NCBI GenBank assembly: GCA_021234155.1
Contig: JAJEKV010000033.1
Coordinates: forward strand, 14,949,422 to 15,013,421
Origin: Isoetes taiwanensis
Taxonomy: Eukaryota > Streptophyta > Lycopodiopsida > Isoetales > Isoetaceae
Reading direction: 5' to 3'
DNA: 64,000 nucleotides
Part shown: positions 1-64,000 of the stretch, piece by piece
Layout: every line of letters begins with the position of its first letter
How positions within the stretch are numbered: the first letter of the stretch is position 1
Notes under the pieces: generated by a model
Database searches by the model: none
Told to the model about the DNA's origin: nothing
What the model saw: only the letters and a program-made list of their open reading frames with translations
Translations under genes and position numbers: made by a program

Positions 1-3000
1 AATATAGGATGAAACATTTGAGAGCGTTGAATAGTTAGATAATTAAATATTGCAGCTTGAGTGGGCCAAGTGTGTCTCTCTTATTTTTTTATTCTAAGAT
101 ATGAAGCTGAACATTACCCATATGCATGACCATGATCCTAGCTTTTTACCATGCATGCCCTACATATACATTTTATTTATATCACTCATCAATAGAAACG
201 GATATTAGGTGTTGGTCATGCATAAGTTGAGGCCAGTGTTAATAAGGACCTTATTATTCTTGTTTGCTGATGATTTGCATCTTAACTATATTATTATTTT
301 TTTAATTATGCGTGGATCGGTTCTAATTTTAGATTTGGCAAGATCGTTTAAAAGCGGTCAGCCGGTCCCTTTGCTTTTCGAGAAGCCCGTTTACTTCTTT
401 GGCGTTTACCTCCGTCTATTTCTCTGCCTCGGCAATAAACTCATCCATTTTAGGGGCAAGTTTCCTTGAGAATCCGTGAGAACAAAAGCGGTTTTGGGAA
501 GAGCCGGGATTTTTTAGGGTTTATGTATTGTTTTGGGAAAAATAAAAGATCGGGGAGGAAACAACTTAAGGCTAAAGGGAAGCATATGATTTGGCAATAG
601 AGATCACGGATTAGAGATATGGTCATAGCCACAGAAGTCGAGGGGCTTATTCTGAGAGGAACTTTGTGGCGGAAGTTTAGATCGAGGATGCTCTAAAGAG
701 GCGTTCAATCCCATGAGGGGCTATTAATTCTTACGATTCTATTTCTTCTTCACCCTACTTTAATAAATTACCATGGTATAGTTGTAAGTTGAGATGCTTT
801 TTTTTCTTTGCATTTCTTATGCAATGACCATATTATTTGGGTTCTATATATCCATCCCTGGCTAGCATTGTCCCTTCCTTAAGCAAATTTGTTTAGCATT
901 GAATGCAAGAAGTTCTTTCTGATTGCAACCTGAAGCTTTTAGATCTAAAATTTTTGAGCCTCAAAGGCGAGTTTTTTGGATTTGAGTATGACCATGGCAA
1001 AAGATGAAACATGTAGCATTAATTAATATGAATTGCAACCTAATTGATGGCAATGGGATAGAGGCATGCATAGAGGTATGTGCATTGCATTTTGTTTTCT
1101 TATTATTTTGTGGTTGAGAGACTGCAATGTTTGAAATACTGTGATTGCACAACAAGTGCCATATTAGTAGTAGACATGCTTTGTTGGTTTGCACCTAATC
1201 CATCATATATGGGATTATTATGCAATCACTTGCAATGTTCTTAACAAACCCTAGAGATATTAATAACTCTTAGTAATGAAGTTGTCTTAAAACTATTCAC
1301 GTGCTCTTGAAGCCTTTCTTAACTCTTTCTGCGGATATGGCAGGAGTGCAAGCTCATTGCATTCATCTGCGGTGGCATTAGGAAGCAGAACAAATTTGTG
1401 CCTTGATTTCACGCATCTCAAATGATTAATATCTTTACACCTTGATTATTTCAGCGGCTTGAGAATAAAGATAATGGCGACTTTAATTGTTCGGACAATG
1501 CCACTTAACAAAGTAATGTAATTTTAAAAATATTAAAACATGTATCTTACACATATTTGCATATCACGAAGTCTTTTGTATCCTATTGTTGGTCTAAGAT
1601 ATGTGGAATTACGGTCTTGATAGGCATAGGCTGGTGCCAATTCAAGTCTCCAAATTAGGGACCTTCAAATTCCTATATGTACCAAACACATTGTCTTTTT
1701 GGTTGGGATAATGCCCATAGGCCGGATGTATATATAGATGCCATCGAGGGGGAGAGGATGATCTCTAATACCAACATATGAGCCACTTACATGGCCGGTA
1801 TGTAAATATGATTGATTGAATGTCGATTTTAAGTGTAAGGCCTAGCAACTAATGAGTGAATAAAAAGGTTGTGCGGTGAGCATAGTCGGGAGTACACATC
1901 TGATTGGTTCACGAGAGAGCGAGTTCGGTACGCAATGATGGAGTTACATATGCCGCTCGAGACAATTTTAGTATGCTCATCTCTGACTTTCAAGATAAAG
2001 TGATTAGAGTTTGTTTGCCAAGTGAATTCTGCATTTTGGTATGGTGAACAAAATAATGGCTCTTTAGCGACAATGTACTAAAAATGCAAAATGCATGGTA
2101 GTTTTAACCCTTACAGCAGAACACTCGACTTATCTCATAGCCATTTTAAATGGCGTGTGCCAAATAAGTTCTTTGGGAAAATATCGAATAATGTGTCTAT
2201 CTTGATTCATGTATTTGTCTTGGTTGTTAATTATCTATCTCGGCAAAATGATATTTTATAAATAGTGCATTTACCAAATGGGCAAAGGAGCTCTTCTATA
2301 AGAGTGAATTCATTTTGAAGAGTTGGGAGTTTAATTCTCCCTGGCCCAAATGACTATCTCTTAGATCTTTACTGAGATGATACTCTTAGCATGGCGAAAT
2401 GATGTGGCATGTTGAAATTATACAAAGGGAAAGCATGAAAAGGTATTTCATAGCATAGACTTATTGAGGTGAAAAGAAATTGATGTTTCAAGAATTGCAT
2501 ATTTTGTATGGGACATACACAAGGAAAGAAGAGGCCATTGTAGGAGATAATCTACTTTAAATGACAATCTTATCTACCCTCTTTGTATTTTTGCAGACGT
2601 TTGATTGCCAACAGAATGGAAAAATGGAAATAAATATGCATGGAATGTTGTCGTTTCTCTGAAGCAACAATCTTGGACGATGTGACCCGGGATGCACACC
2701 ATAATATGTAAGTTCGAGTCACAAGGCATTATTATTGTGGGCTATACTATATTTTTGGCATATCAGTCGGTGTTTTGCTTTAAGTTTTTTTGTTGCTATA
2801 TGAACATTATTGCTAATTTATATTTGATAAAAGAACCAAAACAACATGAAACATTTTAGGAACTTCTTGCTATTCACCTACATGTATCAACACTTAATTT
2901 AAATTCTTAAGATATCACCTATCACCTTATGGGAAAAAGGGCAGTTGTTGTTGGTGATCGTTATAATAGCAAAGGATATCCCTCAACTATGCCTAACTTG

Positions 3001-4680
3001 CTAAGAACTAATCCTCAAGAGCGGAATCGCGACAAAAAAGAATCTTAAAATATTTAAAGGTACCGCGACTACTTTGTTAAAATAGCGATATCATAGAGTG
3101 CCTCCACTTGATTACAAAATAAAATTACAAAGCGAGGCTTTCTCGACTGGAGCCCAAAATATTTATAACCTCTCAAGCTGATGCCTAACTGCTTGGCCAG
3201 GCACCATTACTAATGATTGATAGAAGCTGACATGCTTTTCGCACCCTTTGCATGACCTCGTCATACATTCAATGCACAAACAATTGGGACAAAGTAAAAC
3301 AAACAACAAATTTTAAACAAACACATTTTTCTTCTAGGTGGAAGCAAATTGTATTAAGATGTTATGTGGAAAAAAACGCATATGCAAATGGCAACATCTC
3401 CACAAAATCTTCCACGACCATCTAAGCCACATGTTCAAGTCACCATACTTACGAGAAACAGATCTCCCTTATTGGTAACTAAGGAAATATATGTAGTTAA
3501 TCTCTTGAGAAACATAAACACAAAATGCTTTTGTAGTTGTTTGGGTCCACGTAGGCCAATTAGTGCTGTGGATAATAAATATCAAATCAAATCCAATTCA
3601 ATTCTTTAAGGTAGGAAGTACTTATAATGCTTACTATATGGGACTTGCAACACTTAAAACAAAAGCATGCATTGACGATTGTGAGACTATTTGACTTGTC
3701 AACTAAAATTAAGAAGATAATAGAAAAAAAAGATATATTTGTTGGGTAAAAGCATTGAAAGGGTGTCTATAAATGTAGCCCTTACGGCCCTTATACATAT
3801 GTCACCAGATACATTTTGGAATAAGCATCATCATGACGGGCTGGCCAGCGCCATGATTAATGGCTATCACTACTACGAACGCGGTATGGGATTTTTTGAA
3901 ATTCTTTCCCAAATTCTTTCTTGGTTTGCCTCTGGATTCACTATCATTTTGCCTTCTACTTGCTTGAATTCCGATCACGAATTCTTCATCTAGCTATGGC
4001 CCCAGCGCTGAGATGAGTGCTTGCTCATCACCCATTAAGCGAAGATGCGATTACTTGGCGGTGGAATTTTTACCTCGAGGATTTCACGTTTGGGTTACGA
4101 GGTGATCGAGCCAAAGACCTCTATGTGATAAACATCTGGTGTACCCACATACCCAACCTAGAGATGGTTATGAGCGAGGGTATGGGGTGAAGCTCCAAAA
4201 GCGAGGCGAGGATTCAGGAAGGAGAATCCGAGAACGCATGGAAAGATGATTTTTAAATATTATGAATTGGTTTATGGCAAAAGCAGGTTACAAACCACAT
4301 TATATTTCAACCTATTTTGCGAGCATTTGCTCTTCACTTGAAGGGCTTTGTTGATTGGATGGGCGTGGCTAGGACGCTGAGTCACTTCACCCAAAACCCT
4401 CATTTAGGACATTCTGAGGACCTAGCGAGGTAAATCCTCAACTATCAAGCGAGGACATCGTATTGCGGCTGAGGAATATTAGAATACGGGTTTATTCTAG
4501 ATGGGATGTTGACACAATAAGCGATTACTTAAGCATGGGTTGGAGAAAACTAACCTATTGGATGAGTAGAAGCCTTTGGAAGAAAAAGGAGGAATGCATT
4601 GAAGGTCATCGTACGGATTGAGGGTAGAAAGGATATCTTATCCAGAAGATACCTTGCGGCAGAGATGCACTTGAGAAAAT
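1..4680. other. Left flank without recognisable gene
   Basis: AT-rich sequence with only short, unconvincing reading frames on both strands. No conserved domain, splice-bounded exon, terminal repeat or RNA gene could be supported. Two T-arm-like words occur (about 2326-2342 and 2710-2722), but without a matching A-box or acceptor stem. It may be old repeat-derived DNA. Confidence 0.5.
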
Positions 4681-4682
4681 AG

Positions 4683-5075
4683 ATGAGACAAAGCGAGGAA
4701 TTTGACAAATTGTCGAGGGATCTGGCTGGAAATCAAGTTATGTTGGTGTTGGAAGGTAAGTTGGAAGACTTGGTTATGAGTAGACATGATAAAGAACAAC
4801 ACTCTTCTAAGCTAGAAATTGGTTTCACGAGGGAAGCAACTAAAGACATTGAAAGGCATGAAATCTCAATTGAACAAGCAAAGAAAAACTTAATTGCATT
4901 GAATTGGTTCGGCAAAAGGCATTCCGCGATTTTAGGATTTTATGGGGAGGCGGGACCTATTACATGCACTTTTAGAAGACCTACAGTAGGAGCTACTTCT
5001 ATAGAAGCGATTCATCACATTAGTTCATGTACATTGTGGCCAAGGCTTTGCTTAAAGCGGTTTATTCTTTACTAG
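4683..5075 (+). CDS. Hypothetical charged protein fragment
   Basis: An open frame of 130 codons starting at an ATG. The first 85 residues are rich in Glu, Lys, Asp, Arg and Leu and look helical or coiled-coil. The remainder has lower complexity and may be non-coding read-through. No family is recognised. The sequence upstream has no clear promoter. It could be an exon of a decayed gene or a fragment of a retroelement gag-like protein, but neither can be shown. Confidence 0.25.
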   Translation: MRQSEEFDKLSRDLAGNQVMLVLEGKLEDLVMSRHDKEQHSSKLEIGFTREATKDIERHEISIEQAKKNLIALNWFGKRHSAILGFYGEAGPITCTFRRPTVGATSIEAIHHISSCTLWPRLCLKRFILY

Positions 5076-5324
5076 CTCCATCTTGAGATGCTTATTGCCT
5101 CTTCTGCTTGTATTTATCTAGTCCATAGAAAGGCAATTGCATAAAGGTTGCATACGGGATGGGGGCATTGAATTGGCTTGGTTTCCACTGTTGTGAAAGG
5201 TATGCATTGCTCTGAAACTAATTTAAACTTATATTTCTCTTCATTCATATTTGTTATTGTAGCTATAGTTCTACATGTATGGCTTTTGATTGCATTGCTA
5301 TTCCTTTGGCCATGTATAACTTTT

Positions 5325-5712
5325 AGTGTACATGCATGTGAGAGGTACATAGGCATATATTTTGCTTGTTTATTGATGCTTTTATTTTTTTTGAGCTTGG
5401 ATAGGTTATGCTCCAGGTTGTACATGTGTCTCTAATGGAGTCTACATCTGAAATAGATGTACATGCATTTATCTTTAGGGGTGCATCTATAGATGGATTC
5501 ATAAGTATGTGCATTTTTTACATATATGTGCTTTTTTTGGCATAGATCTACATTCCTTAGGCCCGGATACCTACATGCAGGTACATTGAGGTACACTCTA
5601 TGTACATTGAGGAACATGTACATGTACATTTGGCTATAGTTAAATGTGGTTCGCATTACATTTGGTACATTTATGTACATGAAATGTACATGCTTGGCGA
5701 GAATGTACCAGA
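5325..5712. repeat. TGTACA palindrome cluster 1
   Basis: Dense run of short palindromes built on TGTACA/ATGTACAT, with related TACAT words at irregular spacing. The densest part is about 5571-5705. It lies just upstream of the decayed plus-strand gene that begins near 5.8 kb. Two further clusters of the same word occur at 9.48-9.54 and 11.57-11.96 kb. Confidence 0.7.
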
Positions 5713-5815
5713 TATTTCTCATTAGTTCGTTTTTCATGTTCTTTTTATGTCTATTGAAATTTAGATCATTTGTTTGTTTTGCGGATAGGGTTGTTCCTGT
5801 ATCGAAGCGGCTTTA

Positions 5816-7532
5816 ATGGGCGTGTTCTTGAGCCATACGCATGGAAGCTCTCTTTCTGATTTTCGCAGGCATAATAGCGGGGCCGAATCACGTAGACCCT
5901 CAACCTTCCGGCTCGGATCACCAATGACATTTCTGGAGTGCGATGTAAACCATACGCAGCGGTGCCTCCTCGAACATGGCAAAGTGAAGTTGAGGGGAAA
6001 TTGAGAGGATGGCACTTGAAAGCTTCGCGATTTGCGGTCGCGAGAGCCAATGGCGCTGCAGAAACTCTTTCATCACCAAGTGCTAAATTAGTAATTGGAG
6101 AAGCTAAGAAAGATTAAAACCTGTCACCGGCACATCATCCTCACGAGGTCGGTTACGGACACATTGCGAGAAGAAGCTACAAGGACCGCAGTCAGTTTTA
6201 GCGGGGAGATGCGAGGGGAAGAGGCTGAGTTGGTAGTTGAGTCCCTCAAAGAGGCAAGAATCGCGGTGATGGCACTCCAAAAGAGGAAAAAAAGCAGGCA
6301 AAATCTCCAGCAACAAAAAATGTCCTCCGAAAAAGAAAATCTCCCGAGCAAAAAAGTGCCACCTGCACCTAGAAAAGAGGTATGTCCAAGATGAACTAAT
6401 TTTTGTTAAACATCACCGGTTATGGTAATTAACCATTTTTTGGCCCGCATAGGATTGCGATCCGCAGTGAGTGAAGGCTGATCACGATCATACAGTGGGC
6501 AGGAAGAGGAAGAGGATCTGGCAAATATTGATGTGATAACAAATAAGGTCACGGCGATCCTCGAGATGATCTTTGAAGCGGTGATGAATTTACAAGGTGA
6601 GTAATATACAATTGATTACAATATAGATATATTCTTTTGCTAATCTTTGTTGTTTCCTTATGCAGTTTAGTGAACCGTGAAAAGGTTAGTTCCATTCACT
6701 CCTTATAAGGTACATCTCCTAAGCTGCACCCTCTATCTTTCAAAGTGATGTTGTGAGGATTACAGCTGGAGCTGGACTTGACACTCCTAAGATAGTAGAT
6801 GTCTATGGGAGGTAGGCTAGCATTTCCAACATATTTATGTTATTTCATTCCCTAAAGTCACTCATCTTATGTATTAATATGTATCTGGATTTGTGTGTAG
6901 GTACCTTTGTAGCGGTCTTCCATCGATTGGAAACCTGAAGTTTTTTCTGATTCGGCCAGGACACCTTCAGAATTTTTGTGAATTCCCTCAAGAGCGAGAA
7001 GTCACACGAACACTAACATAAAGGAAGGGGCTGGATGGCATTTTTGATTTGCAAGATGCCAATACATATTCATTCCAATTCTGCAAGGCCCAAATGTAGC
7101 ATTAGCTTAATACTTATTGCTTGCTGGTCCAAGCGAAAAGCTCTTTTCCATGTATAGCTGGCCCAAGTATCACGGATCCTCTCTCTGTCAAGGCTATGTA
7201 CCCATTTGATGCTAAAGTGGTCGAGTAAGTATGAGTTTACATTTTGTTTTATGATTTGATTATTTATTCTCATATTGCAATTTCTTGTACTTGATTTATT
7301 CTCATTGCAATTTTCGCGAGGGTTTCATAAGCTTGTGATCAATAACATGATGCTTTCGGATCAACGGCTTAAACCATGGTAGGAAGAACTTTGATACTCA
7401 CGTGTTACGTCCTAAAATGCGAGAGGAAACTAGTACCGACAACCCTTGCATGTACATTTGTGGCTTACATGCACAAATTCATAGATAAAGAGTGGGTTGA
7501 TGCTGCGACCAAAACTCCATTTTTGTAAGTAG
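5816..7532 (+). pseudogene. Decayed multi-exon gene, Lys-rich product, unrecognised
   Basis: Several exon-like segments on the plus strand are followed by good splice donors. Segment 6095-6379 encodes a basic, Lys/Arg/Glu-rich stretch ending at a GTATGT donor. About 6500-6596 encodes an acidic helical piece ending at GTGAGT. About 6745-6815 ends at a GTAGGC. Another segment starts after an AG near 6899 and runs, with stops, to a GTAAGT near 7225. Another near 7381-7527 ends at GTAAGT. Frames between them are broken by stops, so the gene is old or the assembly noisy. No family recognised; the basic segment suggests a nuclear protein. The segments precede an FCP1-like remnant on the same strand and could belong to the same gene. 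Confidence 0.4.
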
Positions 7533-7946
7533 GAGCATATTTATTTTCCTATTAGTTATTTGTTGGTATAGTCCTCTAATACTTGTGCACCATGCGAGAT
7601 GACTTCCAGGTTAGTTTCCTTTGATGCCTATGCCAAGTCCGCGGAGGGATCATCTAATGGAGCATTAATTGTAAATGAGATGAATATACAACTGATTGTT
7701 CCTACACATAGTAGATAGTCCCTTTGACTTGTTTGTAAATTCTGATTTTGTATGAGCCATGCTCAGAGAGCTTCTTTATTACTCAACAAGTAATGAAAAA
7801 ATTAATTTATTTGTCTCACTTGCACATTACGAAATAACAATCGTGTAATTATCAATGTGTTTTTCTCAATTGTGTGTACGAAATGTAATTATAAATTGTG
7901 AATCTCAAGTGTTTCTTTGTGAGGGTGAATGCGTCTAATTCGGGGG

Positions 7947-8430
7947 AGAAAGCTCGTTATCTTTGACTTAAATTACGTGTTGGGCAAAAGGTGTGCACAA
8001 GAATGAAAATATTAACTCAAGATACCAACGAGATCGGAGAAAGATGAGCTTCAATTTAATATAGAAGCGGTTTTCTTGCACGCAGGCGGGGTTAGCATCC
8101 TTTGTTAGCATTTGTAGAAGGGTTTGATGTTGCCATCTGGTCTTCACTCACTTCTAAAAATCTTCAGCAATTGTGGAACATATTTGGCGTGCTTGCCATA
8201 AAGGCGAAGTTTGTTTACGGCCGGGCCGGTGTTGGACTGCGCCACACAAACACCCTCACCCACGAACCTCAAAAGGGGTTGTTTGTGAAACCATTAGGCT
8301 ATGAGTATGGAAAGAGTACCCAGTCACTTATGGACACATCTGATTACGTCGGCAACCAGAAAGATACAAATCCACTTTGAATCACAGCTAGGAAGCTACA
8401 TATGTCCTTTCTCTTGGACAGGTATTATAT
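7947..8430 (+). pseudogene. FCP1/NLI-interacting-factor HAD phosphatase remnant
   Basis: Near 7953 one frame reads LVIFDLNYVLG, which fits the HAD motif I of the plant FCP1/NIF family (Asp-Leu-Asn in place of the usual Asp-x-Asp). From 8102 another frame gives FDVAIWSSLTSKNLQQL, the family's motif II region (normally V-A-I-W-T-S-A). It is followed by a segment ending LFVKPLG, like the family's LFLK block. A third frame near 8360-8400 gives RYKSTLNHS, like the Pro-Tyr-Lys-x-x-Leu-Asn block after the motif III aspartates. The blocks occur in the right order but in different frames with stops. In this family the enzyme dephosphorylates proteins such as the RNA polymerase II tail. This copy is broken, or the assembly is. 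Confidence 0.6.
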
Positions 8431-9250
8431 TTGGTATTGATTGCTTGTCATGGGCTGTTCCATGGCTTAATGGATTAAAATGGCGAGAAGATGGTATAGT
8501 TTACATGTGAAGAGCATCCAATGACTAATGCGGCCCGGATGGCATATGGGAGGCGGGGTGGAGCAGTTTTGCTAGCAAACTATGGCAGCAACTTGGGTGC
8601 TACGCTTGCCCTAGAGGCCAGTCAATATGCAGACAAGGAATGGAAAGCGCCATCATGTTATTGGCCTCTCAAGGCTGGCCCATTGTTGAGATACAGGACT
8701 TTGGTGATGTACAAATTCAAATGTTATGAATATGTATCAAAGTTTTGTTCATTTGCACTTGAGTACTCTATTCTTCTTGTCTTTCTTATTGGGTACAATT
8801 ATGAGTGTGTATACATAATTAAAGTGATCTTCATTTGCTTTTGTAGATGAATGGTGAAACACAAAAAGACTATTAAGAAACTAGAGATGAGGGATTTAGC
8901 TGCACCAGAGGAGTAATACAAACCAACACAAAAGGCTGCAAATTACATAGGGTTGGGGACGATTATCGCCTCTATCTTTGCTTTACGTTCACGAACTTTG
9001 GGAAAGGTTGAGCAAATTGAAAATTATGAGAACGAGCAACCATGAAGGTTATATTGGCAGCAAATCACTTGTTGCACAACCCTTGGGGAAGGCACGATGT
9101 CACGGAAGATGCAGGCCATGTAGGATGGAAAGGTTTTGCGATTGTGCGTGCTATAGAAACGCATGGACTCTTGCTTTGAAGGTTATCTCATGACCTCTGG
9201 CCGGGCTGGAAGCTTATGATGCAATAGTCATAAGATGTCAGGGCTCCCTC
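8431..9250 (+). other. Decayed coding-like fragments after FCP1 remnant
   Basis: Two stretches look as if they once coded on the plus strand: 8521-8710 (a Gly/Ala/Leu-rich piece) and about 9070-9190, where one frame reads DAGHVGWKGFAIVRAIETHG. Neither matches a family I know. A donor-like GT follows the first. They may be the 3' exons of the preceding gene. Confidence 0.25.
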
Positions 9251-9469
9251 TTGACATTTTGAGCTTGGTCATGAATTATGGCCATGCTCATTTTAGTGTG
9301 TTATATTTATGTCCACAATGTAAATATATCAACCATTTGTACATGAAAACACTGTCCATTTCTTATCTTTTGCCATGGTAGAAACCATTTTGAGTGTTTA
9401 TGCAATTCAACTTCTTGTGTTCAATTCTACAATCAACTTACACTTAACAAATTTTTATAATATTTACGG

Positions 9470-9545
9470 AATGTACAACGGATGTACATAAGATGTACAT
9501 CATTGTACATCTCTCTTCACATTGATGTACATAATGCATACAGTA
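9470..9545. repeat. TGTACA palindrome cluster 2
   Basis: Four or more ATGTACAT/TGTACA words in about 65 bp. The cluster sits between the end of the plus-strand remnant and the minus-strand remnant at 9.75-10.2 kb, in the convergent 3'-3' interval. Confidence 0.65.
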
Positions 9546-9750
9546 GTCGGTTCGCCAGTTCTTATAACAAAAGTATTACAATATTTCAGGGAAAGTACTA
9601 GGGTCTGGAAAAACTTGGAGTCATGTCATCTACAATTCTTTGGAGTTGTGATAGCAATGTCTCATGGACTTCATCGGCAGAGTGATCTTTGTGCTTTGCC
9701 TTAAAACTGTGTTTTACTTTCTTGAATGGAGTTCGAACCCCAATCATAGA

Positions 9751-10199
9751 TTACTGCGAGGAATTTACCAAAACATTCTTAGTAGGAAGCGGTTTATACT
9801 TATTGTGGCGACACGGGATTAGTTCATAATATTGTCCTTCAATGACACTAGTGCGGCCAGTATTCATTTCCATAGTCATCAATTGAATCTTCTTCCAATG
9901 CATGCTTTTCCACAGTGCACACACATGAGCATAGTATGAAACACCTTCCACATTGTGTAAATTAACAAAAGACACAAATACATACGAGAAAGCGACTCGG
10001 TGTCATCTAAACCTGACCTGGGTCCTCTTGCATACCAAAACATCCCACATCTTTTCGAAAACTGCAACCACGAGGAGGCAATATGATGCATGGGCTCCCC
10101 GAACTTTAGAGACCATTCTCCGCGATGTTTAATGTTCTCACAATTCAACCAATTGAAGTTAATGCAAGCATCCATAGCTTGCGAGGTGATGCATAGCAA
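9751..10199 (-). pseudogene. Hypothetical gene remnant, minus strand
   Basis: Two overlapping minus-strand frames carry coding-like sequence. The right part (10199 down to about 9960) contains EPMHHIASSWLQFSK and a following Gly/Arg-rich piece. The left part (9975 down to 9751) contains GQYYELIPCRHNKYKPLP. A frame change between them near 9960 suggests an intron or indel. Transposon-derived origin is possible, but I recognise no catalytic motif. It faces the plus-strand remnant across TGTACA cluster 2. Confidence 0.3.
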
Positions 10200-11564
10200 C
10201 TTTGTTGGATCTGGCGTTTATAGTTGACCTGAGAATCTGGCGAGTGCAGGGTAAAGTCTTGCAATTGAATGCTTTAACTGCTGTTCACATCTGTTTTCCA
10301 ACCTCCCAAAACACCCTTTCACAATCCGATTCCTTAGGCCTTAAAGCGCACAAAATTTTGTTTTACTTTTGTCAACGGCATGCCATTTTGTTGTTTTCTC
10401 TACCTTTCGCTCTCAATACAACTTTGCTATACCAGCCCACCAGCCATCATGTGCCTTTCCATGGCGGATCAAAATTCCATATCATCACTTTCGAATTTTT
10501 ATTTTCAACATGGTATCTCTGATTCATACCATGCCGTCTTGATTTGAATTGAGATGATGCACAACCATCGGAAATACACATAATGAAGGTTTATGTGTCC
10601 ACACTCCACGTATTCTTAAGCCACCCCAAATGTAATTTTAAAACTCATGTTGCACAAAATGAGTGTCATGCTTCTGTCATCTGAAACATAGAAATGCACT
10701 TTTTAAAGCTTACCTTCTATTTTCATCATTGAAATATGGACCAAAATACTAATTTGGTCGAGGAATTCCAATGTTTCGGATTGCGTCCACTGGTTCAATG
10801 TGTAGTTCTCTGCCAAAGTCAACAACGGACAACACACTATTATGCGGGAGTTTCTCAACACATCTTTTAAAATTTTGATTTTGCTCTGCCGGTGTCTTTG
10901 TAAAGTTATGATCTGTATAAACTTAGCAAGCTATTTTCATGTTCTTTTAACAAAGCAGTCTTTGTCATTACGATCCAACTAATCTAAGCCTTACGGATGT
11001 ACCTTTTTGGATTAGCTCATTGACATATGCATATACTTGCAGTCCACATTAAGATTCCATCTTCCTGGATTTGGAGCCGGTCATCTAATTTCTTCCTCCA
11101 TTCATCACATTACTTTGATGCATTTTTAGTTTATGCCATTCATCAGTCACATATTTCTACTTAAGCTGTTGGCCCCTCCACAAGAATCTTAACATTATCA
11201 AAAGTTTTCTTGTTTGCTTGACATACTCCATTGTTTCTTTGGGATGCCTGAGACACTCTGGCTGACAAGTGCAATTAACATGTAAAGGGATCTCCTCATA
11301 TCATTGAAGGCCTTCATGCTGAGATCTGCTTGTCATGTTTGACTACAGCAACATGTTTCTCTCTTCAATTTCCTTATGCAATCAGGTTTCAGATACTTTC
11401 GAGAGCTATGCTGAATTTTGGTATCGGGATACGATATAGAAAGCACATTGATAAAGCTCGGTACGCAATAACCACAAAGCATTAAAGACCATGTTAGCAA
11501 AATGATGCTTCGGCAACCGGATGCCAAAAGAGTATTGAGAACTATACTATTGTACAATTAATGT
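10200..11564. other. No recognisable gene
   Basis: Short frames only. There may be further decayed exons of the minus-strand remnant, but nothing with a domain, clean splice junctions or a repeat structure. Confidence 0.4.
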
Positions 11565-11960
11565 ATGGTCTATGTACATAAAATGTCAATACTTGAGTTC
11601 AACGTCATTCTTTATTACATCTAATGTACATCTAATGTACTTGATTACATCTAATGTCTGATACTTGGACTCCTTGATCTAATACTTGTACATCTACAAT
11701 GTACATCTAATGTACAACAGTACATCAATGTACATCAATGTACATCTAATTATGTTCCAATATTGGTACATCACATTAATGTTACAATATTAGTACAACT
11801 AATGTACATAATAATGCGATTTGTTTGGCTTCATTACGAGAAAGTACACTAAAATGTAAGAAATGATGTAATTTTGATATTAGTACATGTAAAAATGCGG
11901 CTGCATGGACATGTAAGAAAAGTGTTAATGGATGTACATCACAAAAAGTACCTATGCTTT
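11565..11960. repeat. TGTACA palindrome cluster 3
   Basis: The longest of three clusters. ATGTACAT and CTAATGTACA words recur with about 8-20 bp spacing, most densely at about 11620-11745. It lies on the far (5') side of the minus-strand remnant, mirroring cluster 1 on the 5' side of the plus-strand remnant. Confidence 0.7.
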
Positions 11961-13176
11961 TATCAACGTTTACGCTGCTATATAAACAATGTATAAATGT
12001 AAACAATGTGGAAATGCAATACATTTCATGAAAACCATGTGTATTCATTAGCAGGTCACTTAGAACGAGAACTAGAATGTCTGAAGAAAGTCATGAAAGA
12101 ATTTTGGAAGAAATATAAACTCAAAGGCCAGATTGGTTAGGTTACAAAACAAACTGTGAGATATATCAAGGGTATTGTATTGCTTGTGTTCTCCTCTTCT
12201 TGAGCATCTCTAACCTTTGGTGAAACTTTGGTAGTATCGAGAGACAAAATTCAAGACGACATTTGATTGAATCATCGATTTCTATTTGATCTTGGCATCC
12301 TTCACCCACTTAAAAGCCCATACATTTCTCCATAATGACGTATAGCTGCTTCTTATAACTGCGGCTTTGGATAAATTCTTGGAAACATCTTTAGCAATTT
12401 TGAAGAAACATTCTTGTTTATATCTCCTTTTTTCAACAATCATTGATAACGATTTAGAATGGCAGCCAATTTATCTTTGCTATTGGCGTCTTTACTTCTT
12501 AAGCCCTCTTTCTAAGTTTGATCATTGATTTCATAACGACGCTTGGAAGGTTTTGAAGTACAGGTTAAAGCGAGAAAAAAACATTATCTTGCATAAGCGA
12601 TCTACAAAAACTAATCTTTGATCACGGGCCGTGGGTTTTGCGGCAAGCGAGGATGCAATCCACCCGACACATCAACAGCTTCTTTATTGTTTTGTGGCAT
12701 AACAACCTGGCCAATGTCACGTATGCTGCGCTTAGAACCATCACTTCGATTGGAATTCTCACCCTCCATGAGCGATTGGGGAATTGATTTGTATTTCTTG
12801 TAGATTCAATTGGCATGTGTTTTATACGGAATTCGCCCGGTGTTAGATCTGTGAAAGGGGAATTTGGGAAGGGAGAGGCCGGATCCATCCAATTGGTTGA
12901 TTGGTTCCGATTGGTTAACCAAATTTGGGAATGTCGAGGATGATCTTGCAATCATTGCATATCGACACAAAGCGACAAACCATAGTATCTTGATGTACAT
13001 CTAAATATACCCCCAAAAAGCACAAGTGCGTCCTTCAATTGATCACGATGTCACATTACACCCTTTCATGCTTTTTACCTACATTTCACTTGTGTTAGAT
13101 GTGATGTGGAATGGGAAGGGGAGGGCATTCTTTTTAGTTCCCTAATCTGCAGAATCCGATAGCAATACGTAATGGC
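11961..13176. other. No recognisable gene up to assembly gap
   Basis: AT-rich sequence with no supported gene. A minus-strand frame at 12951-12622 is open for 109 codons but shows no family signature or codon bias. Confidence 0.4.
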
Positions 13177-13430
13177 NNNNNNNNNNNNNNNNNNNNNNNN
13201 NNNNNNNNNNNNNNNNNNNNNNNNNNNNNNNNNNNNNNNNNNNNNNNNNNNNNNNNNNNNNNNNNNNNNNNNNNNNNNNNNNNNNNNNNNNNNNNNNNNN
13301 NNNNNNNNNNNNNNNNNNNNNNNNNNNNNNNNNNNNNNNNNNNNNNNNNNNNNNNNNNNNNNNNNNNNNNNNNNNNNNNNNNNNNNNNNNNNNNNNNNNN
13401 NNNNNNNNNNNNNNGCCAGTTACGTATTGC
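13162..13430. repeat. Inverted repeat on both edges of the N gap
   Basis: The last 15 bases before the gap (13162-13176, GCAATACGTAATGGC) are, with one extra base, the reverse complement of the first 16 after it (13415-13430, GCCAGTTACGTATTGC). The unresolved sequence therefore sits in the loop of an inverted repeat. The true repeat may extend into the gap. Confidence 0.75.
13177..13414. other. Assembly gap (238 N)
   Basis: A run of 238 undetermined bases, not a round placeholder size. The duplicated block starts within about 17 bases of its right edge. Confidence 0.98.
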
Positions 13431-16320
13431 TTCAAACCACAAACTAAAAAGAAAAGAAAAACCTTAATTCTAAGATTCCAAAAAGTAATAAAGCAAAATT
13501 TTGAAATCCTTTACTTTGTGTGTTATGGGAAGTCAGATGCTTACTTGTTCATATGTCATTCATGTTTTTGAATTATTATTTCGACCACAAAAATAAGATC
13601 TCTCATAACACACCAAAAACAAAGTGATTAGATGTGATACGCGAAACAAGAATAAATAATAGCAAAAAAGACATGTATGTCCGTGGGAGCACGTAAGGTA
13701 TGAATCTCATTGCCAACGCACTACAAATCAGGAGGGTGTGGGCTGCGCTTCCTCAAAAGGTAAAGTATGGGCGAGAAAAGGGAAATGGCTAAGTGACACC
13801 AGCCAGCCGTATGAAGTTGAATGTAAGGCCAACACCTCCAAACCTTGTTAGTACTTGCTTTGGATCCACGCTGCACAGTATTCAATGCACCAATTCGCCA
13901 ACGACAAAGATGACCTAGAAAACTATTCTTGGATCAATCCAACTGCAGAGCTAAGAAACGTAAGAATTTGACAATGTAGGGTGGGTGATCTTGCTCCCAT
14001 CAATAATACAACAAGTTTTGTCGAGGAATTAAATCCTCCAAGCATGTCTTGATCCAAATAAATGACTCCAGTACCATGGCAAGATTCAATGTGAATGCGG
14101 GAAGCAGCCTAAACAACTTGTGAATAAAACAATAAATTTTTGTTTCATTTCATTTGTATCTCTTCATTTGTTATTTTCACTGCAGCCTGCAATACTTTTG
14201 AGAACCATCTAAGGTTCAAGAGTTTCTAAATTTAGCCAATCAATCGACCTTAAGTAGTTCTCGAGAACCTGCAACCTTCAATGGGCTTATTAACCGACGC
14301 TGGGTTATTCCTTTCTCGATGTCGCAGTAATCTTGCTCAAGGGATCTCAGACGTATGTAAGGGCCAAACGACGACAAAATTATTCAAGAGCCATCAAAAT
14401 GAAGCGTATTCACAAGATACATGATCCACTTTTACAACAAGATTTCCAAGAGCACCGCATGCATTCATCTCTTTTGGCAATAGAGCTTAGCAAGGAGCTA
14501 AGTTGTATTGATCCTAAGAGATCTAATGCAAGAGGCATGTGGAAACCTCAAGTAGACCGTGAGGGAGGTAACGCTGAAATGTAGCCATTTCGCTTTCGAC
14601 CATTGTGCTTTGTAGTGAGAACAATGATTCCAACTATAGTGCCCCAATAGAATGAGTAAGTCCCAAACCGCCATTGAGATATTGGCCGCTTTTTCCTATA
14701 ACTTTTGAGCATTGAAAATGGAGAGTGCATATAAGAAAAGATCTTTCGATATATGGTTATGTCTTGCAACCTTAAAAATATAGTTTTTTGCTTTTTCTAA
14801 AAAGATAATGGAGCCTAGAAAGTGACTACACCATTGCATTGATCCAGTTTTGATCAAAAGTTATAGTAGAAAAATGTCAACGCAAAAGTTAGTTAAAGAA
14901 AGACATAATAATCGAATTCCATTGGAGCTTTTATTGACAGTTTAAAAAAGCTTTTTTTAAGCAACCCTTGAGATAAATTACTTAAGATTATAGTGCCCAT
15001 GGCCCGATCCTAGAATTACGAGCATATAAGAACTTGACCTTAAATGGAGCCTAGAAAGAACATTGATCCGCCTTCCATTGCTTTCAACTTGAGATACTTA
15101 AGATTGTCGATGGCTCGTCTTTGTGAATTCGTGAGCAATCAAGGACCTTAGTGGCTCGAGAACATGCCGAACACACTATTTGTCTCTTCTCGTCGGTTGC
15201 CAATCTTGTCATGGAAGGGATCTTTGGCGAGCTTAAGGCCAAACCATGGCAATTATTCAAAAAGCCCGTGGAAGAGAAGCAAAGTTCACAAGATACATGA
15301 TCCACTCTTGCTTCCAACCGCATGCATATTCAAGTTCAATGACATCCGCCCCTCTGACATCATGACCTTCTTTGGTAATGGGTACCATGGTTCCACCATA
15401 GATTCCAAAGGGAAAAAGCCCGACCAGATGTCTAGATATCATTGACCTAGCACGGTTCTAAGGTTATCATGGACCATTGCGCATTCTTTTCTCTTCTCGC
15501 ACGAACCATTGTTTTCCAGATACAAGATTTTATGATATTTCACACAATTGAAATGCAATTTATGATTTGAAATGCAATAAATTGTGTGAAGTATCATAAA
15601 TCTTATTAAGATTTTGTCGCATACGGGCGATCGCCACCGCTAGTTGTTCTTTTAGTGGATGCATATGTGTATAAAACAACTAAAGAAACAACTAAGTTTT
15701 CATATTATCACAAAGCATCCGCCGCTAGTTGTTCTTTTTTAGTGGGTGCATATCTAGCATAATAACATGGGGTTGGTTTTGTATTTTTGTACTATTTTTC
15801 CTATGGTTTTCATATGATTTCAAAACGTATTGCATGGGAACTACTAATTAGTATATCTAGAGTGCATATACCACATTAATTTTAGTGTTTTTGTTCAATG
15901 GTTTAGACCCATGGGCCATGTTGTATTTTTTTTTCAATTAGCTTATTCTACTCTTCACATGCAACCCTCGAGCCATTTAGAAATAGGGTTTGCTAGCGAA
16001 GGCACAAATTCTCGGCAGAGGTGGAGCAATTTCTATGGTGCTTCAAAAGAGGCTAGAGCAAGCATCGAGAACAAGAAGGCCGGAGCAAGCATCAGAAAGA
16101 AATGAATGTTCAACTTGCGTAAATGGGTGTTTTTTTGTGTCGAGCTATGATGCGGCCGTGAAACTGTGGCGGCTGCTTTGGTATTCTCGCAAAATAATCG
16201 GTCTTTTGTAGCTATCCGATTCCTCGTTTAGTTCCGTAGGCATTCACCTCCCTTTTCTTTTGCAAAGGTTCGCCTCTTTTAATTTGCCATCACTAATAAC
16301 CCAGTACATATAATACTTTA
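13431..16320. other. Left part of duplicated block, no intact gene
   Basis: Contains an internal diverged duplication: the phrase CACAAGATACATGATCCACT occurs near 14411 and again near 15281, with related flanks. A direct repeat of about 35 bp containing GCTAGTTGTTCTTTTTAGTG occurs near 15640 and 15725. A minus-strand frame in 13.7-13.95 kb (better preserved at 45.0-45.5 kb) has one hydrophobic segment, but no family is recognised. A hairpin lies at 15524-15604. Confidence 0.5.
15524..15604. repeat. 25-bp-arm imperfect hairpin
   Basis: The left arm 15524-15549 and right arm 15580-15604 are near-perfect inverted copies (core TTCACACAATT / AATTGTGTGAA). The 30-base loop holds two direct GAAATGCAAT words. 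It is conserved at 46796-46876 in copy 2. It could be a MITE remnant, a cruciform or a small-RNA precursor. Confidence 0.7.
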
Positions 16321-16326
16321 GAAAAG

Positions 16327-17110
16327 ATGTGTGAGCTTTTGGAGGAGTACTCCAAGGCTTTGATCCGTAGCTGATAATGTTGGGTCTACTCAAATGCAAA
16401 GAAATCGTGAAGGGTTTAAGGCCGTGAATCAATCAGACTTATGGGGAAGAATACCATGATGAAAAGAACCATTCGAAGTTTACGCAGAGAAAACCGGAAA
16501 TACGGCTGCTTTTGAATCTGATATCTCTTCTCTTGGGCAACGTGGGACTTATTTTTACAAAAGGGGATCTAAAGGAAGTCGAGAAGAAGTTGCCAAGTAC
16601 AAGGTGGGTGCACTCGCCGTGTTGGGCTTATAGCCCCAATTGATGTGACCATACCTCCCCGGAAACACATGGCTTGATCCTTCTCAAACGCCCTTCTTCC
16701 ATGTTCTTAACATTCCCACAAAGATTAATAAGAGAACTGCGGGAAATTGTGTCCAATGTGGATCCGATTAAAAAGGAGATAAAGTTGGTTCATCCGAGGC
16801 AACTTTGCTTGCAAAGCTTGGCATTCGGCCCATTTTCTTATGGTTCGCTTTTTGATCCCGGCAAATCCTTGACTTGACCGAGGATGATCCGATGGCTAAG
16901 TTCTCTTCCGGTGTTTCAATGGTGGTTGCATTGTCATTGGCGAGGGATACCCTACTTTGGCGCAAAGAAATGCTCATTTCTTCGCTAATTCATATAAAAT
17001 GTTCTTTCCGGGGTTGCTTGCAAATGTAATATTCATATCCACAAAAGTGCATCATCAAGTTAAATAATTTTTGAAGGATCCTCTAAGTTTGTCGCTGCTG
17101 CTACAGCTCC
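16327..17110 (+). pseudogene. RPP0: Ribosomal protein P0 (uL10) fragment, copy 1
   Basis: Translates in pieces to the cytosolic 60S stalk protein P0, which anchors the P1/P2 acidic proteins. Recognisable blocks include the start of the protein (CELLEEYSKAL), a GADNVGS-like block, FTKGDL, the NVD-x-IKK block and a block ending [12 protein letters not shown]. Several indels separate them and the reading ends in a TAA at 17065-17067, where the family has a Glu or Ala codon. The acidic C-terminal tail (the stalk DDDMGFSLFD type) is absent. Conserved Leu codons read CCG (Pro) here but CTG in copy 2. The homology runs directly into a Deg-protease fragment. Confidence 0.85.
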
Positions 17111-17262
17111 AAATTGTCAGAATCACCGATGAGTTCCTCGTTGAGTTTGGAGTATTACCACGCTTGCGTGATGTCAAGTAATGTAGTTGGCTATCCAATT
17201 GGTGGCTTACACAATATCGCTATACAAGTGGAATTGTTTCTAGAAACAAGATTGCGATAAAC
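17111..17262 (+). pseudogene. Deg/HtrA protease fragment (DEG9-like), copy 1
   Basis: Follows the P0 homology with no intervening sequence. The blocks VEFGVLPRL and VVGYPIGG can be read in different frames. In plant Deg proteases this block precedes the catalytic-Ser region. In copy 1 it is broken by indels; copy 2 (48396-48518) is clean. The catalytic GNSGGP block is not present. Confidence 0.65.
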
Positions 17263-17686
17263 GGAGCAAATCATCGAAAACGAGAGCAAAAGGAATATTC
17301 CTCAAAGATTCCCTTTTTTTTTTTTTACAAAAAGGGGGTAAAACTAGGTTAAAAAAAAAAAAGATGCATGAAATTTATTTTGACCCCCCCAAAATGACTA
17401 ATTTTTTTTGTGCAACCAAAGAATTGACATTTTTAAAGTGTCACTTTTCTTAGCAAATAGAATGTTCTTGAAGTATATTTTACGAGAGAATCTCTAATTT
17501 CGTGAGGATAAAATATTTAACAAAAAAATTGAAGTAAGTCCGTGAATCAAACTCAGTAGTATTCTCAAAATTTGAAGATAGAATCTTCATATTCACATGC
17601 AAAATTTACGCCTTTTTCTAAGACTCCGCTTATGTGCAAAAGTATGAGGAGGATGAAGGAGGGATCCGTGACGCCATCATGTTCAT

Positions 17687-20600
17687 TTATGCCATCCTCA
17701 TCACCTTCACTTCCTTCATCACACTAGAGGAAGTGCTTGAGTTATCTTCCTCATCACTATCAACAGATGGTGAAGCATTGCCACCACCTTCTTCATCATC
17801 TTCTTCGTAATTACAAGCTTTTTAAGCAAATTGATAGTCCTCCATGTAGACGATTGTCGATTTCAATTTAAAATCATAGCATAATATAGTCACGCCATTA
17901 AGGATCAGCTCATCCCTACAACCCACCTTCTTGACTTTCTCCCTTTTCCTTGGCTTCTCATTTCTAACTCATATCTACCTTCAAAAGCATTTTCTCGAGC
18001 GTGTTGCAAGCCAATGAATCTTGAGTTTAGTGACTAAGCCTTCCTCCTTGACCGTGGTCAAGCACTTTTGCTATCCGTAGAAGGTCGACCTTTGTCATCC
18101 TCCCTCAAGGGAAGAGCAATTAGCATACCCTTGGTAATTTCTCGTGATATTACCTTGAGGCTCATTCCTCGCCTTTGGTCCGAGGTACATGACTCCGATC
18201 CTCGCCTTCTTCTATCGCAGTGCTAACGTAGCATTGCTTGGACATGCTTGGTGTCAGGTTGATGGAAGGTGTTAGGCCATTGAAATGGTTCTTGCAACCG
18301 CCTTTAGAGCTATATTTTTCACAACAATTTTCTGTTCTCGAGAAAGAAGTTACTCCACCACATTCGATCTTCTTCTAAGAAGTACTTAAAGCCCGAGGAA
18401 ATTCCATTTTCTATGGCTTTTAAGGATGACTCGGGGTACTTTTCTTCCCGCTTGGACTCTTAGGATTTTTGAGAGGAAGTTGCTCAAAGACGCTCTCTAC
18501 TGAAGGAAGTGTCCGAATATATTTAAGGAAGCGTGCATCCCTCCTCGTGGACTCCAAATCCTTAGTTGTGGTATACTTCTTGCCCCTCAGAAGAAACTCG
18601 GGTCATCCTTCAAGTAGAACTTGATGTGATGTTGAAAGGTGAGATCATTCAATTTGTTCACAGCCTTGTTCTCTCGTCTCAAACGCTGAGAGAAAATAAA
18701 CTCTCTCAAATCAGCCAGCCTCTTTAAGAAGATCGATCACCGGAGTGGGAGTGTAAGAATCTTCAATAATTCGAACTAAAGTAGGAAGAGAGAAAGCCTT
18801 CTTCCTTCCGAGGCGCACGTAAAATCTGGCTAACATTTGGTCAATTTGATCATGAGTGTGGCCTACAAGTAAGAAACCCAAATTTCACTTTTCTAAAGAT
18901 CCCTAGCTCCACTAACATGGCACAAAGACGCAAAAGAGTGTTTGGTTCTTGTTCTCCCTTGTAGTATTGTCAAGTTGCGTAAAGCAATCGGTGGTAATTG
19001 CTCTTGCTCGCATTGTGACCTTGTTAAGAATTGTAATTGTGAGGTTCGGGTCACCATGCAAGTTTGATACGCCAAGAATACTTTGCACTTTAGACTTCCT
19101 TTGAAGACCATAGCTCCTACAAGGTGGACCTTAACAAAACATTCCTCCGCACATCTTTAGGAATGTTCAAGAAATGCGTAGAGTAGTTTTTTGGTCCATT
19201 CCATCAATCACAATGCATATATATTGCAAAGGGACGCTCAAGAGCTTTTTTCTCCGTGTTTGGCAAGCTTTCTTCTCTCTGCTTGTTGTTCACGATGTCC
19301 CGCAAGGTTCTCATGCACAATATCCAGAGAAGAAATGAGGTCAAAGCATTATCTTTAAAACAAGTGAGAGATTGGAGAACATGAGCTTACTTCTTTCGAC
19401 CTCCTCGCCTTTGCAGCTTTTTTGACTTTTAATTCTCAAGACACCTTGAACAAACGTGACATTCTATGTCTCCCCGAATTTTCACTAAACCAAATTCACT
19501 TTTCCACACCGGGTGAAGTGTGAGTAAGAGATGTGTCAAGCCGAAAGTGCAAGTCTCTTTGTACTCATTAAAAACATCTTTTTGGTGATGTTATCGCTAA
19601 ATGATACATGTTACCGTTAGGGCAGCTTCTCACATGTTTCTCTAAAATATTTCTCCATCCACGACATAAGAGCAAAGGGCATGCATGGTTATAACTCTTC
19701 TTGGTCCACAATGATCATTAATTGCTGGATTTTTGTCCAGCCTTTTGTGTATTCTAGACATTCTCGTGGAACCTAAACAAAGGACAACCATAAAGCATTT
19801 CCGCAAACTTTGACGGTTAATGTAGTGCAAGAAGGTGTTGCGGTCTGGTCTTACATGATAGGCCAAATAGGCATTCCGGTCAGCCAATGTCATTGAACTC
19901 AGAAGTTGTCTCTAATTGCTCGTAATTTAGCCATGTTAAATTTGTTGATGCAACCCAATGAGCAAAGATTTACTTCTTAAAAGTTTTCTCATTTTGTGCT
20001 CGGCCCATAAGGTTTCTTCTTCTTACAGAGGAGCATGCTTCAAACTAAAATCCACCTTGAATTTCTTGGTGGATTGGCTAGAGAATGTGTAATCTCGCTG
20101 CACTTCGCTGGTGTCTTCATCCTCCTAAGAGAGTTCTACTGGGGTGACCTCCTCTACCCTTAGTGGTGTGCTTGTAGAGGAGAACAAACCACGTGAAGAA
20201 GCCGCACTTCTGATAAGGCGGAGGTGGTGCAAAGTGTTGAATGAAGGAGATGGGCCACCATATGATGTGCCAAATAAAAGTTGTTGTAGCTGCCTTCACA
20301 GGGAGTTCGCTCAAACATGTCTCTTAAAGCGACCGAAATTCTCGCGAAACCCATGTGTCACCACGCTTGTGTGAAGAGGTGTAGATGCCGCAGGTCGCCT
20401 TCATTTGTAGTGAAATCGCGGGTGGAGAAGCGATGGAGGATCTCGCAGCCTTTAACGCGTTGTATTCCCCGCATGTGTAAGTGAAGGTGGAGAAACAACA
20501 AACGGCGGAGGTAGCCTGTTCAAAAATTTGCCGAGGTCGAGCCATTGTAGTGTCGGGATGGTACAAATGGTGGTGGAAGATTGCTACGCGGCAAATGTGA

Positions 20601-20826
20601 GGGTTGGAAAGGTGGTGGCAGCCGGTTTCCTACCGGACTTGGAGAGGGTTGGAAAGGTGGTGGCAACCGCTAGTTACCGGACTCTGAGTGTCTTCGAAGC
20701 AACAAAGACCTTGTCGAGGTAGGTGTTGAAGAAGCATCTCCGCCTTGTGTTCCATCCGGGCGTAGAGGTACTTGGGCAAACAAATGGTGGTGGAAGTTTG
20801 TTCACTAAGCCGTTAACCATGTCAAA
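17687..20826 (-). CDS. Gene A, DUF7869-like transposase-related protein, copy 1
   Basis: Minus-strand gene, the same as 48941-52069. Visible motifs in order are a VCRKCF-like Cys block (broken in this copy, near 19.8 kb), VIDGMDQK near 19190-19213, QLDNTTRENKNQ near 18940-18975 and LLVGHTHDQIDQ near 18838-18870. The C-terminal tail ends at TAA 17687-17689 after an acidic Ser/Asp/Glu-rich stretch. The spaced Asp and His residues fit a large family of uncharacterised eukaryotic proteins (Pfam DUF7869, from memory) for which a transposase-like RNase H fold is my inference. Copy 1 is more broken than copy 2, with indels near CAG/CTG sites. The 5' end faces gene B across a palindrome array. The start is uncertain. 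Confidence 0.65.
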
Positions 20827-20878
20827 CAACCGCAAAAAATTGTGGGCTTGTTACTAACTCACAAGTCGATTGACTAAT

Positions 20879-20970
20879 GATATTCAAGAATACAAATGCT
20901 ATTCCTAATAGTATTTTGTGTGCAAAGATTTGTCGTGGTGCTAAAGATGTTATTCCGTAATACACTTGTC
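20879..20970. repeat. Single TATTC..GAATA dyads upstream of gene A
   Basis: Three dyads of the same family as the main array, without the longer arms. TATTCAAGAATA is at 20881-20892. A longer one with centre CCTA is at about 20896-20916, and one near 20950-20965. In copy 2 they lie at 52127-52138, about 52138-52160 and about 52196-52212. The first is identical in both copies; the others differ at the centre. Confidence 0.7.
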
Positions 20971-21212
20971 CGCAGTGTTTGGACAAGACGATTCCACATT
21001 ACATAGAAAAACACAACCGACAAAGGGCCTACCTTTTAAAAGGAAAATCGAGCGCCCCGGGCCATGATTCCGCCAGAGATTTAGTCGCCACCGAAAGAAA
21101 CCGATCAATATACATTTGTCAGATTCCGATTTACATAGCGAAGACAATGGATGTAAGCATATAAAAGTACATAGTACGCCTTTTCTTTTGTTTCCCCGAT
21201 TTGTTTTGTAGG

Positions 21213-21480
21213 GCAAAGTGTATTCCGTATACACTTTGCCCATTCGTTAAGAGCAAAGTGTATTCCTAATACACTTTGCTTATCATCGGAAGTGCAAAGT
21301 GTATTCCTAATACACTTTGCCCTTCGGTGAAGAGCAAAGTGTATTCCTAATACACTTTGCACTACGCCAGAGTGCAAAGTGTATTCCTAATACACTTTGC
21401 TCCTTGTTCGAAGGGCAAAGTGTATCCCTAATACACTTTGACTTCACTGAAGGGCAAAGTGTATTCCTAATACACTTTGC
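21213..21480. repeat. Seven-unit palindrome array, 40-bp pitch, copy 1
   Basis: Seven near-perfect palindromes with half-site GCAAAGTGTATTC facing its reverse complement. They start at 21213, 21253, 21294, 21334, 21374, 21415 and 21454, so the pitch is 39-41 bp. Spacers of 12-14 bp differ in sequence, so selection or conversion has kept the dyads. The centre reads CCTAAT in most units, but CG in copy 2. The array lies between the 5' ends of genes A (minus) and B (plus), where a shared bidirectional promoter would be. Confidence 0.95.
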
Positions 21481-21721
21481 TTGTCTTTTTGAAACTCTTG
21501 TTTTTAGCACTTAATGAAGACACCTTTAGCTAAAAATGCACTAATTTTAAAGGTTAAAATAACAATTTCGAGTCCAATTAAGGCACAAAAAATTGTCTTA
21601 GAGTTACTATATTTCTCGCTTGTTTTCCCCTGCCTTTTTCTCGCCTTTAGGGCACAAGATTAGTAAATGTTATTCGAATACGCTGCTCAATTTCCTTTAA
21701 CATTGTTGTTTTAAACGCTTC

Positions 21722-24700
21722 AAGGCAGTGGAAGTAGGAAGCAAGAGGGCATCAAAGAAATCTCATAAGCCTAAGCCGCCCACACCCACAAAAAGCACAC
21801 CGACACACGGACGAACCCGCTATTTAGAAAACTTTCAAACGCAGTGGTTCGTGAACTGTGGGTGCAGATGGAAAATACAAAGACACCGACGCTTTTGTAC
21901 GCCCCCAGAAAAGTGCCGGTAACAAAAGGTACGCCGACCGAAGTTTGTGAACCTTGGGACAATAAAAGATGTTGAGGAAGTTGCCTGGACAAGGTGGTCG
22001 TGGGGAGGCTATCCTTCAAGACCTCCCAAGGCTTCATAGTTGTGGACATCGTGATTTTTTAGAATTGTCAAGGCAGGCAACCACCGCAGATCGCATAAAT
22101 TCTTTTCACACTACCGGCCAAAAAGAAGCCTCGTGGTTCGCATTAGACAGTTTGTACCAAGACAAGCGGGACTTTCCCCGCCGCTGAGTCCGAAAAGCAT
22201 CTCGATGGAGAAAGGTCACAATCATCACCCTCGATGGTAGTTCTTCGTGGAGGTCATCGATGGAGGTTCCCGTGAACAAGACGGAAGAACCCCCGGGCGC
22301 CAAGGAAACTTAGCAGGCCAAGGGGAAACCATAGCCGCTAAAGAACCAAAGAAGCTTTAAAGCACAAAGCCAGCCTTGAAATCACAGAAGTCCCCGAGGA
22401 ACCTAAGAAGAAGAAGGGGAAGGGTAAAGCACCTGGTGTTGCTATTAAGGAAAAAAAAGTTGATAAAACATCTGAAAAAATGGAAGAGATTAACCTGCAC
22501 AAGTTTGTGCAAGGTGTCATTTATTTGCCAGTTACTTCAATGAAGCTTCCTCCCAAAAATGAAGTCGGGTGAAAGGCCACTTCAGTTCGCAAAATTTATG
22601 CCGATCACTTGAGGAACCCGGCGACGTAATAAGGAGCAATCCAAATGCTCATGTGGCCCCAATAGTTGTCCTTGTTGACAGGAGCAAAGGCACAACCCCC
22701 GTGAGTATGATGAGAAAACGCCGACACGCATAATCACTACGCCTTGGGAGGGAATCATAGCTTCAAGGCAAGAAGGCAACTTTACAAAGAAAAGAAGAAC
22801 CCGAGGTACCTCTCCGGCCCTCTCCGGGCCGCTTCACCGTGGGTCTTACGATGAAGAAGCAAAAATCGCTGCCAACACCCACAATGCCGACAACGAAAAC
22901 AAACTAAAGATGAGCTTTGTCGACAAGATCCGGTTTATGCATCGTGGAGTATGTAATTTTCAAGGAAAAGTACCTGAGGACCTTAAGAAGCCAGCATTTT
23001 CCTTTGGAGCTTAAGGAGGCGCGGTGCCATTGAATGTCGCCTCGAAATATGACGAGGCCAAAAAAGGCGCCTCTCATTGGCCACGACAACCGGTTCCAGC
23101 TTAGCTTTTAGAGATGGCAAGGTAAGCACAAAATGTATTCCGTAATAGCAAACCGACTATTTGACGCGGAAATCTTCTTGAACAGATTTGGGAACCTGTG
23201 ACGAGATATTTACAATGTTCGAAATAGGGGAGTTAAAGAGCAAGGGCAAGGAGACAGCCAAGAAAAAAAACCCTGACGCGCCCAAAAAAGAAATGACCAT
23301 TACCGCCCTGAGGGAAATGCGTGGCTTCTCCGACACGGAGCTTCTGGAGCAGCTTCTCCAAAAAGTTGTTGATAAGAAGTTTAGCCTAGAAGAAATGTCA
23401 AAGGAATTGCACAAGTAAGTTCTCTGACACAAACTTTACTCTTTGCATGTTAGATTCCCAAAAACATCGGCGTACATAGTGTATTCTAGAATACACATGC
23501 CATCCTTCACACGGCAATGTGTATTCCGACATACACATTGCTTGTCTCTAGAAAAGCATTGTGTATTCCGGAATACACATTGCTCCTCTAAAGAAAGGCA
23601 TGTGTATTCCGGAATACACATTGCTTTTCTAGAGACAAGCAGTGTTTGTCCTGTAGCAGAATTATTTTCTGCATATTGTTTCGAGGTAGCATCAAGCTAA
23701 CCGGCTTGTATTCCGTATACAAATAGCTTGACTTTTATTTGTTTTCCTTTTACTTTGCCTTGATTCTTACGCTTAATCTCATTGTTTCCTTTAACGCCTT
23801 GCAGCCAAAAGAACGCCATAACATGTCAAACATGTTTGATGGAGCAGCTAAACGTCAAACATGGGAAAGGTGCAAGGAACTCTACCCAATTGCCACATCC
23901 GACGAAAGATTGTGCAATATGCACCAAATTTTGAGGGCTGGGTAAGTACTCAAAATTCCTTTTCTCACAAACGATCTCTTGACAGCTTGTTGTTTTGTTT
24001 TTCTTCGAGCAAAAAGAAAAATAAGGACCCGCCCGAGGGCTTTATGAATTTGGTTAGAACAAAGACGAAGAGAGGTCGTTAGTCGAAAGAAGAACTGTTG
24101 AGCCGTAACCATCCGACTACGAGATTCTCGCATGTTTGATCAAAACAATTTATATTCAATCATTCATGGTGATTGCAACGAACCTTGTCGGAACGGTTAA
24201 GCCACGTGACTTTACTTTGGTTATTGCTGATCTTCCCTACGGGTTTAAGCTTAAAGACAGCCAGATACGACGACCAGCCCTTCAAATTTTCGAGTTTAAT
24301 GCTTTCATTGAAGGAATCAAGCAGATCTCAACGCCAAACATTGGCGCTTAGTTACGCTCCATTCGAAAGCATGCACCGCTTGGTGGAATCAGCTTTCAAA
24401 AATCACTTTGGTTCTCCGGGGCCAGTGTGATATGAAAACCTTGTTCAGTAAGTCTTATTCCGTATCACAATTACTTTTCTCTTTAATTACGAGTGTATTC
24501 CTAATAGTGTTTCCCCGCTTCCTGGCCAAAGTGTTTTTTTTTTTGCTAACATCACTTTAAATGCTTCACTAGGTACAAAACTAACATCAACTACCATGGT
24601 GGAGGACCAAGGTTGCTCAAAGAAGGTAGAGTACCTTCATGTAGCTTATTGGAGTTTTGATGGGAAGAGGTCCATGGAACACTTTAACACCGCCACCAAA

Positions 24701-25242
24701 AACTTTTCAAACGCCCTAGAGTTTCCAGCAGCCTTACGTAAATTGCAGGACCCAAGTGCACAAGGCAGATTGTGAATCACTACCGTAAACCACAAAAGCT
24801 CATCAACCATCTCCCGGACATGTTCTCGCCCGTGAGATTGGGTGCTTGATGCTTTCTCCGGTTCCGTACTACTATCGCATGTGCACTTAAGAAGGGCCGC
24901 AAATCGTAGCCGCGGATATTGATAAGGAGGTCGTGCATTTTGTGAAGATGAGACTGGCTGCCTTTACCTACTTTACCGTGATGAAAATCAAGAGTTAGGG
25001 GCCAAGTCTTCATCCGATTATGCTAAACTAACGCCCTCGTGAGATACAAAATTCCCATTCTCGAAAGCTCACTAGACGACGAGGCAACCTTTGCAGAGCT
25101 TAAAGAAGTAGCTTTAGCTACCATTCCAGAGAACAAGGAGGATACAAAACTTAAGTCTCCAGCAAAGGAGCAGATTGAACAGAAGGACGAGACGGCAGAG
25201 AGCAGCAAAAAAAATGAGGAGGACTATGATGTAGATCTTTGA
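21722..25242 (+). CDS. Gene B, beta-class DNA amino-methyltransferase, copy 1
   Basis: Spliced gene, the same as 52980-56544. The N-terminus is basic (GSKRASKKSHKPK), like a nuclear signal. Middle exons are Lys/Glu-rich. The exon at 23186-23414 ends FSLEEMSKELHK before a GTAAGT donor. Introns inferred: 23122-23185, 23415-23804, about 23942-24009 and 24448-24572. The catalytic part has HGD near 24168, VIADLPYGF at about 24220-24246 (motif IV, DPPY type) and, later, LDAFSGS at 24845-24865 (motif I, SAM binding), then VAADIDKEV (acidic residue that binds the ribose). This IV-before-I order is that of bacterial beta-class N6-adenine/N4-cytosine methyltransferases. The acidic C-terminus stops at 25240-25242. 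Frames shift several times, often near CAG/CTG sites. Confidence 0.75.
23479..23624. repeat. Four-unit palindrome array inside gene B intron, copy 1
   Basis: Dyads at 23479-23496, 23514-23541, 23556-23583 and 23598-23624, pitch about 42 bp. Half-site GCAATGTGTATTC differs from the main array only in the outer arm. The first unit has centre TA and is identical in copy 2. The others have centre CCGG here and CG or CGG in copy 2. The array lies in the 390-base intron 23415-23804; another dyad, TTGTATTCCGTATACAA, is at 23707-23723. Confidence 0.9.
24448..24572. repeat. Two TATTC..GAATA-type dyads in a gene B intron
   Basis: The intron between the DLPY exon and the following exon begins GTAAGTCTTATTC, so a dyad starts within 7 bases of the 5' splice site. 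A second dyad (GTGTATTCCTAATAG) lies at 24489-24503. Intron 23122-23185 likewise carries ATGTATTCCGTAATAG about 12 bases after its donor. Equivalent dyads are at 55699-55709 and 55738-55750 in copy 2. Confidence 0.7.
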
Positions 25243-28200
25243 TCATCGTGATATTAAAAGTATCATTATTTATTACAATGAATCTTCAATATTGATGTAC
25301 AAACATTTATTAAAAACATATTACTTTTTTTTCCTTTCTATTCTGGTGCTTTTTTTTGTAATGCTTTCAGTCTCTTCAAGTCTATGCCTAAATTTCGCTA
25401 TTTTTATGATTTCTGTTTCATAAGTACAAAGTTTTCGCCTAATGATGGGCCAAAATGGCATGAAAAAAAATGCAAACCTCTAGAAATTCTCAACAACTAT
25501 CAAAAAGGGCTTATTTTAGAAACATGGTGTTTTTTTAAAGGGAATCTTTGAAACGGGAGTGATGCAACACTCCCGTTTAATTTGCAATCGTGTTTAGAAT
25601 TGAAGTCACATCTTATGTGCATGGTTATTGTTAGGTGTGCAGGTAAGTTAGTGAATTGTAATGCTTATTCATTTGATTTCTTTGGAGTTATATACATACA
25701 TTTTTAAATTTTGACGAGAGAGACACATTTTGCTCCACAGATTGATTTTGCTCGACCATTAAGTACATTATCTCAAACCTTATAGTATTTTGCAAATCTT
25801 AATATACAAAGATATAAAAAACTTGTATATGCATACCCCACAAACGAGGATCGCTATGTACAAATTCGTATCTTGGAATAAAGGGCAAATATGCCCATCC
25901 GACAGCTCTCGTTGCCCAGAGTAAGCCTCCGTGTGAATATGCACCCAAACCAAAGGGGGTTTCAGGGGGATTTTGATTTAAATGTGTTGGATGCAATGGT
26001 CTATATTAATTAATGTTAATGATAGTTATGTGTCGATTGCTATATATCAGAACTTTTACAAGCATCTTAGACACTTCTTTTGTTCCATTCCTTAATTTTG
26101 AGAATTTGAGTGTACCAAATAGAAGGTTTATACTATCTACGACTTCCATGGAATCATAAGCATACGTCTTAGATCAAACCTGATTTAGAAAGCTCCACTT
26201 ATTCTGCTTATATCTAGACATTCTTCTAGTTTGAAACAACCACACAAAGTAATCGCAAATTCCACACAAACCTAGCAGAGCAAGCTCGTGCATAAACAAT
26301 AAGCAGCCACATGCAAGTATCCTGTTCATGGCATAGCAACAACGACTGGCAAAGCCATAACAATTATTGAAAACTTAAAAATGTAGAAGCTCATCATATT
26401 ATAAAAAAGAATAACCAAACGAAAGCAAGAAACCATTTCAAGCAGTCAAAATCACGAGCATATGGCGTAAATAGCATCTTTTTACCTTGCCTTTAGATCC
26501 GTGTTATAACCGCTATTACCAAATATCTTGGACATTTTTAAGCCCGGTACTTCCCGATGCCAAGATATTCTCTCGCCGCTAGATTAAAGCCACGATGTAT
26601 GCCATCCGTATATTATTTGATGATAGTTTAAAGCCGTGAGCTAGTTTACAACATCCAACATAAGTTTGTTTGTGCATTTTGATCGCACCTAGTTTGTAAA
26701 CCTCAGATATGCATATCTATCTTGCATATTTTTCAGCTGCCACAAGCAAAGTTGGCTCTAAAACAAGCAATAAGCATCGATATTTCTTGATGCTCTACCA
26801 TTACTATCAAACTGCAACCGATCTGCTTCATAATATAAGCCTTGAAGCAAGATCATACCTTCAGAGGCCATAGCTTAGACTCGCAATAGATCACCATCTC
26901 TTACCATCGATCTCAAGCAAAACCCATCAACTGCTATGCCCTTTTAAGGCCGCTTTGGCCACCATGTTTGCCGGAAAAGCCCTAATATTTTAGTCGAATC
27001 CAATATTATAGGTCTTTAGAAAATTATAAACTCCAACCAATAAGCCATTCAAAAAACTATTGTATTTTCCAAGGCTTGTGTAGTATGCAAAGGCAAAACT
27101 AAATGCATATTTTCTATATTTGCTAAAAAGTCGCCATGATGGGATATTTTGAAGCCAAAAAATGCATTTCATATCATATCAATCTCTTTGTATACTAAGA
27201 AAGTCCCTAGTTTGCATTTTTGCATTTTAGCATGGTTTTGAAGATACGAAGAGCATTTTCTTTCTTTTTTTTGTTGCCCCTAGGGCAAGCCCTCGTCCCA
27301 TGTGGGTTTATGGCATATTCCGTGTATATGCCACTATATGCCCGAATATGCAATGCTTGCAAACAAAGCGTGGTCAACTTATGTTGCTTGGCGTACCACT
27401 TTGGAAACCAAATAACCGGTTTTGGTCCGATAAGATTTTCCTTGCAGATTTAACAAGCATTGATTGTGGAGGCAAATGGAGCCACCAAGACCGTAATAAC
27501 ATTTCTTGGTTACCGTTAGCTTATACCGATGTATCTATGAAAAAAAGAACAAGCTATTTGATTATGGACTATACAAAGTTTTAGCCCCGATGCATATCTT
27601 TCTTCCTCCCAAATAGTCGCCTCCTAACACCACAGACGCTCCTAGAATGGTGAAAGTCAAGATGATGCCGCTTGTTCGTGGAGTACAAAGCATCCGTAAA
27701 ATCGGGTAATTTTCTCGCAACCACCCAAATTGGAACTTTCATGCCATTTTCTTTGTAGCTTATTATATGAAGATAAAACATTCTCGCGACTTCAAAGAAT
27801 ATCCGCAAGAGAATTTAATATCATTTATGATGCCATGCTAATCAGATTCAGTACTCAGCCAGATGCATAATTCAACCGAACAAGACCAACGGATGTGATG
27901 TCAAAGACACCCACCACATCTTAGACTACTGGAGCTGGAAAAAGGACATGGTCAAAGACAACATGTTTGCTTGGTGAGATCAAGAATAAGGAACAAGTAG
28001 GTCTTAGCCTCCAGAATTCATAGACATGGCATAACAACTTATGACCTTGCTACATGTGAGCAAACAATGAATTGTAATTGTTACCAATTGGATAAGCTTC
28101 ATTGTACACGTAATTACAAGTCTATACCTAATTAGTTTGGCTGATACTTAGGCAGTAATGGAAAGTGTACAAACATGACACAATAAAAATACATTATAAG

Positions 28201-28453
28201 AAAAAGATGATACGCATGCTTTCTCTAATAGGTTTCTTCCAAAGAAAGTAATGGATGGCACATCAAACAAAAAAATGTCAAGATAATAAGGCATGCAAAG
28301 GTTAAAACTCTTAAAACAAGATGGTATCAATCTTTGCAAAACGCATGTGCATGATTGCACACAGAGCAATGCCTATCTATCATCATAGTGATGCAAACAA
28401 ATCAACCTTCCTACATCATGCATAATTACATGTCAATGATGACTGATCCCACC
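25243..28453. other. Interval without recognised gene
   Basis: Holds the 3' flank of gene B and AT-rich sequence. Minus-strand frame 25996-25799 (rich in Gly, Pro and aromatic residues) and plus-strand frame 27300-27584 are open but unrecognised. Both are matched at 57095-57316 and 58634-58855 in copy 2 with frame changes, so neither is strongly supported. Confidence 0.4.
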
Positions 28454-28753
28454 TGAACTTGAGCTGGAAGGACAATAGCAAATGCATGAATAGAACTATC
28501 CAATGCCTCGTGTCCCCATTTTGCCTTAACATGTGATTCAACACATATAACAAGCAAAGACATAAAAAACCAATAATCTTGCAAACGAAATTTAGGATAC
28601 AAAGTTGCCCCTTTCAAAAGAAAGTCAATTGCTCTATTTACTATAGACTGATCTACAACTGTAACAATATTTGCGAAATAGCACCAAATTTTCAAAACTA
28701 CCCTGGGGTTTTGGCTTGCCAGTTGTTGCAACTGATGCGTAAAATCAGAGATT
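28454..28753 (-). CDS. Internal exon of unrecognised helical protein, copy 1
   Basis: On the minus strand an open exon of about 100 codons is bounded by an acceptor TGTGTAG (upstream, near 28754) and a donor GTGGGA (28453 and below). It contains the blocks VVLKIWCYFANIVTVVD and RLQDYWFFMSLLVICVE, giving a pattern of amphipathic helices such as in HEAT-type proteins. Copy 2 (59752-60033) keeps most of it. I do not recognise the family. Other minus-strand exons lie to the right (30.2-30.7 and 32.0-32.3 kb) and may belong to the same gene. Confidence 0.5.
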
Positions 28754-29397
28754 CTACACACTCTTGTTGATGACTTGTATGTCTATCAAGGTCATTGATT
28801 TATCATTCTAGAATGGGACTCGCATGAAACCAACAAACCGCACTTAGACTTGCTTCTCATTCATCTCAGCAGATTTTCTACAATGGTGGATAGTGGGTAG
28901 CCGCACACAGGCGAACTACCCCCAAAAAATAAAGGGAAAATCCAATTATATCATTTGGACCCCAACAAAATACAATGCTAATAGAGATTAAGGCTAGGTA
29001 CCGCCGAAAAGCTTATCAACGGATTAAAAAACCTCACCTTTCGGTTTTCGAGGAAAAACCCTAGTGATAAGCCTTCGGCAAGGGGCTTGGACAAACGCAA
29101 GGCATAAAAATCGCTCCCAAAACCCACGAATGGAAAAGCCGAAACAGATGCCGCTCGCTAACCTGTACCTGCACATCACCAACAAAACAACAAGACAAAA
29201 CAAACCTCCCAGAGTGGAGGGGCTGATTACGCGCGTGCCACGCGATAAAAATACAAAAACAAAGAAGGGGGGGGAGGGTGGGTTCAAAACAGAATAAGGT
29301 TAATCACCGAGAGAAAGAGGAAGCTACCGATGAGATGTTGATGCAGAATCGCGCCTAAAATAGCGAACTCCCAACCAGAATGGGCATGCGCCACCCA
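28754..29397. other. Intron or intergenic DNA with GC-richer patch
   Basis: No supported exon. 29000-29320 is richer in GC and contains CGCGCGTGCCACGCG at about 29230. A minus-strand frame of 87 codons here is hydrophobic but unrecognised; it is longer in copy 2 (60763-60329). The patch may be a promoter or 5' untranslated region. Confidence 0.35.
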
Positions 29398-29458
29398 CAT
29401 GCATGCAAAACATGCATGCTCGTCCCATTCTAGAATGGCGATCCGATGTCTCGGATCG
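29398..29458. repeat. Three consecutive inverted repeats, copy 1
   Basis: Adjacent dyads: CATGCATG arms around a short spacer (29398-29419), the perfect palindrome CCATTCTAGAATGG (29425-29438), and CGATCCGA/TCGGATCG arms (29439-29458). The middle one holds TTCTAGAA, a heat-shock-element core. All three are unchanged in copy 2 (60733-60793). Confidence 0.8.
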
Positions 29459-30023
29459 ATGGGAATGTGAGGGAAATTATCTTGTTGGTATCGATCAAAA
29501 CTAAATTTTCATCTTTCTCTTTTTACATTCACCTCAAAAGAAATTAGAAGAAAGGACAAAAGGAGAGCTACAATATCTCCATTTGGAGTTGTTATACAAT
29601 GAACATATAGAGATGGTGAACAAAATGAGACTTGATTATTTAGACAATTATTATTATTATCCTATTGTTTAAATTCGGTTTTTCCGTCAAGTGGAAAACT
29701 TTTAGGATTTTTTTTAAGGTGGTTTTCCTAGGTTTTAAGGGTTTTAGGTGTCAGAAAACATTTCCGATATTACGAAAATAGGGAATGGTTTTTTGAACTT
29801 TAAGAGGTTGGCAGGGCAATGACGACGCTGCTAGGGAGGGTGCCCATGAAGCTTCCACTTAAGGAAACATATTTTATTATGATGGGCAAATTTTTTTAAG
29901 TCCTCTTTTAGCATACCATATTGAAGCTTAAGTCCTTAGGTTTCAATTGATCCCACACAACAGAGTTTTCGATAAAATTTGGAGTTGGCTAGGAAGGTTT
30001 TAAGTCCGAGGTTAATTTAGCCC

Positions 30024-30125
30024 CAATAGACCACACGCACTCTTCAATGGACCACAAAGTGCCCCTTTAATGGACCACTTATTACCCTTCAATGGACCAC
30101 ACGACCTTCAATGGACTACATTGGA
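30024..30125. repeat. AATGGACCAC minisatellite, copy 1
   Basis: Five imperfect units built on CTTCAATGGACCAC, with variable spacing of about 19-27 bp. The same array at 61363-61470 differs in one unit. Confidence 0.75.
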
Positions 30126-30240
30126 ACCTTTTAGAGCAAACCCAGCTTCCAAAATTTATGTACAACAAAGGCCCTAAACTATTTTCACCGGAATGGATTG
30201 TTGCAAAGGTGACCATTCGTGTCTCGATCTAGACCATGTT

Positions 30241-30692
30241 TCATGTCGAAATATTTGAGTTGCTTGATTTCCTACATAATGCACAATTAATGTGGCCATC
30301 CAACCAGTCCATGGAAGGCGTTGAGCTGCCTTCTTGGGTTCCTTTGGGAACATCTAGCACAGTCCAAAGATCCCCAACATTACCAATGTTAGATTCAGAA
30401 CGCCGAAGCTTTGTAACAACTTTCCTCTTTTTGGCATCAACCCGCCGAGGCATTACTTCAAACAGAAATTTCCACCATTCCATATAGCAGCCGCAACTTT
30501 TAAAAGTTCAAACAAAATGTGCACCTGGGTGATGACTCGAAAATAGGAACAAAGAGTGCCATGGTCGCGAATCACAAGAAAGCCCGTGAAGATGGGATAC
30601 ATAACAACCCTCCTTTTGTCTCCAAATAGGCCACTAACACGCCACCGATATTGTTGGCTCTTGCCGCCTTCCCCGAAAGCTCCCCGCTTCAA
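30241..30692 (-). CDS. Exon(s) of unrecognised protein, copy 1
   Basis: The minus strand shows an open stretch with [19 protein letters not shown] at its join, then a piece ending [19 protein letters not shown]. In copy 2 the second part (61841-61581) is cleaner and includes [20 protein letters not shown] possible acceptor TTGCAG lies just upstream of the second part. The two copies agree on the amino acids but not on all frames. No family recognised. Confidence 0.4.
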
Positions 30693-31984
30693 TAACCAAA
30701 CATTTCAAACTTTAGCCGCAAGCAACTCCAAAGAATAAACTTTTCGTGACTTGAATGATCAAGTAGAACTAGCATCATAAAATTAAGGCCGTAAAAAATA
30801 ACTTCCAAAGATAATTCGTACATTCTAGACAACAAGGAATGCCGTAAATAAAGGTGTAATGTTGTGTCCGCTTGTACACAAAGGCATGAACATACATCAT
30901 ATTGAAGAGCATACCCACCGATATGATGTCATAACCTCTCGATCATTGAGCAATCGTTGTCGCCTTTAAACCATTTACAATAAGAAAATATAAAGCCCCG
31001 CCGCATTAATCGAGATAACCAATGGAACAAAGGAACAGCCATGTCCAATAAGATCGCCGTTTTGCACAACAGCCATGCAAGCCAAGGACCAACCGCATCT
31101 CGTGAATGAAGAGGAATGTAACAAGATCCCACCAACGATAATAAAAAATACAAGGCCCGATACAAAATAGTCGGGCCTGTGTTAAGTGCAAAATGGTACA
31201 ACTCTCACCAAGTGTAGCAATAGGGATGGCAATAGGGAACCCGAATCAGAATGCTTAAAGATTCAAAACAGTCTTTAAAGATTAAACAGTCTTTAAACAA
31301 TCTTGGTTTTTTACGCTTAAAGATTGGCCAGCAGTCTTAAGTAAGTTGCCCAGTTGGTAACAAACACGATCATACAAACTACACAAATGCCACAGTTGAC
31401 TATGAGCTAACTAACATTGCTCACATATAGATATACACATTATGCATACCTGAGTTGGTGTCACACTGCTTGGTGGCCTGAGTTGGTAAGCTCCATATCC
31501 AAGCATTCCTGATAAGCTCCAATCCAAGCATTCCTGATAAGCTCCATAGACTGAGCTTTATTGAGAGCTTTGCTGGGTACTTCTTCTGGTTTGGACATTG
31601 CAAATCCTTCCTATAACACAGTGGCATACAAGACCTTCCATAATGAATGCTTATGATAAACTATAAGACATCAATAAAGCTCCATTCTACTTACTTTGTT
31701 TCAAATGGTAACTTTGTTTTGCAAGAGCCATGAGTAATCTCTAAAATCGAGGGTCGCAAGTGACTATTGGCTGAAGTTTCAAACGAGGAAACCGCAGCAA
31801 AACATAAAGCTTATAATTTTTGCTCATGATAGATCATGGCTGCAAAAATTACATTATAGTTCCTATGTTGTGTCTTTCAGCATCAGCCTTACTTAAAGAC
31901 CTCATTTGTTGAGCCATTCAATCCAACACAACTACCCTTTCATATTTATTTCTTTATTAGCCCAACGTCCTCATCGCAAGCTTG

Positions 31985-32294
31985 TCGATCCCTTTTGCCA
32001 TATTCTTGCACACCATTCATTTGTTTTTTTTTTTTTTTTCTTCTTCTGCCTTTCTGTCAGAGTTTCTAGCTTTCTCTCAGCTTCTTTTGCCTTGATCATG
32101 TCTTCCTCAGCCTTGTACAATGTCTTTGCCTCGTGAATTCTCCTCGCCTTTGATGCAATGTCTCTCGCCTTTGATATAGTATTTCTATCGTTGTTTGTCT
32201 TCCTCGTATATTCAACAAAGTAGTTTATGCAAAGATTTCTAGAGTATTTTAGCCCATCAGCTTGCATAGAACTATAGGTTGCTTCAAGAAACAC
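31985..32294 (-). CDS. Coiled-coil exon, copy 1
   Basis: The minus-strand frame encodes a block with KARDIASKARRIHEAK and AEEDMIKAKEAERKLETL, a strongly charged helical stretch, then runs into poly-Lys from an A-rich tract. Copy 2 (63600-63390) keeps AEEDMIKAKE but has lost frame elsewhere. It may be the first coding exon of a larger minus-strand gene with the exons at 30.2-30.7 and 28.5 kb. Family unknown. Confidence 0.4.
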
Positions 32295-32662
32295 ACAAAC
32301 TCATCATCGCTATGTTTTGTCAGAAAGCAATATAGATAAGATTTTGCTTAAAAAGCCCGAGTTGATGATGTACCAAAGCGGGCGCGGGCGCAAGAAAAAG
32401 CCCGCCAGTCGCCTTTGCTTAATCAGCCTTGGTGCAGTGAAACCAATGTGTGTGTTTTGGTGCACACAAGGTCAACTTGTCGCAGCCTTTTTGAAAATGT
32501 TACAAACCCGTCCCGCAGTCGGTGGTGTAACATGTCAAACAGATCTTCCAAATTTTCCATGCTTAAAAGAAAAACTATTCTTTCATGGCACTTGCACCAA
32601 GGCTAACGGATAACATTCTTAATCCAGCTTATTTTAAAAGATCCAAAATATATCATGACAAA

Positions 32663-33889
32663 ATGCAATCATCAAGCATTTCATGTTCTTCATAAAAACA
32701 ATGCACTTTGAGGCGTTTTTTTTATTCAAAAGCATATCCGAAAGTGTAGACATTGTTGTTTCTCCCAATCATTCAGCCTATAACATTTAGATCCGTAAAG
32801 ATATGATTCCCTCAGACGCTGCAAAGATCGCAGAACTTATATGGTACAAGGGTAAAAAACCTGTCAACAATTCTTGGTAGTTGAGTTCTTCTCTAGATCT
32901 CAGGTCTCAGTGTATCATACAAAAGAATATCTAGTCAGCTGTCTTATCATGCATTTTTGCTCATCTCTCTTCCTTAAGCAAGACAACTTCAAATTTTTAT
33001 CTTGATTCCTTCCTTTTATAAGAATACATGGGAAGCAAGGGGAGGCAAAGATTTCCTAAATATCCTCCTCGCCTAGATGGAGCAGCTCAAATTGCTACGA
33101 AATCCTAAGTTATATGTCCTATCAAGATTATCAAGATGGAGCAACTCAAAATTGCTCGAAAGAAAGAAAGAAGGAAGGCGAAATACTTGTTTTTGACAGG
33201 CTGAGGTGACCATCCCTTGCACGGAGCCGCGTTCTCCAATCGATTCCACTTCGAGCCGCTTCGAGCGTCCGGCAAAGGAAACAAGCCGGTCGAATGAAGG
33301 TTCAAAGCAGTAGGCGGAAATGAGAAAAAAAAAATGGCATATAACCGTGTCAAAAACACCAATAATGGTCTTTTAACCGAGGAAGGTCACCCTCCCCTAC
33401 TCACAAACAATGTGGCAAAGATGCATCTTTAGCAAAATGATAGCGCTTCGGGGGCTCGGCTTGCCTCTTATATGCAACGAAGCATTGTTGGGAAAAAATC
33501 CTTTCTTATCGCCGATCATTGGGTCTGCCAAAGACTATGTGCGGGTGTTTGAATGTTTGAGTTTGTCGGAAGGTTTGTTACCTGCAGTTGAAGAAATTAA
33601 GTCCAAGTTCCTTCAGCTAGCATGTCCATCCATAGTGACCCCCACATGAAGGTACCATCATATATTGCACTCCACATGCGAATTGAGAGAGATTGACGAT
33701 TCAATCGTGGAGAACCCTCGAAGGCGATCTATGTTGAATTTTCCCTGGATATGGAGGCCAGATTAGGGATGATGACGACCTACACTGGCATGAGGGACAT
33801 CTTGAGCATACAAAATAGTAGTTTTCTATGCATTTCTATTTTGAGTTTTATCTTTGAGTTTTATGTAATATTTCTTGCAGCGGTCGGAG
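32663..33889. other. Unique spacer, no clear gene
   Basis: Begins just past the last visible match to copy 2. A plus-strand frame at 33410-33649 is open for 79 codons, but no family is seen. Confidence 0.4.
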
Positions 33890-34193
33890 TTCTCATGCAA
33901 ATGATGGCGTGAAACGGCAATATTGGCTATGGTTCCTGTTCTTCCCATTTTTCTCATATGGGCAAGGCTCCAATTTCTCTCGCAAGTATTGGTGGAGGGC
34001 TAGGTTCGTGAGAAACGCTCTGCAGATGCAGCAAATCTGCTGCCCCCCTCCTTTTTTCATGGTTGGTAATATGTTGGAGATGGTCAATCTCAGAACTGTG
34101 GCATTGGAACAGGATGAAGGTCGGGGACCATACTATCGTCAAATGGATTTATCCACACTACACCAAATGGCAAGCTGAATATGGTAACCTTTC
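33890..34193 (+). pseudogene. Cytochrome P450 N-terminal exon (CYP72 clan), frameshifted
   Basis: A hydrophobic run is followed by KYWWRARFVRNALQMQQI, then MVGNMLEMVNL. These match the CYP72-clan pattern W-W-x-P ... Q-G-I-x-G-P ... GN-x-x-E-M. After a frame change near 34120 another frame gives KWIYPHYTKWQAEYG, the family's P-H-Y-x-x-W-x-x-x-Y-G block, then a GTAACC donor-like site. The conserved QGIRGP is changed to QICCPP. No later P450 exons (I-helix, ExxR, heme Cys) were found downstream, so this is a fragment. Such enzymes are ER-anchored monooxygenases. Confidence 0.7.
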
Positions 34194-35975
34194 TTCTTGA
34201 TTTTGGTTCATTCTTCATTGATTGACTTCGCTTTTTTTCCACTTCATTCATTAATTTGATCCTCTACAGGCAACAAATTTGTATGCTTAACCAAGTCTGT
34301 TGGCTGCAAAATTTTGAGGGTATTGTTAAGCATATCACTTGAAATGCCTCGGCTATTCATCAAGCTTCCATTAGGGTATGGCATGTTGTATATTTTTTGT
34401 TATTTTGTTGTCAACAAATTCTATGCCGGATCATGCAAGTTTCCACACATCAATAATATTTTGCCCTGCCTCTCAACCCTTTTGCCCTGCATATTGTATT
34501 TCGACTTGCCCGATCCTGCTTCTAAACTATGGCACAAAAATTAATACAATCAAATTGGCAAGATTCTTTTCCTTTTCCCAATCGAATTTGCTTGCTTCTT
34601 GAACTCGTAGTCTAAAAATTCATAGCGGTCTTCTTCTTCCATTCCACTTCCTAAGTACTCTCGCATGGTGTTATTTTCACCTTACATAGTCTCTTAACTA
34701 CGTCATGGTTCCTCACCATCATTTGATGCCCTCAAGCAAATGGTTCTGCATTTGCATGGAGGAGTTGGAAATAGCACGTACTTTTCAGCTTCAAGGACCT
34801 AAGAAGATATTGCAAAGCTTTGATTGAAGGAGCATTTCTTCAGGAAGTAACTGATACTGCTGAATCTAGGAGTTCATATAAGCAGGAATAGAGGAATAGG
34901 GCATACTGTCTGGTCCTTGAATGCGAAATTATGAATGACCTTGAATGTGAAGGGTGACTAGGCTGTTTACAATATCTGTCTTAGGTATGGGTCAAGATTG
35001 TGCTAACTATTTGTTGTATCTTTCAAACAGATTAGTATTTTAGTTGAGGCACCATTCAATAGGGCACGCTTTTACACAAGCAAGGTAATGAAAAGCTTTT
35101 ATTCTAGGTATGATGCTTCTTTCTGCTTTTGCTAATGCGAACTTTTGTGACATTCATTTTTAGAACTTTTGAAAATGAGGTAGTGCCGGATTGTTCAAGG
35201 TTAGAAGAATCTATGTCTCAAGTTTTCTTTTATTCTATAAGTGTAATTTATTACTTGCATGAAGATGACTTGCTCTTTTCCTTCGCTTATATGCTATTCC
35301 AAATAAATAATCACTTTTGTCTCTTTTTTTTCTCCGATATTTGAACAACAAGGAAGAAGGATATCCGCTACATTCTCAACCCAACCGTCATGTTAACTTC
35401 CAGTGCTTTTGGGAGCAGTTTGTCTTCATATGTTCATTTGCCTTTTCTTTTTAGGTTCTGCCTCTTCAAGACCTAACAATACACTTACATTTGTTGTATC
35501 CTCGATTTAATTGTTGGTTTTTTATTTCATTGCAACTGCTTCTGCCACACCTGGAATGAGTCTCTAGAAACAGTCTAGAAGTTTAACCTTTTGCCTAATG
35601 CACGTGTCCTATGGCAATCTAGATTTCAAAAGGGTTAATTTGTGATGACTGCCTTTGTTGCTAACCATTTTGAATCTAATTTCTATGTTGTTTCCTCCAA
35701 ACACCTCTCTTTCAAATATTTGTTGGACTTGCAAACTATCTTTTTGTCTTGCAGGTCTATCTTTACAATTTGCAAAGAATGTCAACATCTCCTGCCTTGG
35801 TGCTTTGGAAGCAACATGTAAGGAAGTTTATTTCCTCCAAACATCTCTCTTTCAAAGATTTGTTGTTGCCTTTCAAGTGGGATGACATAGCACATTAGCA
35901 TAGTAGCCTTGCCATTATGGGATTGTCCTTAGATGTTAAGTTTAATTGATGCAAGTATTTTGCCATATTCTGTTG

Positions 35976-36138
35976 CATTGCATGTATGGGAAAAAGGAAT
36001 TCAAACTTAGTTGGTAATGGTATCGTACCTTGGCCAAGCGAGGATTTTATAGCTCCATTGCATGTATGGGAAAAAGGAATTCAAACTTAGTTGGTAATGG
36101 TATCGTACCTTGGCCAAGCGAGGATTTTATAGCTCCAT
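35976..36138. repeat. Exact 80-bp tandem duplication
   Basis: Two head-to-tail copies of an 80-base unit containing CATGTATGGGAAAAAGGAAT (starts at 35981 and 36061), identical over their length. Such exactness implies a very recent event or a local assembly error. Confidence 0.9.
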
Positions 36139-37537
36139 AGGCAAAAGAAGAAGAAGAAGAGATTTTAGGCAAATACTAATTAGCTGAGGTTATGGGCTCA
36201 TTAATTCTGTGTTTAACATCCTTCTTCAAATGATCTTATATGGTTTTTTAATCGGTACCTTGGCTTAATCGTTATTAAATACAATAGTCTCATCTTATTG
36301 TTCCAAAAAGATATATTAATGGTGTGTCCCTATCTGAATAAAGACAAAAAGCATGCAAGCCATGTGCAGAATCCTGACAGACAAATATGAATGCTTTTCC
36401 TGAAGTTGGCTGGCTCCACTCACTCTACTCAATGTTATTTTCTTCCTCAACATGAATGTTTCCTGAAGTTGTTTGGGTTTGTCCTCTTAAGGATATAGCT
36501 AGATATCTAGGATATAGCTAGGAAATAGATTGCTTAACATCCACATGTAAATATTTATGGCCTTAAAACATGTTTTCATGCTCACTGATGAATGTCTATA
36601 TTTGCTGTCACAGTCCAACTAACTCTATTTCTACAATAATGTGGCCATTGATGCAATTTCTTAAAATCACATATTTAAAGTTCCACAAGGTAGCTAAAAG
36701 CTGCCACCAATTTATGTTATGTGCTTCAGTTACATTGAAAAAGGATCTACTTTAGTGTTTTGTTTCTTATAAGTGTGTGTGCAAAGGCTTGCATACGCAA
36801 ACATGCTCTCGACAAATGGGACAAGTAATGAGCCTGAGGTTTACTGAGCTCATTTTTTATTTATGAGTATATTAATAAATGATTGGCCTTATGTAAGTCA
36901 CTGAAGTCTTTGGAAATTGTTCGATTCTCCTTTGGGGGACTGGAATTAAACTGGCACCAGGCCTCTTATTTGGGAGCATGCAAATTTTGTTTATGTATAC
37001 CACCGGTGTCTCGTTGAAGATGTCATGCGTGTGTGAAGCAAAATAAACATGGCATCCAACAAATCTAACGTAGCGAAAGAGGATTGACACACAAGGAACC
37101 AGATATATTTTCACTTATTTTTTGATCCCCCGTATTTGTAATGGTTTGGAACTTTGAGATGGTTGTATCTACCAACTCTTAATGTCATATATGCTCCATT
37201 AAGGTCTATCGCTCTAGGTTTGTAATGCTACTTAATGACAGTGTGATCAAAAGAATAGAATAGAATAGAATAGAAGAGCAACACTTATATTTTTTTTAGA
37301 ACTCTTTCTAATTCACGTTAATAATTTGTTTTCTTGCCAAAAGTAAAAATATGAAACTTTTGAATCTTTCTTATTAATCGTGTTGTTTTGCTTTCAAATG
37401 TATCTCGGTGCATCTAATAGAGATTGTGTAAGAGGTCTTCACATTTGAAAATGCATCGTACCAAATCTTTTGTACAGATTGTGGGCATATTAGATCCGTT
37501 CCAGAGCCCTCAACTTTGGGGTTCATTTTCGTCTTTA

Positions 37538-37539
<2 letters not shown>

Positions 37540-37569
<30 letters not shown>
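37540..37569. repeat. Poly-T tract (30 bp)
   Basis: Uninterrupted T run. It could be the reverse-strand poly-A tail of an old retrocopy; no retrocopy is recognised on the minus strand to its left. Confidence 0.9.
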
Positions 37570-38749
37570 CTGGCCCATCCATGAGTCTTACCTTTACCAT
37601 TATATTCCATTAGAAGTCGTGTAATGCATAGGCCATGTAATGCATCAAATGCTGGAATTCTCCAACTAATGCTTCTTTTAGCTTTGTACCATATCAAATG
37701 GTGGAAACATCAAGCTTCTAGGAACAGAATAAAAGTTCATTTGGCTTTCTAGAATGCCGCCTTCAAGACAATATACTCTCGCTAAGGACTTTGTTTTATT
37801 GACCTCTTCACTTCAATTCCTAGAATTGTGTGCTTTGTTTTAAAATAGCTTCTCCATGCTTTTCAACCCATTGATATTATATAGTTTATCTATCTAAAGA
37901 GAAGGCATTTTAGTTCTTTGGAGTTCAGAAAGAATAATACCATGGATTGCAGGTTGTCTCAACAATCCGTATCTTCCAAGGTAATTTGATGGTTTTTTTT
38001 TTTTTTTTTGCAATTTAATTTATCACGTGCATTGTATCCAAGTTTGTTTTGGTCTCGCTAAAAAAATAGAGCAAATTCAACACAAATGTGTTGACATTTA
38101 TATATTATTATGGTTGCCACTAAGGTCCATATTAGAATATTTTTTTTAGATCGCTATGTTTATAATTGATGTTATCTAGGCTTAGGGCAAAATTTCTACG
38201 TACATGCACAATTCTAGAGCAAGTCACCACAAAACATACATACATTAATGCCCCTCTTTTAGTGTCATGTCCAATGCAAAAAAACATGTCGAAAAAAAAA
38301 TGAGACTATCCAAACTAAAAGTTATAGGAATCAATAGGCCACCTAGTAAAAAAAAAAAAATTAATTATCCAAATGCAACAAGAGGCAACATCATTTATAA
38401 GTGCAAGGAATTAAGTTCAATTCCCCGTAATAGAATCAGATTTATGCCCTAAGAACGCCGGCACCCCGTTACTAGTTTTTTTTCAATTACTCTTCTTCTA
38501 CATATCAATGCAACACGTCAACTCATGCTTACGAAACAAAATTCTCGCCTTCTTTTAATACTCACCTCAAAGGAAATTAGAAAAGCCTTGGTGTCTCAAT
38601 TTAGAATCGCGAGAGGACGAAAAATAAGAACGACAAAAAAACGAGACTTTATTGTATATATTTAGACAATAATAGAAGAAAAATATCAACTAAAAAACAA
38701 ATTATCATCATAACCTATGCAACTTATTATTAAGACACAAAAAAGTATT

Positions 38750-38780
38750 CAATATATATTATATATATATATATATATAA
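38750..38780. repeat. AT dinucleotide microsatellite
   Basis: About 30 bp of alternating AT with one TT interruption, about 40 bases past the 3' end of the PEBP-like gene. Confidence 0.9.
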
Positions 38781-38820
38781 AATTCCTATATAAAAACCTA
38801 AAGACATTTACACAATGCCT

Positions 38821-39684
38821 TCAGCGGAAAATCCTCCTAGAAGAACAAATAAAACTAGTATTCGCAACATCATTACTCCAATCTAAGGGGTAGTGAGATG
38901 AGGTGATAGTTTCTGGCAGATGTCGTGGTTGATATTTAGGCATGTGAAAGAATCCTGGTTGCAGTTGCTTCACCAAGTGAAATTCAATTGTATGATAGCC
39001 ATTATCACCATCATAGGGACCGGGTTTTTGATAAGAATAATAAACCTTTCCAGAAGAAACATCATTCGCTCCTTCAGGAATGTCTACAATCCAATAATGC
39101 ACATAGATATCTTTGTGCTCCAAATGATGAGGTTGATGCCTAGGCGGCACAAGAGGATGAGGACGAGGATGAGGTTTAGGATGAGCAGGGGGACGGGGAT
39201 GAGATTTGGGATGTTTCGGGTAAGTATAAGGATGAGGAAACGATTTGGGTTGTGAATGAGGTATGGGGTGGTGAGGAGGGTGAGGTTGAGGATTGGCGAT
39301 GGAGATGTCATTTCTATCAATGGCAATCAATGAGTAGAAGTTATTAGAAGGTACTTCCCAAGTTACAAATGATTCTAGTGTCAAGCTCCAAATGATTCTC
39401 TCCGGTCACGATGCTCTGGCCGGGAGCCGAGCTAGAGTTGGAGATGTTGAGTTAACTATGGGCGCTTTGTGTTGTTGGTGGTGTTGAGCTATTATCCTTA
39501 CCCCAATCGATTGTAATGATTGGAGGATGAGCAATTTCGCAAGAAGAGGAACAAACTCCATATCTCTCACCACCTCATTGTGCATATATGGAAACCTTAA
39601 TGTCAAGGAAACTGGATGTGCTGCTGTTTGAGAAATTATCGTCGTTGTCATCATCATCAAACATAAGGCTACAAGCATCTTCAT
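38821..39684 (-). CDS. Secreted PEBP-like protein with His/Pro-rich insert, one in-frame stop
   Basis: One minus-strand frame from ATG 39684 to 38821, interrupted only by TGA at 39406-39408. The N-terminus MKMLVALCLMMMTTTIISQ is a typical signal peptide. After the stop, FYSLIAIDRND and YVHYWIVDIPEGANDVSSGK match the PEBP (RKIP/FT) fold: the Y-T-L-I-M-x-D-P-D strand and the H-W-I-V-x-D-I-P block. GYHTIEFHLVKQ follows, like the R-Y-V-F-L-L-x-x-Q block, then a C-terminal helix region. Between the first and second blocks about 60 residues of Pro, His and Lys replace the short ligand-loop. The usual D-P-D-A-P is not conserved. PEBPs bind phospholipids or partner proteins; plant FT-type members are not secreted. 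The in-frame TGA may be a TGG (Trp) miscall, a true stop or recoding. Confidence 0.65.
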
Positions 39685-40539
39685 TATTGCTTTGCTAGGC
39701 TACTTCGCTACAAACAACATTCTCTTCCAACTTTTATAGCCAGTTTTATGCCAATTATGGAAGATTTTTTTTTTCTTTTGGGCCATTCCATCTAAAGATG
39801 TTTCTTTGGCCCTATTATAGCTTCCAAGCCATTGAAGGAAAGGAACTGTTCCCTTTGGGAGCGAAACCTTTGAGTGATTCTCGGCAACGAGCAGCCAACG
39901 AGGATGCAGACATCCAGGCAGAGAGCTACGAGGGTTCAATCCGATGGCATCTCTTTCAGGCCCCTGAGTCAAGAAAACATGGCGCTTCACTTCAAACTGA
40001 TAAAAGCAGCTGAATTCTCGTTTCTTCAATCAGTGAAGCGGTATGGATAATTTTTCATTTAGCATAGGAATATTTAGGGTTCGTTTTGCAGCTTCTCCGT
40101 GTTGATATGTTTGGAGGGTTTGACATATGTATGTTAAATCTTCCAGATTCATACTTAGGAAGTTGAGAGGGGTTTTAAAATAGCTATATATCACCACGGC
40201 CCTTTAATTAGACTGCAATCCCATGCTTAATTTGATGCGAAAACCATGGCTTGCTTGGTGCAAAAGTGAGCATTTTCTAACAAATGCAGCCTAAGAGGTC
40301 ATTTCCAAGCCTCCAGTTTATTATCAAGCTGTGTAAGGTCAAAGCATGGCAAGATGACTTGAAGTTAAATACTTGTTCTGACACTTCCTCATTGTAAAAT
40401 GAAGCTGTCAGCCCCAGGATACCTTGTACACTAAACTTGGCTTACAGAATTTTATTTGTCACAAAGAAACAGACATATATTACTACCTGTAATAGTTCGT
40501 CAATAGCAGTAGCACTTTTCACTCTTAAACACCAGGCCC
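39685..40539. other. 5' flank of PEBP-like gene
   Basis: No gene supported. The minus-strand frame at 40029-39700 contains no recognised domain. The immediate upstream sequence (39690-39780) would hold the promoter; no confident TATA box was assigned. Confidence 0.35.
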
Positions 40540-40633
40540 AAAGCCTCAGCGGGTATCACAGCCTTCAAAGCCTCAGCGGATGAAGCCTTAGAGCTTGTCC
40601 ATGCAGCCTTCAAAGCCTCAGCGGGTATCACAG
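40540..40633. repeat. AAAGCCTCAGCGG repeats
   Basis: Three copies of CAAAGCCTCAGCGG, two of them followed by GTATCACAG. One plus frame reads through all of it as Ala/Lys/Ser-rich sequence, but no gene is supported. Confidence 0.75.
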
Positions 40634-40705
40634 TCTGTGGGAGAAGATAAAAGATTTGAGGACTGGATTTGGCGCATTAAAATAACAGTTACAGAGAGAG
40701 CAAGA

Positions 40706-41131
40706 CTAATGTACCTCAATAGACAGCATTATCCGTTTCAGCAGCTGAAATCGACTAGGAAAATTTCGTGCAGCTTCTAGTGTCTTCCAATCATGTTCCG
40801 TTCTTTTCATTTTATCCTCGCAGTCATGAACATGCTGATTATATTTCAAATCTACCTTATCCATTGTCTCATGGCAGGATGGGCAATGCTTTTCCTTCAC
40901 AAGCAAAGAAAGGTCATGGCCATCCTCACATACCAACAGCAGTTCAACATCTCTTTTTTTTTTGCCATATTTTATGGCCCTCAATGTTATGTCTGATCTC
41001 AGACACTGACTCCATAGCCATTTGTCCATTTGTTTGTATCTGTTAAAAGCTCGTTGGCGTTCAACTCCAGACCTGCCAACGAATCTAGCTTGCACCTTCT
41101 GATGCTTTTTGAAGGGTCTGATGAAGAACAC
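40706..41131 (-). CDS. Homeobox-DDT (RLT-like) protein fragment
   Basis: Minus-strand frame with LLLVCEDGHDLSL, KEKHCPSCHETMD and, after a gap, a His-Cys pair (HVHDCED). In plant RLT (ringlet) chromatin-remodelling partners of ISWI this C-terminal zinc-binding block reads C-x-x-C-H-D-L-Y ... H-C-x-x-C-H-x-T-F ... H-x-x-x-C. A later RFQLLKRIMLSIEV matches the helix that follows. The first Cys pair is reduced to C-x-x-G, which may weaken zinc binding. No DDT or homeobox domain lies nearby. A helical Glu/Arg-rich piece continues upstream to about 41280 in broken frames. It is a fragment or a single exon of a larger gene. Confidence 0.6.
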   Translation of the reverse strand: MFFIRPFKKHQKVQARFVGRSGVERQRAFNRYKQMDKWLWSQCLRSDITLRAIKYGKKKRDVELLLVCEDGHDLSLLVKEKHCPSCHETMDKVDLKYNQHVHDCEDKMKRTEHDWKTLEAARNFPSRFQLLKRIMLSIEVH

Positions 41132-41280
41132 TATCTTCTATGCGTATTTCTGAGGTCACTATTGTTCTCAAATACTGCTGTGATCTTATGCAACATCAGC
41201 TCCTTGGATGCGGCCTCTCTCCTCTCCGTAGCTTCTCAATTATCGCCCCTTCCTTTTCTATTTCAACGCTCATAGCTGGC

Positions 41281-41376
41281 CATGGCGTAACCATGGTTCA
41301 AAACCATGGCGTAACCATGGCGTAACCATGGTTCAAAACATGGCGAGAACCATGGGCGTAACCATGGTTCAAAACA
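41281..41376. repeat. CCATGG minisatellite
   Basis: Four to five units of CATGGCGTAACCATGGTTCA type, with short and long forms, about 14-24 bp. Each unit contains the CCATGG palindrome. Confidence 0.85.
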
Positions 41377-44300
41377 AGAAGAGCGCTAAAACCTCCAAGG
41401 AGTAAAAAATGGAGAAATAGCAGCAGAATGTGGCTTCATTTTGTTGCTACATTTTCATCGAAAGCAGTCATAGTTTTTTTGGCAGGTTAATTCCCGTTTC
41501 CCCTCTTCCCACTATTTTTTCCTGTTTTCCCTGTTCACATCTATTTTGTGTGTCTATCTGTAATCGATTATTATTTTGTTTCAGTACATTGGTAGGAGAT
41601 GCATCTTCCAGTTTGCAGAGCGCTGTAGGCAAGTCGGGGGAATTTATACATAAGCAACAAGCTTTATTGCATGATATGCATTTTTTCGTCCCCGACTTCT
41701 ACGTTTGATGCATGATGGTGAGATTCAATTATTTTCTTGAGATAATCCCAGTGTTTTTCTTCGTCCCGACTTCTATGTCGAGTTGGTGATATATTTGATG
41801 AGAAATATGCACCTCAAACTAAGAATAATAAGGGCAGATTATATCTTACTTAGGTACTTTATGTTGCACCGTTTTCTACTATGGAATAATTCTTGCTAGA
41901 ACCAAGCTCTTTCAATACACATGATTCTTTCAATAATGCTTTTGTTGAATGTGAAAATATTTCAAGGATGTTGCCATGTTTGTCTATCTATTTGGTTACA
42001 TGTTGCTTTTGGGGCATTAAATTGTATAATGACATGCTAACTTATGCTGCAGAAAGCACTAATTATGCTGGTTCATGATGATTTTAATGGATCCGATCTT
42101 GGTTGTATTGGAAGGTAACAAAGATTAACGAGCATTAATGACCTGAGCAATTCTATCGATTTGTCTCAATTCTTCTCATTAGTATTTATAGGCTAATAGT
42201 TTCCTAGTTGTCCATCTGCAATTTATCTATTTTAGTTCTTCGTTTGTTCTACTTGAAAATATGTCTTGGCCAGTAGTTACGCATTACAATGTATCAATGC
42301 ACTTGCATTTGATTCTTTGATTATTTTCAGTGCTTATATGGCTTTCACTTTTTTATTGTAATGCATCACATCTTTGCAACTGTGTTATTTTTGATGAGTT
42401 CTTATCTGTTGATTCCACTTAATCCATTCTTTCCAATCGTCATTTTTATTGATTCTTGACATCCCACGATCAGGTCCGGGTGCCTTATGTATCTGAGTTT
42501 GAGACGTTTGAATCCATCCTGGAATGCATCTGCAAGAAATGCAGTTGCAATGTCTATTCAAAATGGTCTCATTGCGATGTGCTTATTTTGATTTGTTTGC
42601 ATGAATGACACGATCATGTTCTACATGTGAGGTTGACCCCTATTATTTTAATCAGGTAGTAGATGCTGCTTTCCTCATTCTTCGTTTCATATTCATCCTT
42701 TTGATAGAAACCAAAACGGTACTTGATGAACTATCAAGAAAAGAGCAATTTATAAGGAAAGGAGCAATTAGAAGTTCGGGTTCTTGCTTGCTCATGTTCC
42801 ATCACAAAAGCTATGTTTGAGGTAAATAGTTTATTTTCTTTGTTGCTATTTCTTATCGTGCTCTGTTTCCAAATCTTCTGCAGTCTATGGAAGAGATGTT
42901 CTAAACTGTCATTTCACAACAATTTTCTTGACTACAATCCATCCTAGAATGGTAAGTTGACAAGCATGTTTGAAGCTACCAAGATGATATGCATTTCTTA
43001 TATGCTGGCAGTAATTGAGCTTTTCAACTATAGACTGTTTACATACATCTACATCGATTATGAAGCTATGGCTATGCTCAAAATCCTGTGCTTCCAAATC
43101 CGATCCAGACACAGCAGCCAGCCACAAGCCGATCTCTCAAAGCTTTACCCCAGGCAGATGCTTCACCTGCCGCATCGACTCCCTCTCGTTCAATTATTAA
43201 TTATCAATATGGCATGACAACAATTCCAACAATAATTCTCAAGGACAGCCAATCATACAAAGCCCGCTTTCTAATTTCTTAGAAGGGGTTTCTGACCTCC
43301 ATGTGTTTTTGTGGTATGAACAAGAGGCCATGGCTTTTGTGCCGTCCAGCAGAGCATTAAAAAGCCTGAGTGTCGCCATGGAAAGCTCTGCAGAGAAGTA
43401 GCATTTTTCAAATGGACTGCATTTTTCAAATGGATCTAAATGTACGTGCCCGCTCGGGGATTTAAACAGAAACTATGTTCGTTGAACGGCCCAAATAAAA
43501 TTTCAAATTCTTTTGTATGGATTTCAATAAAGCACTATCAAGTATTTCATACTTTGGTAAATGAAATGCTTCATATATTGCTCATCAAGTTGCTAAATGC
43601 GTTTTCAAATCTTGCTTCTCTAGTAAGTAAAACAAAAGGAAAGAAAAGAAGCGTGTTAAAGAAATAACAGAGACGAATTTCACAAATTTACTAAAAAAGG
43701 AATATACTTAAAGAAGATAATGTGTGCACGATCAACTTCCGTATGTTTATAACATAAGATTCTTAGTTGTTTTTAAGTGTATTCGTAGCTAAAAAAGTAG
43801 AAAGCTGACGCTGGCATGTGAGTTAGGGAAAGGAACTGTATTCCGCTGTTGCCGAAGGTTGAATTGAGGTCACGTGGGGCTGGACAGATGGTGGCTGGGC
43901 ATTTGCTTGCCAATTCCGGGCCTTGCAGGTGGCGGGTTCGGCAGAGTAGATTTGAAAAGAGGCGTCCTCGATCTGCTTAGTTTTGATTTGGCTTATTTGG
44001 CTTAGTTTAGAGGGTTCCAATCCTCCAGGCCACCGGGCGTTAGCGATTGTCTCCCGAAAGTGTTTACAGGTAGATCTCGTGTGTTTACGACCATGGTGTG
44101 AGCAGCCAGAGATTTGTTTAACGCCATTTGGCACTATGGACCCCGTGATTAGAAATCATCGAACAGATCTTTGCGTCATCCGGGTCTTGCAACCATATCA
44201 TCTGCGGCAAGACACAGGCTGCGTGGGGACTTACAATCATATCAGAGGGTTTGGGGCAAGGATTGAAGGTCTGATAGACTCAGGATGCCGGAATAGAATG

Positions 44301-44481
44301 TATACGCGCCTCGGTTTTTGGAAGTGGATTGGGCGCGATTGCAGATTTGGGCGGTGGCCGATTTGGGTGATTTGGGCAAAGATTCAGATGCAGATTCAGA
44401 TGCAGGGCCTTGTTGTGTTAGTGGTTAGCCTTGTTGGGATGCTGTTTATGACAGACCCGTTGGTGTGGATGTCCATATGCC
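41377..44481. other. Gene-poor interval
   Basis: After a TTTCAG near 41583 a plus-strand open piece of about 40 codons (TLVGDASSSLQSAVGKSGEF) could be an exon, but no family is seen. The 185-codon plus-strand frame at 43983-44540 has composition like random sequence and overlaps a repeat. Confidence 0.35.
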
Positions 44482-44585
44482 GTTGTGATGAACAAAGGGC
44501 GGTTGTTTACTGTCACAAATGTTCTTGTTGTGATGAATAAATGGCGGTTTTGTGCTGTAACAAATGTTTCTGTTGTCATGAATTA
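44482..44585. repeat. 45-bp tandem repeat
   Basis: Two full and one partial unit beginning GTTGTGATGAA (44482, 44527, 44572), about 80 percent identical, 250 bp before copy 2 of the large repeat. Confidence 0.75.
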
Positions 44586-44824
44586 GTGTTGACACTATAA
44601 GCATTTGATGCTTGCTGCCCACGTTTGTGATTTTAAACAATGGTTTGTGGGCATTTTTGTGCCCCTATTTTATGGGGTCAATTTGACCCCTGGTTGACTG
44701 TGTACCTGCGGCCTGGATTTCTCCAGACAACATATTCTATGGAAGGTGCCATCTTTGGACGGCCAAAAAATAGAAGGAATAGAGGTGAATAAAATAAAGA
44801 AATTGGCCGCCTTGTACTTTGTCT

Positions 44825-47608
44825 TTCAAACCACAAACTAAAAAAGAAAAAGAAAAAACCTAATTTCTAAGATTCCAAAAAAGTAATAAAGCAAAATTTT
44901 GAAATCCTTGTTTTGGTGTGTTATGGGAGCTGTATGCTTAATGGTTCATATGTCATTCATGTTTTTTGAATTATTATTTTGACCACAAAAAAATAAGATC
45001 TCTCATAACACACCAAAACAAAGATTAGATGTGATACGCAAAACAAGAATAATAGCAAAAAAAGACAAGGGACAACCAGGGGAGCACGAAGCAGAAGAAT
45101 CTTGCTGCGCCAACGTACCAATCAGAGGGTGGGCTAAGGTCGAAAGGTGTAGCATGGGCGAGAAAGGAATGGCCAAGACAATTGAAATAGCCAGATGAAG
45201 CAACAGAAGGCCAACACCTCCAAACCTTGTTAGTACTTGCTTTGGATCCACGTTGGCACAGACATTCAATGCACCAATTTCGTCAACGACAAAGATGACC
45301 TAGAAAACATATTCTTGGATCAATCCAACGGTAGCCAAGAAAACGAAGAATTTGACACAGAGGGGTGGGTGATCTTGCTCCCATCAATACAACAAGTTTT
45401 GTCGAGGAATTAACCACATGTCTTGATCCAGTTGACTCTCCAGTGTCGATGGCAGTATCTAACAGACGTGGAAGAATAAACAACTTGTGAATAAAACAAT
45501 AAATTTTGTCATTTCATTTGTATCTCTCTTCATTTGTTATTTTCACTCGCAAAATTACATAATACTTTGAGAACCATCTAAGGTTCAAGAGTTTCTTAAA
45601 TTTAGGCGCAATCAATTCAATGGGCTTAGTGCCTCGAGAACCCCGCAACCTTCAATGGGCTTATTAAACTCGACAAGCCATCAAAATGAAGCAGTTTGTC
45701 TCTTCAACAAGATGTTGCAAAATCTTGCTCAATAGAGCTTAAGGGATCTATTGATCCTAAGAGACCGAATGCAAGATCGAAGAGGCATGTGGAAACCTCG
45801 AAGGGGTCAAAATGACGCTTTACCATTGTGCTTTATTCAAGAGCCATCAAAATGAAGTAGATTCACAAGATACATGATCCACTCTTACAACAAGATTTCC
45901 AAGAATTCATTGCCGTGCATTCATCTCTTTGTGCAATAGAAAAGATCTTTCAAGCTTTTCAATACAAGCAAGGAGCTAAAATATAGTTGTATTGATCCTA
46001 AGAGACCAAAAGAATGCAAGAGGTCATTAGAAAGATGGAAACCTTGCCACAAATAGTGACCAGAGGGTAGGTAAAAATGTCACTTTGCAAAATGTAGCCA
46101 TATCGTTTTACATTGGACCATTGTTGTGGCTTTGTAGTGAGAACAATGATTCCAACTATAGTGCCCAAGGTAAGTCCCGATGCCATTGAGATATTACACC
46201 GAGCATTGAACGTGGAGAGTGCATATAAGAACTTCGATGGTCTTGCAACCTCTCTAAATAATGGAGCCTAGAAAGTGACTACACCACATTGATCCAGAGA
46301 GGCAGAGAAAGAAAGATTGGGAATTCCAGTTGCTTTCAACTTGAGATACTTAAGATTGTCGATGGCTCGTTCCTAGAATTCAGGAGCAATCGTTGACCTT
46401 AGTGGCTCGAGAACATGCTGCCTTCCATGGGCTTCTGAACTCTGACACTATTTGTCTCTTCTTGTGTTGCCGAATCTTGCTGTGAAGGGATCTTTGCGAG
46501 CGAAGGGGCCAAACCATGGCAGACCATTCAAAAGCCCGTGGAAGAGAAGCAGGTTCACAAGATACATGATCCACTCTTGCTTCCAACTGCATGCATATTC
46601 AAGTTCAATGACATCTGTCCCCTCGACATCATGACCTTCTTTGCAATGGGTACCATGGTTCCACCATAGATTCCAAAGGGAAAAAAGCCTGACCAGATGT
46701 CTAGATATCATTGACCTAGCACGAAGTTCTAAGGTTATCATGGACCATTGCAGATTCTTTTCTCTTCTCGCACGGAACCATTGTTTTCCAGATACAAGAT
46801 TTTATGATATTTCACACAATTGAAATGCAATTTATGATTTGAAATGCAATAAATTGTGTGAAGTATCATAAATCTTACAAGACTTTGTCGCGGCGGCGAT
46901 CGCCACCGCTAGTTGTTCTTTTTAGTGGATGCATATGTGTACAAACAACTAAAGAAACAACTAAGTTTTCATATTACCGCGAAAGCATCGCCGCCGCTAG
47001 TTGTTCTTTTTAGTGGGTGCATATCTAGCATAATAACATGGGGTTGGTTTTGTATTTTTGTACTATTTTTCCTATGGTTTTCATATGATTTCGAAAACGT
47101 ATTGCATGGGAACTACTAATTAGTATATCTAGAGTGCATATACGCCTACATTAATTTTAGTGTTTTTTGTTCAATGGTTTAGACCCATGGGCCATGTTGT
47201 ATTTTTTTTTCAATTAGCTTATTCAGACTCCTTCACATGCAACCCTCGAGCCATTTAGAAATAGGGTTTGCTAGCGGAAGGCACAAATTCTGCAGAGGTG
47301 GAGCACTGTCTATGGTGCTTCAGTAGGCTAGAGCAAGCATCGAGAACAAGAAGGCTGGAGCAAGCATCAGAAAGAAATGAATGTTCAACTTGCAGAAATG
47401 GGTGTTTCTTTTGTGTCAGAGCTATGATGCGTCAGGAAATCCGTGGCGGCCTGTTTTGGTATTCTGCAAATAATCGGTCTTTGTAGCTATCTGATTCCTG
47501 TTCTTAGTTCTGGTAGGCATTCACCTCCCTTTCTCTTTTTGCAGTGCTCCGGCCTCTTTTTAATTTGCCATCACTAATAACCCAGGTACATATAATACTT
47601 TAGAAAAG
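44825..47608. other. Left part of duplicated block, copy 2
   Basis: Matches 13431-16326. Contains the same hairpin at 46796-46876 and the repeated CACAAGATACATGATCC words. A minus-strand frame at 45269-45003 has one hydrophobic segment (VGLLLLHLAISIVLAIPF), but no recognised family. Confidence 0.5.
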
Positions 47609-48395
47609 ATGTGTGAGCTTTTGGAGGAGTACTCCAAGGCTTTGATCTGTGTAGCGGATAATGTTGGGTCTACTCAAATGCAAAGAAATCGGGAAGGGTT
47701 TAAGGCCGAATCTCTGTCGTACTTATGGGGAAGAATACCATGATGAAAAGAACCATTCGAACGCAGAGAAAACATCTGGTACATTTTGAATCGATATCTC
47801 TTCTCTTGGGCAACGTGGGACTTATTTTTACAAAAGGGGATCTAAAGGAAGTCAGAGAAGAAGTTGCCAAGTACAAGGTGGGTGCACCTGCTCGTGTTGG
47901 GCTTATAGCCCCAATTGATGTGACCATACCTCCTGGAAACACAGGGCTTGATCCTTCTCAAACGTCCTTCTTCCATGTTCTTAACATTCCCACAAAGATT
48001 AATAAGAGAACTGTGGAAATTGTGTCCAATGTGGATCTGATTAAAAAAGGAGATAAAGTTGGTTCATCTGAGGCAACTTTGCTTGCAAAGCTTGGCATTC
48101 GTCCATTTTCTTATGGTTCAGTTTTTGATCCTGCAGTCCTTGACTTGACTGAGGATGATCTGATGGCTAAGTTCTCTTCTGGTGTTTCAATGGTGGTTGC
48201 ATTGTCATTGGCAGTAGGATACCCTACTTTGGCAGCAGCTGCTCATTTCTTCGTCAATTCATATAAAAATGTTCTTTCAGTTGCCCTTGCAACAGAATAT
48301 TCATATCCACAGGCAGATCAAGTTAAATAATTTTTGAAGGATCCCTCCAAGTTTGCTGTTGCTACAGCTCCAGTTGCTGTAACTGCTGATGAGTT
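47609..48395 (+). pseudogene. RPP0: Ribosomal protein P0 (uL10) fragment, copy 2
   Basis: Starts CELLEEYSKALICVADNVGS, then a 1-2 base shift leads into the frame 47725-48330, starting [12 protein letters not shown]. This is open for 201 codons and is clearly P0 (VLIFTKGDL-type, [27 protein letters not shown] and SYPQADQVK blocks). A TAA at 48328-48330 takes the place of the Glu/Ala codon before FLKDPSKFAVA, and the homology then continues to about 48395. There are no introns in the 600 bp, which suggests a retrocopy or captured cDNA. N-terminal residues and the C-terminal acidic tail are missing. A functional stalk protein is not expected. Confidence 0.9.
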
Positions 48396-48518
48396 CCTGT
48401 TGAGTTTGGAGTATTACCACGTTTGCAGGATGCTGTTAATGTAGTTGGCTATCCAATTGGTGGCGACACAATATCAGTTACAAGTGGAATTGTTTCTAGA
48501 AACAAGATTGCGTATTAA
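48396..48518 (+). pseudogene. Deg/HtrA protease fragment (DEG9-like), copy 2
   Basis: The frame reads [19 protein letters not shown], then [15 protein letters not shown], and stops at TAA 48516-48518. Plant DEG9-like proteases read nearly the same here ([29 protein letters not shown] spans the region before the catalytic Ser). It is joined directly to P0, a different gene. Only about 40 codons are present; no catalytic triad residue can be shown. Confidence 0.8.
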
Positions 48519-48940
48519 ACGGGAGCAAATCATCGAAACGAGAGCAAAAGGAATATTCCTCAAAGATTCCCTTTTTTTTTTTTACAAAAAGGGGGTAAAA
48601 CTAGGTTAAAAAAAAAAAGATGCATGAAATTCTATTTTGACCCCCCCCAAAATGACTAATTTTTTTGTGCAACCAAAGAATTGACATTTTTAAAGTGTCA
48701 CTTTTCTTAGCAAATAGAATGTTCTTGAAGTATATTTTACGAGAGAATCTCTAATTTCAGAGGATAAAATATTTAACAAAAAATTGAAGTAAGTCCGTAA
48801 CTGAAACTGTAGTATTCTCAAAATTTGAAGATAGAATCTTCATATTCACATGCAAAATTTACAGTCTTTTTCTAAGACTCAGTTATGTGCAAAAGTATGA
48901 GGAGTGATGAAGGAGGGATCCAGGACGTCATCATGTTCAT

Positions 48941-51900
48941 TTATGCCATCCTCATCACACTGTCACTAGAGGAAGTGCTTGAGTTATCTTCCTCATCACT
49001 ATCAACAGATGGTGAAGCATTGCCACCACCTTCTTCATCCTCTTCTTAAGTAATTACAAGCTTTTTAAGCAAATTGATAGTCCTCTCGCGTGAGCGATTG
49101 TCGATTTCAATTTAAAATCATAGCATAATATAGTCCGTCATTAAGGATCAGCTCATCCCTACAACCCACCTTCTTGGACTTTCTCCCTTTTCCTTGGCTT
49201 CTCATTTCTAACTCATATCTACCTTCAAAAGCATTTTTTAAAAATGTGTTGCAAGCCAATGAATCTTGAGTTTAGTGACTAAGCCTTCCTCCTTGACTGT
49301 GTCAAGCACTTTTGCTATCCAGAAAGGTCGACCTTTGTCATCCTCCTCAGTAGGAAGAGCAATTAGCATACCCTTGGTAATTTCTGTGATATTACCTTGA
49401 GGCTCATTCTGCGTCTTGGTCCGGGGTACATGACTCGATCCTCGTCTTCTTCTCTGCCGGTGCTAACGTAGCATTGCTTGGACATGCTTGGTGCTGGGGT
49501 TGATGGAAGGTGTTAGGCCATTGAAATGGTTCTTGCAACTGTCTTAGAGCTATATTTTTCACAACAATTTTCTGTTCGAGAAAGAAGTTACTCCACCACA
49601 TTCGATCTTCTTCTAAGAAGTACTTAAAGCCTGAGGAAATTCCATTTTCTATGGCTTTTAAGGATGACTCTGGGGTACTTTTCTTCTGCTTGGACTCCTT
49701 AGGATTTTTGAGAGGAAGTTGCTCAGCACGTTCTACGAAGGAAGTGTCTGGAATATATTTAAGGAAGCGTAATCCCTCTGGTGGACTCTAGTCCTTAGTT
49801 GTGGTATACTTCTTGCCCTGTAAGAAACTCTGGTCATCCTTCAAGTAGAACTTGATGTGATGTTGAAAGGTGAGATCATTCAATTTGTTCACAGCTTGTT
49901 CTCTGTCTGAACGTTGAGAGAAAATAAACTCTCTGAAATCAGCAGTCTCTTTAAGAAGATCGATCACTGGAGTGGGAGTGTAAGAATCTTCAATAATTCG
50001 AACTAAAGTAGGAAGAGAGAAAGCCTTCTTCCTTCTGAGGCGCACAGAAAATCTGCTGAACATTTGGTCAATTTGATCATGAGTGTGGCCTACAAGTAAG
50101 AAACCCAGCTTCACTTTTCTAAAGATCCCTAGCTCCACTAACATGGCACAAAGATGCATAAAAGAGTGTTTGGTTCTTGTTCTCCCTTGTAGTATTGTCA
50201 AGTTGCGGGTAAAAAGCACTGGTGGTAATTGCTCTTGCTCGCCGCGGGACCTTGTTAAGAATTGTAATTGTGAGGTTCGGGTCACCATGCAAGTTTGGAT
50301 ACGTCAAGAATACTTTGCACTTTAGACTTCCTTTGAAGACCATAGCTCCTACAAGGTGGACCTTAACAAAACATTCCTCTGGCACATCTTTAGGAATGTT
50401 CAAGAAATGCGGTAGAGTAGTTTTTTTTTGGTCCATTCCATCAATCACAACAGACATATATTGCGATTGGGCGTTCAAGAGCTTTTTTTACGTGTTTGGC
50501 AAGCTTTCTTCTCTCTGCTTTGCTTGTTGTTCCGCGATGTCGGCAAGGTTACATTGCACAATATCGTAGAAGAAATGAGGTCAAAGCATTATCTTTAAAA
50601 CAAGTGAGAGATTGGAGAACATGAGCTTACTTCTTTTCGACCTCTGTCTTTTGCGGTTTCTCTTTGACTCTTTAATTACGCACACCTTGAACAAGCGGAC
50701 ATTCTATGTCTCACGGGAATTTTCACTAAACCAAATTCACTTTTCCACATCACGGTGAAGTGTGAGTAAGAGATGTCTTTGAAGGCGAGTGCAAGTCTCT
50801 TTGTACTCATTAAAAACATCTTTTTGGTGATGTTATCGGTTAAATGATACATGTTCTTGTTAGGCAGCTTCTCACATGTTTCTCTAAAATATTTCTCCAT
50901 CCACGACCACGGCAGAAGGGCATGCATGGTTATAACTCTTCTTGGTCCACAATGATCATTAATTCTTGGATTTTTGTCCGATCTTTTGTGTATTCTAGAC
51001 ATTACGGTGGAACCTAAGCGGTGGACAACCATAAAGCATTTACGGCAAACTTCTTGGCGGTTAATGTAGTGCAAGAAGGTGTTGCGGTCTGGTCTTACAT
51101 GATAGGCCAAATAGGCATTACGGTCAGCCAATGTCATTGAACTCGTAGTTGTCTCTAATTGCTCGTAATTTAGCCATGTTAAATTTGTTGATGCAACCCA
51201 ATGAGCGACATTTACTTCTTAAAAGTTTTCTCATTTTGTGCTTTCGTCCATAAGGTTTCTTCTTCTTCAGAGGAGCATGCTCTCAAACTAAAATCCACCT
51301 TGAATTTCTTGGTGGATTGGCTAGAAAGAATGTGTAATCTCGTTGCGCCGTTGGTGTCTTCATCCTCCTGAAGAGAGTTCTACTCACGGGGGTGACCTCC
51401 TCTACCCTTAGTGGTGTGCTTGTAGAGGAGAACAAACCACGTGAAGTTGTACTTTCGGATAAAGCGGAGAGGTGCGGTGTTGAATGAAGGAGATGGGCCA
51501 CCATATGATGTGCCCGGCCGAAGTTGTTGTAAGCGTCTTCCGCGGGGAGTTCGTTCAAACATGTCTCTTAAAGCGGTGAAATTCAAACCCATGTGTCACC
51601 ACGTTTGTGTGAAGAGGTGTAGATCTTTGCGAGGTCGTCTTCATTTGTAGTGAAATCGTGGTGGGAGAAGCGATGGAGGATCTCGCAGCCTTGAACGTCT
51701 CTTGTATTCTGGCATGTGTAAGTGAAGGTGGAGAAACAACAAACGGCGGAGGTAGTCGGTTCGAAAAATTTCTTTGAGGTCGAGCCATTGTAGTGTCGGG
51801 GATGGTACAAATGGTGGAAAGATTGCTACGTGCAATTGGTGAGGGTTGGAAAGGTGGTGGCGGCGGTTTCCCTCTTGGACTTGGAGAGGGTTGGAAAGGT

Positions 51901-52069
51901 GGTGGCGATCACGCTGGTTCTTGGACTCGGGTGTCTTGAGAAGCAACAAAGACCTTGTCGAGGTAGGTGTTGAAGAAGCATCTCCGTCTTGTGTTCCATC
52001 ACGAGTAGAGGTACTTGGGCAAACAAATGGTGGTGGAAGTTTGTTCCTGGAAGCGGTTAACCATGTCAA
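48941..52069 (-). CDS. Gene A, DUF7869-like transposase-related protein, copy 2
   Basis: From the N-terminal side: a Pro/Thr/Ser-rich region with two repeats of TTFPTL type (52.07-51.8 kb); a less certain segment to 51.3 kb; a conserved part from 51137 containing VCRKCFMVVHRLGS, a DHCGPRR block and HRMSACSRC (Cys pair); an intron inferred at about 50632-50579 (GTAAGC donor); then YMSVVIDGMDQKKTTLPHF, QLDNTTRENKNQ and LLVGHTHDQIDQMFSRFS (50096-50055). The Asp/His positions are those of the DUF7869 family. A C-terminal extension has an aromatic patch (EDRMWWSNFFLEQ) and an acidic tail with stop at 48941-48943. Function is not established. I infer a nuclear, possibly nucleic-acid-processing protein from a mobile element. 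The start codon is uncertain: a TTG at 52069 and an ATG near 51788 are both possible. Confidence 0.7.
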
Positions 52070-52465
52070 ACAAGCGCAAAAATTGTGGGCTTGTTACTAA
52101 CTCACAAGTCGATTGGACTAATGATATTCAAGAATACAAATGCTATTCGGAATAGTATTTTGTGTGCGACATTTGTTGTGTGTGCGCAAAAGATGCTATT
52201 CGAATACACTTGTCGAGTGTTTGGACAAGGCGTATTCCACATTACATAGAAAAACACAACCCGACGGTGGCCTACCTTTTAAAAAGGAAAATCGGCCCTC
52301 GATTCGCGTATTCCGCTTTTCAGAGATTTAGTCGCCCGGCCCGAAGCCCTTCAGATCAATATACATTTGCTGTATTCCGATTTACATAGCGAAGACAATG
52401 GGCGGGTAAGCATATAAAAAGTACATAGTGCGTCTTTCTTTTGTTTCCTGATTTGGTTTTGTAGG

Positions 52466-52733
52466 GCAAAGTGTATTCGAATACACTTTGCCCATCTATC
52501 GAAAAAACAAAGTGTATTCCTAAATACACTTTGCTCATTTAGCAGTGCAAAGTGTATTCGGAATACACTTTGCCCTTCAGTGAAAACAAAGTGTATTCGG
52601 GAATACACTTTGCACTACGCCAGTGCAAAGTGTATTCCGAATACACTTTGCTCCTTGAAAGAAGGGCAAAGTGTATTCCGAATACACTTTGGACTTCACC
52701 CCGAAGAAAAAGTGTATTCGGAATACACTTTGC
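52466..52733. repeat. Seven-unit palindrome array, 40-bp pitch, copy 2
   Basis: Units start near 52466, 52507, 52547, 52587, 52625, 52666 and 52706. Half-sites are as in copy 1 (AAAGTGTATTC inner part). Centres read CG, CCTA, CGG or CCG. It lies about 250 bp before the gene B start and about 400 bp from the gene A N-terminal region. Confidence 0.95.
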
Positions 52734-52979
52734 TTGTCTTTGGAAACTCTTGTTTTTAGCACTTAATGAAGACACCTTTTAGCTAAAAACGGACCACTTT
52801 AAAGGTTAAAATAACAATTTCGAGTCCAATTAAGGCACAAAAATTGTCTTAGAGTTACTATATTTCTGCTTGTTTTCTGTCTTTTCCGGCCTTTAGGGCA
52901 CAAGATTAGTAAATGTTATTACGGAATACGATTTTTCGTTCAATTTACTGTCTTAACATTGTTGTTTTAAACGCGTTTG

Positions 52980-55900
52980 ATGGCGGGGAAGTAGGAAGCA
53001 AGAGGGCATCAAAGAAATCTCATAAGCCTAAGCGTCCACACCCACAAAAACACACGGCCGTGACACGGACGAACACGCTATTTAGGAAAACTTTCAAGCG
53101 GTGGTTAAGTTACCGAGTGCGGATGGGAAAATACTGACTGCTTGGCGTTTTTATGCGTCAATAAAAAGTCTTGGTAACAAAAGGTACGCCGACTCGAGTT
53201 TGTGAACCTTGGGACAATAAAAGATGTTGAGGAAGTTGCGGACAAGGTGGTCGGTGGGAGGCTATCCTTCAAGACCTCCCAAGGCTTCATAGTTGTGGAC
53301 ATCGCATTTTTAGAATTGTCGGTGTGCAACCACCGCCTTTGTACAAATTCTTTTCACACTACCGGGTCAAAAAGAAGCACGTGTTCGATAATTAGACGGT
53401 TTGTACCGGTACAAGGCGAGGACTTTCTGTCGGTGAGTCCGAGCATTCGGATGGAGAAAGGTCACAATCATCACCCTCGGATGGTAGTTCTTGGGGAGGT
53501 CATCGGATGGAGGTTCCCGGGAACAAGGCGTGGAAGAACCCCCCAATGCGGCCAAGGAAACTTAGCGGGCCAAGGGAAACCATAGGCGCTAAAGAACCAA
53601 AGAAGCGGAAAGCACACGGCGGACTTGAAATCCGCGAAGTCCCCAGGAACCTAAGAAGAAGAAGGGGAAGGGTAAAGCACACAGTGTTTGCTATTAAGGA
53701 AAAAAAGTTGATAAAACATCTGAAAAAATGGAAGAGATTAACCTGCACAAGTTTGTGCAAGGTGTCATTATTGCCGATCACTTCAATGAAGCTTCCTCAG
53801 AAAAATGAAGCTGGGTGAAAGGCCACTTCAGGTTCGCAAAATTTATGCCGATCACTTGAGGAACACGAAGGGACGAGAATAAGGAGCAATCAAATGCTCA
53901 TGTGGCCCCAATAGTTGTCCTTGTTGGCGAGGGCGGTGCACAACCCCCGGAGTATGGCGGAGAAAACGGCCCGACACGTACACTCACTCGTCTTGGGAGG
54001 GAATCATAGCTTCAAGGCAAGAAGGCAACTTTACAAAAAAAAAGAACCCAGAGGTACCTCTCCGTCCTCTGCTGTCTATCTGTCTTCTTCTGGATGAAGA
54101 AGCAAAAATCGTTGCCAACACCCACAATCTTGCGACAACGAGTACAAACTAAAGATGAGCTTTGTCGACAAGATCCGGTTTATGCCGCGGGGTATGTAAT
54201 TTTCAAGGAAAAGTACGGTGAGGACCTTAAACCCGACATTTTCCTTGGAGCTTAAGGAGGCGTGTGCCATTGAATCTTTGCACGAAATATGGCGAGGCCA
54301 AAAAAGCGGATCTCTCATTGGCCACGACAAGCTGGTTCGATTAGCTTTTAGAGATGGCAAGGTAAGCACAAAATGTATTCGAGAATAGCAAACCGACTAT
54401 TTGGCGTGAAATCTTCTTGAACAGATTTGGGAACTCGGGGCCGAGATATTTACAATGTTGAAAAGAGGGAGTTAAAAGCAAGAACAAGGAGACAGACAAG
54501 AAAAAAACCTCGGGCGTGCCCAAAAAAAGAAATGACCATTACCGTCTCGGAGGGAAATCACGGGGCTTCTCCGACCACGAACTTACGGGCGGCTTCTCCA
54601 AAAAGTTGTTGATAAGGAGTTTAGCCTAGAAGAAATGTCAAAGGAATTGCACAAGTAAGTTCTCGACACAAACTTTACTCTTTGCATGTTAGATTCCCAA
54701 AAACATCGGCACACATAGTGTATTCTAGAATACACATGCCATCCTTCACCACGGGCAATGTGTATTCGGAATACACATTGCTTGTCTCTAGAAAAAGCAT
54801 TGTGTATTCGAATACACATTGCTCCTCTAAAAAAAGGCATGTGTATTCGGAATACACATTGCTTTCTAGAGACAAGCGGTGTTTGTCTGTAGCGAAATTA
54901 TTTTACGCATATTGTTTCGAGTAGCATCGGTTAACGGTTTGTATTCGAATACAAATAGCTTGACTTTTATTTGTTTTCCTTTTACTTTGCCTTGATTCTT
55001 ACGTTTAATCTCATTGTTTCCTTAACGTCTTGCAGCCAAAAGAGCGTCATAACATGTCAAACATGTTTGATGGAGCAACTAAGCGTCGAAACATGGGAAA
55101 GGTGCAAGGAACTCTACCCAATTGCCACATCAAACTGGCGCATTGTGCAATATGCACCAAATTTTGAGGGGCTGGGTAAGTACTCTCAAAATTCCTTTTC
55201 TCTGCACAAGCGATCTCTTGGCGGTTGTTGTTTTGTTTTTCTTGAGCAAAAAGAAAAATAAGGACACACCCGAGGGCTTTATGAATTTGGTTAGAAACGG
55301 CCGGGAAGAGAGGTCGTTAGGCTGAAAGAAGAAGCTGTTGAGCGAACCATCCGACTACGAGAGATTACGCATGTTTGATCAAAACAATTTATATTCAATC
55401 ATTCATGGTGATTGCCGCGAACCTTGTCGAACGGTTAAGCCACGGGACTTTACTTTGGTTATTCTTGATCTTCCCTACGGGTTTAAGCTTAAAGGCGGCC
55501 GAATCTGACGACCAGCCCTTCAAATTTTCAGAGTTTAATGCTTTCATTGAAGGAATCAAAGCGGATCTCAACGGCCAAACATTGGCGTTTGAGTTCACGT
55601 TCCATTCGAGCATGCGATGCGGCTTGGTGGAATCGACTTTCAAAAATCACTTTGGTTCTCCGGTTCGGGCGGGGATATGAAAACCTTGTGCGGTAAGTCT
55701 TATTCGAATACAATTACTTTTCTCTTTAATTACGTAGTGTATTCGAATAGTGTTTCTGTTTCGGTTTTTCGAGTGTTTTCTTGTTTTGCTAACATCACTT
55801 TAAATGCTTCACTAGGTACAAAAGCGAACATCAACTACCATGGTGGAGGACCAAGGTTGCTCGGCAAGGTAGAGTACCTTCATGTAGCTTATTGGAGTTT

Positions 55901-56544
55901 TGATGGGAAGAGGTCCATGGAACACTTTAACAACTTGCCGCTGTCAAAACTTTTCAAAGCGTCCTAGAGTTTCCAGCGGTCTTCACGAAATTGCGGGACC
56001 CAAGTGCACAAAGCGGGATTGTGAATCACTACCACAAAAAGAAACCACAAAAGCTCATCAACCATCTCACGGACATGTTCTTAAGAAGCGTCCGGGGATA
56101 TTGATTGGAAAGATGAGCTGATGCTTTCTCGTTCCAAGTCTTCATCCGGTACTACTATCGCATGTGCACTTAAGAAGGGCCCTTTGCAGAAGCTTAAAGT
56201 GTAGCCCATGGATATTGATAAGGAGGCGTGCATTTTGTGAAGATGAGATCTTTGGCTGCCTTACCTACTTTACCGGATGAAAATCAAGAGTTAGGGGCCA
56301 AGTCTTCATCGATTATGCTAAACTAGCGTCCTCGGAGATCTGACCTCCATTCTCGAGCTCACTAGGCGATTTGTTTCGAGGCAACCTTTTCTTCCTGCTT
56401 AAAGAAGTAGCTTTAGCTACCATTCCGAAGAACAAGGAGGATACAAAACTTAAGTCTCCAAAGGAGGAGCAGATTGAGCGAGGGGGAAGGGCGAGGCGGT
56501 GACGAACCCAAAAAAATGAGGAGGACTATGATGTAGATCTTTGA
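52980..56544 (+). CDS. Gene B, beta-class DNA amino-methyltransferase, copy 2
   Basis: ATG at 52980 is favoured because a basic GSKRASKKSHKPK stretch follows (with one CAG-type indel). In the catalytic exon one frame reads LYSIIHGDCREPCRTVK, then RDFTLVILDLPYGFKL: HGD at 55404-55412 and DLPY at 55467-55478, 19 codons apart as in bacterial DPPY enzymes. After an intron, NYHGGGPRLLGKVEYLHVAY is followed by a middle region that may recognise DNA. Motif I is scrambled here, but GTTIACALKKG is intact near 56148-56180. The C-terminus is acidic, with stop at 56542-56544. DLPY replaces DPPY in both copies. Amino-methyltransferases make 6mA or 4mC; which base cannot be told from this sequence. Confidence 0.75.
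54718..54862. repeat. Four-unit palindrome array inside gene B intron, copy 2
   Basis: Dyads at 54718-54735, about 54755-54781, 54797-54822 and 54836-54862. The first has centre TA, the same as copy 1. A separate TTTGTATTCGAATACAAA lies near 54940-54957 in the same intron. Confidence 0.9.
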
Positions 56545-59500
56545 CTCTTGCATATTAAAAGTATCATTATTTATTACAATGAATCTTCAATATTGATGTA
56601 CAAACATTTATTAAAAACATATTACTTTTTTTTTGGGTAGTTACCTTTCTATTATTGTAGTGCTTTTTTTTTGTAATGCTTTCTAGAATGCTTTCTCTTC
56701 AAGTCTATGCCTAAATTTAGCTATTTTTATGATTTACGTTTCATAAGTACAAAGTTTTAAGCCTAATGATGGGCCAAAATGGCATGAAAAAAAAATGCAA
56801 ACCTCTAGAAATTCTCAACAACTATCAAAAGGGCTTATTTTAGAAACATGGTGTTTTTAAAGGGAATCTTTGAAGCGGGGTGATGCAACACTCCCGTTTA
56901 ATTCTGTCGTGTTTAGAATTGAAGTCACATCTTATGTGCATGGTTATTGTTAGGTGTCTGCGGGTAAGTTAGTGAATTGTAATGCTTATTCATTTGATTT
57001 CTTTGGAGTTATATACATACATTTTTAAATTTTGGCCAGAGAGACACATTTTGCTCCACAGTTGATTTTGCTTTCGACCATTAAGTACATTATCTCAAAC
57101 CTTATAGTATTTTGCAAATCTTAATATCTGATATACAAAAACTTGTATATGCATACCCCACAAACGAGGATCGCTATATGCAGTCCGGATCTTGGAATAA
57201 AGGGCAAATATGCCCATCAAACGACTCGTTGCCCGAGTAAGCCTCCTCAGGTGTGAATATGCACCCAAACCAAAGGGGTTTTGAGGGGGATTTTGATTTA
57301 AATGTGTTGGATGCAATGGTCTATATTAATTAATGTTAATGATAGTTATGTGTCGATTGCTATATATCGAACTTTTACAAGCATCTTAGACACTTCTTTT
57401 GTTCCATTCCTTAATTTTGAGAATTTGAGTGTACCAAATAGAAGGTTTATACTATCTCGACTTCCATGGAATCATAAGCATCGTCTTAGATCAAACTGAT
57501 TTAGAAAGCTCCACTTATTACCTTATATCTAGACATTCTTCTAGTTTGAAACAACCACCACGAACCTTTGCGATCCCACACAAACCTAGCGAGCAAGCTC
57601 GTGCATAAACAATAAGCGACCACATGCAAGTATCCTGTTCATGGCATAGCAACAACGGCCCAGCAAAGCCATAACAATTATTGAAAACTTAAAAATGTAG
57701 AAGCTCATCATATTATAAAAAGAATAACCAAGCGAGCAAGAAACCATTTCAAGCGGGGTCAAAATCCGAGCATATGGCGGAAATAGCATCTCTTTTACCT
57801 TGCCTTTAGATCCGGGTTATAAATCGGCTATTACCGACCTATCTTGGACATTTTTTAAGCACGGTACTTCACGATGCCGTATATATTCTCACATAAAGCT
57901 TAGATTAAAACCCGTGTGTATGCCATCCAGGTATATTATTTGATGATAGTTTAAAGCCGAGCTAGTTTACAACATCAACATAAGTTTGTTTGTGCATTTT
58001 GGTACACCTAGTTTGTAAACACAGTATATGCATATCTATCTTGCATATTTTTCAGCTGCCACAAGCAAAGTTGGCTCTAAAACAAGCAATAAGCATCGAT
58101 ATTTCTTGATGCTCTACCATTACTATCAAAGCTGCAACCGATCACGCTTCATAATATAAGCCTTGAAGCAAGATCATACCTTCGAAGGCCATAGCTTAGG
58201 CGCAATAGATCACCATCTCTCTTACCATCGATCTCAAGCAAAACCCATCAATCGGCTATGCCCTTTTTGGCCGCCGTTTTAAACCCACCATGTTTCTTTG
58301 GAAAAAGCCCTAATATTTTAGTCGACCCAATATTATAGGTCTTTAGAAAATTATAAACTCCAACCAATAAGCCATTCGAAAAAACTATTGTATTTTCCAA
58401 GGCTTGTGTAGTATCACAAAGGCGACTAAATGCATATTTTCTATATTTGCTAAAAGGCTGCCATGATGGGATATTTTGAAGCCAAAAAATGCATTTCATA
58501 TCATATCAATCTCTTTGTATACTAAGAAAGTCCCTAGTTTGCATTTTTGCATTTTAGCATGGTTTTGAAGATACGAAGAGCATTTTCTCTTCTTCTTTTT
58601 GGGTTGCCCCTAGGGGGCAAGCCCTAAATCCATGTGGGTTTATGGCATATTCGGGTATATGCCACTATATACTGGAATATGCAATGCTTGCAAGCAAGAT
58701 TGGCCGATGTTGCTTGGCGACCACTTTGGAAACCGATAACCGGTGTTTGGTCCGATAAGATTTTCCTTGCAGATTTAACAAGCATTGATTGTGGAGGCGT
58801 TCCGAACCACCAAGACCAGAATAACATTTCTTGGCTACGGGTTAGCTTGCGCTGATGTATCTATGAAAAAAAAGGAACAAGCTATTTGATTATGGACTAT
58901 ACAAAGTTTTAGCCCCGATGCATATCTCTTCTTCCTCCCAAATAGTCGCTCTCGGAACACCACAGGACGTTCCTAGAATGGTGAAAGTCGAAGATGATGC
59001 CGTTGTTAGGTGGAGTACAAAGCATCGAGAAAAATGGTAATTTTCTGCAACCACCCAAATTGGAACTTTCATGCCATTTTCTTGTAGCTTATTATATGAA
59101 GATAAAACATTACGCACTTGACAAATATCGCAAAGAGAATTTAATATCATTTATGATGCCATGCTAAGCGTATTCGATTACCGGTTGTGATGCATAATTC
59201 AACCGAACAAGACCAGCGGATGTGATGTCAAAGACACCCACCACATCTTAGACTCTTTGGAGCTGGAAAAAGGACATGGTCAAAGACAACATGTTTGCTT
59301 GGTGAGATCAAGAATAAGGAACAAGTAGGTCTTAGCCTCCAGAATTCATAGACATGGCATAACAACTTATGACCTTGCTACATGTGAGCAAACAATGAAT
59401 TGTAATTGTTACCAATTGGATAAGCTTCATTGTACACGTAATTACAAGTCTATACCTAATTAGTTTGGCTGATACTTAGGCAGTAATGGAAAGTGTACAA

Positions 59501-59751
59501 ACATGACACAATAAAAAATACATTATAAGAAAAAAGATGATCACGTTACTTTCTCTAATAGGTTTCTCTTTTCCAAAGAAAGTAATGGATGGCACATCAA
59601 ACAAAAAAAAATGTCGATTATAATAAGGCATGCGATGGTTAAAACTCTTAAAACAAGATGGTATCAGTACCTTGCAAAACGTGCCAGGCATGATTGCACA
59701 CAGAGCAATGCCTATCTATCATCATAGTGATGCAAACAAATCAACCTTCCT
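56545..59751. other. Interval without recognised gene, copy 2
   Basis: Counterpart of 25243-28453. It contains the gene B 3' flank with TTTATTACAATGAA. No gene is supported. Confidence 0.4.
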
Positions 59752-60033
59752 ACATCATGCATAATTACATGTCAATGATGACTGATCCCACCTGAACTTG
59801 AGCTGGAAGGACAATAGCAAATGCATGAATAGAACTATCCAATGCCTCGTGTCCCCATTTTGCCTTAACATGTGATTCAACACATATAACAAGCAAAGAC
59901 ATAAAAAACCAATAATCTTGCAACGAAATTCTAGGATACAGGTTGCCCCTTTCAAAAGAAAGTCAATTGCTCTATTTACTATAGACTGATCTACAACTGT
60001 AACAATATTTGCGAAATAGCACCAAATTTTCAA
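59752..60033 (-). CDS. Internal exon of unrecognised helical protein, copy 2
   Basis: Same exon as 28454-28753 with a frame change near 59930 and a damaged 5' end. KIWCYFANIVTVVDQSIVNR and FLLKGAT blocks are kept. Function unknown. Confidence 0.45.
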
Positions 60034-60732
60034 AACTACCCTGGGGTTTTGGCTTGCCGATTATTTACAAGCGATCGTAAAATCAGAGATTCTACACACT
60101 CTTGTTGATGACTTGTATGTCTATCAAGGTCATTGATTTATCATTCTAGAATGGGACTCGCATGAAACCAACAAACCGCACTTAGACTTGCTTCTCATTC
60201 ATCTCAGCAGATTTTCTACAATGGTGGATAGTGGGTAGCCGCTTTGCAGTGAACTACCCCCAAAAATAAAGGGAAAATCAATTATATCATTTGGACCCCA
60301 ACAAAATACAATGCTAATAGAGATTGGGCTAGTGTACTGCCCGAAAGCTTATCAAGGGATTAAAAACCCGCCCTTTCGGGTTTTCGAGGAAAAACCCTAG
60401 TGATAAGCCTTGACAAGGGGCTTGGACAAGCGCAAGGCATAAAAATAAGCTCCCAAAACCCACGAATGGAAAAGCCGAAAACAGATGCGGCTTCGCTAAC
60501 ACGTACACGCACATCACCAACAAAACAACAAGACAAAACAAACCTCCCAGAGTGGAGGGGCTGATTACGCGCGTGCCACGCGATAAAAATACAAAAACAA
60601 AGAAGGGGGGGGAGGGTGGGTTCAAAGAGAATAAGGTACTGCTGAGAGAGAAGAGGAAGCGCCGATGAGATGTTGATGCAGAATCGCGCCTAAAATAGCG
60701 AACTCCCAACCAGAATGGGCATGCGCCGCCCG

Positions 60733-60793
60733 CATGCATGCAAAACATGCATGCTCGTCCCATTCTAGAATGGCGATCCGATGTCTCGGATCG
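60733..60793. repeat. Three consecutive inverted repeats, copy 2
   Basis: Same three dyads as 29398-29458; the arms are unchanged, while flanking bases differ. Confidence 0.8.
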
Positions 60794-61362
60794 ATGGGAA
60801 TGTGAGGGAAATTATCTCGTTGGTATCGATCAAAACTAAATTTTCATCTTTCTCTTTTTACATTCACCTCAAAAGAAATTAGAAGAAAGGACAAAAGGAG
60901 AGCTACAATATCTCCATTTGGAGTTGTTATACAATGAACATATAGAGATGGTGAACAAAATGAGACTTGATTATTTAGACAATTATTATTATTATCCTAT
61001 TGTTTAAATTCGGTTTTTCCGTCAAGTGAAAAACTTTTAGGATTTTTTTTAAGGTGGTTTTCCTAGGTTTTAAGGGTTTTAGGTGTCAGAAAACATTTCC
61101 GATATTACGAAAATAGGGAATGGTTTTTTGAACTTTAAGAGGTTGGCAGGGGCAATGACGACGCGTTAGGGGAGGGTGCCCATGAAGCGCCCACTTAAGG
61201 AAACATATTTTATTATGATGGGCAAATTTTTTTTTAAGTCCTCTTTTTAGCATACCATATTGAAGCTTAAGTCCTTAGGTTTCAATTGATCCCACCTAAC
61301 GAGTTTTTCGATAAATTTGGAGTTGGCTAGGAAGGTTTTAAGTCCGGAGGTTAATTTAGCCC

Positions 61363-61470
61363 CAATAGACCACCGCATTACCCTTCAATGGACCACAAAG
61401 TGCCCTTTAATGGACCACTTATTACCCTTCAATGGACCACCGCGGGACCTTCAATGGACTACATTGGAAC
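61363..61470. repeat. AATGGACCAC minisatellite, copy 2
   Basis: Counterpart of 30024-30125, five units. Confidence 0.75.
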
Positions 61471-61580
61471 CTTTAAGAGCAAACCGACTTCCAAAATTTA
61501 TGTACAACAGTCCTAAACTATTTTCAATTTGGAATGGATTGTTGCGGTGTGACCATTAGTGTCTCGATCTAGACCATGTT

Positions 61581-62045
61581 TCATGTCGAAATATTTGAGT
61601 TGCTTGATTTCCTACATAATGCACAATTAATGTGGCCATCCAACGAGTCCATGGCAGGCGTTGGAGCTGCCTTCTTGGGTTCCTTGGGAACATCTAGCAC
61701 AGGTCCAGCATCCCCAACATTACCAATGTTAGATTCAGGAGCAGCCGAGCTTTGTAACAACTTTCCTCTTTTTGGCATCAACTTTCTTAGAGGCATTACT
61801 TCAAGCGAGGAAATTTCCACCATTCCATATAGCAGCTGCAACTTTTAAAAGTTCAAACAAAATGTGCAATCGGTATGGTGGAAAATAGGAGCGATGAGTG
61901 CCATGGTCGCAAATCTGTCGATAAAGCACTGTAAGATGGGATACATAACAACCCTCCTTTTGTCTCCAAATAGGCCACTAACACGCCACGGATATTGTTG
62001 GCTCTTGCTGCCTTCTGGAAAGCTCCTGTTTCAATAACCAAACAT
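61581..62045 (-). CDS. Exon(s) of unrecognised protein, copy 2
   Basis: The frame 61841-61581 gives [39 protein letters not shown] and [13 protein letters not shown]. It agrees with copy 1 in the second half but is less broken. The upstream part (62045-61853) reads in another frame. A possible C-x-x-C pair (CALC) is present. No family recognised. Confidence 0.4.
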
Positions 62046-63389
62046 TTCAAACTTTAGGCGCAAGCAACTCCGACAATAAACTTTTCGGACTTGAATGATC
62101 AAGTAGAACTAGCATCATAAAATTAAGGCCGTAAAAATAACTTCCAACATAATTCGGACATTCTAGACAACAAGGAATGCGAGAAATAAAGGTGTAATGT
62201 TGTCTGCTTGTACACAAAGGCATGAACATACATCATATTGAAGAGCATACCCACCGATATGATGTCATAACCTCTGGATCATTGAGCAATCGTTGTCGCC
62301 TTAAACCATTTACAATAAGAAAATATAAAGCACGCGGGAACAATGTAGATAACCAATGGAGCGGTGAACGACCATGTCAATAAGGCTAGCATGTTCTTGC
62401 ACAACTAAGCCATGCGGGCCAAGGACCAAGCTGCATCTCTAAATGAATGAAGAGGAATGTAACAAGATCCCACCAGCGTATAATAAAAATACAAGGCGAT
62501 ACAAAATAGTCGGTTCGGGTTAAGTGCAAAATGGTACAACTCTCACCAAGTGTAGCAATAGGGATGGCAATAGGGAACACGGAATGCACGTAATGCTTAA
62601 AGATTCAAAAGCAGTCTTTAAAAGATTAAAGCGGTCTTTAAACAATCTTGGTTTTTTACGCTTAAAGATTGGCCAGCAGTCTTAAGTAAGTTGCCCAGTT
62701 GGTAACAAACACGATCATACAAACTACACAAATGCCACAGTTGACTATGAGCTAACTAACATTGCTCACATATAGATATACACATTATGCATACACGAGT
62801 TGGTGTCCTGCTTTTCTTGGTGGCTTTGAGTTGGTAAGCTCCATATCAAGCATTCTGATAAGCTCCAATCCAAGCATTCTGATAAGCTCCATAGGCTGAG
62901 CTTTATTGAGAGCTTTCTTTGGGTACTTCTTACGGTTTGGACATTGCAAATCCTTCCTATAACCGCGATGGCATACAAGACCTTCCATACGAATGCTTGC
63001 GCATAAACTATAAGACATCAATAAAGCTCCATTCTACTTACTTTGTTTCAAATGGTAACTTTGTTTTGCAAGAGCCATGAGTAATCTCTAAAATCGAGGG
63101 CTGCAAGTGACTATTGGCTGAGTTTCAAACGAGGAAACTGCAGGCAACATAAAGCTTATAATTCTTGCTCATGATAGATCATGGCTGCAAAAATTACATT
63201 ATAGTTCCTATGTTGTGTCTTTCAGCATCAGCCTTACTTAAAGACCTCATTTGTTGAGCCATTCAATCCAACACAACTACCCTTTCATATTTATTTCTTT
63301 ATTAGCCCAACGTCCTCATCGCAAGCTTGTCAGATCCCTTTTGCCATATTCTTGCACAGTCATTCATTTGTTTTTTTTCTTTTCTTTCT

Positions 63390-63600
63390 TCTTACGTCTT
63401 CTTCTTTGTGTTTCTCTGAGTTTCTCTGCCGATTCTTTTGCCTTGATCATGTCTTCCTCGGCTTGTACAATGTCTTTGCACGTGAATTCTCTGCCTTGAT
63501 GCAATGTCTACGCCTTGATATAGTATTTCTTCTTTTGTTGCTTGTCTTCTGTATATTCAACGATGGTTTATGCGACATTTCTAGAGTATTTTAGCCCATC
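63390..63600 (-). CDS. Coiled-coil exon, copy 2
   Basis: Damaged counterpart of 31985-32294. AEEDMIKAKE remains; the first part is out of frame. Confidence 0.35.
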
Positions 63601-64000
63601 GGTTTGCATAGAACTATAGGTTGCTTCAAGAAACACACAAACTCAACTGTTATGTTTTCTTTGTAAAGCAATATAGATAAGATTTTGCTTAAAAAGCTGA
63701 GTTGATGGCGACCCGGTGGCCCGGTGGCAAAAGAAAGCTGCCGGTTTGCCTTGCTTAATCAGCCTTGGTGCGATGAAACCAATGTGTGTGTTTTGGTGCA
63801 CACAAGGTCAACTTCTTGCAGACTCTTTTTGAAAATGTTACAAAGCTGTCCATGGCCGGTGTGTAACATGTCAAACAGATCTTCCAAATTTTCCATGCTT
63901 AAAAGAAAAAACTATTCTTTCATGGCACTTGCACCAAGGCTAACGTGATAACATTCAGAATCCAGTTATTTTAAAAGATCCAAAAATATATCATGACAAA

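Follow-up and report, generated by a model that had tools for sequence, protein, structure and literature searches.

The window analysed here, a 64,000-nucleotide stretch of the Isoetes taiwanensis genome, contains two divergent genes, one DUF7869-like (gene A) and one resembling a bacterial DNA amino-methyltransferase (gene B), which raises the question of what kind of unit they form and what the methyltransferase would do in it. The original prediction had placed the pair at 17687-25242 and called it a mobile or domesticated two-gene unit. The motifs that it reported for the two genes are present in the window at the places and on the strands given for them, and some 0.8-0.9 kb separates the two divergent genes, close to the ~900 bp reported.

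The unit itself is larger than had been proposed. Alignments of independent genomic copies all ended at window positions 17245 and 25594, the limits of the whole transposon (Table 1). Its termini form an imperfect inverted repeat of ~25 bp (left AACAAGATTGCGTATTAAACGGGAG, right AACACGATTGCAAATTAAACGGGAG), flanked by a 4-bp target-site duplication (TSD) whose sequence varies by copy (TAGA in the window; TTGA, GCTG, ATTT, ACTC, TGAA, AACA and TTAA at other loci). Since locus L045 displays a terminal inverted repeat (TIR) of its own, AACAAGGTGACGGATCAA, together with the TSD TCTA, a terminal AACA and a 4-bp TSD are valid for two families. The copy at locus L038 lies inside a PPR gene, with the TSD TTAA. 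Joining its flanks minus one TSD yielded ...LQQCLKPDKVTF... in frame, as read by eye, and the joined protein matched PPR repeats.

Copy number was assessed in the host's own genome (1.66 Gb, 1,110 contigs), whose plant origin is borne out by nuclear genes for the RuBisCO small subunit and by the PPR gene. A degenerate TIR pattern had 1,322 exact matches genome-wide (668 + 654), compared with zero for the reversed control pattern. A 1.1-kb piece of gene B detected 1,156 first-look candidate places, and every one of the 40 places then scored was a match, with identities of 87-94% when the window's own locus is set aside. These copy counts are lower bounds, as are the pair statistics given below. 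On the strength of the TIRs, the varying 4-bp TSDs, the high copy number and the PPR-gene insertion, the unit is almost certainly a DNA transposon that carries a methyltransferase gene. Mobility, the first half of the prediction, is thus borne out by TIRs, TSDs and many loci and families, whereas the 1,322 exact TIR matches rule out a domesticated single gene. Bacterial contamination was likewise rejected, given the introns, the PPR-gene insertion and the spread of copies across many contigs.

Table 1. Features of the transposon copies in the window (positions in the window).
Feature	Position	Strand	Basis or remark
Left target-site duplication TAGA, copy 1	17241..17244		
Whole transposon, copy 1, decayed	17245..25594	+	8,350 bp (8.35 kb); sharp boundaries common to independent genomic copies
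Left terminal inverted repeat, copy 1	17245..17266	+	decayed AACAAGATTGCGTATTAAACGGGAG
Gene A, DUF7869 putative transposase, pseudogene	17900..20744 (~17.9-20.8 kb)	-	PF25273 on homologous pieces; tblastn with L041
A/B intergenic region, with the main palindrome array	20879..21490		array core 21207-21481; decayed GTGTATTCCGGAATACAC units
Gene B, ParB-like + beta-class N6/N4 DNA methyltransferase, pseudogene	21751..25242	+	at least 5 exons; exon limits mapped across from L038
ParB-like region of gene B	22553..23074	+	LGGNHSFKARRQLY; phrog_1033 and TIGR03764 matches
Palindrome array, second mapped intron of gene B	23479..23645		GTGTATTCCGGAATACAC
Methyltransferase exon with motif IV	24005..24440	+	ADLPYGF
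Last methyltransferase exon, motifs X and I	24573..25242	+	DAFSGSGTT in intact copies; PF01555 on homologous exon
Right terminal inverted repeat, copy 1	25570..25594	-	reverse complement of AACACGATTGCAAATTAAACGGGAG
Right target-site duplication TAGA, copy 1	25595..25598		
Transposon copy 2	48501..56913	+	same TSD, near-identical flanks

The window holds two copies, one in each arm of an ~18-kb segmental duplication (15073-32662 and 46324-64000, 89.7% identity). As its TSD is identical to that of copy 1 and its flanks are near-identical, copy 2 arose by this duplication. Both copies are pseudogenes. Compared with better copies, gene A of copy 1 contains up to 26 stops (in one alignment) and gene B 15-21, with many frameshifts, so copy 1 is dead. 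The second copy and the dead state of the first had escaped the original prediction, as had the TIRs and, described below, the ParB-like domain and the family-specific palindrome arrays.

Gene A of the window contains LDNTTREN and VGHTHDQID. Pieces of homologous copies matched the Pfam family DUF7869 (PF25273) at 1e-11 to 1e-33, with one gene A fragment reaching 116.9 bits against a curated cut-off of 26, and a 987-aa open frame at locus L041 matched the full domain with an E-value of 4e-51 (173.7 bits), which confirms the proposed DUF7869 relationship. Three acidic motifs (IDG.DQ, QLDNTTRENKNQ and VGHTHDQIDQMF; in short IDG.DQ, LDNTTREN and GHTHDQID) did not vary among six copies drawn from several families. 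An active site of the DDE type is plausible, and gene A is the putative transposase, which would cut at the TIRs. The AlphaFold model of the DUF7869 core (pLDDT 35.8) was too low in confidence for fold searches, and a profile search of the PDB with the DUF7869 alignment returned no convincing relative. The Pfam entry is without assigned function and DUF7869 was absent from the literature searched; here the domain is tied to TIRs, 4-bp TSDs and a methyltransferase gene.

For gene B, parts of GDC...ADLPYGF remain at 24.2 kb of the window and DAFSG at 24.85 kb. The gene was read from L038, a single little-decayed copy, using its own splice signals and with no base altered. This gave five exons encoding 943 aa, without the first exon that bears the start codon. 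The homologous last exon matched PF01555 (N6_N4_Mtase) at 1e-17 (65 bits, cut-off 26.7), and residues 546-905 of the L038 product matched a PHROG DNA methyltransferase profile at 5e-27. Because motif IV (GDC...ADLPYGF) precedes motifs X and I (QKPQKLI...DAFSGSGTT) in both L038 and L042, gene B falls into the beta class of amino-methyltransferases, as had been suggested. The textbook catalytic motif is D-P-P-Y, with the class pattern [DNS]PP[YFW]; motif IV of gene B reads D-L/I-P-Y, one residue off this pattern. That the motif starts with D and not S favours N6-adenine over N4-cytosine as the predicted product base. The enzyme is probably catalytically active in live copies.

N-terminal to the methyltransferase, a ParB-like domain has moderate support from profile matches. 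The profile phrog_1033 ('ParB-like partition protein') matched three of five members (best 4.4e-6) and the ParB profile TIGR03764 matched at 7.8e-4; phrog_723 and phrog_6392 also matched, more weakly than phrog_1033. The match is weak in individual members, and the domain is named ParB in two libraries. No ParB was found in a PDB profile search with the ParB-like alignment, and the AlphaFold model of the ParB exon (pLDDT 37.5) was again too low for fold searches. The N-terminal ~140 residues of gene B matched no profile and rank among its most variable portions, with L038 and L042 sharing 20% identity there.

The association of the two genes extends well beyond the window. When the 150 best-scored matches of each gene family were compared, 24 A/B pairs lay within 15 kb of each other, 22 of them divergent, with 0.4 expected by chance. 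These pairs and the Pfam matches rule out a chance coincidence of motifs. In addition, four DUF7869 loci (L042-L045, of which L042 and L043 are one family) were chosen by score regardless of gene B, and all four carried a divergent gene B. GDC and AD[L/I]PYGF were retained throughout and DAFSGSGTT in the less decayed loci. Protein identity of the gene B blocks to L038 was ~20-65%, with most of the ParB part and of the first methyltransferase part at 42-51%. A fifth locus, L041, retained the N-terminal part of gene B. Its presence in the same layout in four of four diverged loci demonstrates that gene B is an old and regular part of this transposon group within this genome.

Selection on both genes was estimated by the NG86 method. 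Between L038 and L040, pS and pN were 0.706 and 0.124 for the last methyltransferase exon and 0.827 and 0.088 for the ParB exon; for the C-terminal half of gene A, compared between L041 and L038, they were 0.619 and 0.101. The resulting between-subfamily dN/dS of ~0.06-0.08 is rough because synonymous sites are near saturation. A same-family pair (L040 and L024) served as a near-neutral control and gave a dN/dS of 0.58, closer to the neutral value that is expected once an element has inserted. Gene B is therefore under strong purifying selection between subfamilies, as strict as that on gene A.

The noncoding parts of the element contain arrays of short palindromes that are private to each family. 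Family 1 (F1) elements have 8-19 palindromes of the form TATTC-N(0-4)-GAATA, where 0-0.3 would be expected, and five remain in the decayed copy 1. Loci L042, L043 and L044 are without the F1 palindrome and have CGGTATAAATTTATACCG in the same position instead, and L045 has a third palindrome, TCTATGCGCGCATAGA. Allowing up to four mismatches, elements contain 3-14 (F1), 6-18 (F2) or 17 (F3) palindromes of their own family and 0-1 of the other families; a scan of the rest of the window at the same threshold gave none. None of the palindromes is exonic; they occupy the A/B intergenic region, the gene B introns and the untranslated ends. Two that fell inside aligned blocks (in L038 and L040) are in introns bridged by the alignment, the former placed by explicit splice sites and the latter judged by position.

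By analogy with the VANDAL transposons and their VANC proteins, we propose that gene B recognises its family's palindromes, the reading part being its ParB-like region or else the rapidly evolving N-terminal domain, and that it methylates adenine, or less likely N4-cytosine, on its own element. Such methylation might keep silencing by host cytosine methylation off the shared A/B promoter; alternatively, it might label the element as self during transposition. We regard the overall proposal of binding, self-methylation and one or other of these functions as evenly poised, and the step in which gene B itself reads the palindromes as open in equal measure to either answer. That the benefit is anti-silencing or self-marking is somewhat doubtful when taken by itself. 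More tentative again is the fullest version, in which a phage-type ParB-methyltransferase was taken up as a permanent second gene, recognises family-private parS-like palindromes in promoter and introns and writes N6-methyladenine against host silencing, with reader, writer and sites having co-evolved.

The main rival concerns the reader, which could be gene A or a host factor. The gene A transposase may bind the palindromes, and gene B, unconnected with them, may be an accessory in its own right whose methylation targets copies that are replicating or have just transposed. Some transposases do bind subterminal repeats, the sequence of gene A also differs between families, and L045 has palindromes ~370 bp from the left end and ~360 bp from the right end. 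The F1 array, however, is internal, with only one unit near a terminus in L038, and we consider this explanation rather unlikely. If host factors were the readers, the palindromes would be promoter or enhancer elements, or else RNA hairpins, and gene B would act elsewhere, for instance by placing 6mA as an activating mark. The position of the main array in the shared A/B promoter region is in keeping with this, but three unrelated family-specific motifs in the same placement, with none elsewhere in the window, are better explained by a reader that the element encodes, and a role for host factors or hairpins appears distinctly unlikely.

Two further explanations would deprive gene B of its proposed activity. 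Its departure from the textbook motif IV would be understandable if methylation had been lost and the product had a purely structural or binding role; however, motifs IV and I and the QKP of region X are kept across families under strong purifying selection, which makes such a loss improbable. Many copies are decayed, as they would be if gene B were a functionless host or bacterial fragment picked up by Pack-type capture. Against this, gene B keeps its place and orientation in families that have diverged to ~50% protein identity, and its dN/dS between subfamilies is ~0.06. Capture of this kind is scarcely credible, and we reject it on the conservation of gene B and the selection acting on it.

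The element bears on a wider problem, as functional 6mA in plants and its writing enzyme are disputed. This transposon, present in many hundreds of copies in a single plant genome, encodes a conserved amino-methyltransferase and also contains candidate target sites. The question becomes testable, with methylation predicted at or near the palindromes of one family only where gene B is expressed. If true, the proposal would document for the second time, independently of VANC, that transposons co-evolve with DNA motifs private to them, and DUF7869 would gain a functional context.

Among known transposons, the Sola superfamily of Repbase has a 4-bp TSD in common with this element; we know of no methyltransferase in Sola. 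VANDAL elements have a TSD of ~9 bp and combine it with a MuDR transposase and VANC, in contrast to the DUF7869 protein and 4-bp TSD described here. The resemblance to VANDAL lies in the motifs. In Arabidopsis, the noncoding sequence and introns of VANDAL elements contain short family-specific motifs, and binding of these by the element's own VANC protein leads to loss of silencing (PMC5735166). Both systems thus have family-specific noncoding or intronic arrays and an accessory gene beside the transposase, but VANC is not a methyltransferase, and the VANDAL motifs are 9-mers in one orientation whereas the candidate sites here are palindromes of 16-18 bp.

Transposons with DNA-modifying enzymes are already known (PMC5890265; PMC12730594). 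Among retrotransposons, DIRS elements carry Dam-like adenine methyltransferases, and SymbioLINE and KnitGypsy carry DNMT, for which purifying selection was shown in KnitGypsy (PMC5890265). Like the present transposon these mobile elements have a DNA methyltransferase of their own, but the enzymes are Dam-like or C5-cytosine methyltransferases, and the accessible part of that report mentions neither a ParB domain nor palindromes. Fungal DNA transposons encode TET/JBP (PMC12730594) and so also pair a DNA transposon with a DNA-modification enzyme, in their case a dioxygenase acting on 5mC in other superfamilies. The N4CMT of bdelloid rotifers is, like gene B, a bacterial beta-class amino-methyltransferase in a eukaryote (PMC8885841). 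It belongs to the host, whose transposons it marks and silences, and has an SPPY motif and a chromodomain, whereas gene B is transposon-borne and has D[L/I]PY. The combination seen here, in which a DNA transposon carries a phage-type ParB-amino-methyltransferase alongside private palindromes, is undescribed in the literature searched, where no methyltransferase-carrying DNA transposon of this kind was found.

No close viral source of gene B was found: the viral contigs searched contained no relative, and the nearest phage and plasmid methyltransferases among the matches listed had only 21-28% identity. One remote methyltransferase, without a ParB part, was present in a Mollicutes bin. The architecture is nonetheless phage-type, because a ParB domain N-terminal to an m6A/m4C methyltransferase is known from phages. 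Such fusions are common in Paracoccus phages, and phage ParB-like proteins, including methyltransferase-fused ones, have been proposed to steer modification towards particular viral sites (PMC6536676); Bce_0392 is a further ParB-methylase, as cited in PMC5512222. Gene B shares with the phage proteins the order of the two parts in one polypeptide and differs from them in residing within a eukaryotic TIR transposon, with introns and an extra N-terminal domain.

The transposon, a two-gene element with terminal inverted repeats (TIRs), inserted before a segmental duplication of approximately 18 kb within the window, whose two copies are 89.7% identical. L002 and L007, two loci carrying copies of the transposon group on the same contig, have this right flank in common, and therefore further copies exist.

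Coordinates of the features described (window positions unless another sequence is named)
Feature	Sequence	Position
Duplication, first copy	Window	15073-32662
Duplication, second copy	Window	46324-64000
L002 and L007	Contig of the window	15.30-15.32 Mb
Right-end hairpin	Window	25551-25580
Different sequence with long ORFs	L041	7425-10000

The inner part of the right transposon end forms a hairpin (AAACGGGAGTG ATGCAA CACTCCCGTTT), an inverted repetition of the TIR core; direct repeats take its place at the left end.

In the intergenic array of L038, a little-decayed copy, the core of the family 1 palindromes changes mostly from CCGG to CCAG or CTGG. Methylated CpG produces this pattern when it deaminates, which suggests that the palindromes carry host 5mC.

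At locus L027 the alignment passes from gene B straight into gene A, leaving the intergenic palindrome region unaligned; this copy is possibly rearranged or chimeric. At L041 a different sequence with long ORFs stands in place of the remainder of gene B, apparently another repeat that inserted within the element. Many TIR pairs in the genome-wide list are spaced by only 2.8-4.3 kb (C2, C4, C57, C112, C179 and C224), which suggests non-autonomous deletion derivatives.

Follow-up and report, generated by a model that had tools for sequence, protein, structure and literature searches.

The closest described systems are the VANDAL/VANC system of Arabidopsis and the CACTA elements (Spm/En, Tgmt*). 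In the parts of PMC5735166 and PMC10398659 drawn on here, the VANDAL arrays consist of short motifs of one orientation in noncoding DNA, upstream and in the introns of the element's genes, with a motif which differs between related families and repeats which change fast; the VANDALs are MuDR elements, according to a portion of PMC12730594. The CACTA repeats, as far as the portion of PMC2613891 goes, are subterminal and element-specific, bind TNPA and must be present in cis for non-autonomous derivatives; both the repeats and the proteins that bind them vary by family, the ends are CACTA and the target duplication has three bases. Fungal DNA transposons encoding TET/JBP dioxygenases (same portion of PMC12730594) carry a DNA-modification enzyme.

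The array described here lies in a window of 64,000 nucleotides (the whole stretch of Isoetes taiwanensis DNA that was analysed) and sits in a DNA transposon family, here named F1, of about 8.3 kb with two divergent genes, A and B. It shares with the VANDALs the arrays in noncoding DNA, upstream and in introns (inferred ones in our case), the family-specific motif and the fast change of the repeats, but the F1 motif is a long dyad with mostly fixed pitch, and genes A and B encode a DUF7869 protein and a DNA methyltransferase. F1 was rejected as a VANDAL, since the gene A pieces match DUF7869 with no MuDR-type transposase above the Pfam cut-off, and since the motifs are palindromic. It was also rejected as a CACTA/Spm element, having AACA ends and a 4-bp target site duplication (TSD) rather than CACTA ends and a 3-bp TSD. 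Its array is mid-element in autonomous copies and subterminal in gene-less ones. From the fungal transposons it differs by the methyltransferase, the plant host and the dyad arrays. The beta-class adenine methyltransferases CcrM, MboIIA and RsrI resemble the C-terminal part of gene B, which unlike them is eukaryotic, has inferred introns and lies within a transposon, downstream of a weak ParB-like region. The best reading of these comparisons is that the F1 arrays would work like VANDAL/VANC or Spm/TnpA arrays, while F1 falls in neither group, a defining feature of each being missing. Our literature search, whose scope lay outside most subscription-journal papers and bioRxiv, found nothing on DUF7869 and no N6_N4_Mtase in a DNA transposon with a transposase; nor did titles and abstract beginnings of the matches listed yield anything relevant on an Isoetes transposon with a methyltransferase or an I. 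taiwanensis transposase.

The array within a duplicated DNA transposon

The seven palindromes that the first-pass annotation had placed at 52466-52733 are real. They belong to the second (W2) of two element copies in the window, with the following features (strand given where there is one):

48501..56913: W2, transposon copy with the array, 8413 bp, ends from comparing copies
48497..48500: TSD TAGA, left, of W2
56914..56917: TSD TAGA, right, of W2
48501..48525, plus strand: left terminal inverted repeat of W2, AACAAGATTGCGTATTAAACGGGAG
56889..56913, minus strand: right terminal inverted repeat of W2, altered here; usual form elsewhere AACACGATTGCAAATTAAACGGGAG on the minus strand
48880..52069 (approximate), minus strand: gene A, DUF7869 protein, probable transposase, frameshifted in W2
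52980..56530 (approximate), plus strand: gene B, DNA methyltransferase, several exons, broken in W2, first coding exon imprecise
52466..52733: array 1 of W2, seven dyads
52471-52486, 52512-52529, 52552-52568, 52591-52608, 52630-52646, 52671-52687, 52712-52728: array 1 cores of W2
54718..54857: array 2 of W2, four dyads, half-site type GCAATGTGTATTC, within an inferred gene B intron
GT at 54655, AG ending 55035: gene B intron holding array 2 (W2), inferred from splice signals and reading frames
54939..54954: one dyad, TGTATTCGAATACA, sharing the inferred intron with array 2
55737..55752: one degenerate dyad, further along gene B in another inferred intron
17245..25594: W1, same insertion in the duplicated block, 8350 bp
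21213..21480: array 1 of W1, seven dyads
23479..23619: array 2 of W1

The half-site of the seven array-1 dyads is GCAAAGTGTATTC, in some with one or two outer mismatches. The window contains 41 occurrences of the octamer GTGTATTC, where 1.61 are expected (maximum 5 among 100 dinucleotide shuffles). The centre-to-centre distances of the cores are 42, 39.5, 39.5, 38.5, 41 and 41 bp in W2, and 40, 41, 40, 40, 41 and 39 bp in W1 (21213-21480), such that the pitch of 39-41 bp earlier claimed for both copies holds for W1, while W2 spans 38.5-42 bp. At several gene B introns a single dyad also lies within about a dozen bases of the inferred 5' splice site (window 54362-54388, 52909-52929 and 24449-24509), and the array spacers are themselves partly palindromic (CTTC...GAAG).

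A block of about 17.6 kb is present twice in the window (15073-32662 and 46324-64000, 89% identical), and W1 and W2 share the TSD TAGA and their flanks. They are thus one transposon insertion, already in place when the block was duplicated, and the two copies lose the value as independent proof of conservation that they had been given. The duplicated blocks differ by many indels of 1-3 bases, in the flanks as well as in the element, with the look of an unpolished nanopore consensus. A reading frame which we take to resemble plant ribosomal protein P0 lies just outside the transposon (window 47704-48327, with fragments at 16428-16874); it is long and open in one block copy and disrupted in the other. 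Elsewhere in the window, at 35976-36138, a unit of about 80 bp stands in two identical tandem copies.

Twelve 10-kb stretches were picked from the genome for an A hit with a B hit, or a half-site cluster with a B hit, close together, and when these were compared the F1 ends were sharp: AACA[AG]GATTGCGTATTAAACGGGAG... and ...CTCCCGTTTAATTTGCAATCGTGTT, with single-base variants. The inverted ends measure about 25 bp and the TSD 4 bp. Both ends were found in 9 of the 12 fetched copies, which are 7.7 to 8.6 kb long, and in the window insertion; the TSD is perfect in eight of these nine (TTGC, TCTT, AATA, AAAC, GCTA, CTCA, ATAA and ATAT) and imperfect in L014 (CGAA/TGAA). F1 thus has the inverted ends and constant-length TSD that characterise a DNA transposon, and the notion of a stand-alone operator between host genes gives way, since the array belongs to an element of 8.35-8.41 kb. 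Array 1 begins 3.3-4.0 kb from the left end in the 11 autonomous-type copies whose left end is known (nine fetched, two in the window); the suggestion of a strictly subterminal array is not supported for these and applies to the non-autonomous elements described below. A conserved palindrome of 28 bp, AAACGGGAGTGATGCAACACTCCCGTTT, adjoins the right terminus (e.g. window 25550-25590) and is absent from the left end of the compared copies.

Dyad constraint, pitch and centres

In the genome (1,658,258,908 bases in 1110 contigs) the exact 18-mer GTGTATTCCGGAATACAC recurs 2585 times, against 0 for the reversed control. This is the commonest form of the dyad outside the window, and the usual pitch is 41-42 bp. 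Within loci the dyads are 0.93 identical (224 comparisons), a value inflated by picking the dyads by core likeness (at most 4 mismatches in 18), while spacers of equal length are 0.54 identical (105 comparisons); a template-free palindrome scan recovers the same dyads. Neighbour distances of 36-46 bp are 41 bp (37 cases) or 42 bp (51 cases) in 88 of 94, and 85 of the 113 distances up to 140 bp have one of these two values. Four helical turns at 10.4 bp correspond to 41.5 bp. Among the dyads picked by core likeness, those of one locus agree to 98-100% at core positions 3-6 from the axis, and outer arm positions 9, 10, 13 and 14 are complementary above the expectation for independent sides. Long dyads with a steady four-turn pitch, constant while the spacers drift, are as predicted for co-operative binding of homodimers. 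These results are in line with the proposal that the repeats are probable protein-binding sites in a shared bidirectional region of a mobile cassette, although the counted element copies are mutually related and not independent.

The location of the dyads was surveyed in 13 near-full-length copies (11 fetched, among them L008 and L018 without a resolved left end, and W1 and W2), in which 186 TATTCCGGAATA-like sites (at most 2 mismatches) were found against about 4.3 expected from mononucleotide shuffles. All but three of the 186 lie in the A-B region or in inferred B introns (183 sites), the three being in B's last exon, and the coding part of gene A (element positions 1-3500) has none in the 13 copies. 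By element bin the sites fall at 3600-4399 (the A-B region), at 5700-5799, 6000-6499 and 7100-7299 (inferred B introns) and at 7800-7899 (the three sites of B's last exon). The weak dyad-like matches inside gene A at 19747 (W1) and 50988 (W2) come from a lax scan and are counted as chance matches. We regard it as very improbable that the dyads are palindromic units without function, multiplied like a satellite through slippage or template switching. The palindromic tendency of the spacers would suit such a by-product, as would the number of dyads, which differs from copy to copy; it does not predict that dyads and pitch are kept where spacers have diverged, that core-like sites are absent from A coding and nearly so from B coding, or that each sister family (see below) has its own dyads.

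The dyads within the inferred B introns, several of them near an inferred 5' splice site, bring up an explanation at the RNA level, in which the transcribed dyads form hairpins with a stem of 7-12 bp and a CCGG loop, the four-base centre being a possible tetraloop, that control splicing or processing of B. However, the fixed core positions show no compensating variation (again among dyads picked by core likeness), a pitch of 41-42 bp has no obvious meaning in RNA, and the array is kept by gene-less elements; we consider this reading highly unlikely.

The centres of the dyads differ between the window and the rest of the genome. GTGTATT and AATACAC are separated by 4 bases in 8 of the 30 dyads of the window; among 281 dyads taken from 23 further sequences the figure is 183. 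Both counts derive from a lax scan that includes some chance matches. In the 23 sequences the commonest centres are CCGG (92), CCAG (34) and CTGG (23), the latter two being CpG deamination products of CCGG. In array 1 of W1 the centre is CCT in six of seven dyads, and W2 differs from W1 in the centre of all seven. Of the W1/W2 differences in the element, 66% of the differing columns are near CG compared with 34% of all columns, and the corresponding values for the two flanks are 53% versus 29% and 64% versus 26%, i.e. differences near CG are about twice as frequent as columns near CG. According to the part of PMC8566536 used here, the I. taiwanensis assembly was made from R9.4.1 nanopore reads with LR_Gapcloser filling. 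Because the differences cluster near CG in an assembly of this kind, the variable spacers of the window are likely to be mainly indels in the CCGG centre, arising as consensus errors at modified CCGG, and part of the variation may be true decay. The variable spacers, earlier taken as a design feature, are thus largely a property of the window. Decay of the CpG to TG/CA is found in 57 of 183 four-base centres (0.31), which is no lower than in element regions at large (0.10-0.26). The array has thus been cytosine-methylated in many copies, and it does not by itself keep copies open.

Genes A and B and the gene-less elements

PF25273 (Pfam) matches 49791-50303 on the minus strand with E 2.9e-29 and, in copy L011, 1289-2944 on the minus strand with E 3.2e-51, and DUF7869 is the sole match of the gene A pieces above the Pfam cut-off. 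Gene A probably encodes a transposase. Conserved acidic motifs in its alignment may resemble the catalytic D-D-D/E residues of the RNase H-fold DDE transposases. Its upstream exon gave a weak RFX-like winged-helix match (E 0.13 and 0.013, both below cut-off), at about the same place in gene A of two families. A PDB sequence search with gene A gave no meaningful match, and a scan of viral contigs for viral relatives gave none. DUF7869 was found in 0 of 14 control genomes, while this genome has 9911 first-look candidates, at least 150 of which scored above cut-off.

For gene B, whose introns were inferred from splice signals and reading frames, the PF01555 match has E 3.8e-17 (copy L012, 1329-2126, minus strand), and there are matches to CcrM (E 4.1e-8), MboIIA and RsrI; a ParB-like match is weak (TIGR03764, E 6.9e-4, 19.3 bits against a cut-off of 143.75). 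The gene carries a DLPYG motif IV, with the DLPYG frame upstream of the FSGSGT frame, and thus combines PF01555 with motif IV before motif I, as do the beta-class N6-adenine/N4-cytosine DNA methyltransferases. Gene B is a beta-class DNA methyltransferase, probably acting on adenine. Its methyltransferase part has matches in 47 of 50,697 phage records, all below 60% identity; its N-terminal part had no match in the phage records and nothing meaningful in a PDB sequence search.

This assignment gives some weight to the explanation that the dyads are recognition sites of the methyltransferase B itself, adenine (or N4-cytosine) methylation serving as a permissive mark or self label. The matches to bacterial enzymes and the DLPYG motif fit this, as does the fact that dyads flank gene B and occupy its inferred introns, and that the N-terminal region of B belongs to a divergent block together with array 1. 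On the other hand, a site of 18-28 bp far exceeds the known sites of this enzyme class, and the array persists in non-autonomous elements that lack B, on which B could still act in trans. Permissive 6mA has a precedent in 18 unicellular eukaryotes, where it is reported to mark transcriptionally permissive regions, in work that concerns MT-A70 enzymes, another class (in the part of PMC12695648 drawn on). We consider self-marking possible, though on balance doubtful.

The position of array 1 between divergent genes would also suit a classical operator array, in which the role of A or B would be autoregulation only, by repression or tuning of the two divergent promoters. Four of the 13 copies (L007, L018, W1 and W2) have an exact TATAAA 56-147 bp upstream of their first array-1 dyad, but none was found within 420 bp upstream in the other nine; moreover, further dyads occur in the inferred introns of B, and phased dyads are kept by non-autonomous elements that have neither A nor B. 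An operator function alone is therefore unlikely.

The last point comes from nine array places fetched by half-site alone, regardless of genes, from the first 100 half-site places listed; half-site clusters at C1, C21, C39, C46 and C97 lie outside these nine. A and/or B coding is present in seven of them (L019, L020, L021, L022, L024, L025 and L027): the array stands between divergent A and B pieces in L019, L022, L024, L025 and L027, L020 has it beside A with the left end of another element copy directly after the array, and L021 has B only. L023 and L026 are without A or B. All nine match F1, by coding or by an end plus the array, and an ordinary satellite independent of the mobile element was rejected on this ground. 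L026 is part of a gene-less element of 3.49 kb, read in three copies with L030 and L031 (TSDs TAGC, TAAT and TTCT), and L023 is part of a gene-less element of 4.2 kb with TSD CAAT. By type, the gene-less loci are L026, L029, L030 and L031 (3.5 kb) and L023 and L028 (4.2 kb). These elements of 3.5-4.2 kb have perfect TSDs in four of four cases and both ends as in autonomous F1; their dyads have a pitch of 39.5-42 bp and lie roughly 0.35-0.55 kb from an end, in the 4.2 kb element close to both ends. A search with 525 bp spanning the array and the left end gave at least 40 scored places, the query's own included, among 2307 first-look candidates, and these 40 were all at least 90% identical across most of the query.

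Arrays with no A or B nearby had been named in advance as a refutation of the first interpretation. Taken literally, they do occur, in two of the nine places, but each of the two belongs to a non-autonomous element that has the F1 ends and a perfect TSD, as would suit a transposon site acting in cis rather than an ordinary satellite. Since the gene-less elements keep the dyads, mobilisation or continued activity probably requires the site in cis, and its role would go beyond the regulation of A and B.

Sister families and proposed self-recognition

A second family (F2; L036 and L037) has GCGGTATAAATTTATACCGC-like dyads between A and B, in L037 also on the B side. Its gene A is 39-51% identical to that of F1 in aligned pieces of more than 400 residues (27-51% in all pieces), and its gene B is present and divergent (L036, L037). 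The exact GCGGTATAAATTTATACCGC occurs 906 times in the genome (control 0), and the dyad was also found in L038, L039 and L045 with 3 to 17 sites (at most 3 mismatches). A third class of dyad (F3), GTCTATGCGCGCATAGAC, occurs 213 times in exact form (control 0) and is present in L041, L042 and L043 with 8 to 13 sites (at most 4 mismatches). Two of eight further A-upstream stretches, L040 and L044, had none of the three dyads, and two dyad classes were found together in 0 of 37 loci, a scan made without L001-L006, L028 and L029. Common to all three classes is a TAT that occupies positions 6 to 4 counted from the axis; the next three bases are TCC, AAA or GCG. With related copies included, the phase concentration at 10.4 bp is R = 0.50 in F2 (47 distances) and 0.40 in F3 (20 distances). 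The F3 distances are mixed (31, 40 and 48 within loci, and 52 twice between exact sites) and a general rule of strict helical phasing across the families is not supported. The comparison suggests a set of related jumping genes, each with its own palindrome by which the element would recognise only its own kind. A separate dyad in each sister family makes it probable that the binder is encoded by the element or matched to the family.

Within F1 the copies are mosaics. Exon 2 of gene A is 94% identical among 13 copies (W1 91% to the rest), while the central block (A 5' end, array 1 and B 5' end) falls into two types, 58-68% identical between and 81-90% within types. Array 2 and the 3' half of B together form two types of their own (73-79% between, 91% within), and all four combinations of central and 3' types are present in copies that include L007, L011 and L012, one combination in L009 only. 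As the central block falls into types as a unit, the N-terminal parts of A and B travel with array 1, an association that physical linkage alone could explain.

Overall, we consider it probable that a protein encoded by the element binds the dyads, that these sites are specific to the family, and that they serve activity or mobilisation in cis. Each dyad of 18-28 bp (core TGTATTCC|GGAATACA) would hold a homodimer of such a protein, and the pitch of 41-42 bp, four turns of B-DNA, would place the dimers on the same face, where they could co-operate. Through the occupied array the element would recognise its own copies and raise their activity: in autonomous copies the bound array would lead to expression of A and B, and in non-autonomous copies, which have the common ends and the array, to mobilisation or open chromatin. 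The binding, the homodimer, the co-operation and the identity of the binder are steps that we infer from sequence. The N-terminal part of B or that of A is the candidate binder, both being divergent and changing as one block with array 1, and the effect of binding may be anti-silencing, transposition or autoregulation. Four observations were counted against the binding-site reading: the different position of the array relative to the ends in autonomous and non-autonomous elements, the less regular F2 and F3 spacing, the two stretches (L040, L044) without any of the three dyads, and the CpG decay at dyad centres, no lower than in the element at large.

It is tempting to speculate further, on a tentative and rather improbable line, that in one lineage of eukaryotic DNA transposons a bacterial-type adenine methyltransferase has been coupled to the element's own palindromic address, which is specific to the family. 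The enzyme or a partner would dock as dimers on the helically phased array and write a non-cytosine mark on the control DNA, countering silencing by host cytosine methylation in cis and, for gene-less derivatives, in trans; a change of address (TAT-TCC, TAT-AAA, TAT-GCG) would found mutually blind families.

With 2585, 906 and 213 exact dyads in three classes, in autonomous as well as gene-less elements, these transposons form a large natural series for the study of self-recognition and silencing evasion, in a plant lineage distant from Arabidopsis. Repeated elements of a plant's nuclear DNA here carry a gene for a bacterial-type DNA methyltransferase, which would make the disputed adenine methylation of plants directly testable at defined sites.
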